Positions 1 through 41,856 of a DNA stretch of 41,856 nucleotides are shown in pieces. The DNA comes from Flavobacteriales bacterium (lineage in GTDB: Bacteria > Bacteroidota > Bacteroidia > CAIKAF01): assembly GCA_026418175.1 (NCBI GenBank), contig JAOABX010000022.1, forward strand, positions 1 to 41,856. Direction: 5' to 3'. The translations under genes were made by a program, and so were the position numbers. The notes under the pieces are model-generated. The model was not told where the DNA came from and ran no database searches. It saw only the letters and a list, made by a program, of their open reading frames with translations. Within the stretch, counting starts at the first letter, position 1, and the number at the start of each line of letters is the position of its first letter.

Positions 1-308
1 GTAATATATCCATTTGATGAGATAACACACTGGGTATAATTTGTTCCATAAAAACTAAAAGTAAATCCAATATTAACAACCGGAGAATTACAATCATCAC
101 ATGCCATGATATTTGTCAAATTTGTAGCCGGCCCTGCTGCAGGTAACCCCGGATTTATAGTTGCTGAAAGATTTACAGGTGTACCAGGACAAACCGCAAA
201 ATTAGAGCCCGCATCAATTGGCTGAGTCCAAGCGCTATGCCTAAATACTATAATTAATGAACAAATAATTACAATAACCTTTAACATAAAGGTAAATGGT
301 GTTTTCAT
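1..308 (-). CDS. Secreted protein, N-terminal fragment (gliding-motility/T9SS cargo type), cut by window edge
   Basis: Reading leftwards from an ATG at 308 gives 102 codons open to the window edge. The first ~28 residues form a signal peptide (MKTPFTFMLKVIVIICSLII, then a polar stretch ending near AWTQ). The mature part begins IDAGSNFAVCPGTPVNLSA and continues with a Cys-containing CDDC segment and then GFTFSFYGTNYTQCVISSNG. That last segment is a familiar start of large Bacteroidota surface proteins that carry PKD/adhesion repeats and a type IX secretion tail. The C-terminus is outside the window, so the sorting domain itself is not seen. A TAnnTTTG promoter element lies 22 nt upstream. Export is well supported; the exact role (adhesin or gliding-associated protein) is inference. 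Confidence 0.8.
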   Translation of the reverse strand, partial: MKTPFTFMLKVIVIICSLIIVFRHSAWTQPIDAGSNFAVCPGTPVNLSATINPGLPAAGPATNLTNIMACDDCNSPVVNIGFTFSFYGTNYTQCVISSNGYI

Positions 309-329
309 GAATTATATACAATTAAAATA

Positions 330-337
330 CAAATTTA
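330..337 (-). promoter_or_regulatory. Putative -7 promoter element of the left-edge secreted protein
   Basis: On the minus strand this reads TAAATTTG, a perfect match to the Bacteroidota -7 consensus TAnnTTTG. A TTTC about 18 nt upstream could be the -33 box. The element sits 21 nt before the ATG at 308. Confidence 0.5.
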
Positions 338-440
338 ACAAAAACGTATAAATTAGAAAATACTAGCATCTAATTTATCTTTTATGAGTAGAATAATTAG
401 TTTAGGGTTGCATGCAGGAATAGTAATTGATCAAAAACAC

Positions 441-484
441 AAATAAAAAAGTGGAAATATTTGCATGCTGCAAACACTTCCACT
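441..484 (-). terminator. Rho-independent terminator of tRNA-Leu
   Basis: On the minus strand, 450-484 folds into a 16-pair helix: AGTGGAA, then GTG (two G-U wobbles), then TTTGCA, a 3-nt loop, then TGCAAA, TAT, TTCCACT. A T-rich run follows (441-449 as A on the plus strand). It begins 11 nt after the tRNA 3' end, so it terminates that transcript. The hairpin explains the otherwise open reading frames across this stretch. Confidence 0.85.
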
Positions 485-494
485 ATGATCATTG

Positions 495-578
495 TACCCG
501 GGAAGGGAATCGAACCCCCACGGTATTGCTACCACCGGATTTTGAGTCCGGCGCGTCTACCAGTTCCGCCACCCGGGC
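495..578 (-). tRNA. tRNA-Leu (anticodon CAA)
   Basis: The minus strand reads GCCCGGGTGGCGGAACTGGT and onward. It forms a 7-bp acceptor stem (GCCCGGG with CCCGGGT, terminal G-U), a D-arm with GGTAGACGC, an anticodon stem CCGGA/TCCGG with loop CTCAAAA (anticodon CAA, decoding UUG), a long class II variable arm, and a T-arm with GGTTCGATTCC. The length is 84 nt with discriminator A; the CCA end is not encoded (the DNA continues CAA). The long variable arm and CAA anticodon fix the identity as leucine. Confidence 0.96.
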
Positions 579-597
579 TTTTTTCACAAACGGATGG

Positions 598-631
598 CAA
601 AAGTATAAAATATTTCATATTCACGAACAAA
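598..631 (-). promoter_or_regulatory. Putative promoter of tRNA-Leu
   Basis: Minus-strand TACTTTTG (598-605) matches TAnnTTTG exactly. An upstream TTTG (628-631) is separated by 22 nt. The element lies 19 nt before the tRNA 5' end. Confidence 0.5.
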
Positions 632-635
632 ATGT

Positions 636-666
636 TTTGGTAAAAGTGGATTTATTTATAATTTCG
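636..666 (+). promoter_or_regulatory. Putative promoter of prs operon
   Basis: TTTG at 636-639, then 19 nt, then TAATTTCG at 659-666 (seven of the eight consensus bases counting the two n). Both elements and the spacing fit the Bacteroidota sigma factor consensus. The -7 box ends 32 nt before the prs ATG. Confidence 0.5.
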
Positions 667-698
667 CACTCCTTTTTTAGGGAACTGAGTATTATTCT

Positions 699-1631
699 AT
701 GTCATCACAGCCTAAATTTTTCTCCTGTCGTTCGTCAGAGTATTTGGCGAAAAAAATTGCTCATTCGTTTGGTACAGAACTGGGGAAAATGAATGTACTT
801 GAATTTAGTGATGGCGAATTTCAACCGTTCTTTGAAGAATCCGTAAGAGGTTGTGACGTGTTTATTATCCAGTCAACATTTCCTCCATCAGACAATCTTA
901 TGGAATTGTTGCTGGCTATAGATGCAGCTAAGCGTGCTTCTGCCCGGCAAATTATTGCAGTAATGCCTTATTTTGGCTTTGCCCGTCAGGATAGAAAAGA
1001 CCGTCCCCGTGTTTCCATCGGTTCGAAATTGGTTGCCAATTTGCTAACCGCAGCAGGCGTTACCCGTATTATGACGATGGATTTACATGCAGACCAGATA
1101 CAAGGTTTTTTTGATGTCCCGGTAGATCACCTATATGCCTCTGCCATTTTTGCTCCTTATATAAAAGGCTTAGAGTTAGATAATATGATTGTGGCTGCGC
1201 CAGACATCGGAGGATCCAAACGCGCCAATTCCTACTCGAAGTACTTAGGAGTAGAAATGGCTATGGTTTACAAACAACGAGCAAAAGCCAATCAGGTAGA
1301 AGCCATGACTATGATTGGCGATGTATCCGGAAAGCATGTTATTATGATAGATGACATGGTAGATACTGCGGGCACGCTAACCAAAGCTGCTGACCTGATG
1401 GTTGAAAATGGTGCATTGAGTGTACGCGCTTTCTGTACACATCCCATTCTTTCTGGGAATGCCTATGATCGAATTATGAATTCTAAACTTACGGAAATGG
1501 TAGTAACCGATACCATCCCACTAAAGCAACCTTGTGATAAGATTAAAGTATTATCTGTTGCAGATTTATTTTCGGATGTAATCAAAAAGCTGCTGGTTGA
1601 TGAATCCATCAGCTCTTCATTTATATTTTAA
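699..1631 (+). CDS. prs: Ribose-phosphate pyrophosphokinase (PRPP synthetase)
   Basis: Transfers pyrophosphate from ATP to ribose 5-phosphate to make PRPP, the precursor of purines, pyrimidines, histidine, tryptophan and NAD; cytosolic. The 310 residues match the usual family length. Visible signatures are the catalytic loop with FARQDRKDRPR (94-104), the MDLHADQIQGFF segment with His130, and the PRPP-binding loop VIMIDDMVDTAGT (214-226). The start is the first ATG in frame that gives the conserved N-terminal strand (KFFSCRSSEYLAKKIA). It is followed after 19 nt by rplY, so the two are probably co-transcribed from the promoter near 636-666. Confidence 0.97.
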   Translation: MSSQPKFFSCRSSEYLAKKIAHSFGTELGKMNVLEFSDGEFQPFFEESVRGCDVFIIQSTFPPSDNLMELLLAIDAAKRASARQIIAVMPYFGFARQDRKDRPRVSIGSKLVANLLTAAGVTRIMTMDLHADQIQGFFDVPVDHLYASAIFAPYIKGLELDNMIVAAPDIGGSKRANSYSKYLGVEMAMVYKQRAKANQVEAMTMIGDVSGKHVIMIDDMVDTAGTLTKAADLMVENGALSVRAFCTHPILSGNAYDRIMNSKLTEMVVTDTIPLKQPCDKIKVLSVADLFSDVIKKLLVDESISSSFIF

Positions 1632-1650
1632 CGTTCATAATCATTGAAAA

Positions 1651-2238
1651 ATGAAAACTTTAACATTAATCGGACAACAGAGAGAAACAGTAGGAAGCAA
1701 AAATGCGGCTGAACTTCGTAGAAAAGGAATGGTGCCCTGTGTAATTTACGGTGGGGAAGCCCCAATTCACTTTGCCGCTACTGAAGCCGAACTGAAAAAG
1801 TTTATTTACACGCCTTCGGTTTATTTTGCTGATATCCAAATTGACGGGAAAAGTTACAAAGGTGTAATGAAAGAGATTCAGTTTAACCCGGTTTCTGACA
1901 AACCTGAGCATATTGATTTCTTACAGGTATTTGATAACAAAAAAGTACGCGTTCAGCTTCCTGTAAAAGTTACCGGAAATTCTGCCGGTGTTCGTGCAGG
2001 TGGAAAACTGGTAGTGAATGTTAAGAAACTACACATTGAAGCATTACCCGGTGATATTCCAGATGAAATTGAATTGGATGTAACCAATTTGAACATCGGA
2101 GATAAACTTCGTATTTCTGACTTGAAAGTTCCGGGAGTAACTTTCTTGGATGCTGCTAATATTGCAGTTGCTGCTGTGCAAATGACACGTAGCGCCATGT
2201 CTGCTCAGGCAGCTGCGGAAGCTGATAAGAAAAAATAA
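1651..2238 (+). CDS. rplY: 50S ribosomal protein L25/general stress protein Ctc
   Basis: A 5S rRNA-binding protein of the large ribosomal subunit. At 195 residues it is the long Ctc form: an N-terminal L25 domain (about 1-90, beginning MKTLTLIGQQRETVGSKNAA, with RRKGMVPCVIYG) followed by the C-terminal TL5 beta domain (about 95-180, with LPVKVTGNSAGVRAGGKL). It ends in an Ala/Lys-rich tail. The prs-rplY-pth order is a common bacterial arrangement and supports the call. A strong terminator follows, so prs and rplY appear to form a transcription unit of two. Confidence 0.95.
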   Translation: MKTLTLIGQQRETVGSKNAAELRRKGMVPCVIYGGEAPIHFAATEAELKKFIYTPSVYFADIQIDGKSYKGVMKEIQFNPVSDKPEHIDFLQVFDNKKVRVQLPVKVTGNSAGVRAGGKLVVNVKKLHIEALPGDIPDEIELDVTNLNIGDKLRISDLKVPGVTFLDAANIAVAAVQMTRSAMSAQAAAEADKKK

Positions 2239-2262
2239 TTTTTACATTAAAATCATATTTTG

Positions 2263-2292
2263 AAGGGACGGGTATCCGTCCTTTTTTATTTT
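2263..2292 (+). terminator. Rho-independent terminator after rplY
   Basis: A 9-bp stem, AAGGGACGG with CCGTCCTTT (one G-T pair), loop GTAT, is followed directly by a T-rich run to about 2292. It lies only a few bases upstream of the pth start at 2299. Confidence 0.85.
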
Positions 2293-2298
2293 TAAGTC

Positions 2299-2868
2299 AT
2301 GTCGTCTAAATTTCTTATAGCAGGCCTGGGCAACATCGGTGCTGAATATGATCAAACCCGACATAATATCGGATTTGAAGTGTTAGATTATTTGGCTTCT
2401 AAATACGAGCTTACGTTTCAAACGGAACGGTATGCATTAGTAGCAAGATTGAAGCACAAAGGAAAAGAACTTATCCTAATAAAGCCAACCACATACATGA
2501 ATCTTAGCGGTAAAGCGGTTCATTATTGGCTGCAAAAAGAAAAAATTCCACTCTCCAACTTGATAGTAATTACAGATGATATTGCACTACCCCTCGGTAA
2601 ATTACGATTACGCGGACAAGGAAGTGATGGAGGGCACAATGGATTAAAAAATATTCAAGAATTACTACAAACTAAAAATTATACACGTTTACGATTGGGC
2701 ATTGGTAATGATTTCCCAAAAGGGAAACAAGCAGAATATGTTTTAGGAAAATGGAAAAATGAAGAAAAAGAAATCATAAAATCTGTAATTGAAAAAGCGG
2801 CTGATGCAGTGATTAGTTTTACTTTAATTGGATTAGAAAAAACTATGAATATGGTTAATTCTAAGTAA
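2299..2868 (+). CDS. pth: Peptidyl-tRNA hydrolase
   Basis: Hydrolyses the ester between peptide and tRNA to recycle peptidyl-tRNAs that fall off ribosomes; cytosolic and usually essential. The 189 residues are typical of the family. The conserved elements are GLGNIGAEYDQTRHNIGFEV (Asn near 12 and catalytic His near 22), PTTYMNLSGKAV (Asn near 68), DDIALPLGKLRLR (catalytic Asp near 93-94) and GSDGGHNGLKNI (Asn near 114). The start is the ATG 7 nt after the terminator T-run. I found no convincing promoter between rplY and pth, so expression may depend on readthrough of that terminator. Confidence 0.97.
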   Translation: MSSKFLIAGLGNIGAEYDQTRHNIGFEVLDYLASKYELTFQTERYALVARLKHKGKELILIKPTTYMNLSGKAVHYWLQKEKIPLSNLIVITDDIALPLGKLRLRGQGSDGGHNGLKNIQELLQTKNYTRLRLGIGNDFPKGKQAEYVLGKWKNEEKEIIKSVIEKAADAVISFTLIGLEKTMNMVNSK

Positions 2869-2876
2869 CACTTTCT

Positions 2877-5783
2877 TTAATTTTCCAACATATCTTTTCG
2901 ACAAATCATTTGGTAGGCACAATTTTTACAAATCTGCGTATTAGAAGTTTGAGAAAATGGGACTTCCGGGTTAAACAAATCGGCAATTACAGCATTCAAC
3001 CCCTTTTCTATTTCACCTTTATACTTTCTGTAATCAACTACATCTTCGCTCTTTGAATCAAATTTATGTTGTATAGCTGTTTGAAAAGTATCTTTAAATG
3101 AATCGCGTACAAAGAGCAACCCAGGCTGAATAGGAATATCTTTCCCAATGATTTGATCTGCAATGAATGCATACAACATTACTTGAAAGACATAGCCTGG
3201 GCGATCATTCGAATTAAATTCAAAAAGTTGTTCAATAGAATTGAATGTGGTTTTATTTTCACTCGACCCGGTTTTATAATCAATCACTCGAACAATATCA
3301 TTTGAAATATCCAAACGATCAATTTTGCCGCCAATACGAATATTTCTACCTGCCAAATGAAGGGTAATTACATCCTTTTCCTCCATACGCAATAATGTAA
3401 TGGGGGCACAAGTTTCATCATATTGAAGAATTGATTCAATATATCTTTTCAAAATATTTTTAGCAATTAATGAAGCTCCTTCAAAACGAAATGGCTCATC
3501 GCGTTTAACACCATAAAAAACCTCATGAAAAGCACGATTAATAGCTGATGGAATATTTGAATGCAAAGATTTTATGTCATGCTTCGATAACTCATTGGTA
3601 CCCTTGGTTTGTATCGCTACTGAATAAATATCATGCATGGCTACATGAAGCAAATTTCCAAAAATTGCATGATTTATTTCATTTGTTATTTCAGTAGATT
3701 CTTGCAAGTTTACAATGTATCGAAAATAAAATTTAAGACGGCAATCCAAATATACGTTCAATGCCGAAGGAGTTAAATACGTGCTGTTTGCTTCTTCGGT
3801 ATAACGCATTAAAGCGTTTAAGAGTTTTGTGGTTTTAGGTACTTCAATGGATAACACCTGATTAAAAGTTATCCGTGAATCTTGTTTCAATTCTTTGAGT
3901 TGTATGTTTGTACATTCTGATTTAATTTGTGCCACAAAACGGCTGGGTTCACAACTTATTATGCCATCAGCCAATGTATTGTAAAACAAATGCATGGTTT
4001 TACAATGATGCATTAACCTATAAAAGAAGTAAGCATACATCCGATAATGATCTTCTGGAACAGGCAACCCAAAGCCCTTTCGAATTGAGAAAGGAATGTA
4101 TGAACCTTGTGATACTCCCGGTGGAACTAATCCTTCGTTAAAATCTAAAATAAATATATGATCAAAATCAAGACACTGCGACTCAATAAATCCCATGATT
4201 TGAATACGTCCGGTACTTACTGATTGAAATGGAACCCGAGTATGATGTAACAATCGTTGGATTAAACGGGATGCGGTTTGAACTGAAAATTCTAATTTAT
4301 TTTCTAAACAAGATTGAACCAGTTGCGACAAAGCCTGATAAAAAGCTATATTCAACTCCGTTTGAATACTTCCCTGTGTTATATTATTCCTATCGTTTTT
4401 TGATAAATGATGATTGGTAAAAACAAATTGAATGTAATCGTGAAAAAAATCCTTTAACTGAATAAGTAGGCTGATACCATCGGTAGGAGGAGACAACATA
4501 CGATGTAGGGGGATACAAATATTCAAAAAGTGATTAATTCCAATTAAATTTTCAGTAAGCTTATTTAACATATCATTCCATGCATTTAAACCAGTATCAC
4601 CCATTATTGAAATTATTAATGGATGTTGGATAAATTGGTTTAGCTGGGTAATATGATAAAAATATTCCTCACCGTTCTTACGAGCATAACGAAGTATTTC
4701 AAGCCATTGTGAAACAAAGGATGCAGCTTGAGAATTTCTGATTTGAATTCCCATGGTTACATTTAGTTCATCCAAATCAGTCAAAGCGGCTAAAACAATA
4801 GGAAGCCTTGTTTCGTCAGGAAGAATGATAGCTATAGTTTCTTTCGAATTTTGTATTTCGCGAATAATTTGAGCAGCTTGCTGAACTTGTACTGTAAACT
4901 TTGAACAATTATAAAAAGTAACTGATTTGTTGGATAAATTAAGAATACTCTTGGGAGGCAATTGTGATGGAAAACGCGAACTATATTTTCTAAAAAAATA
5001 ACCTGCTTCATGAAATGTTGGCTCGGTATAATGTCTATCTACATCCCAATAAAATGAAACCTGATAGTGTTTTTTTATAAAAGAAAAAATAGATACTTCG
5101 GCAGGAGTCATCCAATTAAACCCGGCAATTAAAAACCTAGAATTATTATGTAGCAAGCGATTAAAATATAATGCAGTATTTTCAGCCAATAACCGGTATG
5201 CATGCCCCATATATGTTTTACCCGAAGCTGAAAGCTCTTGATTTAACATTTTATACACATCAGGCAACGATTTCCATAAAGCAAGAAATAACGATTGTTC
5301 ATTGCTGATTTTATCCGGATTAAATAAATTCCAAAAATTTTGTATGGCTTTAATTTGATCTTCATTCAAGTAAGCAAAATAAGTAGCGATTTCTTTTTCG
5401 CCAAGCAACATTCGAAAAACCTGTTCTGGATTTGCTAAATACTTATCCAATTCCTCAAAATCACGAATTAACATTTCTCCCCAAGAATAAAACAAATCAT
5501 AAGATTCTTTCTGAATACCTAATCTTTTAAAGATATTAAACAAAGTAGCATTTATTGAAACAGAATCTGTAATAGTATATGGCACCATAGAAGCTACAAA
5601 ATCATCGATAGCATACATTTTAGGTAAGATGAATGGCTTTTGATTAGCTCTGGTAATTAACCTGTATTTAAGAAACTGAATAGCACGACGATTAGGGAAA
5701 AGCACTATGGTTTTCTCCAACTCATGAGGAGAATGTTTTATCAAAAAATCGGCTATATCTTGTAAAAAATGCTGCATGTTCAT
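2877..5783 (-). CDS. AddB-like nuclease subunit, PD-(D/E)XK family with Fe-S cysteines
   Basis: A 968-residue partner of a UvrD-type helicase-nuclease in double-strand break processing. The N-terminal half looks like a degenerate helicase fold (it starts with ELEKTIVLFPNRRAIQFLKY). The C-terminus carries a nuclease domain: GGKIDRLDI followed by VIDYKTGS (Asp, then Asp-x-Lys of PD-(D/E)XK). A Cys (LDCRLKFYFRYI) precedes it and CKNCAYQMIC (C-x2-C-x5-C) closes the protein. That is the four-cysteine 4Fe-4S arrangement known from AddB and Cas4. Its ATG overlaps the stop of the upstream AddA-like gene as ATGA, so the two are translationally coupled. The exact AddB orthology is inferred; length and motif order fit. 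Confidence 0.85.
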   Translation of the reverse strand: MNMQHFLQDIADFLIKHSPHELEKTIVLFPNRRAIQFLKYRLITRANQKPFILPKMYAIDDFVASMVPYTITDSVSINATLFNIFKRLGIQKESYDLFYSWGEMLIRDFEELDKYLANPEQVFRMLLGEKEIATYFAYLNEDQIKAIQNFWNLFNPDKISNEQSLFLALWKSLPDVYKMLNQELSASGKTYMGHAYRLLAENTALYFNRLLHNNSRFLIAGFNWMTPAEVSIFSFIKKHYQVSFYWDVDRHYTEPTFHEAGYFFRKYSSRFPSQLPPKSILNLSNKSVTFYNCSKFTVQVQQAAQIIREIQNSKETIAIILPDETRLPIVLAALTDLDELNVTMGIQIRNSQAASFVSQWLEILRYARKNGEEYFYHITQLNQFIQHPLIISIMGDTGLNAWNDMLNKLTENLIGINHFLNICIPLHRMLSPPTDGISLLIQLKDFFHDYIQFVFTNHHLSKNDRNNITQGSIQTELNIAFYQALSQLVQSCLENKLEFSVQTASRLIQRLLHHTRVPFQSVSTGRIQIMGFIESQCLDFDHIFILDFNEGLVPPGVSQGSYIPFSIRKGFGLPVPEDHYRMYAYFFYRLMHHCKTMHLFYNTLADGIISCEPSRFVAQIKSECTNIQLKELKQDSRITFNQVLSIEVPKTTKLLNALMRYTEEANSTYLTPSALNVYLDCRLKFYFRYIVNLQESTEITNEINHAIFGNLLHVAMHDIYSVAIQTKGTNELSKHDIKSLHSNIPSAINRAFHEVFYGVKRDEPFRFEGASLIAKNILKRYIESILQYDETCAPITLLRMEEKDVITLHLAGRNIRIGGKIDRLDISNDIVRVIDYKTGSSENKTTFNSIEQLFEFNSNDRPGYVFQVMLYAFIADQIIGKDIPIQPGLLFVRDSFKDTFQTAIQHKFDSKSEDVVDYRKYKGEIEKGLNAVIADLFNPEVPFSQTSNTQICKNCAYQMICRKDMLEN

Positions 5784-8700
5784 TCTACTTCGATCACTTG
5801 TAAGGGAGAAACATAAACCAAATAGGCTTTTACGGGTTCATTATATACATTTTGTAGAATATTTTTATAATTAATAACTTGTTTTAAATATTCAGGATTT
5901 TGTTCACCGGTTTTAAAATCAACTACAATTATTTCATTAGCTGTTCTAACTATTCTGTCCGGACGATATTCCTTCCCATCAGAAGCAATGATGGATTGTT
6001 CTGTAATCACATCAGCCTTTTTATCAAACCAAGCAGCAATGAGCGGATGCGTCTCAAATTCATTTTTTAACCGAAATAATTCCTCTTCGATCCATGTTTT
6101 GTCAATATGACACATCTTTGCTTCAGCAATGAGTTGCTGAAAATCATCCATATACCTTATCCTCGATAATAATTCATGAATTATAATTCCTTTTTCTTTT
6201 TCTTCATTTACTACATCGATATTTTTTACAGAAAGAGATTTAACAGATATTTTTTCCCAAGGAAGCTTCAATGAAAAATCCTGTTGTAAAAATGACTCAT
6301 CACTTTTCATTTTTGTGTTAGAATACTTTTCTTTTTCACCTAATTCTAATAACAAATCAGATTCAGAAAAATTTGAACTAAGTGAAACAAAAAAATCTCT
6401 TGAATCAGCCTCTTGCACTTTATTTTTTATTGTATGCAATAACAAATTGCCAACATTTTTAATAATATCTTCATCTTTAGTATTTTTTTCTTTGCTACCC
6501 TGCAAAAAAACGTACAATTCATTTTTGGGCCTTGTTAGCGCTACATACATTAAATTAAGCGCATCCATAGCAGCAGCAAACCGCTCATTGAGGTAATGCT
6601 CTGCAAAGTAAGATTTTGATAAATCTTTTTTGTATAATATTGGTACTACAGGAACATTCCAGCCTAATTCTTCTGGAGGTTTTTCCCAAAGAATGTTGTT
6701 ATTATTTTCATGATTTAATGTCCAATTAAAAAATGGGATAATAACAATAGGGAACTCTAAACCTTTAGATTTATGTATAGTAAGAATACGAATAGCATTC
6801 ATGCTCTCTGATTGTTGTACAGATTTTTCTAACCCTATATTATCTAACCATTCAACCAATGCTGCTAGAGTATGATCGCCGGTTCTTGTAAACTCAATAA
6901 TTTCATCCATTAAAGTTTGATAAAATATCAAATCTTCATTTCTATCAAAAAAGCCGGCATTATCAAATAATTCATGAATTCTTATTAGTGCATCCATTAT
7001 TACCATTTGTCGAATGCTATCCGCTTCATTAAAAAAATCTGAAAGCAACTCAGGTGGATTTTGAATGTAATTCCATAATTCATCATCAGATAATTTAAGT
7101 TTATACTTTGTTATCTCTGTAATAAGATTTGCCCTTGCAATCAAATTCTGCGAATTAGCTAGCCATTTGAGTGCTGATACGATAATCCGTACATATCCAT
7201 TATTTTTTAATTGTAATGATTTTTCTGATATGATTTTCCAATCAGTACTTCCATATTTTGATAGGTAATCATAGATCTTAGCTGCATCTTTGGTTAATCG
7301 GCATAAAACCACAATATCCTTCAATTCAAATCCTCTCGATAAAGCATTATTAATAAGCGGGATCATAGCAGCCATGGTTTCATCTTCAATATTTGACTCT
7401 TTTTCTTCTTTAACAAAACTTTTAACCAAGACATAACCTTTTCCCTTATTCGAAATAAATCGTTGTTCCTGTTTCGTATATGCTAATTCAAACCAACCGG
7501 GAACTTCCGAATTAATACCTGCTTGCTTAAATAAGTTTTTAAAAATATTTCCTAATATTGACGGTATAAGAGAAAATATGGTATTGTTAAACCGTACAAT
7601 CATTTCAGCGCTTCGATAATTGGTATCCATAGAGATTACTTCAGAATATGGAATATCACGCTGAGCTTTGTACATCAACAAACGCCAGTCGCCATTTCGA
7701 AACCTGTATATTGATTGTTTTACATCACCTACTAGTAAACTAACATAATCTTGCGATATACTATTACTTATAAGTGGTTTAAAATTTTCCCATTGAAGTT
7801 CGGAAGTATCCTGAAACTCATCTAGCAAAAAATGATGAAAATAAGTACCGGTTTTTTCATAAATAAAGGCTTCTTCATTATGTTTTACAATATTGTATAT
7901 CAATGGAGCCGTGTCAGGCATTAAAATTACATCTTGTTCGTCCCTGTATTTTCGGATATATTGCAAAATCAATGACAATACGCCTAATTGATACAAATAT
8001 TTTTTTGCATTAATAGCTGCAAAATAAATCTTAGCCTTGTAATTATATAAATTAATAATTTCACATAATATCGAATTGAGTTTTGGAAATACTTCAATAA
8101 TTTTTTCTTTAATTTGCTTCGATGAAGAATTAGAATACCATGCAGATTCATTATTCAGAGCACCTAAAATTCTTGTACCAAAATCAAAATCTTTATTTTT
8201 TACTTTTTTAAAAACAGAAGCAAATCCGGTTTTGCCATAACTAAAATCTTCAATTTTCAAATCATGCTCCTCTATAACCTTTAATCCCTTTGTTCCCAGC
8301 TCGTACATTTGTTTTTCAAATTCATTTACCTGACGATGAATGGTAGAATACAAAGAATCTATTTTATGTTTGTCTTCTACAAATTCTATAATCTCATTTG
8401 CTATCGTAGTAAATTTTTCTCTGAATACTTCTCTTGAAAAATTAAATAATTCATGTTGTAAATCCCAATTCTTGTTTTCTTCTATTCGCTGTTCAGCAAA
8501 TCGAATCAACCACTTTCCATGCTCACTTTCTTCCTGTAATTCGTTAATCAAATCTTTAATGCATGCATTTAAAACATTATCAGTATCCAGCTCTAAATTG
8601 AAACCTGCAGTTAATCCAATATCACGGGCAAAACCTCGAATTATTCGTTGAAAAAAACTATCAATCGTTTGAATATGAAATTCATGATACTGATGTAGCA

Positions 8701-8983
8701 CTCGACTAAACAATATTGTAGCCCGTTGTTTTACCCATTCCTCGGGTTTTTTAAAATACTCCATCAATGCCTGCCTATGTTCAGAGGGTTTGCCTGATGA
8801 AAGCTTATTTAGCTCTTCTAAAATCCTGCCTTTCATTTCTCCGGTAGCTTTGTTAGTAAATGTCACCCCCAACACGTGCGGAAACTCATCTGGATTGGCA
8901 AAAACAATCAGCAAGTATTCCCTCACTAATTGAAAAGTTTTCCCCGATCCGGCAGAAGCTTTGTATATTTTCAACTTAGGCAT
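5780..8983 (-). CDS. AddA/RecB-like ATP-dependent helicase-nuclease (UvrD superfamily)
   Basis: A superfamily 1A helicase with C-terminal nuclease that resects DNA ends for RecA. Motifs run in the expected order: Walker A ASAGSGKTF (Lys15), motif II LLDEFQDTSELQW (DExx box), motif III/IV region DVKQSIYRFRNGD, motif V LTIHKSKGLEFPIV, motif VI YVALTRPKNELYV. A RecB-type nuclease core lies near the end (YRPDRIV then VVDFKTG). I chose the ATG at 8983 over an upstream one at 9001 because it gives MPKLKIYKASAGSGKT, the normal distance of the P-loop from the N-terminus. The 1067-residue length fits AddA. It is the first gene of the pair with AddB. Confidence 0.9.
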   Translation of the reverse strand: MPKLKIYKASAGSGKTFQLVREYLLIVFANPDEFPHVLGVTFTNKATGEMKGRILEELNKLSSGKPSEHRQALMEYFKKPEEWVKQRATILFSRVLHQYHEFHIQTIDSFFQRIIRGFARDIGLTAGFNLELDTDNVLNACIKDLINELQEESEHGKWLIRFAEQRIEENKNWDLQHELFNFSREVFREKFTTIANEIIEFVEDKHKIDSLYSTIHRQVNEFEKQMYELGTKGLKVIEEHDLKIEDFSYGKTGFASVFKKVKNKDFDFGTRILGALNNESAWYSNSSSKQIKEKIIEVFPKLNSILCEIINLYNYKAKIYFAAINAKKYLYQLGVLSLILQYIRKYRDEQDVILMPDTAPLIYNIVKHNEEAFIYEKTGTYFHHFLLDEFQDTSELQWENFKPLISNSISQDYVSLLVGDVKQSIYRFRNGDWRLLMYKAQRDIPYSEVISMDTNYRSAEMIVRFNNTIFSLIPSILGNIFKNLFKQAGINSEVPGWFELAYTKQEQRFISNKGKGYVLVKSFVKEEKESNIEDETMAAMIPLINNALSRGFELKDIVVLCRLTKDAAKIYDYLSKYGSTDWKIISEKSLQLKNNGYVRIIVSALKWLANSQNLIARANLITEITKYKLKLSDDELWNYIQNPPELLSDFFNEADSIRQMVIMDALIRIHELFDNAGFFDRNEDLIFYQTLMDEIIEFTRTGDHTLAALVEWLDNIGLEKSVQQSESMNAIRILTIHKSKGLEFPIVIIPFFNWTLNHENNNNILWEKPPEELGWNVPVVPILYKKDLSKSYFAEHYLNERFAAAMDALNLMYVALTRPKNELYVFLQGSKEKNTKDEDIIKNVGNLLLHTIKNKVQEADSRDFFVSLSSNFSESDLLLELGEKEKYSNTKMKSDESFLQQDFSLKLPWEKISVKSLSVKNIDVVNEEKEKGIIIHELLSRIRYMDDFQQLIAEAKMCHIDKTWIEEELFRLKNEFETHPLIAAWFDKKADVITEQSIIASDGKEYRPDRIVRTANEIIVVDFKTGEQNPEYLKQVINYKNILQNVYNEPVKAYLVYVSPLQVIEVE

Positions 8984-9064
8984 GATGCAGGTAAATATCA
9001 ATAATTCGTTTTATATTATTGTAATTAAAACCCTGCAAATTATTCACAAAATCAGGATAATTTA

Positions 9065-9072
9065 TACCTTCG
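9065..9072 (+). promoter_or_regulatory. Possible -7 promoter element
   Basis: TACCTTCG differs from TAnnTTTG at one base and lies 49 nt before the chosen start of the exported protein at 9122. No clear -33 box is visible. Confidence 0.3.
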
Positions 9073-9121
9073 ATAATTGATGATATATTCCATATCAGAT
9101 GAAATAAATAAAAGTGAATGT

Positions 9122-10099
9122 ATGCTCAAAAATGTAACATTATTGACAGTACTCATAGTTTTTTCATTTTTTATTTCCGCAGCCCAAACATCTATAAAAA
9201 AAACAGATTTACCTTCCCATATTTCACTCATTCCGGTTCAAAGCAATGGGATTAAAATGTTTTCAAAAAAATATCGAGCTGCCTGTTTGGGTTACAATAA
9301 AAACACAAAAGAGTTGATGTTGTATGGAGAAGTAAACGATGATGAGATAATTTTTTTGGAGAAAATCAAACATCAACTTACATTTTATCCAGAAAATTTA
9401 GTTCGTTGTAACTACATTCCTGAAAAAGGCATTGAGCTTTGCTCAACAATACCCGGAAAAACAGAAATCATCTGTGGAATTTTTTCTTGGAAAAATGAAA
9501 GTGCATTCTATGAAAAAGAAGAACGAAGTGATATATCACCAAGCATCAAATTACGGGCAGAAAAACTCTTGCAGCTTCAAAAACCCAAAGAAGCCATGAT
9601 TACTTACGATTCATTAAAATATCCAGATGCTTATGTTAATACCGAAGAAGTTGCTGTAAAACTTCTTTTATCTGCTAGACGTAAAGCACAAGAAGAAGCT
9701 GAAAAAAGAAAATTTAAAGAAGCCGCATCATTTATTCAAACTATCTTTTCATACCGCGGTTGGGCTTGGTTAGAGAAGATTAAAACAGAAAGCGAATTAA
9801 AATCAAAATTTGGAAAAGAGTTTTATAGCCTTAAGCTAGATGAATTCGCTGAAATACTAACTGAATATCTAAAATTTTTCAATGAATCCAGACAATATGA
9901 CCAAACTTTGGCTTTAGTTACTATGTATATTCGATGGTTCCCACAAAAAGCCGACTGGTGGCTACTGATAGGAGATGCCTATTATGGCAAAAAAGAAAAA
10001 GAAAAAGCCAAAGAAAATTACAATTTGTATATAACTAAAATGAAAGAACAAAAGAAAGAAAAACAAATCCCAGACTACGTTGAACAAAGATTACGATAA
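9122..10099 (+). CDS. Exported protein of unknown function with C-terminal TPR-like helices
   Basis: The ATG at 9122 gives a 325-residue protein that begins with a clear signal peptide (MLKNVTLLTVLIVFSFFISA, cleavage near AAQ). Further upstream TTG/ATG codons would put charged residues ahead of it. The mid region is rich in Lys/Glu. The last ~90 residues (DEFAEILTEYLKFFNESRQY to the end) look like two or three TPR-type helical hairpins (DWWLLIGDAYYGKKEKEKAK, then NYNLYITKM). This suggests a periplasmic or surface scaffold. I do not recognise the family. It is followed after 46 nt by the thioredoxin-like lipoprotein, so the pair may share a transcript. Confidence 0.75.
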   Translation: MLKNVTLLTVLIVFSFFISAAQTSIKKTDLPSHISLIPVQSNGIKMFSKKYRAACLGYNKNTKELMLYGEVNDDEIIFLEKIKHQLTFYPENLVRCNYIPEKGIELCSTIPGKTEIICGIFSWKNESAFYEKEERSDISPSIKLRAEKLLQLQKPKEAMITYDSLKYPDAYVNTEEVAVKLLLSARRKAQEEAEKRKFKEAASFIQTIFSYRGWAWLEKIKTESELKSKFGKEFYSLKLDEFAEILTEYLKFFNESRQYDQTLALVTMYIRWFPQKADWWLLIGDAYYGKKEKEKAKENYNLYITKMKEQKKEKQIPDYVEQRLR

Positions 10100-10145
10100 A
10101 TTTTTTGAGTTTTTATTTTTTTGTATTTTTAAACAAATTTATTTT

Positions 10146-10991
10146 ATGACTACTATTTACCGAATAGCCAGCTCATGGATTGTAGCTGCTATCTTTATCT
10201 TATCTTCTTGTGCTCCCGAAGAAAATGCTACCATTATTAGAGGATGTACCGATCCACTTGCTGTAAATTATAATACTTCTGCCACTGAAAATGATGGGAG
10301 TTGTGTTGTTATTCCAGTAAAACAAAACGGCATGTTTTTTAAATTTACTGCCACTTGGTGCCAGCCATGTGGTGAATGGGGCATGGATGCATTCGAGGAA
10401 GTGTATCAGGCAAATAAAGGAAAAATTGTTGCCTTTACTGTTCAAACCAACGATGATTTAATGACTCCAAGAAATCAACCTACGTACGAAGCATTTTCTA
10501 CTCGTTGGGATTATACGGGCACACCCAATTTTGTGGTAAATAATACCTTAATAAACACCAATTACTATGATGCTACTGGCCATATCAATACTATTACTTC
10601 AGCTACTCCTACCATTGGAACAGGTATTCACTGGACCATTGGAGCCGGGCCAAATATTGGAAAAATCAATGTGAATGTTTATGCAAAAGCCTTTACTGCA
10701 CTTACTGGTGAATACAAATTGGGCGTGTATATCATTGCAAAAAGATTAGTAGCATATCAAAATGGCCAAGGTGATAATTACGAACACCACAAAGTATTGT
10801 TAGGTTTTGCCGGAGATGATCCCTGGGGTGAAACCATTACTACCAATGGCGCAACGGCTGACCAAATATTCCATAAAGGATATGTAATTCCCTTGGAACC
10901 TACATGGAATGTTAATGATATTGAAGTTGTAAGTATTGTTTGGAAGAAAAACGGTGCAAACTTTGATTTTGTAAATGCTACACCTAATTGA
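10146..10991 (+). CDS. Thioredoxin-fold lipoprotein (Omp28-like)
   Basis: From the ATG at 10146 (281 residues) the protein opens with a lipoprotein signal peptide whose lipobox is LSSC (Cys22). An upstream start would bury this signal behind 22 extra residues. Residues 33-53 form a GCTDPLAVNYNTSATENDGS-type motif (ending in Cys53), common just after the lipobox in Bacteroidota lipoproteins. The thioredoxin-like motif FTATWCQPCGEWG follows (CxxC at 72-75). The rest resembles the Omp28 family of outer-membrane-anchored proteins. A periplasm- or surface-facing redox or binding role is likely, but the substrate is unknown. A strong terminator follows. Confidence 0.85.
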   Translation: MTTIYRIASSWIVAAIFILSSCAPEENATIIRGCTDPLAVNYNTSATENDGSCVVIPVKQNGMFFKFTATWCQPCGEWGMDAFEEVYQANKGKIVAFTVQTNDDLMTPRNQPTYEAFSTRWDYTGTPNFVVNNTLINTNYYDATGHINTITSATPTIGTGIHWTIGAGPNIGKINVNVYAKAFTALTGEYKLGVYIIAKRLVAYQNGQGDNYEHHKVLLGFAGDDPWGETITTNGATADQIFHKGYVIPLEPTWNVNDIEVVSIVWKKNGANFDFVNATPN

Positions 10992-11008
10992 TAAAAATAA
11001 ATAGTTAT

Positions 11009-11037
11009 AAAAAAGCCCTGCCAAGCAGGGCTTTTTT
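11009..11037. terminator. Rho-independent terminator, works in either direction
   Basis: Stem GCCCTGC/GCAGGGC with loop CAA (11015-11031), flanked by six A on the left and six T on the right. It ends the lipoprotein transcript and insulates kbl. Confidence 0.9.
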
Positions 11038-11061
11038 ATTTTCACCATTCATGAATAAATG

Positions 11062-11069
11062 TACTTTTG
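11062..11069 (+). promoter_or_regulatory. Putative -7 promoter element of kbl
   Basis: TACTTTTG is an exact TAnnTTTG match, 20 nt before the kbl ATG at 11090 and just after a terminator, where a promoter is required. A TTTC at 11040-11043 with 18-nt spacing could be the -33 box. Confidence 0.55.
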
Positions 11070-11089
11070 TATCAATCAAGCATTGTATT

Positions 11090-12280
11090 ATGTACGGAGC
11101 ATTTAAACAACATCTTATTAAGGAACTTCAATCCATTCAAGAGGCAGGCTTATTTAAACGTGAGCGAATAATTGCTAGTGAACAGGGCCCTGAGGTAACT
11201 CTGCAAAACGGTAAAAAAGTTTTAATCTTTTGTGCTAATAATTATCTCGGACTTTCTTCGCATCCAAAGGTAATTGAAGCTGCACATAAAACGCTTGATA
11301 AGCACGGGTATGGAATGTCAAGCGTACGTTTTATTTGTGGCACGCAAGATATTCACAAAGAATTGGAACATAAAATTGCCCAATTCCTCGGCCAGGAAGA
11401 TACCATTTTGTATGCCGCTTGCTTCGATGCAAACGGTGGTGTATTTGAACCCCTATTTGGCGAAGATGATGCAATTATTTCAGACGAATTAAATCATGCT
11501 TCCATCATTGACGGCATTCGTTTATGCAAGGCTCATCGTTACCGTTATAAAAATTGCGATATGCAGGATCTGGAAGATAAACTCAAAGAAGCTCAAAAAC
11601 ATCGCTTTCGGATCATCGTAACAGATGGAGTATTTTCGATGGATGGATTTGTAGCTCCCTTGGATAAAATTTGTGATTTAGCGGAAAAATACAATGCATT
11701 AGTAATGGTAGATGAAAGCCACGCTACGGGATTTATTGGGAAAACCGGAAGAGGAACTGTGGAACTTAAGAATGTAATGCACCGGGTTGACATTATTACA
11801 GGCACCTTAGGAAAAGCATTAGGCGGAGCTATGGGTGGTTTTACAACCGGAAAAAAAGAAATAATTGAAATGTTGCGTCAGCGTTCACGCCCTTACCTTT
11901 TCTCAAATTCATTGGCACCACACATTGTAGGTGCTTCCATTGCAGTGTTTGATATGTTGAGCGAAACCACTGAATTACGCGACCGCCTGGAAGAAAATAT
12001 ACGTTACTTCAAGCACGAAATAAAAAAAGCAGGGTTTGAAATTAAAGATGGCGATTCTGCCATAGTTCCTATCATGCTTTATGATGCTAAACTTTCACAG
12101 GAATTTGCAGATGCCCTGCTTGAGGAAGGTATTTATGTAATCGGTTTCTTTTATCCGGTAGTGCCGAAAGGCCAAGCTCGCATTCGTGTTCAGTTATCAG
12201 CTGCGCATACCAAAGAACATTTGGATAAAGCCATTGCTGCCTTCATTAAAGTTGGAAAAGCAATGAATGTTATTTCGTAA
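11090..12280 (+). CDS. kbl: Glycine C-acetyltransferase (2-amino-3-ketobutyrate CoA ligase)
   Basis: A PLP enzyme of the alpha-oxoamine synthase family. Kbl cleaves 2-amino-3-ketobutyrate with CoA to glycine and acetyl-CoA in threonine breakdown. The ATG at 11090 gives 396 residues, close to the ~398 of E. coli Kbl; an upstream in-frame start would run through the terminator and the promoter. Signatures: FCANNYLGLSSHP (48-59), SDELNHASIIDGIR, VMVDESHATG and the PLP lysine in GTLGKALGGAMGG (Lys242). Serine palmitoyltransferase and BioF are related alternatives, but the sequence follows Kbl throughout. No threonine dehydrogenase gene is adjacent. Confidence 0.9.
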   Translation: MYGAFKQHLIKELQSIQEAGLFKRERIIASEQGPEVTLQNGKKVLIFCANNYLGLSSHPKVIEAAHKTLDKHGYGMSSVRFICGTQDIHKELEHKIAQFLGQEDTILYAACFDANGGVFEPLFGEDDAIISDELNHASIIDGIRLCKAHRYRYKNCDMQDLEDKLKEAQKHRFRIIVTDGVFSMDGFVAPLDKICDLAEKYNALVMVDESHATGFIGKTGRGTVELKNVMHRVDIITGTLGKALGGAMGGFTTGKKEIIEMLRQRSRPYLFSNSLAPHIVGASIAVFDMLSETTELRDRLEENIRYFKHEIKKAGFEIKDGDSAIVPIMLYDAKLSQEFADALLEEGIYVIGFFYPVVPKGQARIRVQLSAAHTKEHLDKAIAAFIKVGKAMNVIS

Positions 12281-12292
12281 TTCATATTGTGT

Positions 12293-13165
12293 ATGATTTA
12301 TTCCATGACAGGATTTGGCAAGGCTAGCCGTGAAATAAATAATAAAAAATTTACGGTGGAAGTACGTTCACTGAACAGCAAATCACTTGACTTAAATCTT
12401 AAATTTCCACCTGTATTTCGCGAACATGAATCAGAAATACGAAGCCTGATTGCACAAATTCTTGACAGAGGGAAAATTGACTTTTGGATTTTGCAAGAAG
12501 ACTTATCAGAAAACACAGGCTATGCAATCAACGAGCCCCTGGTTATATCTTATTACAAGCAACTAAAAGAACTTTCTGCTTCATTGCAAATCCCTGAAAC
12601 TGACTGGATGCAGCTCATTTTTCGATTGCCTGAAGTAGTTAAAACTTCAGAAGAAACATTGAGTGATGAAACCTGGAATGATATTAAATCATTGATAACT
12701 GAAGCCTTAAACCGTTGCATGGAATTTCGGCGTGCCGAAGGAATTTCGTTGATGAAAGCACTTGAAAACCATGTTGCAATGATTGAAAAATTTTTAGAAG
12801 AAACTACACCTTTTGAAATTAGCAGAACTGAAAAGCTGCGAGAAAAGTTAAGAAAATCAATGCTTGAAGTGGTAAAAGAATCAGAAACTGATCAAAACCG
12901 CTTCGAGCAAGAAATTGTTTATTATCTCGAAAAACTGGATATTTCTGAAGAAAAAGTAAGATTAAAAAGTCATTGTAACTATTTTAGAGAAACCATGCAG
13001 GCTGATGGCTTCAATGGAAGAAAACTTAATTTTATCGGCCAGGAAATGGGGCGCGAAATAAACACATTGGGCTCCAAAGCATCTGATGCACAAATACAGC
13101 GCATTGTAGTACAAATGAAAGACGAACTGGAAAAGATTAAAGAACAAGTATTGAACGTATTGTAA
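12293..13165 (+). CDS. yicC: YicC-family endoribonuclease-type protein
   Basis: A member of the YicC/YloC family, which in E. coli is linked to stationary-phase survival and RNA decay. It starts with MIYSMTGFGKA, the family signature; the ATG at 12293 was preferred to a TTG six bases earlier for that reason. The N-terminal YicC domain has EVRSLNSKSLDLNLKFP, and the C-terminal DUF1732 region ends in ETMQADGFNGRKLNFIGQEM, then GREINTLGSKASDAQIQ. The 290 residues are of normal length. It sits 12 nt after kbl, and its stop directly abuts the gmk start, a frequent yicC-gmk pairing in bacteria. Confidence 0.93.
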   Translation: MIYSMTGFGKASREINNKKFTVEVRSLNSKSLDLNLKFPPVFREHESEIRSLIAQILDRGKIDFWILQEDLSENTGYAINEPLVISYYKQLKELSASLQIPETDWMQLIFRLPEVVKTSEETLSDETWNDIKSLITEALNRCMEFRRAEGISLMKALENHVAMIEKFLEETTPFEISRTEKLREKLRKSMLEVVKESETDQNRFEQEIVYYLEKLDISEEKVRLKSHCNYFRETMQADGFNGRKLNFIGQEMGREINTLGSKASDAQIQRIVVQMKDELEKIKEQVLNVL

Positions 13166-13732
13166 TTGGAAGGGAAAGTTATCATATTTTCTGCCCCCAG
13201 TGGAGCCGGAAAAACTACATTATCCAAATTCGTGCTGCAATCTTTTCCGCAACTTGAATTTTCTGTTTCAGCTACTACACGGCTGCCGCGTGCTCATGAA
13301 ACACATGGAAAAGATTATTACTTTATTTCTATCGATGAATTCAAAAAACTCATTCAACAAAATGCCTTTGTTGAATGGGAAGAAGTTTATAACGGTAGCT
13401 TTTATGGCACCCTTAAATCAGAAGTTGATAGAATTTGGGCGAAAAATCACCACGTAGTATTTGATGTAGATGTAAAAGGCGGGATTAACCTTAAAAAAAT
13501 TTTTGGACATCGAGCACTTTCGATTTTTATTATGCCTCCTTCAATTGATATACTGGAAAAAAGATTAAGAAAACGGGATACTGAATCAGAAGAAATGATT
13601 AAAAAAAGGGTGCTGAAAGCTTTTAAAGAAATTGATGACTACAAATATTTCGACAAGCTGGTTTTAAATGACCGGCTTGAAAAATCAAAAAAAGATATTT
13701 ACCAGATGATTCAACATTTCTTAGAAAAGTAA
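13166..13732 (+). CDS. gmk: Guanylate kinase, TTG start
   Basis: Phosphorylates GMP to GDP with ATP; cytosolic and essential. The 188 residues show the P-loop FSAPSGAGKTT (Lys16), the GMP-binding FSVSATTRLPRAHE and GKDYYFIS segments, and the lid region with RLRKRDTESEEMIKKR. No ATG lies between the preceding in-frame stop and the P-loop, so the start must be the TTG at 13166, giving MEGKVIIFSAPSG. That TTG follows the yicC stop codon (TAA, 13163-13165) with no gap and in the same frame. Translation therefore relies on coupling or, in part, on readthrough. Confidence 0.93.
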   Translation: MEGKVIIFSAPSGAGKTTLSKFVLQSFPQLEFSVSATTRLPRAHETHGKDYYFISIDEFKKLIQQNAFVEWEEVYNGSFYGTLKSEVDRIWAKNHHVVFDVDVKGGINLKKIFGHRALSIFIMPPSIDILEKRLRKRDTESEEMIKKRVLKAFKEIDDYKYFDKLVLNDRLEKSKKDIYQMIQHFLEK

Positions 13733-13734
13733 AA

Positions 13735-14946
13735 TTAAAATATAAATCGCAGGTAAAATAAAGGATTGTACCATGCTTTTTTCCTTTCTGGTTCTTCAAT
13801 CATTTGCCTTATATATTCATGTAGCGCTGCATGACGATTTGCTTTATTTACCACTCGATTAAAAAGCCGGGGAAATCTCAATAGCTTTTGCAACTGATAA
13901 CTGGTAGATAACTCAGTTCCAATTTTACTCCACAACAAGTTATTGTAAATCTTTAGTGAATCTTCTGAAAAATTGTTGAGTGATTGTATGGTTTCTGCTG
14001 CTAACCTTCCGGACGTCATAGCATAGCCAATTCCTTCTCCAGTAAACGGATCAATTAACGAAGCTGCATCGCCAGTCAGCAGCAAACGATGTGAAGAAAC
14101 CAGCAATCGCTTTGAGCCAAGTGGTAAACCAAAACCCTTTGGTAATTCCAGCGCTCTGGCATTCTTGAATCTGGGGCTAATAGTTGGGTGCGTTTGAATG
14201 ATGCGTTGCAAGCTTTCTTTAAGATTAATTTTACGTTTTGAAATCGTTTCACTCAACATTCCTATTCCCACATTGGCGCGACCACCCGTCATCGGAAATA
14301 TCCAAAAATAGCCTGGTAAAATATCTTGAATAAAATGCAATTCAATTAGCGAATCTTCTGTAAATCCAGTTACCCCTTCATAATATTGTCGAAGCCCGGC
14401 ACTATAATGTTTTTTATCTAATTTATACCCGAGGTGCTTTGCAAATATTGAATGTGCTCCATCAGCAGCTATCACCACCGATGTTGAAAATACTCCCCGA
14501 GTAGTATATACATTAACTTTTTCTGGTAAAAATTCAGCTTTTAGCACGGTTGTATTTTCCAACATTTCCACATGGCCTGCATGTTTAACCTGCTGCCACA
14601 AAAAAAAATCAAAATCAATTCTTGATGCAATATATCCGGGGGCACTTAATCCTTTACGGGTTTTAGTAAGCCGAATGTCTAACGCATTTCCCTGAGGAGA
14701 AACAAAACGAATCCCTTGTGTTGGCAATACGCCGGGATATTGTTCAAAATTTGAAGCATAAGATAATCCGAGTTTTTCCAGCTCAAAACAGACATTTCCG
14801 CTCAGTGCATCGCCACAAACTTTATCCCGTGGGAAAACAGCTTTATCTAATAATAATACACGCAGGCCACTACCTTGCAAATGTAAAGCGGCTGTAGTGC
14901 CTGCTGGCCCTCCACCAGCAATGAGAATATCATAATGCACTGCCAT
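13735..14946 (-). CDS. FAD-dependent oxidoreductase of the geranylgeranyl reductase family
   Basis: A 403-residue flavoprotein. The N-terminal Rossmann motif is YDILIAGGGPAGTTAAL (5-21), then KAVFPRDKVCGDALSG, a family signature. Later comes VVIAADGAHSIFAKHLG, then the second FAD motif LLTGDAASLIDPFTGEGIGY. This matches the geranylgeranyl-reductase-like family, which reduces prenyl chains of quinones, lipids or chlorophyll and is common in Bacteroidota. The ATG at 14946 is chosen because upstream codons only add a non-conserved leader. It converges on gmk with two bases between the stop codons. The substrate (perhaps a menaquinone or polyprenyl chain) is not shown by the sequence. Confidence 0.85.
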   Translation of the reverse strand: MAVHYDILIAGGGPAGTTAALHLQGSGLRVLLLDKAVFPRDKVCGDALSGNVCFELEKLGLSYASNFEQYPGVLPTQGIRFVSPQGNALDIRLTKTRKGLSAPGYIASRIDFDFFLWQQVKHAGHVEMLENTTVLKAEFLPEKVNVYTTRGVFSTSVVIAADGAHSIFAKHLGYKLDKKHYSAGLRQYYEGVTGFTEDSLIELHFIQDILPGYFWIFPMTGGRANVGIGMLSETISKRKINLKESLQRIIQTHPTISPRFKNARALELPKGFGLPLGSKRLLVSSHRLLLTGDAASLIDPFTGEGIGYAMTSGRLAAETIQSLNNFSEDSLKIYNNLLWSKIGTELSTSYQLQKLLRFPRLFNRVVNKANRHAALHEYIRQMIEEPERKKAWYNPLFYLRFIF

Positions 14947-15058
14947 CCACCGAATATACAAATACATAATGAATGATTGAACGATTGTGAACAACCCTGT
15001 GAATAGAATTTATTCATTGGCTGCATTTTAGGCACACTCAATTCACGAAATTTGCCCT

Positions 15059-15940
15059 ATGGGAAAGCAGGAAGAACAATTTAACCGGCGAAGATTACGC
15101 ATGGCATACATTACCTCTGTGGTAAGTATCACCTTGGTGCTTTTTGTACTGGGATTAATTGGCACTATTTTGCTTTCAGCAGGAAAACTTGCAACCTACG
15201 TTAAAGAAAACCTAAAACTTCAAATTGGCTTATACAGCGAAACCGATGCTGAAACAGCCGAAGAAATCCGTATGGGAATTCAAACCAGAGAGTTTACTAA
15301 GAATGCTGATTTAATTACTCCGGATGAGGCTTTGGAAGAATTTAAAAAAACATGGAACGAAGATCCTACCACAGTGCTTGGATTCAATCCGCTAGGATAT
15401 ACCATTGAATTAACTTTAAAAGCAGAATATACAGATGTTAAAAGTATAAATTCAATCGAAAACATGCTGTTGACTGATTACGGGGAGTGGATTCGTGGAA
15501 TAAGTAAAGATGAAAACCTGATTCGTGATGTAAATATCAATATCCAAAAAATTCAATGGATTTTACTTGGTATTAGTTTATTACTTGGAGTAATTATGGT
15601 AGCACTTATTAATAACACCATTCGGCTTGCCATCTATTCCAAGCGATTTACCATTAAAACCATGCAATTGGTAGGTGCAACCGCTGCTTTTATTAGACGA
15701 CCGTTTTTGGTTACTGGAATCCTTCAAGGATTGCTGGCTAGCTTTTTAGCTATTCTTTCTTTAACTACACTAATTATTTATCTGTCTCAACGATTTAATT
15801 ATTCATTAGAAATAACCGACTGGGGATACTTGTTAGTATTGTTTAGTTTATTGGCAGGATTGGGAATCTTAATTAGTTACCTCAGCACCTATTTATCCGT
15901 AAGAAAATTTCTGAAGCTTAAAGTAGATGAACTATATTAA
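15059..15940 (+). CDS. ftsX: Cell division protein FtsX-like permease
   Basis: The membrane half of the FtsEX complex that regulates peptidoglycan hydrolases at the septum. The 293 residues show the FtsX layout: a short cytoplasmic N-terminus (MGKQEEQFNRRRLRM), a first membrane segment (about 16-40), an extracytoplasmic domain (about 45-160), and three further membrane segments (about 165-185, 215-245 and 255-280). The typical IYSKRFTIKTMQLVGATAAFIRRPF loop lies between the second and third. No ftsE is adjacent. A TTTG directly ahead of the ATG suggests a very short leader. Confidence 0.9.
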   Translation: MGKQEEQFNRRRLRMAYITSVVSITLVLFVLGLIGTILLSAGKLATYVKENLKLQIGLYSETDAETAEEIRMGIQTREFTKNADLITPDEALEEFKKTWNEDPTTVLGFNPLGYTIELTLKAEYTDVKSINSIENMLLTDYGEWIRGISKDENLIRDVNINIQKIQWILLGISLLLGVIMVALINNTIRLAIYSKRFTIKTMQLVGATAAFIRRPFLVTGILQGLLASFLAILSLTTLIIYLSQRFNYSLEITDWGYLLVLFSLLAGLGILISYLSTYLSVRKFLKLKVDELY

Positions 15941-15955
15941 AATTAACTAGTTGCA

Positions 15956-16111
15956 TCAAACAACTTCAACCTTAACAACTTGCTTAGTTTGTGGTATAAT
16001 ACGAAGTATAAAACGTGTCAACTTACCGTTTACATAACCGACATATGTGTTTTCAACAGCCATGGGGGGTGCATAATTTCTAAAATGCGTTGTATTTGAT
16101 TCATTTTTCAT
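15956..16111 (-). CDS. Small 51-residue hypothetical protein
   Basis: On the minus strand an ATG at 16111 opens 51 codons to a TGA at 15956-15958. The sequence begins MKNESNTTHFRNYAPPMAVE and continues NTYVGYVNGKLTRFILRIIP, then QTKQVVKVEVV. It fills almost all of the 311-nt gap between ftsX and yraN. The composition (alternating hydrophobic and basic residues in the last 30) looks like a folded beta-rich small domain rather than random translation of AT-rich DNA. I do not recognise it and no clear promoter is visible. An internal Met17 could be the true start. Moderately supported only. Confidence 0.5.
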   Translation of the reverse strand: MKNESNTTHFRNYAPPMAVENTYVGYVNGKLTRFILRIIPQTKQVVKVEVV

Positions 16112-16251
16112 GGCAATCTTCTTTCACTATTATATTAGACATGTAACCGAATCATTTCGTTGCACGAATTTTTGAAATAAATAATTACTTAATAACAATA
16201 GTATTATCAAAAATGGTGAAAAAGTTGATGGTTTTAAACTAAATTAACACT

Positions 16252-16611
16252 ATGAAACACCATTTAGAAACGGGTAAAAAAGGAGAATTGCTGGCAGTAA
16301 AATATTTAGAAAATTTAGGCTATACTATTCTTCATTCTAACTGGCGTTTTCAGCGTTTTGAAGTAGATATTATTGCCCAAATTGGCCAAGAACTGGTGTT
16401 TATTGAGGTTAAAACAAGAAAAAATACATCTTTCGGAATGCCATATGAGTCAGTAGATGATAGAAAACGTGAGTTGCTATTACAAGCCGCCGAAGCATTT
16501 CTCGAAGAAAACAAGTTGGATTTGGAAGTTCGATTTGACATTATTTCTATTACAATAAAAAATAATAATTTTCAAATAGAACACATTCCTTCCGCTTTTT
16601 CCGGATTTTGA
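16252..16611 (+). CDS. yraN: YraN-family (UPF0102) nuclease-fold protein
   Basis: A 119-residue member of UPF0102, a small family with a Holliday-junction-resolvase/endonuclease-like fold. It opens with HHLETGKKGELLAVKYLENLGY and shows the family core FEVDIIAQ (Glu37, Asp39), then LVFIEVKTRKNTSFG (Glu52-x-Lys54). These residues together form the (D/E)-x-K nuclease arrangement. Its biochemical role is not established. It begins after a 140-nt AT-rich leader (between the small ORF and the ATG) in which I see no other gene. Confidence 0.9.
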   Translation: MKHHLETGKKGELLAVKYLENLGYTILHSNWRFQRFEVDIIAQIGQELVFIEVKTRKNTSFGMPYESVDDRKRELLLQAAEAFLEENKLDLEVRFDIISITIKNNNFQIEHIPSAFSGF

Positions 16612-16614
16612 ATG

Positions 16615-16622
16615 TACCTTTG
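16615..16622 (+). promoter_or_regulatory. Putative -7 promoter element of the pseudouridine synthase gene
   Basis: TACCTTTG, an exact TAnnTTTG match, 16 nt before the ATG at 16639. It lies just after the yraN stop. No clear -33 box. Confidence 0.5.
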
Positions 16623-16638
16623 TATCTAATTCATTATC

Positions 16639-17679
16639 ATGATGAGAAATCAGCATAAAAGAGGAGCAAACTCTACCGGTAATGCTCCAAAATCAGCTTC
16701 CAGAAAAACGTCTTCGGGCAAAAACTCAAAAAAATCAACAACTTCCAAAGAATTATCATTTTCAAATCAGTACAAAAAAAAATCTGTTGATAAAAACAAT
16801 AGTTTACCCCGAATGAAAAAGAGGCAAAATTCATCAAGCCGAATTGGAGATTCAGGTAAAACGTTTATTGAAGCACAAAACAATGAAAGAGGCTTTAAAC
16901 GAAAAGATTTCAAAAAAAAGAACATTCATTCATACGGAACCCCAAAGAAAAAAGTAACTGATAAAAAAGAAGGAGAAGGCATTCGGCTCAATAAATACAT
17001 TGCCAATGCTGGTATATGTTCACGTCGCGAAGCAGATACATACATACAAACCGGCGTGGTAACAGTAAATGGTGAAACAATAACAGAACTGGGATATAAA
17101 ATAAAACCAGGCGATCGGGTAATGTTTGGTGGCAAGCCAGTGATTGGAGAAAAACCCGTATACATCTTACTTAACAAACCGAAAGACTATATCACTACAT
17201 CTAAAGACCCACAAAATAGACGAACTGTATTTGATTTGATTTCAGGAGTAAAAGAACGAGTTTTTGCTGTAGGCCGGCTGGATAGAAACACCACCGGATT
17301 ATTACTGCTAACCAATGATGGCGAATTGGCTGATAAACTCATGCATCCTCGAAAAAAAGTAGTAAAAATTTATCATGTGGAATTAGACCGAAAATTCACT
17401 CATGCCCATTTGGAACAAATGAGAGAAGGGCTTACACTGGAAGATGGTTTTTTCAAACCGGATGATGTATCATTTGTAGAGGGTTTGGATAAAAAACATG
17501 TAGGTATCGAAATTCATTCTGGAAAAAACCGAATTGTTCGAAGATTATTTGAACATTTTGGATATAAAGTGGTGAAACTTGACCGAGTACTGTATGCCGG
17601 ATTAACAAAAAAAGGGCTTCCTAGAGGAGCATGGCGTTTCTTAGAACCTCGAGAAGTAGGAATGTTAAAAATGTTATAA
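16639..17679 (+). CDS. Pseudouridine synthase, RsuA/RluB/RluF family, with long basic N-terminal tail
   Basis: Isomerises specific uridines in rRNA. The conserved part starts near residue 114 with an S4 RNA-binding domain (IRLNKYIANAGICSRREADT and on to about 165). The catalytic domain follows, with YILLNKPKDYITT and VGRLDRNTTGLLLLTNDGEL (catalytic Asp215), then HSGKNRIVRRLFEHFGY. This is RluB/RsuA order; RluB-type (23S rRNA) is the most likely. Residues 1-113 are a Lys/Ser/Asn/Arg-rich low-complexity tail absent from E. coli homologues but frequent in Bacteroidota. A second ATG directly follows the first, so the start could be 16642. Confidence 0.9.
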   Translation: MMRNQHKRGANSTGNAPKSASRKTSSGKNSKKSTTSKELSFSNQYKKKSVDKNNSLPRMKKRQNSSSRIGDSGKTFIEAQNNERGFKRKDFKKKNIHSYGTPKKKVTDKKEGEGIRLNKYIANAGICSRREADTYIQTGVVTVNGETITELGYKIKPGDRVMFGGKPVIGEKPVYILLNKPKDYITTSKDPQNRRTVFDLISGVKERVFAVGRLDRNTTGLLLLTNDGELADKLMHPRKKVVKIYHVELDRKFTHAHLEQMREGLTLEDGFFKPDDVSFVEGLDKKHVGIEIHSGKNRIVRRLFEHFGYKVVKLDRVLYAGLTKKGLPRGAWRFLEPREVGMLKML

Positions 17680-17712
17680 GATTTCATTCAATTTATCTAC
17701 AGATGGATTGTC

Positions 17713-17720
17713 TAAATTTG
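17713..17720 (+). promoter_or_regulatory. Putative -7 promoter element of the GH3 gene
   Basis: TAAATTTG, an exact TAnnTTTG match, 37 nt before the ATG at 17758 in the 78-nt gap after the pseudouridine synthase gene. Confidence 0.45.
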
Positions 17721-17757
17721 AATAATCAATTTTATATCTAAAATTGAATGCATCATT

Positions 17758-19308
17758 ATGGAAATACTGGGAACAATCATAAAGCGTACAATCGCACTTC
17801 AAAATACAGTTAGTAAAGTTAGGCGCAAAGCTTCTCCAGAGGCCCAGCAACGCAAAACACTGCTCAAGCTGCTTTCCAAAGCTCGCTATACGCAATTTGG
17901 TCAGGAATACGAATTTGATTCCATTCTGGTTGCCAAAAACCCTGAAAAGCTTTTTCAACGTTCAATTCCAGTTTTTGATTACAATAAACTTTTTGATGAA
18001 TGGTGGCATAAAACCTTAAAAGGAGAAAGGGATGTCTGCTGGCCTGGAAAAATCAAGTACTTTGCATTAAGCTCAGGAACTTCAGGCTCGGCCAGCAAAT
18101 ACATTCCGGTTACATCCTCAATGATTAAATCCATGCGAAAAACTGGCCTTCGTCAAATAATTTCTTTGGTTAATTATGGGTTCCCGGAAGAATTTTTTTC
18201 TAAAGGAGTACTGGTTCTTGGTGGATCAACCGATTTGCAAAACATGGGGAATTATTATCAAGGAGATTTAAGTGGAATAAATCAGGCTAAAATGCCATTT
18301 TGGAGCCAACCATTTTATAAACCCGGGAAAGCCATTGCCCGGCATAGAGACTGGAATTTAAAAATTGACGAAATAGCCCGCAATGCCCCTAAGTGGGATA
18401 TTGTAATGATTACCGGAATTCCTGCATGGAACCAATTAGTGCTGGAACGAATTATTGAAATGCACAAGCTGAATAACATTCATGAATTGTGGCCTAACCT
18501 CCAGGTATTTATTTACGGAGGTGTAGCCTTTGAACCCTACCGTAAAGGGTTTGAAAAACTGCTGGGCAAACCTATTCATTATGTTGAAACATATCTTGCT
18601 TCTGAAGGATTTATTGCCTATCAAAGCAGAAAAGATATCAAAGGCATGGAGCTGGTTTTAGACAATGGGATTTTTATGGAATTTGTTCCGTTTAATGAAA
18701 AGAATTTCCATCCAGACGGAACCATCAAAGAACATCCGGAAGCTTTGCTAATCAATCAGGTGCAAGAAGGCGTGGATTATGCGATATTGCTTTCAACCAA
18801 TGCCGGGGCCTGGCGATACCTGATTGGAGATACCATTCGATTTACTTCACTTGAGCATAGTGAAATTGTAATAACCGGCAGAACTAAACATTTTCTCAGC
18901 CTTTGCGGTGAACACCTTTCTACCGATAATATGAATAATGCCATTGAAAAACTAAGTGATTATTTCAATGTGCCGATTAAAGAATTTACCGTGGCGGGTA
19001 TTCCTGTTGGAACATTGTTCGGTCATAAATGGTACATCGGAATTGACGAGCAACATTTAAGTGCTGCTCAGGTTGCCGAAAAACTGGATAGTTTTTTAAA
19101 AGAACTAAACGATGATTATGCGGTTGAAAGAAATCATGCACTAAAGGAAATTCAGGTAGAGCTAATTCCCACCCAATATTTTTATGACTGGATGGCGATG
19201 AAAGGAAAAATGGGCGCACAAAATAAATTCCCTAGAGTATTGCAAAAAGAAGCATTTAAAGAATGGGAAGCTTTTGTTGCTTCGAAAAAAGGAATTCAAG
19301 TATTATAA
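17758..19308 (+). CDS. GH3 auxin-responsive promoter family protein (acyl-adenylate/amido synthetase-like)
   Basis: A 516-residue member of the GH3 family. In plants these enzymes adenylate carboxylic acids and join them to amino acids; the bacterial substrates are unknown. The ANL-type nucleotide motif FALSSGTSGSASKYIPVT (102-119) corresponds to the adenylate-forming P-loop. YVETYLASEGFIAYQ and WRYLIGDTIRFTS (both characteristic of GH3), then ITGRTKHFLSLCGEHLS, mark the hinge and the C-terminal domain. The length agrees with bacterial homologues. It starts after its own promoter and ends 3 nt from a convergent gene. The family call is strong; the reaction is inferred. Confidence 0.9.
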   Translation: MEILGTIIKRTIALQNTVSKVRRKASPEAQQRKTLLKLLSKARYTQFGQEYEFDSILVAKNPEKLFQRSIPVFDYNKLFDEWWHKTLKGERDVCWPGKIKYFALSSGTSGSASKYIPVTSSMIKSMRKTGLRQIISLVNYGFPEEFFSKGVLVLGGSTDLQNMGNYYQGDLSGINQAKMPFWSQPFYKPGKAIARHRDWNLKIDEIARNAPKWDIVMITGIPAWNQLVLERIIEMHKLNNIHELWPNLQVFIYGGVAFEPYRKGFEKLLGKPIHYVETYLASEGFIAYQSRKDIKGMELVLDNGIFMEFVPFNEKNFHPDGTIKEHPEALLINQVQEGVDYAILLSTNAGAWRYLIGDTIRFTSLEHSEIVITGRTKHFLSLCGEHLSTDNMNNAIEKLSDYFNVPIKEFTVAGIPVGTLFGHKWYIGIDEQHLSAAQVAEKLDSFLKELNDDYAVERNHALKEIQVELIPTQYFYDWMAMKGKMGAQNKFPRVLQKEAFKEWEAFVASKKGIQVL

Positions 19309-19311
19309 TCA

Positions 19312-20568
19312 CTACGTCTTTTGTTTTTTCTTTTTAGCTGCAGGAAACAGAATATTGTTCAATATTAAACGGTATCCAGGAGAATTAGGATGCAGGGCAA
19401 GTTCTGTTGGCGGGTCACCTACCAAATGCTGATAATCTTCCGGATCATGCCCCCCGTAAAATGTCCAAAACCCCTTACCGTATTCTCCATGTATATAACG
19501 GGCTTCATTCGCTGAACGATTTTCTCCCATGATCACAACACTTTTTTTCAGCGTGCTAAGATTGAAAGCGGTTGTTTGCCCCATAAATCCACGAATTACA
19601 GTTTCATGGTTTTGGGTTAGTAAGGTTGGGATAATATCAGCTTTGGCCGAAAATTCAAACAAAGTAAAAAAGTCCATGTTTTTTTGAACATTTCGCAGGT
19701 TCGTATTATCAATGTTTGAATATTCGTATTCATAGGGATTTCGACTAATAGTAAAATTGGTAAAAGCAAATGTTTTAGAAAAATCAAGCTTTTGCTGGGC
19801 ATTGGGATCCATGCCGTCTCCATCAAATACTGCATCGCAAATATCTACACCTTCGGCAGCCAAAGCTATATCATAGGTATCAGTAGCAGAACACATGGCA
19901 AACAAATAGCCACCACCGGCAGTAAAATCCCTGATTTTTAATGCAACAGCCAATTTCAATTGTGATACTTTATTGAAGCCTAACTTGCGTGCCAAAGCTT
20001 CGCTGGACCGCACCTGTTCAATATACCAATCAGCATTGCGGTAAGCAGCCCAAAATTTTCCATATTGCCCTGTAAAATCTTCATGATGAAGATGTAACCA
20101 GTCATACAATAACAACTTGCCAGATAATACTTCTTCATCATACACTACATCGTAGGGTATTTCAGCATACGTTAGTACAAGAGTAACCGCATCATCCCAT
20201 GGCTGCATGCCTGGTGGGGAGTACACTGCTATTTTGGGAGCTTTTTCAAGCTTTACTGCATCCATATTAACATTTGGATCACTTAATTCTGAAATTATAG
20301 CTGTAGATTGTGCATCAGTGATTAACTGATAGCTTACTCCTCGAATCACACACTCTGTTTCAAATTCTTTAGTATGCTTAAACATAAATGATCCGCCCCG
20401 ATAATTTACCAGCCAATATGTATCCACTTCATATCCAAGCACCCAATAAGCTAAACCATAAGCCTTGAGATGATTGGCCTGAGTGTTATCCATGGGAATA
20501 AATATATACGTTGCTTGCAGGCTATATGTCATCAACAATAAAACAATCAACACCCCAAAACGCTTCAT
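19312..20568 (-). CDS. Exported Bacteroidota protein of unknown function (often mislabelled asparagine synthetase B)
   Basis: From the ATG at 20568 it has 418 residues and a signal peptide (MKRFGVLIVLLLMTYSLQA, mature TYIFIPMDNTQ). Conserved stretches include HLKAYGLAYWVLGYEVDTYW, LVNYRGGSFM, DAVTLVLTYAEIPYDVVYDE and FAMCSATDTYDIALAAEGVD, which I associate with a widespread Bacteroidota family. None of the motifs of real asparagine synthetase is present: no N-terminal catalytic Cys and no SGGLDSS loop. The AMCSATD and ENRS segments and the fold impression suggest a glutamine-amidotransferase-like or peptidase-like domain, but this is unproven. It begins 20 nt after dnaB on the same strand; a longer upstream start would overlap dnaB. 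Confidence 0.75.
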   Translation of the reverse strand: MKRFGVLIVLLLMTYSLQATYIFIPMDNTQANHLKAYGLAYWVLGYEVDTYWLVNYRGGSFMFKHTKEFETECVIRGVSYQLITDAQSTAIISELSDPNVNMDAVKLEKAPKIAVYSPPGMQPWDDAVTLVLTYAEIPYDVVYDEEVLSGKLLLYDWLHLHHEDFTGQYGKFWAAYRNADWYIEQVRSSEALARKLGFNKVSQLKLAVALKIRDFTAGGGYLFAMCSATDTYDIALAAEGVDICDAVFDGDGMDPNAQQKLDFSKTFAFTNFTISRNPYEYEYSNIDNTNLRNVQKNMDFFTLFEFSAKADIIPTLLTQNHETVIRGFMGQTTAFNLSTLKKSVVIMGENRSANEARYIHGEYGKGFWTFYGGHDPEDYQHLVGDPPTELALHPNSPGYRLILNNILFPAAKKKKQKT

Positions 20569-20587
20569 AGCTAAAGAAAAATATGGA

Positions 20588-22114
20588 TTAAAACGGAGGG
20601 TCATCATCTGAAATTGCATTGTCCCAATTTTTTGAAGGCAAGGTTTTAATAGCTACTTCCCGGTCAATCTCGATATCGGGAGTTAAATAATTATTTCCAA
20701 ATCCTGCTTTGTCTAAGTTGATAAACTTTGTTTGAGATCCAATAAAACCTAAAGTAACATCGCGGGTTTGTCCATGGCGGTTTTTAGCAATTATAATTTG
20801 TGCAATGCCTTTTAAACTATCGCCATTTTCATCATGCTGAATGCCATAATATTCCGGACGATAGATAAAACACACCATGTCGGCATCCTGCTCAATGGCT
20901 CCTGATTCACGAAGGTCAGCCAATTGCGGACGCTTATCGCCCCCTCGGTCTTCTACTTTTCGGCTTAACTGCGATAAGGCAATGATTGGAATTCTTAGTT
21001 CCTTAGCTATGGCTTTTAGTGAACGAGATATTAAACTAATTTCCTGTTCACGCATGCCACGTGTTTCAGCACTTCCTCGCATCAACTGCAGATAGTCAAT
21101 AATAATCAATCCAACTTTATGGTGCTGATGCAAACGACGAGCAATGCCCCGGAATTCAAAAATTGTGATGCCCGGAGTATCATTGATAAAAATCGGAGCC
21201 TCTGCCAATTTATTTAAGTTAGCATGTAGGGCTTCCCATTCTTCCGGCCGAAGGTTTCCTTTTTTAATTTTTTCAGAATCAATATTGGTTTCAGCAGCAA
21301 TCAAGCGGTTTACCAATTCAATGGCATCCATCTCCAAGGAAAATATTGCAACCGGTACTCCATAATCGATTGCAGCGTTTCGTGCCATTGACAAAGCAAA
21401 TGCTGTTTTCCCCATTCCTGGGCGGGCTGCAACAATAATCAGGTTAGAATTTTGCCATCCTGAAGTAACCTTATCCAAGTCAGCAAATCCTGAAGGGACA
21501 CCCCGGCTTTTATTATCATTTTTAGAAGCATCTTCCATTTGCTTGATGGCATCCCTCACCAGGTCGCTCATTTTCATACTGCCCCGGTTCAGGTTTCCTT
21601 GAGCTACTTCAAACAGCCCTTGTTCAGCTTTATCTAAGACATCAAAGACATCGGTGGTTTCTTCAAACGATTCGGTAATTACCTCACTGGAAATTCGAAT
21701 TAATTCTCTTTTCAAAAATTTTTCCACCAAAATCTTACAATGAAATTCGATATTAGCAGCAGAACCTACCCTACTAGTTAACGAAGCTATGTAATATGGC
21801 CCTCCTACAATTTCTAACTGCCCTTTTTCTTTCAATTCCTGAGTTACTGTAAGAATATCAATGGGTTCAGACTTCTGAAACAAACTTTGAATGGCTTGAA
21901 AAATGGTTTGATGAACCGGTTTGTAAAAAATTTCAGGTTTTAGAATATCAATCACTGCAGTGTATGCATTTTTTTCAAGCATGATGGCTCCCAGTACTGC
22001 TTCTTCTAACTCTATTGCCTGAGGGGGAACTTTTCCAAAATCTAGCGCAGGATTTAGTGAGGCCGGTTTACGGGCTTTTGTTGCTTTTTCTATTACTGAT
22101 TTAATTTCTTCCAT
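20588..22114 (-). CDS. dnaB: Replicative DNA helicase DnaB
   Basis: The hexameric 5'-3' helicase at the replication fork. The 508 residues comprise an N-terminal primase-interacting domain (about 30-130, PPQAIELEEAVLGAIMLEK), a linker, and a RecA-fold domain. That domain contains Walker A AARPGMGKTAFALS (229-242), Walker B VGLIIIDYLQLM, and the H4/arginine finger region RESGAIEQDADMVCFIYRPEYYG. The length is normal and uninterrupted, so there is no intein, a frequent guest of this gene. A strong TTTG-N21-TACCTTTG promoter ends only 7 nt before the ATG, implying an almost leaderless message. Confidence 0.97.
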   Translation of the reverse strand: MEEIKSVIEKATKARKPASLNPALDFGKVPPQAIELEEAVLGAIMLEKNAYTAVIDILKPEIFYKPVHQTIFQAIQSLFQKSEPIDILTVTQELKEKGQLEIVGGPYYIASLTSRVGSAANIEFHCKILVEKFLKRELIRISSEVITESFEETTDVFDVLDKAEQGLFEVAQGNLNRGSMKMSDLVRDAIKQMEDASKNDNKSRGVPSGFADLDKVTSGWQNSNLIIVAARPGMGKTAFALSMARNAAIDYGVPVAIFSLEMDAIELVNRLIAAETNIDSEKIKKGNLRPEEWEALHANLNKLAEAPIFINDTPGITIFEFRGIARRLHQHHKVGLIIIDYLQLMRGSAETRGMREQEISLISRSLKAIAKELRIPIIALSQLSRKVEDRGGDKRPQLADLRESGAIEQDADMVCFIYRPEYYGIQHDENGDSLKGIAQIIIAKNRHGQTRDVTLGFIGSQTKFINLDKAGFGNNYLTPDIEIDREVAIKTLPSKNWDNAISDDDPPF

Positions 22115-22121
22115 AGTATTA

Positions 22122-22154
22122 CAAAGGTAATTTATTCTCGACTTGCCTCACAAA
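22122..22154 (-). promoter_or_regulatory. Putative promoter of dnaB
   Basis: On the minus strand, TTTG (22151-22154), 21 nt, TACCTTTG (22122-22129): both boxes are perfect and the spacing fits the Bacteroidota consensus. The -7 box ends 7 nt before the dnaB ATG, so transcription should start at or next to the start codon. The remaining ~230 nt to the next gene are AT-rich with short inverted repeats (for example GAAATA...TATTTC) and no gene that I can support. Confidence 0.7.
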
Positions 22155-22357
22155 AGATTATTAACCATTAACGCCCCTGGCTCGTGAATATTTTATTAAT
22201 ATTTTCAAGTAAGTTCAAATTTTATTAACAGATATTGAAATATTTACCCGAGGTTATTTCAACTATGTTTCAAGAGCAAAATTACCCCCTTGGAATACAA
22301 TTCTGGTTGAAATGTATAGAAAAAAGATAGTAGCTGCCATCATGTGTAAACTCTTGT

Positions 22358-22365
22358 TAACTTTG
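22358..22365 (+). promoter_or_regulatory. Putative -7 promoter element of the biotin carrier gene
   Basis: TAACTTTG, an exact TAnnTTTG match ending 19 nt before the GTG start at 22385. It supports that start, since an upstream start would precede the transcript. Confidence 0.55.
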
Positions 22366-22384
22366 ACGCAAATACAACAAAACT

Positions 22385-22888
22385 GTGGCTAATACCATTA
22401 AGATTCTTGCAGAAGGTAGAGAATTTATGATTGAACCAGGCCCCTCTCCTACCGTAAATGGCCAATTTATAGAATTCTCAATGATAAAAGAAGGGCAAGG
22501 ATATTTTCATGTATTGAAAAACAACATTTCCTACCGGGTAGAAGTTTTGAAGACTGACGTAGCAGAAAAAAAAGTTACGCTTAGAATCAATGGTAAAACC
22601 TTAACTCTACAGGTTCAAGATGCTTTTGACCAATTGCTAAATCAAATGGGGTTAGAGTCCATGAATGCCCGAAAAGTAAACGACCTGAAATCGCCCATGC
22701 CAGGTTTAATAATTGATATTCCGGTACAAGAAGGCCAGGCTGTTTCAGCCGGTGAGCCATTGATTGTTTTAGAAGCTATGAAAATGGAAAACATATTGAA
22801 AGCCCCGGCAGATGTAACAATAAAAAAAGTACTCGTTCAAAAAGGCAAAGCCGTAGAAAAAAATGAAGTGCTGATTCAGTTTGGGTAA
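22385..22888 (+). CDS. Biotin/lipoyl carrier protein (BCCP-like subunit of an acyl-CoA carboxylase), GTG start
   Basis: A 167-residue carrier for the carboxybiotin arm. Residues 100-167 form a biotinyl domain with KSPMPGLIIDIPVQEGQAV, then VLEAMKMENILKAP, where Lys133 in AMKME is the biotinylation site. The N-terminal ~95 residues are a beta-rich domain as in propionyl-CoA/acetyl-CoA carboxylase alpha-chain C-termini. The start is GTG, supported by the promoter just upstream. The carboxylase and carboxyltransferase partners are not in the window, so acetyl- versus propionyl-CoA or pyruvate specificity cannot be told. It precedes lipid genes but is separated from them by 130 nt and an AT-rich dyad. 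Confidence 0.88.
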   Translation: MANTIKILAEGREFMIEPGPSPTVNGQFIEFSMIKEGQGYFHVLKNNISYRVEVLKTDVAEKKVTLRINGKTLTLQVQDAFDQLLNQMGLESMNARKVNDLKSPMPGLIIDIPVQEGQAVSAGEPLIVLEAMKMENILKAPADVTIKKVLVQKGKAVEKNEVLIQFG

Positions 22889-22891
22889 GCT

Positions 22892-22908
22892 TTTTATACA
22901 GTATAAAA
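22892..22908 (+). terminator. Possible weak AT-rich terminator hairpin
   Basis: Perfect dyad TTTTATAC-A-GTATAAAA immediately after the carrier gene, followed by TATTTTATC. All but two pairs are A-T, so termination would be weak; it could also be an operator-like palindrome. Confidence 0.35.
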
Positions 22909-22970
22909 TATTTTATCACCTTGTGCCTGCTTATTTTACGAGCAATACCAATTTCGCATTTTACTTTAAG

Positions 22971-23002
22971 TTTCCAATAATATGAATTTAATCCTATACT
23001 TG
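22971..23002 (+). promoter_or_regulatory. Putative promoter of the retinol-saturase-like gene
   Basis: TTTC (22971-22974), 20 nt, TATACTTG (22995-23002; one mismatch to TAnnTTTG), ending 16 nt before the ATG at 23019. Confidence 0.4.
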
Positions 23003-23018
23003 TAGCCTTAATTATTTT

Positions 23019-24650
23019 ATGCACCCTCATCATCACAATACATACGATATTATCATCATCGGCTCCGGCATGGGTGCCATGACCGTTGGTTCATTAATGG
23101 CTCAGCTTCGAGGAAAAAAAGTTTTACTTCTTGAACAGCATTATGTACTCGGTGGATTTACCCATGTATTTAAACGTGAAAAAGGCTATCACTGGGACGT
23201 AGGGATACATTATGTAGGCGACCTCTACGATGGCCATATTTTTAAAACCTTGTTTGATTTTGCTACACAAGGTGGTGTGCGCTGGAAACAAATGCCATAT
23301 ATATTCGATAAATTTATTTTTCCAGATTTTACCTTTGAAGCACCCAGCGATGACAAAGAATTCAGAAATAGGCTGGTGAAACAATTTCCTCACCAGGAAA
23401 AAGAAATAGACCAATACTTAAAAGATGTAATAATTGCCGATAGATGGTATCGAAAAAATATCATTTATAAACACTTACCGGGAGCCATCCGTTGGGTTAT
23501 GAAGCCTTCGGCCGCTCATACCCGATTAGCCACCATGAGTACGCGTGATTACTTAGATATGCGGTTTACTGATCGTAAACTCAAAGGACTATTGGTTTCG
23601 CAATGGGGAAATTATGGGGCTGTTCCCAGCAAAAGTTCATTTGCCAATCATGCCATGGTAGTACGTCATTTTTACAACGGAGCGTACTATCCCATCGGAT
23701 CTTCCAAAACTATTGCAGAAGCTATGATTCCAATAATTGAAAAAGCCGGGGGGCAGGCATTGGTAAATCATGAAGTAAAAGAAATTTTAATTCGCGATGG
23801 CAAAGCTGTAGGGGTAAAAGTAGATTATAAGCACGGAAAGAAACGGACCGAAGAAATTTTTTATGCCCCTGTTATCGTATCCAGTGCTGGGGCTTATAAT
23901 ACATATTGTAAATTATTACCAGAAGAATACGCTAAAGAATACCGGCTGGAAGTAAAACAACATCCAGACGGTTTAGCCCATGTATGCTTGTATATCGGAT
24001 TTCATACTTCGCCTGAAACTCTTGGTTTTAAAGGAGAAAATCACTGGATATTTGACGAATATGATCATGATGAAATGTTTGCTGATATCAATGCATTGGC
24101 TGAAGACCGAATGAAAATGGCTTTTCTTTCCTTCCCTTCTCTTAAGGACCCTGAAGCAAAAGCTCATACCGGAGAAATTATTACTTTTATTAGTTACGAA
24201 CTCTTTGAAAAATGGAAAAATGAACGCTGGAAAAAACGAGGAGACGATTATGAAGCGTTAAAAGAAGAGCTGGCGCAACGAATGCTAAATTTTATCGAAA
24301 AAAAATATCCTGGCTTTAAAAGCTTAGTAGATTTTTACGAGTTATCTACCCCGTTAAGTACTGAACATTTTACACATCATCCCAAGGGAGAAATTTACGG
24401 ACGATTAACTACTCCCGATCGGTTTTTGAAAAAATGGAACCATGTAAAAACACCAGTTAAAAATTTGTATTTAACAGGAACTGACGCTGCCGTATTGGGT
24501 GTGGCCGGAGCGTTTACCGGAGGAATTTTTACTACCATTCAGCTCTTGGGCGGGAACCTTGCATTTATTAGCTATTTTAAGCTATTAATGAAAGCTTTAC
24601 GGTATCAAAAACAATTGAAAGCTGAGGGCAAAAAGACCGTATTTGAATAA
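23019..24650 (+). CDS. FAD/NAD(P)-dependent oxidoreductase, retinol saturase/carotene isomerase-like
   Basis: A 543-residue flavoprotein of the phytoene desaturase superfamily. The N-terminal FAD motif is YDIIIIGSGMGAMTVGSLMA (9-28), followed by KKVLLLEQHYVLGGFTHVFK, which is typical of all-trans-retinol 13,14-reductase and CrtISO. The C-terminal second FAD segment is NLYLTGTDAAVLGVAGAFTGG. The length fits RetSat. It acts on long isoprenoid or acyl chains in homologues; no crtB or crtI is nearby, so a carotenoid substrate is not supported by context. A fatty-acid desaturase gene follows 33 nt later, which suggests a lipid substrate instead. The family is certain; the substrate is inferred. 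Confidence 0.87.
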   Translation: MHPHHHNTYDIIIIGSGMGAMTVGSLMAQLRGKKVLLLEQHYVLGGFTHVFKREKGYHWDVGIHYVGDLYDGHIFKTLFDFATQGGVRWKQMPYIFDKFIFPDFTFEAPSDDKEFRNRLVKQFPHQEKEIDQYLKDVIIADRWYRKNIIYKHLPGAIRWVMKPSAAHTRLATMSTRDYLDMRFTDRKLKGLLVSQWGNYGAVPSKSSFANHAMVVRHFYNGAYYPIGSSKTIAEAMIPIIEKAGGQALVNHEVKEILIRDGKAVGVKVDYKHGKKRTEEIFYAPVIVSSAGAYNTYCKLLPEEYAKEYRLEVKQHPDGLAHVCLYIGFHTSPETLGFKGENHWIFDEYDHDEMFADINALAEDRMKMAFLSFPSLKDPEAKAHTGEIITFISYELFEKWKNERWKKRGDDYEALKEELAQRMLNFIEKKYPGFKSLVDFYELSTPLSTEHFTHHPKGEIYGRLTTPDRFLKKWNHVKTPVKNLYLTGTDAAVLGVAGAFTGGIFTTIQLLGGNLAFISYFKLLMKALRYQKQLKAEGKKTVFE

Positions 24651-24683
24651 CACTCCTTCTATTTTATTTTTTATTTTTGAGGA

Positions 24684-25628
24684 ATGTTACGCTATAAAGC
24701 AGATATACGGACATTAGCTTTTCTAGGCATTTATTATGCTGCATTTTTCGGATGTTGGTTTTTTTTGCCACTTACATGGTATTACATTCTTCCGGCTGAA
24801 ATTTTTTTATGTACCATCTCTTTTATGGTAGCCATCACTATTCACAATAGTGTACATTGCCCGATATTTAAAAACAAAATTCTAAACAAAATACACTTTG
24901 TACTGCTTGGATTAGCTTTTGGAAGCCCGGCCAGCGGCTATGTTCCCGGCCACAATCTAAGCCATCACAAACACTTACAAACCGCCAAAGACAACACCCG
25001 TACCAGCAAAATGCGTTTCAAATGGAATTTTTTGAATCAATTACTTTTCTTCTTTGTAATGATTCCAGGGATTATACGTACCGAAACGCGCTTTGTTAAA
25101 GAAGTTGGACCATATAAACCTAAATGGTATCGAACCTATAAAATAGAATCTGCATTAATTTGGATTTGGAAAATAACTTGGTTGCTTGTTGATTGGAAGC
25201 GTTTTATTTTATTCCTGCTCATTCCTAACTTATATGCGGTGTGGGGAATTTTTGGTACCAATTACTGGCAGCATGATGGTTGCGACGAAACCCATCCTTA
25301 CAATCACAGCCGTAATTTTACCGGTAAATTTTTAAACTTTTTGGTTTGCAACAACGGGTATCACGGTGCACATCACATGAAAGCATCGATGCATTGGAGC
25401 TTGTATCCTGAATATCACGAAAAATTTATTAAGCCATATTTACATCCCAGCCTGGACCAAAAAAGCTTATTGGTTTATCTCTGGAAAACTTGTATTTATC
25501 CTGGAAAGCGTGTTGATTACTTAGGGAATCCTATCATTCTTCCTCCTTACCAAAAAGATGAAGACTGGGTACGAGAAACCAAAATGAGTAGCTTGGATGC
25601 CTCCGACTTGGGAGCAGAAACCGTTTAA
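24684..25628 (+). CDS. Membrane fatty acid desaturase
   Basis: A 314-residue integral membrane di-iron enzyme. It has three histidine boxes: HNSVH (54-58), HNLSHH (90-95) and HGAHH (227-231), plus His197 in NYWQHDGCDE. Hydrophobic segments (about 12-50, 70-85, 118-132, 155-192) fit the four-helix desaturase topology. Homologues introduce double bonds into acyl chains of lipids or acyl-CoA. It follows the retinol-saturase-like gene by 33 nt and is probably co-transcribed, although a TATTTTTG also lies a few bases before the ATG. Regiospecificity cannot be read from sequence; hydroxylase or ketolase members of the same superfamily are the alternative. Confidence 0.88.
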   Translation: MLRYKADIRTLAFLGIYYAAFFGCWFFLPLTWYYILPAEIFLCTISFMVAITIHNSVHCPIFKNKILNKIHFVLLGLAFGSPASGYVPGHNLSHHKHLQTAKDNTRTSKMRFKWNFLNQLLFFFVMIPGIIRTETRFVKEVGPYKPKWYRTYKIESALIWIWKITWLLVDWKRFILFLLIPNLYAVWGIFGTNYWQHDGCDETHPYNHSRNFTGKFLNFLVCNNGYHGAHHMKASMHWSLYPEYHEKFIKPYLHPSLDQKSLLVYLWKTCIYPGKRVDYLGNPIILPPYQKDEDWVRETKMSSLDASDLGAETV

Positions 25629-25657
25629 CATTCTATTTCATCTATTTCATTCGTTTG

Positions 25658-25685
25658 TTAATTGATTAACCCCTCGATCAATTAA
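25658..25685. repeat. 9-bp perfect inverted repeat in the gap after the desaturase gene
   Basis: TTAATTGAT (25658-25666) and ATCAATTAA (25677-25685) are separated by TAACCCCTCG. No T-run follows, so it is not a classic terminator; an operator or decay-protecting stem is possible. The rest of the 355-nt gap (25629-25983) is AT-rich and holds no gene I can support, apart from the terminator near its right end. Confidence 0.45.
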
Positions 25686-25930
25686 ATCTAAATGAAAATG
25701 AACGCACTTAAAATCACTTTCCTTAATGTGATATGTGTTTGATATTGATCTAAATTAAAAAAGTATATGTCAGTAAAGTACTTGATTCATTCAAAAACTG
25801 CAGAATAAGTAAACCAATACGGATAAAACTATGAATTGTGTATAGATATTAATATTATTAGCTACCCCAAAAGACAATATTTTGTGAGCGTTTTCTTAAA
25901 TTAATCTAAATTCAAAAATTTGATTTATGC

Positions 25931-25960
25931 AATAAAAAAGGAAGCCATGTGGCTCCCTTT
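25931..25960 (-). terminator. Rho-independent terminator of the CFA-synthase-like gene
   Basis: On the minus strand GGGAGCCA-CA-TGGCTTCC (25940-25957, one G-T pair) is followed by TTTTTTATT (25931-25939). It lies 24 nt after the stop of the methyltransferase gene. Confidence 0.85.
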
Positions 25961-25983
25961 TCCAACGAATTTATGTTCATAAA

Positions 25984-27240
25984 TTATTTAACCAACGCTG
26001 CTTTGTAATCATTCAACATCGAAAAATAGGTTTCAGAATGTAGGGTTTTAATATTTTTCAATTCCATTCGTTCACCTAAATTTTCGCGACCTATGTAACG
26101 ATTCCTGTTTACAGTAGGATAATTTAAATTTTTATGTGCTACAATACTCCAGCAAGTGGATGAACCATTACGAACAATAACTACTGACCAATATAGGAAT
26201 AATCTCCACAAACGATACCACCATTCTCCGTATTTACTCAAAATATATTCCTTATTATCTTCCCAATTCTTATACCATGCATGCAGTGTATGAGAATAAT
26301 GGATACCAATATTTTCTATTGTAACCACTTCAAAATTTGCATCCTGTAAACATTTTACCAGAAAACCTAGCGGAGTTGAAGCATCGGCTCCGGAGAAAAT
26401 ATATTCATTCATAAACAACCCCCACACCAGGTCTTCCCAATGCTGACCTTTCTTTAAAATACCTGGATTTGCACGCAAACCTGCTTGTTGCAGGTAGAAC
26501 AATCCATCATCATTCAGTTTATCATAAATTTTATTAATGAAGTTTTGGAACTTTCGAATACCCACGTGTTCACCCATTTCCAAGCAAGTAATCTTATCGT
26601 ATTTTTCTTTATGATTGGGATTGAACAATACATCGCGGTAATCCATTCGTAAAATACGTGCACGGTCTGCAACACCATGCTCGGCAATCTGACGATTCCC
26701 ATAGTCTGTACCTTCCTGAGCCAATGTAATACCGGTTGAATCTGTACCATAGTGCTTAGCAGCAAATGCTACCAACGTTCCCCATCCGCAACCAATATCG
26801 AGGTGTTTATCGCCTGGCTTCATCATTAGCTTTTCACAAACCATGGTCATCTTGCGGTCTTGAGCCTGCTCAAGGGTTTCGGTTTGTGGATTATGCCAAA
26901 AACCTCCGGTGTATACCATACGAGGGCCAAGGAATGAAGCAAAAAAATCATTACCACGGTCATAATGTGCACGAACAATTCGTTCATCCTGTTTTTTAGA
27001 ATGGATGACTACTTCCGGAATCATTCGAGAGAAAAAGAATTTTACATGATGAGGCGTAAGTTTAAAGTCAAAGTGGGTGTTTCGCAATTCCATGAATTCT
27101 TCAAAACTGCCTTTAATATCCACTTTCCCACTGATATAATCCTCTACAAAATGTCCAAAAGATGGATTTGCTCCTTTTACATATCGGCTTTTGGCGGAGG
27201 GTGATTTCACCTCAATGAAATCTAATGCGTGTTTACTCAT
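25984..27240 (-). CDS. Cyclopropane-fatty-acyl-phospholipid synthase family methyltransferase
   Basis: A 418-residue SAM-dependent enzyme that transfers a methyl(ene) group to unsaturated acyl chains in membrane lipids. The family landmark HYDRGNDFFASFLG (92-105) precedes the SAM site HLDIGCGWGTLVAFAAKHYG (146-165), followed by GITLAQEG and the CLEMGEHVG segment (the catalytic Glu/bicarbonate region of CFA synthases). It differs from E. coli Cfa in the N-terminal region and ends in a hydrophilic tail. Mycolic acid cyclopropane synthases and fungal/plant sphingolipid C9-methyltransferases are close relatives, so methyl branching is possible as well as ring formation. It has its own promoter (27261-27268) and terminator, hence is monocistronic. 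Confidence 0.88.
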   Translation of the reverse strand: MSKHALDFIEVKSPSAKSRYVKGANPSFGHFVEDYISGKVDIKGSFEEFMELRNTHFDFKLTPHHVKFFFSRMIPEVVIHSKKQDERIVRAHYDRGNDFFASFLGPRMVYTGGFWHNPQTETLEQAQDRKMTMVCEKLMMKPGDKHLDIGCGWGTLVAFAAKHYGTDSTGITLAQEGTDYGNRQIAEHGVADRARILRMDYRDVLFNPNHKEKYDKITCLEMGEHVGIRKFQNFINKIYDKLNDDGLFYLQQAGLRANPGILKKGQHWEDLVWGLFMNEYIFSGADASTPLGFLVKCLQDANFEVVTIENIGIHYSHTLHAWYKNWEDNKEYILSKYGEWWYRLWRLFLYWSVVIVRNGSSTCWSIVAHKNLNYPTVNRNRYIGRENLGERMELKNIKTLHSETYFSMLNDYKAALVK

Positions 27241-27260
27241 GTATTTTTAGTTATATGCAA

Positions 27261-27268
27261 CAAACATA
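27261..27268 (-). promoter_or_regulatory. Putative -7 promoter element of the CFA-synthase-like gene
   Basis: On the minus strand TATGTTTG, an exact TAnnTTTG match, 20 nt before the ATG at 27240. The 129-nt region is shared with the divergent acyl carrier protein gene. Confidence 0.5.
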
Positions 27269-27369
27269 CACAAAAAATTAAGACAAAAAACTGCTGTTTA
27301 TCAATTAAAAATGAATATCTCAGTTAATAAAAAATTAAATTATTCCGTAATTTTAAACAAAATTAATCG

Positions 27370-27606
27370 ATGGGTCCTGAAGCAGATTTTTTAGCACTAA
27401 TCCAACAACAGTTTCCGGAGGAAATTAGGCACAATATTTCATTCAATTCAAAAATCAGAGAATTAAAAGGATGGTCTTCTTTACAAGCATTGATTATTAC
27501 AGTTGCCATTGACGAAAAATATGGAATACCCCTTTCTGATGAAGATTTTAGAAGTGTAACTACCATTCATGATTTATTTACAACCATTCAAAATAAAATA
27601 AAGTAA
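27370..27606 (+). CDS. Acyl carrier protein (specialised)
   Basis: 78 residues with the four-helix ACP outline. The phosphopantetheine attachment serine is most likely Ser37 in LKGWSSLQALIITVAI; Leu follows it as in the usual DSL motif, but the preceding Asp is replaced by Ser. The second half, DEKYGIPLSDEDFRSVTTIH then DLFTTIQ, is typical ACP. WxSL variants are common for ACPs in O-antigen and specialised loci rather than housekeeping AcpP. It is the first gene of an operon with a ketoacyl-ACP synthase, a glycosyltransferase and an acetyltransferase. The start is the ATG at 27370; the next gene starts 4 nt after the stop. Confidence 0.82.
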   Translation: MGPEADFLALIQQQFPEEIRHNISFNSKIRELKGWSSLQALIITVAIDEKYGIPLSDEDFRSVTTIHDLFTTIQNKIK

Positions 27607-27610
27607 TTGA

Positions 27611-28669
27611 ATGGCATCCTTATCATTTGAACATTGTATTATTAAAGGAATTTCAACGGTGGTTCCTCGGCAAATAGAGATGAATGCAAGCCTGGAGGGA
27701 TTTACCGAAGAAGAAAAACGAGCCATTATACAAACCACAGGCATAGAAAAACGCAGAATAGCTCCTGCACATATTACATCCTCCGATCTTGGTGTATGTG
27801 CTGCTAAACATTTGATGGAATCTATTGGCTGGGAAAAATCTGATATTGAAATTTTAGTATTTGTTACACAAACTCCCGATTACCTCATTCCGGCCAATAG
27901 CATGCACATTCAACATCGGTTAGGATTATCAGAAAACACATTATGCCTGGATATCAATCAAGGCTGTGCTGCATTTGTTTATGGTCTTTCTGTAATGTAT
28001 GGCATGATGACCAGCGGAAAACTAAATAAAGGAATACTGATAACCTCCGACACCATAACACATACCATTCATCCAAAGGACAAAAGCTTACGTCCAATAT
28101 TTGCAGATGCCGGTTCAGCTATTGCAATCGAATATAATCATTCCGTGAAGAGCCCTTCGTATTTTGAATTGAAAGTTGATGGAAGCCGATTTGATAAAAT
28201 AATATTACGTAATGGGGGGTTTAGAAATTTTGTAATTAAAAATGGGAATGAGAACATATCAATACCTCATCAAAATGAAATTGCATCTTGTTTATACATG
28301 AACGGGCAAGATATTTTTCACTTTGGTTTGAGGGAGATTGCCCCACAAATTCAAGAACTAATGAACAAACATGCGATTGATTCTGATTCGATTAATTATT
28401 GGATTTTTCATCAGGCAAATAAATTACTCAATGATACCATTGCCAGAAAATTGCAAATTCCAGAAAACAAACTTCTTTATTCATTGCAGGAATACGGCAA
28501 TACAAGTTGTGCCACCATTCCGGTTACCCTCTCCAATAATTACGAGTTAATCAATGGAAAAGAATTAAAAACTATTGTCAGTGGTTTTGGAGTAGGCCTA
28601 TCGTGGGGAACAGCCTACCTAGAATTAAACAACATCAACTGCCAACCTATCATTACATATGAAGACTAA
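27611..28669 (+). CDS. 3-oxoacyl-ACP synthase III-like (KAS III/FabH family)
   Basis: A condensing enzyme of 352 residues that in the family joins an acyl-CoA starter to malonyl-ACP. The catalytic triad is intact: Cys119 in INQGCAAFVYG, His267 in WIFHQANK, and Asn297 in YGNTSCATIP. The C-terminal glycine-rich VSGFGVGLSWG loop is as in FabH. The adjacent ACP probably carries the product. In glycan loci such KAS III proteins make short acyl groups, for example 3-hydroxybutyryl, for N-acylation of amino sugars; here no ketoreductase is seen. It overlaps the next gene by 11 nt. Confidence 0.9.
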   Translation: MASLSFEHCIIKGISTVVPRQIEMNASLEGFTEEEKRAIIQTTGIEKRRIAPAHITSSDLGVCAAKHLMESIGWEKSDIEILVFVTQTPDYLIPANSMHIQHRLGLSENTLCLDINQGCAAFVYGLSVMYGMMTSGKLNKGILITSDTITHTIHPKDKSLRPIFADAGSAIAIEYNHSVKSPSYFELKVDGSRFDKIILRNGGFRNFVIKNGNENISIPHQNEIASCLYMNGQDIFHFGLREIAPQIQELMNKHAIDSDSINYWIFHQANKLLNDTIARKLQIPENKLLYSLQEYGNTSCATIPVTLSNNYELINGKELKTIVSGFGVGLSWGTAYLELNNINCQPIITYED

Positions 28670-29588
28670 TATCCAGCCCGGCCTGATTTCAGTGGTTATT
28701 CCTGTGTACAACTCACAGGAAACTATTGGTAGTGTATGTAAAATTATTCAGCATCAATTGAATGAAAAACAATGGAATTTCGAAATTATTTTAGTGGATG
28801 ATCACAGTAATTCTGAAACTCAAAAAATAACAGAAAGCCTAAAACTTGAGTTTAATGATAAAATGCAACTTATACGACTAGCTAAAAATTACGGGCAGAA
28901 CAGTGCCACCCTTTGTGGAATTTCACATGCCAAAGGAGATATCGTAGTAACATTAGACGATGATTTAGATTATCGTCCAGAAGATATTATTCCGCTTGTA
29001 GAAACACTATATGCAACAGAAGCAGATGTGGTGTATGGATTTCATAATAACACTTCCATTTTAAGAAAATGGGGACGAAAAATCATTGCACGATTTTTAT
29101 ACCAAGGAAAAGGGAAATATAGTACCCTGGGATCATCATTCCGAGTATTAAAAAAAGATTTGGCAGAAAAAGTAAGCCTGCATGCACATGATCATGCATT
29201 TATTAATCAAATAATCTCGTGGTACACCAGTGATGTTGCATATTATAAACTTTCAAATAACACACCTAAAAATTCAAAATCAGGATATTCTACGTTTGAA
29301 CTTATGAAAATTGGGCTTAAGCTAATATTTTTCTATTCTTCCTTCCCCTTGTTAGCTATTATGGGTTTTTCATTTTTAGCAGCAGCAATTAGTTTTGTTG
29401 CTGGCATCTATTATCTTATTATTAAGCTTAGCAAAGGAGCTCCGCTAGGATATACTTCAACCATTGTATCAATTTTATTTGGAAGCAGTATCATCTTATT
29501 CAGTATTGGAGTATTAGCAGCATTTATCAATCGTATTTATGACACTCGTATAAAAAAGCCAACATTTTCCATTAAGCATAAAACATGA
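28659..29588 (+). CDS. GT2 glycosyltransferase with two C-terminal membrane helices (GtrB/ArnC/DPM-like)
   Basis: A 309-residue enzyme that in homologues transfers a sugar from a nucleotide donor to polyprenyl phosphate at the inner membrane. The N-terminal GT-A fold begins ISVVIPVYNSQETIG (10-24), with ILVDDHSN (44-51) and the metal-binding VTLDDDLDY (97-105). Two hydrophobic segments (about 225-255 and 265-295) follow, which is the GtrB/ArnC layout. It is translationally coupled to both neighbours (11-nt overlap upstream, ATGA overlap downstream). The likely role is making a polyprenyl-phosphate-linked sugar, possibly the N-acylated amino sugar of this operon; the sugar is inferred. Confidence 0.85.
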   Translation: MKTNIQPGLISVVIPVYNSQETIGSVCKIIQHQLNEKQWNFEIILVDDHSNSETQKITESLKLEFNDKMQLIRLAKNYGQNSATLCGISHAKGDIVVTLDDDLDYRPEDIIPLVETLYATEADVVYGFHNNTSILRKWGRKIIARFLYQGKGKYSTLGSSFRVLKKDLAEKVSLHAHDHAFINQIISWYTSDVAYYKLSNNTPKNSKSGYSTFELMKIGLKLIFFYSSFPLLAIMGFSFLAAAISFVAGIYYLIIKLSKGAPLGYTSTIVSILFGSSIILFSIGVLAAFINRIYDTRIKKPTFSIKHKT

Positions 29589-30175
29589 TGGTGATTAAAC
29601 AATATGGAATTTCACTACAATCTGTTACTGAAAATGATTTAGAAATCATCCGGCATTGGAGGAATGATGAATCCGTTTTAAAGCACATGCTATTTCAGAA
29701 AAAAATCACCCAACAGGAACAAATAGCTTGGTTTAAAAAATTAGATAAAATTCACAACTTGTATTTTATTTATAATCGTCAAGGAGTTATACATTTAAAG
29801 AATATTGATTGGGAATTAAAAGAAGCAGAAGCTGGAATTTTTACAACAAAATTGGAACATTCGTTTATTAACATTGGCGCCATCATTACGCTTATGGATT
29901 TTGCCTTTTATGCCCTTTCCATAAATCAGTTGCATGCTAAAGTAAATAAGTTATCTATTGCTAACATTACCATGAATCTTCAACTAGGATACCGAATTAT
30001 TTCAAATGAAGAAAAACATGTAAGAATGATTTGCAAACGCGCTAATTATTGCATCAATGAAAACCTAAGAAAATGGCTTAAAAAAACATCTAAAGACAAT
30101 TTGGGATTAACCATTGAATTATCTGAAAATGATAATTGGATTACACGTTATATTGAACCTAAATTTTTACGATAA
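29585..30175 (+). CDS. GNAT-family N-acyltransferase, amino-sugar type
   Basis: 196 residues. The start is ATG-ATG overlapping the GT2 stop as ATGA. The N-terminal pattern EIIRHWRNDESVLKHMLFQK, then ITQQEQIAWFKKLD, is that of sugar N-acetyltransferases such as PseH/FdtC/WecD-like GNAT proteins. The C-terminal core, INIGAIITLMDFAFYALSIN then QLHAKVNKLSIANITMNLQL and GYRI, is the acetyl-CoA fold. Next to an ACP and KAS III, the donor may be an acyl-ACP rather than acetyl-CoA; this is inference. Its 3' end overlaps the convergent gene on the other strand by 28 bp, so the last codons of both are double-coding. Confidence 0.82.
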   Translation: MMVIKQYGISLQSVTENDLEIIRHWRNDESVLKHMLFQKKITQQEQIAWFKKLDKIHNLYFIYNRQGVIHLKNIDWELKEAEAGIFTTKLEHSFINIGAIITLMDFAFYALSINQLHAKVNKLSIANITMNLQLGYRIISNEEKHVRMICKRANYCINENLRKWLKKTSKDNLGLTIELSENDNWITRYIEPKFLR

Positions 30176-31029
30176 TCAATCCCCCAAGCTTTAAGCTGTA
30201 GTAATAGCATCAAACGAATAGGGAAACAAGGATGAATTCCCCACTTAAAAAAACGAACCAAAATAGGAGAATCGGAAAACGGAATATTTTGAATCTCCAA
30301 ATCAGGAAATATCTTATTGATAACAAGATAATATTGTTCTCTATTATAAGCAACATATTCCTTCGGCTGACGGCGTTTAAAAATTTCCATCCCAATATGA
30401 AATGTATGATCAATATCCTGTAACCAATTGAGTTTTTTGGAATATGCAAATAAGTTTTGTGAAAACGATATTTCAAAAAAAGGTACGCCGATGCATACAT
30501 CACCCAGAAAAAATTTTGAATACAACGAACGATGAAATACAAAACAATCAAAACCGGGATGGGATTTCCCAGGTTGTTGAAGTATTAAATCCAAATCATC
30601 CAGTGAATGATACAAAGGCTTAATTCTACGGCGATTAATTATCAAGGCATCATACCCCTGATTCAAATAAGCATGAAGTTTCAGATAAAAATTTGGATAA
30701 AGTGAAATATCAATATTGGAGTAAATATAAAAATCAGCTTCAACCCGATGATATGCAACATTAAGAATTTCTGCAATGAGAGGTAACTTTCTGGGAACCT
30801 TGAATGAACATTTATTTAAAACAGATTGCTGCAAATAAGGCAGCGCAACAAAATCATTGGGTATTATCTGTTGATCTTCAGGATAAGTAACACAACAAAC
30901 TTCTATATCAACAATTCCGGAAGCTTCTTTTCTTGCTTTTCGAATCGTTTCAAACGTTACTTGCTGAGCAAAATTCAAATCAGAGGAAGAAGGCGGTTGA
31001 AAGGGATTGATAATATGCGCTATCCTCAT
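30148..31029 (-). CDS. Putative glycosyltransferase, last gene of the minus-strand glycan operon
   Basis: A 293-residue protein that I do not place in a named family. It starts MRIAHIINPFQPPSSSDLNF and has a GT-A-like centre: ADFYIYSNIDISLYPNFYLKL (99-119, DxD-like NID) and PGFDCFVFHRSLYS. This resembles glycosyltransferase-like proteins of capsule/O-antigen loci. No signal peptide or membrane helix is evident. Its ATG overlaps the stop of the upstream gene (ATGA), so it is co-translated with that glycosyltransferase-like gene. Donor and acceptor are unknown. Confidence 0.65.
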   Translation of the reverse strand: MRIAHIINPFQPPSSSDLNFAQQVTFETIRKARKEASGIVDIEVCCVTYPEDQQIIPNDFVALPYLQQSVLNKCSFKVPRKLPLIAEILNVAYHRVEADFYIYSNIDISLYPNFYLKLHAYLNQGYDALIINRRRIKPLYHSLDDLDLILQQPGKSHPGFDCFVFHRSLYSKFFLGDVCIGVPFFEISFSQNLFAYSKKLNWLQDIDHTFHIGMEIFKRRQPKEYVAYNREQYYLVINKIFPDLEIQNIPFSDSPILVRFFKWGIHPCFPIRLMLLLQLKAWGIDYRKNLGSI

Positions 31030-32201
31030 ATGTATTGATTGGGTTTAAACGTAAGTATTTTGTTCCAGAGGCTCCAATCAGTATCACCAAAATGATGATA
31101 CACATGAATAAAATTAGGATAAATGTTATTTTTTTGAATTGTAAAACAACCATTATCTTGAAGAAAAATGCCTGAAGTATTATAATCTATAATTAGATTC
31201 CATTTTTTAGAAAGCGTAGGATGATTTTGCATGCCCAATTTCCAAACTGTAGCTACCAGCGTACCTTGATCGCGAATTTTCCAATTTGGGTCTGAAAAAA
31301 TTTGCTTTGTTAATTCATGCCAAGTTTGCATAAAATTGTTGACACCTGTATTAAATAAAAAAACGCCGCCATTCCAATGTTGCCAATTAGATTTACGAAT
31401 TGAGATAGCAAATTTATTTTCAATATTTTCTTTTAAATGATTGCAATTATCTTTAAATACAGGCCTTCCATCAGGTAGTTGAATTTCTTGCTTTAATAAA
31501 TTCCATCGAAGTTCTAGCTTCCTTGCAATATATTTTAAATTCACATTTCGCATTATCACTCGACCGGACGAATCATACCAAAGTTGAGTGGATTTATCCA
31601 ATATGAAATCATGTAACTTAAATTGATATGGTGATAAAAAATAACGCAGATAAAAAAATATTTTTGTATAAAAATTTCGTTTCACATAAGCTATTCGATT
31701 GAATAATAATCTACGTTGATTTATTATATAAACATCTTTACTTTGAGAATATTCATCTTGTAAATTTATTTCATACTCAATTTTTCTTCTTATGTTTTGA
31801 AACATATCTAAACAACCACAATTTACAGCATACGAGCTAAATTGTTTTAATTTACAATGATCTGGAGCGAAGGTTACCGGAGGAACATATTGATCAAAAA
31901 TTTTATCTACATTTTCACTCCAGGCAAGCACATCACTGTCTAAATATGCTACCAGATAATTAGCTGGTAATATAGTATGTAATGATGTTTTGAGATAAAT
32001 GGAAGCCTGATGATGACTATATGAAGGATCTACATTTATATCTATCAGATTAGAATAATGAATAGGATATTCGTTTCGTTTAGTATCTGTAACTACAAAA
32101 ATGGGATATTTAGTTCGGGCAGAAAGCCATTCATAACTTTCTTTCAGCATGTTTAAATGCTCTGAAGCGCCACACACTACAAAAACAAATGCTCGTTGCA
32201 T
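31026..32201 (-). CDS. Putative glycosyltransferase (GT-A fold, DxD motif)
   Basis: 391 residues. The N-terminus AFVFVVCGASEHLNMLKESY and YPIFVVTDT (33-41) are followed by ASIYLKTSLH and YLVAYLDSDVLAWSENVDKI (83-102), where Asp88-Ser-Asp90 is a DxD metal site. Later NGGVFLFNTGVNNFMQTW is the NxGVxLFN-type segment found in GT8-like and related hexosyltransferases. It is a long, Trp/His-rich variant and I cannot name the sugar. It lies 13 nt after the asparagine synthetase gene and overlaps the next gene by 4 nt, so it belongs to the same transcript. Confidence 0.72.
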   Translation of the reverse strand: MQRAFVFVVCGASEHLNMLKESYEWLSARTKYPIFVVTDTKRNEYPIHYSNLIDINVDPSYSHHQASIYLKTSLHTILPANYLVAYLDSDVLAWSENVDKIFDQYVPPVTFAPDHCKLKQFSSYAVNCGCLDMFQNIRRKIEYEINLQDEYSQSKDVYIINQRRLLFNRIAYVKRNFYTKIFFYLRYFLSPYQFKLHDFILDKSTQLWYDSSGRVIMRNVNLKYIARKLELRWNLLKQEIQLPDGRPVFKDNCNHLKENIENKFAISIRKSNWQHWNGGVFLFNTGVNNFMQTWHELTKQIFSDPNWKIRDQGTLVATVWKLGMQNHPTLSKKWNLIIDYNTSGIFLQDNGCFTIQKNNIYPNFIHVYHHFGDTDWSLWNKILTFKPNQYI

Positions 32202-32214
32202 CTTTTAAAATGAT

Positions 32215-33996
32215 TTATTCCATCCAAACCTGCCACCAGTTTTCAAGTACAAATAATTTCCAAAGTTTCCAGTGATCTTTTATTTCAATACATGTTTGAA
32301 GATACGATTTATTTATTACTCCATGATTGATTATCAAACCATTCATCAAAGTGTTTGAATATAATTGATAATTCATATAAAACTTATCGGGCCCCACAAA
32401 CCCTTGCTTTGGTCTATTTAAAATAATATCAGGAACGTGATTTTTAAGCACCGACTTTAAAAAAGGTTTTTGATCGGAAGGTTTAAAATAAACGTTGGGA
32501 TGTAAACTCAACATAAAATCAACCAATGCATGATCTAAAAAAGGAACCCTTACTTCTAACGAATGAGCCATGGAAGCTCGATCCATTTTGGTTAATATTA
32601 ATTCATTCATGAATGTATGGAGATCGAGCAATTGTATTTGTTTTAAAACAGGAAGGCCATCATATCTATAAGTATCTAAATGCTCAAACGGATCATCCGG
32701 AATATTTTTTAAAAATTCACTACTTAAACATTGCTTTAACTCATTTCGACTAAACAACCCCATACTCATGGCATGTATGTAATGCTGTTTAATCTGCTTA
32801 AAATCAAGTTTTTTAATTTTACGCAGCCATTTTTGCAAAACAGAAGCATAGTAAAAATGTTGAGGTTTATGCCACCAATAGCCCCCAAGTATTTCGTCGG
32901 CACCCTCCCCAGAAACTACCGCTTTTACATGCCTTCTGGCTAATTCACTGACAGCATAAGTTGGAAGAATAGAAATATCTGCTATGGGGTCATCGTAGTG
33001 CCACATTAACTTTTTAACTTGGTCTAGCTGAATTTTATCAAGAATTTCAGCATGCCACATGGCACCTGCAGCTTGTGCAACCATCTCTGCATATTGATGC
33101 TCACTTTCATTCCAGTCCTTAAATCCAATCGAGAACGCATGAGTAGGATAATTGAGAGACTTTTGCATTAGCAATACCAAGGAAGAAGAATCTAAGCCAC
33201 CGCTTAAAAATGATCCTATGGGTACATCAGCTATTAAATGTTGTGATAAGGATTGTAATAATAAATGATAAAATGATTCAAAAGCCTCTTTACTGTTCAG
33301 CACTAAGTTATCAACCTTTGGAGTATAATAGCGTTGTAATGAATATGTAAAATCATTCAAATTTAATTCTAAAAAATGTGCCGCAGGCAGCTTTAAAATA
33401 TTCTTCCAGATAGTGTGGGGAGAAGGGATGTACCGATTGGCCAAAAACCATGAAATAGCAGCAGCATTAATATCCTTCTTCAAGTATGAGGTAGCCAAAA
33501 TCCCTTTTAATTCTGAAGCAAATAAAAACATGGATGAATTAAGGGAATAATAAAGTGGTTTAATACCAAAACGATCACGACATAAAAATAGTTTTCCATT
33601 ATTTTCATCAAACAATGCAAAAGCAAACATGCCAGATAGTTTTTCAGGCAACCTTTTACCCCATATTTTATAGCCGTGTATTAAAACCTCGGTATCAGTT
33701 TGCGTTTTAAATATGCACCCATGTGCTTGAAGTTCTTTGCGAAGCTGCCTGAAATTATAAATTTCGCCATTTAACACTACATGGATTGAAGCATCATCGC
33801 TGCACATGGGTTGATGCCCGGCTGGTGATAAATCAATAAAAGATAATCTTCGATGAATAAGCCCTGCTTTTTTATTTTCAGATAAATATAATCCCTCATC
33901 ATCTGGCCCCCGATGTTTCAATGCATTAGACATGCGTTGCAATGGCTGTATATCCAACAACAATTCTTTTGAAAAAACACCTCCAATGCCACACAT
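32215..33996 (-). CDS. asnB: Asparagine synthase (glutamine-hydrolysing) family amidotransferase
   Basis: 593 residues. The mature start MCGIGGVF places Cys2 as the glutaminase nucleophile; HRRLSFIDLSPAGHQPM, LNGEIYNFRQLR and TDTEVLIHGY complete the class II amidotransferase domain (1-~200). The synthetase domain carries the PP-loop SFLSGGLDSSSLVLL (263-277) and VSGEGADEILGGYWWH. In glycan loci AsnB homologues often amidate uronic acids or act on other carboxyl groups instead of making free asparagine; nothing in the sequence settles that. It is a middle gene of the minus-strand operon: the UbiA gene ends 1 nt upstream and a glycosyltransferase follows 13 nt downstream. Confidence 0.92.
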   Translation of the reverse strand: MCGIGGVFSKELLLDIQPLQRMSNALKHRGPDDEGLYLSENKKAGLIHRRLSFIDLSPAGHQPMCSDDASIHVVLNGEIYNFRQLRKELQAHGCIFKTQTDTEVLIHGYKIWGKRLPEKLSGMFAFALFDENNGKLFLCRDRFGIKPLYYSLNSSMFLFASELKGILATSYLKKDINAAAISWFLANRYIPSPHTIWKNILKLPAAHFLELNLNDFTYSLQRYYTPKVDNLVLNSKEAFESFYHLLLQSLSQHLIADVPIGSFLSGGLDSSSLVLLMQKSLNYPTHAFSIGFKDWNESEHQYAEMVAQAAGAMWHAEILDKIQLDQVKKLMWHYDDPIADISILPTYAVSELARRHVKAVVSGEGADEILGGYWWHKPQHFYYASVLQKWLRKIKKLDFKQIKQHYIHAMSMGLFSRNELKQCLSSEFLKNIPDDPFEHLDTYRYDGLPVLKQIQLLDLHTFMNELILTKMDRASMAHSLEVRVPFLDHALVDFMLSLHPNVYFKPSDQKPFLKSVLKNHVPDIILNRPKQGFVGPDKFYMNYQLYSNTLMNGLIINHGVINKSYLQTCIEIKDHWKLWKLFVLENWWQVWME

Positions 33997-33997
33997 G

Positions 33998-34999
33998 TTA
34001 GTTTATTTTTAATTCTTTTAGATTAGAAAAAATCTTCATAAATAATTTTTTAAAATAAAAGATTGTATGGTTAAAAACAAGCAGATGAATAAATGATAAT
34101 ATAATTTTAGTTTGAAAATGATGAGGCGCAGCCCATATCGCCAAAAAAGGAAGCCAGAATTCGTAATAATCATTTAAAAAATAATGAAACTTAAAGATAA
34201 AGTACCGAGAATTCATAAAATAAAAATACCAGCCTGAAAAAAAGAAAAAATAAACTGATAGAAAAATCAGCCAGAAAATAATGGGATATGTTGATATATT
34301 TAAAAGTATTATAGAGATAGTAGTAATTAAAATTATTTCAAACGGTATTATTATCCTATTAATAAATTTTACAGTAATATAAGGTCCAAATGTTAATGGA
34401 AATGATTTTAAATTCATCTTTTTGTCTCCTTTCCTGTCATGAAGCTGATGTAATAAAATGTTTCTCAGTCCTTTACAAAAAAATAAAATGTAGATGGGTA
34501 TAAGCCAACAGGAAAACGTATTTTCAACAAACAAAAACCAGGTAAATAAAATTGGGAGAATATGAGTATAATGTGCATCAAATAATGGTCCGAGTATCGG
34601 GTGATTTTTAAATCGTATGCCCGGTAAACAATACATGGCAAAAAAGAGCACTTCTGCAACAAAAAACAAGGTAGCTATAAATGAAGGATTGCATAAAAAC
34701 CAGGTAAATAAGGCAAGAGATAAAATCAATATAGCACCAGTAATGCGAAGCGGTAGAGATGTTGCTTCAAGAAAATTACTTTTCCCAGACTTTCTATCCA
34801 GGTCAATATCAAAACTATCATTAAGCCAGTAGCCAAAAAAGCTAACAAAAAAAAGAGATAATAAATAAAATAATAATTTTATTATATCTACATAAATTAA
34901 TTTTTCAAAAGAAAAAAAAAGATATACCAATGCAATTACTGGAGGAATTAAATGATTCTTCCATTGAACAATTCTCTTATGTAAAAGTTCAATTCTCAA
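33998..34999 (-). CDS. UbiA-family prenyltransferase
   Basis: A 333-residue integral membrane protein with about eight or nine hydrophobic segments. The first aspartate motif is N60-D-S-F-D-I-D-L-D68, followed by RKSGKSNF, which is the UbiA NDxxDxxxD site for prenyl diphosphate and Mg2+. A second acidic motif LHDRKGDKKMN lies near 188-200. UbiA enzymes prenylate aromatics, haem or, in the DPPR subfamily, put phosphoribose onto decaprenyl phosphate for cell-wall glycan. The location between asnB and two methyltransferases in a glycan operon favours a DPPR-like or lipid-anchor role over quinone synthesis, but this is inference. It lies 4 nt after the upstream methyltransferase. Confidence 0.82.
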   Translation of the reverse strand: MRIELLHKRIVQWKNHLIPPVIALVYLFFSFEKLIYVDIIKLLFYLLSLFFVSFFGYWLNDSFDIDLDRKSGKSNFLEATSLPLRITGAILILSLALFTWFLCNPSFIATLFFVAEVLFFAMYCLPGIRFKNHPILGPLFDAHYTHILPILFTWFLFVENTFSCWLIPIYILFFCKGLRNILLHQLHDRKGDKKMNLKSFPLTFGPYITVKFINRIIIPFEIILITTISIILLNISTYPIIFWLIFLSVYFFFFSGWYFYFMNSRYFIFKFHYFLNDYYEFWLPFLAIWAAPHHFQTKIILSFIHLLVFNHTIFYFKKLFMKIFSNLKELKIN

Positions 35000-35003
35000 T
35001 CAA

Positions 35004-35798
35004 TTAATTCATAAACAATGTTTCATTATTCAAATTATCAATTCCATATTTTTCGATAAAATAACGCAGGTTCTTGTGATTAATAAAAATATCAGCATTA
35101 ACCATTTCAGGCGAATCTCTTTTTTCTGATAAAATTAAATACGTTCGAGGTATAGTATGAGTATCAAACTTTTTAGAAAGAATATCAACTCTTTTAAAAT
35201 AAATTGAAAACCATCTCACCCATTGATCTAGCATTGGATAAATCATATATTTATGAGTACTTAGTTCATCTTTAAATGTCCATATTACAGCATTCAATAC
35301 TTGACTTTTTGATTCTAAAATCATTACATCAAAATTGTATTTGTAATTAATGTTAAATGCAATCTGAACATCATCAGGTATTAAAAGAATTTTACCAGAC
35401 AAGGAACACCAATTATATAGATTCAATACAAATTTTTCAATATCATTGATCGAATTCAAATAAGACCAAGGTTGTCCGGTACAAGAAATAAAATCCCATT
35501 GATTATTCCATTCCTGAGATTCTTCAGAAACGTTATGTTTTATTAAAAACAGGCAATCTTCATTACCTAATTTTGCAACTTCCAACATTTCTTCTGAAAT
35601 ATCAAATCCAGCACGTTGAATTCCTTTGAATTTCTTTAAAAAAAAACCTGTTCCACAACCAACATCCAGCCATTTTATTCCTGGTTTGAGATTTTCAGAA
35701 ATAATTGACTGTATATATTTCATTTCTGGCAACCATTTGGGATTATCAATCCACATTTTATCATACATTAATGCATATTCTTTACCGTATAGTCTCAT
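35004..35798 (-). CDS. SAM-dependent methyltransferase
   Basis: 264 residues from the ATG at 35798, chosen because it overlaps the upstream stop as ATGA; an earlier start would add 11 residues and overlap further. The class I SAM site is IKWLDVGCGTGFFLKKF (41-57), followed by the acidic AGFDISEEMLEVAKLG and, after WDFISCTGQPWSYL, motif IV. The C-terminal half (KYNFDVMILE, YMIYPMLDQWVRWFSIYF) is not family-specific. The substrate is probably a sugar or lipid intermediate of this operon, judging from context only. Confidence 0.82.
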   Translation of the reverse strand: MRLYGKEYALMYDKMWIDNPKWLPEMKYIQSIISENLKPGIKWLDVGCGTGFFLKKFKGIQRAGFDISEEMLEVAKLGNEDCLFLIKHNVSEESQEWNNQWDFISCTGQPWSYLNSINDIEKFVLNLYNWCSLSGKILLIPDDVQIAFNINYKYNFDVMILESKSQVLNAVIWTFKDELSTHKYMIYPMLDQWVRWFSIYFKRVDILSKKFDTHTIPRTYLILSEKRDSPEMVNADIFINHKNLRYFIEKYGIDNLNNETLFMN

Positions 35799-36556
35799 AT
35801 AGATTTTTTTGATGCAATTAATTCCCTCCAATGTATGGCATTAGTTTTCTGAATTAACTGATATGTTTTTAAGCCATAAGCTTTTTCAAAATCAATAACC
35901 TTTTGAAAATTAGGGATATAATTGGGTTTGTTAAAGCTAATTATATTAAATCCCAATTCATTCATTGCTTTAATCATTTCATTATGCAATACTGGGTGAT
36001 AAAAATAATTTTCCTTGATATATTTTATTAATTTATACCCTGAAGTAAATGGAATGTATTTATCAATCCAATAATTTATGTAAAAGTCTTTTGAATAAAA
36101 TATACCTTGAGTTTTAAGTATTTTTTTTACCTCAGAAAGTACTTGTTTATAATTATTAGAATGAAATAATGATTCATTAAAATAAATAGCATCGAATGAT
36201 GCTTCATTAAAATAAAATGACAACTGATGAAAATCGCCCAAAATAAATTCTACATTTAAAACATTTTCTTCATTTTTAAGTTGATTGCAAATTTTGTATT
36301 GTTCTTCTGAAATTGTAATTCCAAAAAAATTAATCTTTGGCCGCAATTTTGCCATTTCAATGAGCATTTTACCCATACCGCATCCACAATCTAATACTGA
36401 ATTTCCATCAAAAACATTGAGCTTGCTTAATATGTAAAGGGGTAAATTAAAATTCTCTGGTGGAGCGCAGCCATGTATGTAGTAACCAGTAGTTGCCAAG
36501 TAAACTCCGGTACTACTCTCATACAATTCTTTTACTTTTTTTGTATTGCTATTCAT
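35795..36556 (-). CDS. SAM-dependent methyltransferase (UbiE/GPP-methyltransferase-like)
   Basis: 253 residues. The N-terminal YESSTGVYLATTGYYIHGCA, then PPENFNLPLYILSKL, precedes the SAM motif SVLDCGCGMGKMLIEMAKL (53-71). Further conserved pieces are FFGITISEEQYKICNQLK and FDAIYFNESLFHS. This arrangement resembles methyltransferases acting on small polyketide, sterol or prenyl diphosphate substrates, so with the UbiA gene next door a prenyl or lipid acceptor is possible. It lies 9 nt after the TPR membrane protein gene and overlaps the next methyltransferase by 4 nt. Confidence 0.82.
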   Translation of the reverse strand: MNSNTKKVKELYESSTGVYLATTGYYIHGCAPPENFNLPLYILSKLNVFDGNSVLDCGCGMGKMLIEMAKLRPKINFFGITISEEQYKICNQLKNEENVLNVEFILGDFHQLSFYFNEASFDAIYFNESLFHSNNYKQVLSEVKKILKTQGIFYSKDFYINYWIDKYIPFTSGYKLIKYIKENYFYHPVLHNEMIKAMNELGFNIISFNKPNYIPNFQKVIDFEKAYGLKTYQLIQKTNAIHWRELIASKKSI

Positions 36557-36565
36557 TCATACTTT

Positions 36566-38584
36566 TTAATATACAAATCCCTTTTTCCTGGCCTCAATTT
36601 TATAAAAATTAGCTTCTTCTCTCATTCCCCATTCTTCCAATTGATGAATGATTCTTTGATAAACAACTTGTGGATTTGCGCCATAGGATAATAATTCAAG
36701 TGTTTGTTGGATAAATTTATCCTTATCTTTCTTTTCAGAATATACAACAGTTAAAGCATCTTTATATATTTTAATATCATTTGGAAAATCTTTCATTGCT
36801 TTATTAGCAATTTCAATCGCTATATCAAAATTTCCCAACTTCGATTCAATTAATATTAATAAATAAGGTATCGCTTCATAATATGGTGCAAATTCCCGAG
36901 CTCTCAATAGCGAATCTTTAGAAGCTTGATATTCCCCTAAATGATATAAATTTTGTCCAATGTTAAATAACACTGGTCCTCGGTCAGGAAAAAGTTGGTT
37001 GGTTTCTACAAAAATATCCAACGCATCCTGATAACGCTTTTGTGAGGAATAATACATTCCTAGTTCCATTCTTGAATAATACACATACTGTGGAGCAATT
37101 TCAATACTTCGTTTGTAATGATGAATCATCTCTTTTTCCAGTTTGGGTTGTAGTGATGGATTTTTCTTAATATCAGTCCACAAGATATTTGCATAGTAAT
37201 AATGTACCCTGGAACAATTTTCCAAGTTTTTCATATCGGTAAATACCAGTGTTTTATCATCTTTCCAAACACCGGTTCGATTGTATGATAAAATAGTATA
37301 AACTACTCCTATGGCCATGAATGAAAATACAAGCGACTTTTTGATTTGCAAGGTTAAAGCATTCTTACTTTTTGAATCATTACTAAACGTCCATTTTACA
37401 TTAAAAATTAATCCGACAAAACCAACAAATAGCATACTCAGCCCCAAAGATGGCATGAACATAAAGCGGTCTGCCATAGTATCAGAAAGCTTGCGAATGA
37501 TGTGTAAATAAATTGAAATTGAAAAAATAAAAAATAATGCCCCCAACCATAATTCCGGACGATTTTTACTAAAACGATAAATCAAATAAATTATTCCTCC
37601 AATTACTAATATTGCAAGCCATACCCAGGCATCCAACCAACCTCTTACCGGTATATGGTTATATCCATAATAAAATACCAGTGGATAAGGTATCACGAAC
37701 ATTTTTAAATAAAGTATCAATATAACCAAAACTGTTGGTAGTTTATTTAATAAACCATCGGTATGAAATAATGAGTTTCCGAGAATATCGTCTTCTTTTA
37801 CAATATTTCGTTCAATCATTTCATTTTTTCCTACGGATGATGACTCTGCCAGTTGAAAAATCAATACCGAAATAATAATCAATATGAGCACATGGATATT
37901 ACTTAAAATCATGCGCTTCATTTGGCTTCGCCATATACTTTTATATTCAATCAAATAAATTAACGGAAAAAGCAAAAGAGATGTAATCGCATTTTCTTTG
38001 GATAGAAATGCCATAAAGTAGGTAAGAACAACGCCAACTAAATAAATCCATTGATGGCTTCGAATAAATTTTACATATGCTGAAAGTGAAATAATAACAA
38101 ATAACATTGCTAATATTTCATCCCGGCTTTTGATGTTTGCAACAACTTCCACGTGCAATGGATGTACAGTAAAAATTAGTGCAATCAAAAACGAAAAAAC
38201 AGGATGATAATTTTTAAATAGCTGTTTTAAAAAATTAAAAATCAATATACACAAGAGAGCATAATACAATAAATTCATCAAATGATGATAATACGGATTT
38301 ACTCCCCACAATTCAATTTCTAATGCAAAGCTCACCAATGTTACGGGGCGGTATCCATACTGATCATGCCGATAAGGTGACTTAACCTTGGTAAATAATT
38401 CAGGTATGGCCTTTATCCCGTTTTTTACCCGAGGATTTTCCTGAATTACAATCTTATCATCCCAAACAAAGCCAAAATCAAGCGTTTGCCTATATTGAAT
38501 AAATACAGCCAAAAGCAATATTGCAACATATATGTAGTTCCAGGGAGTAGATTTTTTTATTACTTTCTCATCTCTATTTACCAT
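36566..38584 (-). CDS. Multi-pass membrane protein with C-terminal TPRs, TMTC/O-mannosyltransferase-like
   Basis: 672 residues. The N-terminal ~460 carry roughly ten membrane helices with GT-C features: GFVWDDKIVIQENPRV (38-53, Asp pair in the first outer loop), RHDQYGYRPVTLVSF, and HPLHVEVVANIKSRDEILAM (141-160), which resembles the TMTC signature. The last ~200 residues are tandem TPRs (for example YSRMELGMYYSSQKRYQDAL, then NIGQNLYHLGEYQASKDSLL). Animal TMTC1-4 share exactly this order and transfer mannose from dolichol-phosphate to protein. Here the donor could be the polyprenyl sugar made by the GT2 gene. It overlaps the upstream glycosyltransferase by 11 nt. Confidence 0.78.
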   Translation of the reverse strand: MVNRDEKVIKKSTPWNYIYVAILLLAVFIQYRQTLDFGFVWDDKIVIQENPRVKNGIKAIPELFTKVKSPYRHDQYGYRPVTLVSFALEIELWGVNPYYHHLMNLLYYALLCILIFNFLKQLFKNYHPVFSFLIALIFTVHPLHVEVVANIKSRDEILAMLFVIISLSAYVKFIRSHQWIYLVGVVLTYFMAFLSKENAITSLLLFPLIYLIEYKSIWRSQMKRMILSNIHVLILIIISVLIFQLAESSSVGKNEMIERNIVKEDDILGNSLFHTDGLLNKLPTVLVILILYLKMFVIPYPLVFYYGYNHIPVRGWLDAWVWLAILVIGGIIYLIYRFSKNRPELWLGALFFIFSISIYLHIIRKLSDTMADRFMFMPSLGLSMLFVGFVGLIFNVKWTFSNDSKSKNALTLQIKKSLVFSFMAIGVVYTILSYNRTGVWKDDKTLVFTDMKNLENCSRVHYYYANILWTDIKKNPSLQPKLEKEMIHHYKRSIEIAPQYVYYSRMELGMYYSSQKRYQDALDIFVETNQLFPDRGPVLFNIGQNLYHLGEYQASKDSLLRAREFAPYYEAIPYLLILIESKLGNFDIAIEIANKAMKDFPNDIKIYKDALTVVYSEKKDKDKFIQQTLELLSYGANPQVVYQRIIHQLEEWGMREEANFYKIEARKKGFVY

Positions 38585-39482
38585 CCAAAATTCGATTAAG
38601 CATAAAATTAAACATATCCTTGTATGTTTTCCATAAAATTTTCCAAGAAACTATTTCTTTTTTAGGATCATAGCCCGGAAGTTCGTTACACAACACAGAT
38701 AAGTATTTTTCCCAAAAAGGTAATAATAAGGAATCCTTTCCGGATACTATTTGCTGAATTGTATAATAATTAAAATGAATAAATATTAAAGGCCAGGTAT
38801 TATTTAACACCAATTCTCCCTTGTTATTAATTGACCGAAGGCTGGTTTCAATGTTCCAGCCGGCAACATTACATCCTCTATGTTTTATAATTTCAACATC
38901 ATCAAATAATACCGGCATCAAATCTAAATATTTTTGATCATCAAAAAGGCCTCTGGAATAAGCCTTTTTTACATTGTATAAACAACATTTACCCCACCAC
39001 CGCATTGCCTCTCTGCCTGATTTTGAAACTCCAATAAAACCAGCGTTATAAAGCCCAACACGAAAATTAGCTTCCAACCAAATTTGATTACTTGTAGGAT
39101 CAGCCGGATAAAAATGTGGTGTTAATAATACTGAACGCTGACTTAATTGTTCAAACAAAAATTCAGGAGAATTAAAAAAATAAATATCATTATCCACATA
39201 AATTACTGCATCATACCCACTATTGAGTAAATACGATAAAAAAAATGGCTTGCTGGCCCAGCGTCTTTTATCCTTGTTATATTTTTTAAGACGGTATGTT
39301 TCATTTGTAATTAATTCATCAAATGGAATTACATTATATAATCCATCCTGTTCTTTCATATAGGGCTGGTCTATATATAAAGCAAAAAAATCAGCTTGCG
39401 TAAATTCTTTAAGCGAAGAAAAGAGAGCACGGGTTTTAAACCTGTGAGATATGGTTGATATCGTACAAACAGCCGTTTTCAC
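38574..39482 (-). CDS. Putative glycosyltransferase (DxD), first gene of the minus-strand operon
   Basis: 302 residues. The N-terminal CTISTISHRFKTRALFSSLK, then YDAVIYVDNDIYFFNSPEFLF (90-110) with Asp97-Asn-Asp99 as DxD, YNAGFIGVSKSGREAMRWWG, and later GCNVAGWNIETSLRSIN and HFNYYTIQQ give a GT-A-type enzyme. This resembles glycosyltransferases of the Bacteroidota surface-polysaccharide type. No membrane helix. It heads the eight-gene minus operon; 98 nt separate it from the divergent gene starting at 39581, and a TTTG-N18-TATTTTTT-like pair is a possible promoter there. Confidence 0.72.
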   Translation of the reverse strand: MKTAVCTISTISHRFKTRALFSSLKEFTQADFFALYIDQPYMKEQDGLYNVIPFDELITNETYRLKKYNKDKRRWASKPFFLSYLLNSGYDAVIYVDNDIYFFNSPEFLFEQLSQRSVLLTPHFYPADPTSNQIWLEANFRVGLYNAGFIGVSKSGREAMRWWGKCCLYNVKKAYSRGLFDDQKYLDLMPVLFDDVEIIKHRGCNVAGWNIETSLRSINNKGELVLNNTWPLIFIHFNYYTIQQIVSGKDSLLLPFWEKYLSVLCNELPGYDPKKEIVSWKILWKTYKDMFNFMLNRILDGK

Positions 39483-39580
39483 GATCCGATTTGTGTAAAA
39501 ATAAAAAATAGAATCAATTTTTTGCTAGCAAATCATTATTTGTTTCTTTCAAAATGAATAATTTATACCTTGTATTTAGT

Positions 39581-40603
39581 ATGGGAACATTCAAACCGTA
39601 TCTTTCAATTATTGTTACAAGTCGAAATGATGCTCATCGACTTGACTTAATATCTCGTCTTCGTACCACCATTGATCAGTGGAGTAAGTTATGTAATGAA
39701 TATCGATTAGCCACAGAATACTTAATGATAGAATGGAACCCTCCACCTGAAAAGCCTCCCCTAAAATCAATTCTTCAGGGCATACCGTTAAATGAATTTT
39801 TTAAAATAAGAATCATCACAGTTTCTGAAACTATCCACCGAAAAATTGATCCTCAAAATACCATTCCCTTGCATCAAATGATTGCAAAAAATGTTGGCAT
39901 CCGAAGAGCATACGGAGAATTTTTACTCTGCACCAACCTTGATATTTTTCCAGATAGCTTATTGATTCAAGAAATTGCAAAAAAAACACTTCAGCCCGGT
40001 ATTTTTTACCGAGCTAATCGGTGTGATGTCCCCGATAATATTTATACAATCGCTAACCATGAATTGGAAAATTATTCCCGAAATCATATTATCCGACGCA
40101 TGGGCATGGATGCACGCTGGCCTGGACTTAAAGTTTATAAAAAACAATACTGCATATATCGTTATTCTTTGTTTAGGCCATCTTACCCATTATTGCTGAT
40201 TTTAAAACGAATCATTTTGGGCGAAAAAAAATTCAATATTGCAAGAATTGATAAAGAAGCCTGCGGAGATTTTACTTTAATGAGCAAACACGATTGGCTG
40301 AAAGTACAAGGTTATCATGAGTTTCCCGGATATCCATTACACATTGACTCACTGGCTTTAATAAAGGCATCATTGATAGGAATAAAACAACATATTTTCA
40401 ACAAACAATGTTGTGTGTATCACATAGACCATACAGGAAGCTGGACGGAAGAAACAGCCCATACGCTTCAAATTAAAAAACCGTATATGACTTGGAAAGA
40501 AATCGAAAAAATAATATTACGTATGAAAGAAGGATTTTTTATTTACAACGACCCGGAATGGGGGTTACTCAATGAAAAATTATCGGAGGTATGGGTCTCA
40601 TAA
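39581..40603 (+). CDS. Glycosyltransferase-like protein (GT2-type)
   Basis: Taking the ATG at 39581 gives 340 residues (nine more if the ATG at 39554 is used; only the later one gives the usual GT-A start). The N-terminus is KPYLSIIVTSRNDAHRLDLI, followed by TEYLMIEWNPPPEKPPL (45-61) and KNVGIRRAYGEFLLCTNLDI (103-122), which is the nucleotide-binding LD site. The pattern is a recurring one in Bacteroidota and proteobacterial glycan loci and seems to be an inverting GT-A enzyme, substrate unknown. It is followed 31 nt later by the sugar aminotransferase gene and is probably co-transcribed with it. Confidence 0.7.
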   Translation: MGTFKPYLSIIVTSRNDAHRLDLISRLRTTIDQWSKLCNEYRLATEYLMIEWNPPPEKPPLKSILQGIPLNEFFKIRIITVSETIHRKIDPQNTIPLHQMIAKNVGIRRAYGEFLLCTNLDIFPDSLLIQEIAKKTLQPGIFYRANRCDVPDNIYTIANHELENYSRNHIIRRMGMDARWPGLKVYKKQYCIYRYSLFRPSYPLLLILKRIILGEKKFNIARIDKEACGDFTLMSKHDWLKVQGYHEFPGYPLHIDSLALIKASLIGIKQHIFNKQCCVYHIDHTGSWTEETAHTLQIKKPYMTWKEIEKIILRMKEGFFIYNDPEWGLLNEKLSEVWVS

Positions 40604-40634
40604 ATTCCTTTGATTTTACTAAATTCACCCTACT

Positions 40635-41759
40635 ATGATTCCTTTTAATATACCCTATCAAAATCCCAACTTGCAAAAAGATATGCATGCAGCATTATCT
40701 GATCCGCGTATTTTTAGAAATCAGGGATTTTATCATCAGGAAGCCAGAAACAAACTTGCTCAAATTTTAAATGTAAATAATTCAAATTTATTTCTTACTC
40801 CTTCCTGTACACATGCTTTAGAAATTATTACTCATATTATTGATATTGAGCCAGGCGATGAAATTATTTTACCTTCATATACCTATGTATCTACTGCCAA
40901 TGCATTTTTTCTAAAAGGGGCTACCCTGGTTTTTGCTGATGTACTTGCTTATCATCCATCTTTGAATATTGCAGATGTAGAAAAAAAAATTACATCACGC
41001 ACCAAAGCCATCGTATTAGTTCATTATGGTGGAATTGGTATAGATGTTATCGAATTCAGAAAATTGGCAGATCGTTATAACATCCTATTTATCGAAGATG
41101 CAGCTCATACATTAGGAGCTACCTATAAAAATAAACCTTTAGGAACGTATGGCGATTTTGCAACCATTTCATTTCACGAAACTAAAAATCTAGGATGTGT
41201 ACAAGGAGGCGCATTATTAGTTAATAATCCAAAATACATTGAAAAAGCAAACACAGTAACTCAATGTGGAACCAACCGGCTGGATTTTATGAATAAAAAA
41301 ACAGTTCGGTATAATTGGGTATCACAAGGTACTAATGGTATTCTGGCAGAACCACTTTGCGCAATTCTTTCATCACAACTAACCCACTTGGAAGATGTTA
41401 CAAAAAAGCGTAAAAATCTTTGGCAAACTTATTTTCATGCATTTCGTGACATAGTGAATCATCAAAACTTATTTTGCATTGATTCAGAAGAATCCAATGG
41501 TCATATTTTTTATTTATTATTTAAAAATGCTGATGAAAGGATATTATTTATGAAATTCATGACTGATCATCAAATTGAAGTAACAACTCATTATCAAGCA
41601 TTGCATCATAGCCCATTTTATCTAAAACACCATTCAGATATATCCTTGATTGAAACTTCAAAATTTCACAACACATTAATTAGACTTCCCTTGTATCATG
41701 CATTGGGAGATTGTGAACAATCAAAAATTATTGAAACGGCAATTCGGTTTTTTAAATAA
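40635..41759 (+). CDS. wecE: DegT/DnrJ/EryC1/StrS aminotransferase, WecE-like sugar transaminase
   Basis: 374 residues, a PLP enzyme that aminates a dTDP-4-keto-6-deoxyhexose (WecE makes dTDP-4-amino-4,6-dideoxygalactose). It is close to WecE: MIPFNIPYQN start, LTPSCTHALEIITHI (54-68), PSYTYVSTANAFFLKGA (80-96), VHYGG, EDAAHTLGATYKN (Asp155 for the PLP nitrogen) and TISFHETKNLGCVQGG (Lys184 Schiff base). The product would be a 4-amino sugar that the GNAT (29585-30175) could acylate. No dTDP-glucose dehydratase (rmlA/rmlB) is in the window, so the keto-sugar must come from elsewhere. Confidence 0.87.
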   Translation: MIPFNIPYQNPNLQKDMHAALSDPRIFRNQGFYHQEARNKLAQILNVNNSNLFLTPSCTHALEIITHIIDIEPGDEIILPSYTYVSTANAFFLKGATLVFADVLAYHPSLNIADVEKKITSRTKAIVLVHYGGIGIDVIEFRKLADRYNILFIEDAAHTLGATYKNKPLGTYGDFATISFHETKNLGCVQGGALLVNNPKYIEKANTVTQCGTNRLDFMNKKTVRYNWVSQGTNGILAEPLCAILSSQLTHLEDVTKKRKNLWQTYFHAFRDIVNHQNLFCIDSEESNGHIFYLLFKNADERILFMKFMTDHQIEVTTHYQALHHSPFYLKHHSDISLIETSKFHNTLIRLPLYHALGDCEQSKIIETAIRFFK

Positions 41760-41762
41760 AAT

Positions 41763-41856
41763 TTACCGAATCAAATTCACATGGCCATAGAAGTCATGTA
41801 CATCACCCACTACATCCAGGATTCTGATTTTGTACACATATACATCCTGTTTGGCC
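41763..41856 (-). CDS. C-terminal end of a gliding-motility/T9SS type B sorting-domain protein, cut by window edge
   Basis: Minus-strand reading from the right edge gives 30 codons and a TAA at 41763-41765: AKQDVYVYKIRILDVVGDVH, then DFYGHVNLIR. The combination QDVYVYKI, then D.hGHV.LIR at the very end, is the terminal strand pair of the gliding-motility-associated C-terminal (CHU_C, type B T9SS) domain. The cargo protein lies to the right of the window. It converges on the aminotransferase gene with three bases between the stops. Confidence 0.8.
   Translation of the reverse strand, partial: AKQDVYVYKIRILDVVGDVHDFYGHVNLIR

Follow-up and report, generated by a model that had tools for sequence, protein, structure and literature searches.

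A separate subfamily of UbiA-type prenyltransferases at the core of variable Bacteroidota surface-glycan loci, with a candidate role in isoprenoid modification of glycans

Surface-glycan loci that combine a UbiA-fold enzyme with a GT-C glycosyltransferase, as the locus reported here does, are known from the three-component pentofuranose systems (PPPRS UbiA, MATE flippase and GT136 GT-C; PMC11127046) and from mycobacterial DPPR/DPA synthesis. The pentofuranose three-component system is the nearest described one, and the present locus differs from it in UbiA clade and motif. In contrast to both known types, the locus UbiA retains the prenyl-diphosphate DxxxD motif, is coupled to an AsnB-GTb pair and, in relatives, to terpene cyclases, and is accompanied by a TMTC-like GT-C with TPRs. 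The UbiA, single-domain cyclase and P450 found together in relatives resemble the UbiA/class II cyclase pathways to meroterpenoids (MstE, merosterolic acid), but that set is embedded in glycan loci that also encode AsnB and many glycosyltransferases, where a pathway to an aromatic acceptor was not recognised. Wzm/Wzt O-antigen loci with tailoring methyltransferases have glycosyltransferases, sugar-nucleotide enzymes and Wzm/Wzt in common with the sister loci, whereas here the core includes a UbiA prenyltransferase and the locus analysed is without Wzm/Wzt. Lastly, DGGGP synthase and chlorophyll synthase are the nearest solved sequences to the locus UbiA and share both Asp-rich motifs with it, but differ in clade, in their low identity to it and in genomic context. 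A literature search, with subscription papers and preprints mostly outside its scope, did not find this UbiA subfamily with AsnB and terpene cyclases in surface-glycan or O-antigen loci, and the suggestion in the initial annotation of a candidate undescribed pathway thus stands as far as searchable papers go. We regard the locus as a variant of known glycan loci that may make a wholly new class of product. Our preferred reading, held with moderate confidence, is that it makes a surface glycan or glycolipid bearing an isoprenoid, in which UbiA would prenylate a sugar intermediate and neighbouring enzymes would modify the chain.

The window (the whole stretch of DNA analysed, 41,856 nt) is the entire contig C14 of a 2.68 Mb Flavobacteriales genome that is 99.7% complete. 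An ORF check of the window recovered the eight consecutive minus-strand genes annotated at 30148-39482, in the order GTc, TPR protein, MT2, MT1, UbiA, AsnB, GTb and GTa from the operon 5′ end. The overlaps or spacing of at most 13 nt that had been reported were also found, with gaps, by increasing coordinate, of -4, 13, 1, 4, -37, 9 and -11 nt, and this tight spacing makes it likely that the run is one transcript. A promoter scan of the window gave 85 predictions against 83 expected, which is chance level. Pfam and NCBIfam bore out the assignments of UbiA, a full AsnB, two SAM methyltransferases and a TPR membrane protein, whereas the three proteins called glycosyltransferases had no Pfam match. 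The GC content of the operon is 0.27-0.35, compared with a mean of 0.36 for the remaining window genes; low GC is usual for surface-glycan loci.

The eight-gene run is the middle part of a larger two-strand sugar locus at about 27,611-41,759. Its flanks, KAS-GT2-GNAT (27611-30175, plus strand) and GTd-WecE (39554-41759, plus strand), recur in the same loci of other genomes, and because they travel with the locus we count them as part of it. The right end of the contig (41780-41856, minus strand) looks, on visual reading, like the C-terminal end of a secreted T9SS type-B (CHU_C-like) protein and marks the locus border. Upstream lie a cyclopropane-fatty-acid-synthase-like gene (25984-27240, minus strand) and a FAD oxidoreductase and fatty-acid desaturase pair (23019-25628, plus strand), the latter also flanking the locus in L029 and L032. 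A GH3-family protein of the acyl-acid amido synthetase type is encoded at 17758-19308 (plus strand) of this bacterial genome.

At the centre of the system is a UbiA-type integral-membrane prenyltransferase of a new subfamily (33998-34999, minus strand; PF01040, 6e-14). Subfamily members carry the motifs N[DE]xxDxxxDxxxxKxN, RxK and DxxxD, in that order: N60, D64 and D68 are kept in all 52 aligned members that cover them, D188 and D192 of the DxxxD motif in 53 of 53, and K73 and N75 likewise in all covering members (52-53 of 53 aligned). In the members from L097 and L111, which make up a long branch of their own, the conserved His that precedes the second DxxxD has been lost. Five proteins of the genome scored above the UbiA cut-off, and two of these group with E. 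coli CtaB (CyoE) and MenA; the locus UbiA groups with neither, instead belonging to a distinct 50-sequence clade (SH-aLRT 98) on a quick tree whose deep branching around this clade is weak. A MenA or CtaB reading, the outcome that the initial annotation had set against its own proposal, is ruled out by this tree.

The initial annotation had also drawn an analogy with DPPR and arabinogalactan synthesis. A fuller version of this idea is that UbiA makes a polyprenyl-phosphate pentose donor, in the manner of DPPR synthase or PPPRS, which is flipped and then used by the GT-C, and the co-location of a UbiA protein and a GT-C in one surface-glycan locus does reproduce the layout described in PMC11127046. 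In PPPRS and DPPR synthases the loop IV residues R366 and E369 take the place of the second DxxxD (Kelly et al. 2024, PMC11127046), and in our alignment these R and E residues fall at the position of the second DxxxD of the locus UbiA, which is without the PRPP-type second motif. The genome moreover encodes a true DPPR synthase on contig C44 (5e-45 to PDB 8j8j), and the locus UbiA lies outside the DPPR clade. Tree, DxxxD motif and separate synthase together rule out the DPPR/arabinogalactan reading of the enzyme, and a pentose donor would leave the coupling to terpene cyclases unexplained; we consider this account, whose models are the systems of Kelly et al. (2024), quite improbable. The C44 synthase adjoins a DprE1-like FAD protein (FAD_binding_4), and the pair (L046, 5965-8192) suggests that this Bacteroidota genome has a polyprenyl-phosphate-arabinose pathway apart from the locus.

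Profile searches with the locus UbiA gave DGGGP synthase (3e-9) and chlorophyll synthase (9e-9) as best solved matches, compared with only E=0.012 for DPPR synthase (8j8j). The AF2 model (pLDDT 89) has the UbiA fold and is closest to 4tq3 and 4tq4, the GPP/DMAPP-bound UbiA structures (4tq3: Z 19.1, 240 aligned residues, rmsd 3.1), followed by DGGGPS (Z 16.9) and DPPR synthase (Z 15.3), although identity to DGGGP synthase and chlorophyll synthase is low, at about 20% over the aligned fold. Given both Asp-rich motifs, the profile matches and this fold ranking, use of a prenyl diphosphate is most likely. The proximity to DGGGP synthase, the closest solved sequence, also lends itself to another explanation, in which UbiA would supply an uncommon lipid that carries or anchors the glycan, for instance one with an ether-linked prenyl head group like the DGGGP synthase product. 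Such a role would explain the core position of UbiA and its occurrence in export loci with Wzm/Wzt, but no glycerol-phosphate enzyme was recognised in the compared loci, and a cyclase, a P450 and multiple PhyH oxygenases fit decoration of a product better than an anchor, without making the latter impossible. We think an anchor unlikely and return to prenylation of a sugar intermediate as the preferred role. In four loci (L033, L034, L037 and L094) UbiA is fused to a C-terminal GT4 glycosyltransferase as one protein of 750-770 aa; these fusions tie prenyl transfer to sugar and argue that the prenyl acceptor would be a sugar or the GT4 product.

A single-protein search of genome contigs gave no match, and a profile built from close relatives recovered 11 named loci, all from MAGs and mostly labelled Bacteroidetes or Flavobacteriales. 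Neighbourhoods were compared over 52 loci from about 50 Bacteroidota genomes, and 395 genomes sampled evenly from the class were searched for the UbiA subfamily at a threshold of E<=1e-15. The subfamily was present in 40 of the 395 genomes, in 36 of them far below this threshold, a patchy spread of the kind that a variable surface locus should show. The gene combination is conserved across many Bacteroidota genomes, and the notion that it is limited to this one is rejected. Three layouts were recognised. In the first, to which the window locus belongs, UbiA, in places followed by F25, precedes AsnB, an epimerase and GTb, with Wzm/Wzt, GTc and GT-C. In the second, an epimerase, a UDP-glucose dehydrogenase-like protein, a GDSL protein and GT-C accompany a UbiA that often adjoins a GT4 or is fused to one. 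The third is small, with GT4, GT2 and UbiA, joined in some loci by an ABC exporter and the terpene cyclase TC.

The initial annotation had singled out a set of UbiA, two methyltransferases and the TPR membrane protein. What is conserved instead is a core of UbiA, AsnB and GTb, often with Wzm/Wzt and a TMTC-like GT-C, and the two methyltransferases are a swappable, variable part of the locus. The AsnB-type glutamine amidotransferase (32215-33996, minus strand) has GATase and Asn_synthase domains, an N-terminal Cys2 and a TIGR01536 score of 467 bits against a cut-off of 267, and is predicted to amidate a uronic acid or another carboxylate. It is directly beside UbiA in 18 of the 52 loci and no more than six genes away in 29; two further full-length Asn_synthase proteins, on C44 and C55, mean that it is not the only AsnB of the genome. 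Its core partner GTb (31026-32201, minus strand) is a putative GT-A glycosyltransferase of an unnamed family, identified by motifs only, with invariant Y-L-D-x-D and DQG motifs. Of the 52 loci, 26 have AsnB as well as GTb and 22 have neither, leaving four mismatched.

GTa, GTb and GTc matched no Pfam family and, by sequence, no solved glycosyltransferase, and they are putatively GT-A-like solely through conserved DxD-type motifs. GTa (30148-31029, minus strand), convergent with GNAT, has an invariant NxD motif, and its family was seen in nine loci of the initial clustering, each of which also has GNAT and GT2. GTc (38574-39482, minus strand), which usually adjoins the GT-C, has an invariant DND motif and is conserved in nine loci. 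Between GTc and MT2 lies the membrane protein with C-terminal TPRs (36566-38584, minus strand; PMT_2, 1.2e-5), which we take to be a TMTC-type GT-C glycosyltransferase; D42-D43 after helix 1 and an HxEV..K.RDE block are invariant in all 11 aligned homologues. On the plus strand, GTd (39554-40603) is a putative glycosyltransferase with no Pfam match, from a family of 18 members in 12 loci, and the following gene (40635-41759) encodes a WecE-type aminotransferase for a 4-amino-4,6-dideoxy sugar (PF01041, 2e-73; NF008687, 356 bits), found in seven of the clustered loci. The opposite flank, also on the plus strand, begins with a KAS III-like acyl-condensing enzyme (27611-28669; PF08541/PF08545), syntenic with GT2-GNAT-GTa. 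GT2 (28659-29588; PF00535, 4e-26) has hydrophobic C-terminal segments, read from the sequence, and is probably a polyprenyl-phosphate sugar synthase, and the GNAT acyltransferase (29585-30175; PF13420, 1.6e-6) probably N-acylates an amino sugar. The functions of these families suggest that KAS, GT2 and GNAT, with WecE, yield a polyprenyl-linked acylated amino sugar.

The slot on the side of UbiA away from AsnB varies between genomes, holding MT2, PhyH oxygenases, radical SAM proteins, a P450 or the cyclase family F17. In the window it holds MT1 and MT2 only, and terpene cyclase, P450 and PhyH genes are absent from the window. About six PhyH-type oxygenase genes stand in tandem beside UbiA in L037 and L125. 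MT1 (35004-35831, minus strand; PF13489, 1.7e-8) is a SAM methyltransferase of a small family (four members in three loci) and belongs to the variable tailoring part. MT2 (35795-36556, minus strand) is a SAM methyltransferase whose family often adjoins UbiA, being beside it in 11 of the 52 loci. Its profile matches RebM-type 3bus (7e-31), the glucose O-methyltransferase 6uv6 (8e-25) and the terpene methyltransferase TleD (5gm1, 1.7e-24), so that its likeness to sugar O-methyltransferases is at least as great as that to TleD, in which C-methylation triggers terpene cyclisation (PMC8159823). Because the profile matches both kinds, MT2 may act on sugar or on the prenyl chain; as proof of terpene methylation it was ruled out, since sugar methyltransferases match equally well. 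MT2 and TC occurred together in one locus once, compared with about 5.5 expected (Fisher 0.004, 52 loci), but this significance was lost after correction for the UbiA tree, which weakens such exclusivity as strong evidence.

The product of family F17, here TC, is a single-domain class II terpene cyclase on the agreement of its sequence, its DxDD motif and its predicted fold. Its profile matches drimenol synthase (2e-9), and a DxD[DTNAS] motif stands at the expected place in nearly all members. The model (pLDDT 84) resembles drimenol synthase (Z 27), the single-domain cyclase MstE (Z 25) and squalene-hopene cyclase (Z 24) more closely than unrelated alpha/alpha barrels (Z 19 or less). MstE structures contain bound prenylated dihydroxybenzoate according to their titles, and TC is therefore the type of enzyme expected after a UbiA prenyltransferase. 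Strong TC-profile matches were found in 14 of the 395 genomes, from 10 genera, and all 14 have the UbiA subfamily, with TC and UbiA within about 6 kb of each other in 11 and on separate contigs of the assemblies in the other three. The chance of this co-occurrence would be about 5e-16 if genomes were independent, a figure that is too optimistic because the genomes are related and because the TC profile was built from neighbours of UbiA, in loci found via UbiA, and favours UbiA-linked cyclases. Genomes without the UbiA subfamily gave weak matches only, to proteins of 476-535 aa, a length that matches drimenol-synthase-type enzymes. Across the UbiA tree, TC has been gained or lost at the locus about eight times.

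A P450 lies within six genes of UbiA in nine of the 16 loci with TC, compared with none of the 36 without. In L095, L096, L126 and L127 the gene next to UbiA encodes a 707-717 aa fusion of a P450 and a class II terpene-cyclase-like domain, and because of the fusion these loci count for both P450 and TC. An acyltransferase-P450 fusion was seen in L119. As a specific marker, P450 was rejected, since 94 of the 395 genomes have one; only its position beside TC is informative. UbiA, a single-domain class II cyclase with an MstE-like fold and a P450 make up the enzyme set of a meroterpenoid pathway, and the smallest loci (L085, L083 and L119) consist of GT4, GT2 and UbiA, in places with an ABC exporter and TC; the loci might then make small glycosylated meroterpenoid natural products and not a surface polymer. 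We judge this distinctly unlikely, given that O-antigen hallmarks (many glycosyltransferases, GT-C, a sugar aminotransferase and epimerases) are found in the window and in most loci, and that relatives have Wzm/Wzt.

Those Wzm/Wzt genes, confirmed by Pfam, lie within many sister loci, and in relatives WecE is followed by Wzm. No flippase was found among the Pfam-annotated window genes. The lack of an exporter is particular to this contig and is not shared by those sister loci or by the rest of the genome, where the only Wzm is paired with a Wzt on contig C23. That contig carries a second glycan locus (L110, positions 1-20000) with a Tyr/Gly-rich Wzc-like tail, Wzm, Fcl- and Gmd-like enzymes, Wzt, many glycosyltransferases and a divergent AsnB-like protein. 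Continuation of the window locus into C23 was considered and dropped, as the right end of the window reads as the tail of another protein, C23 opens with the Wzc-like tail and the two have no sequence overlap.

We infer the acceptor, the product, the prenyl length and the order of steps for the preferred isoprenoid-bearing glycan as follows. The soluble enzymes GTa to GTd would assemble the sugar part, AsnB would amidate a carboxyl group, probably of a uronic acid, and WecE, GNAT, KAS and GT2 would provide the TMTC-like GT-C with an acylated amino sugar linked to a polyprenyl carrier. At the inner membrane, UbiA would use a prenyl diphosphate as donor and prenylate the sugar intermediate at a hydroxyl or carboxyl group. 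The prenyl chain might then be cyclised, oxidised or methylated by enzymes encoded beside UbiA, which in some genomes are a class II terpene cyclase and a P450 and in others PhyH oxygenases; here they would presumably be MT1 and MT2, if these act on the prenyl chain rather than on a sugar. Export would proceed via the Wzm/Wzt ABC exporter in many relatives, and the GT-C would finish the exported product. More tentatively, and with less confidence than in an isoprenoid-bearing product as such, we propose that the Bacteroidota-wide UbiA subfamily and its swappable cassettes (cyclase, P450, PhyH or methyltransferase) give rise to a terpenoid-capped O-antigen-like polymer, an undescribed glycan modification.

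If this is true, about one in ten genomes of a broad sample of the class would have a single locus that joins terpenoid tailoring and polysaccharide assembly, two chemistries thought to be separate. Surface properties, phage receptors and export signals would change with such hydrophobic terpenoid caps, and UbiA and the cyclase would offer a new means of producing terpenoid glycoconjugates. Whatever the product, the loci define a UbiA subfamily that is new and whose donor can be tested, and they provide a clear marker set for finding cultured strains.
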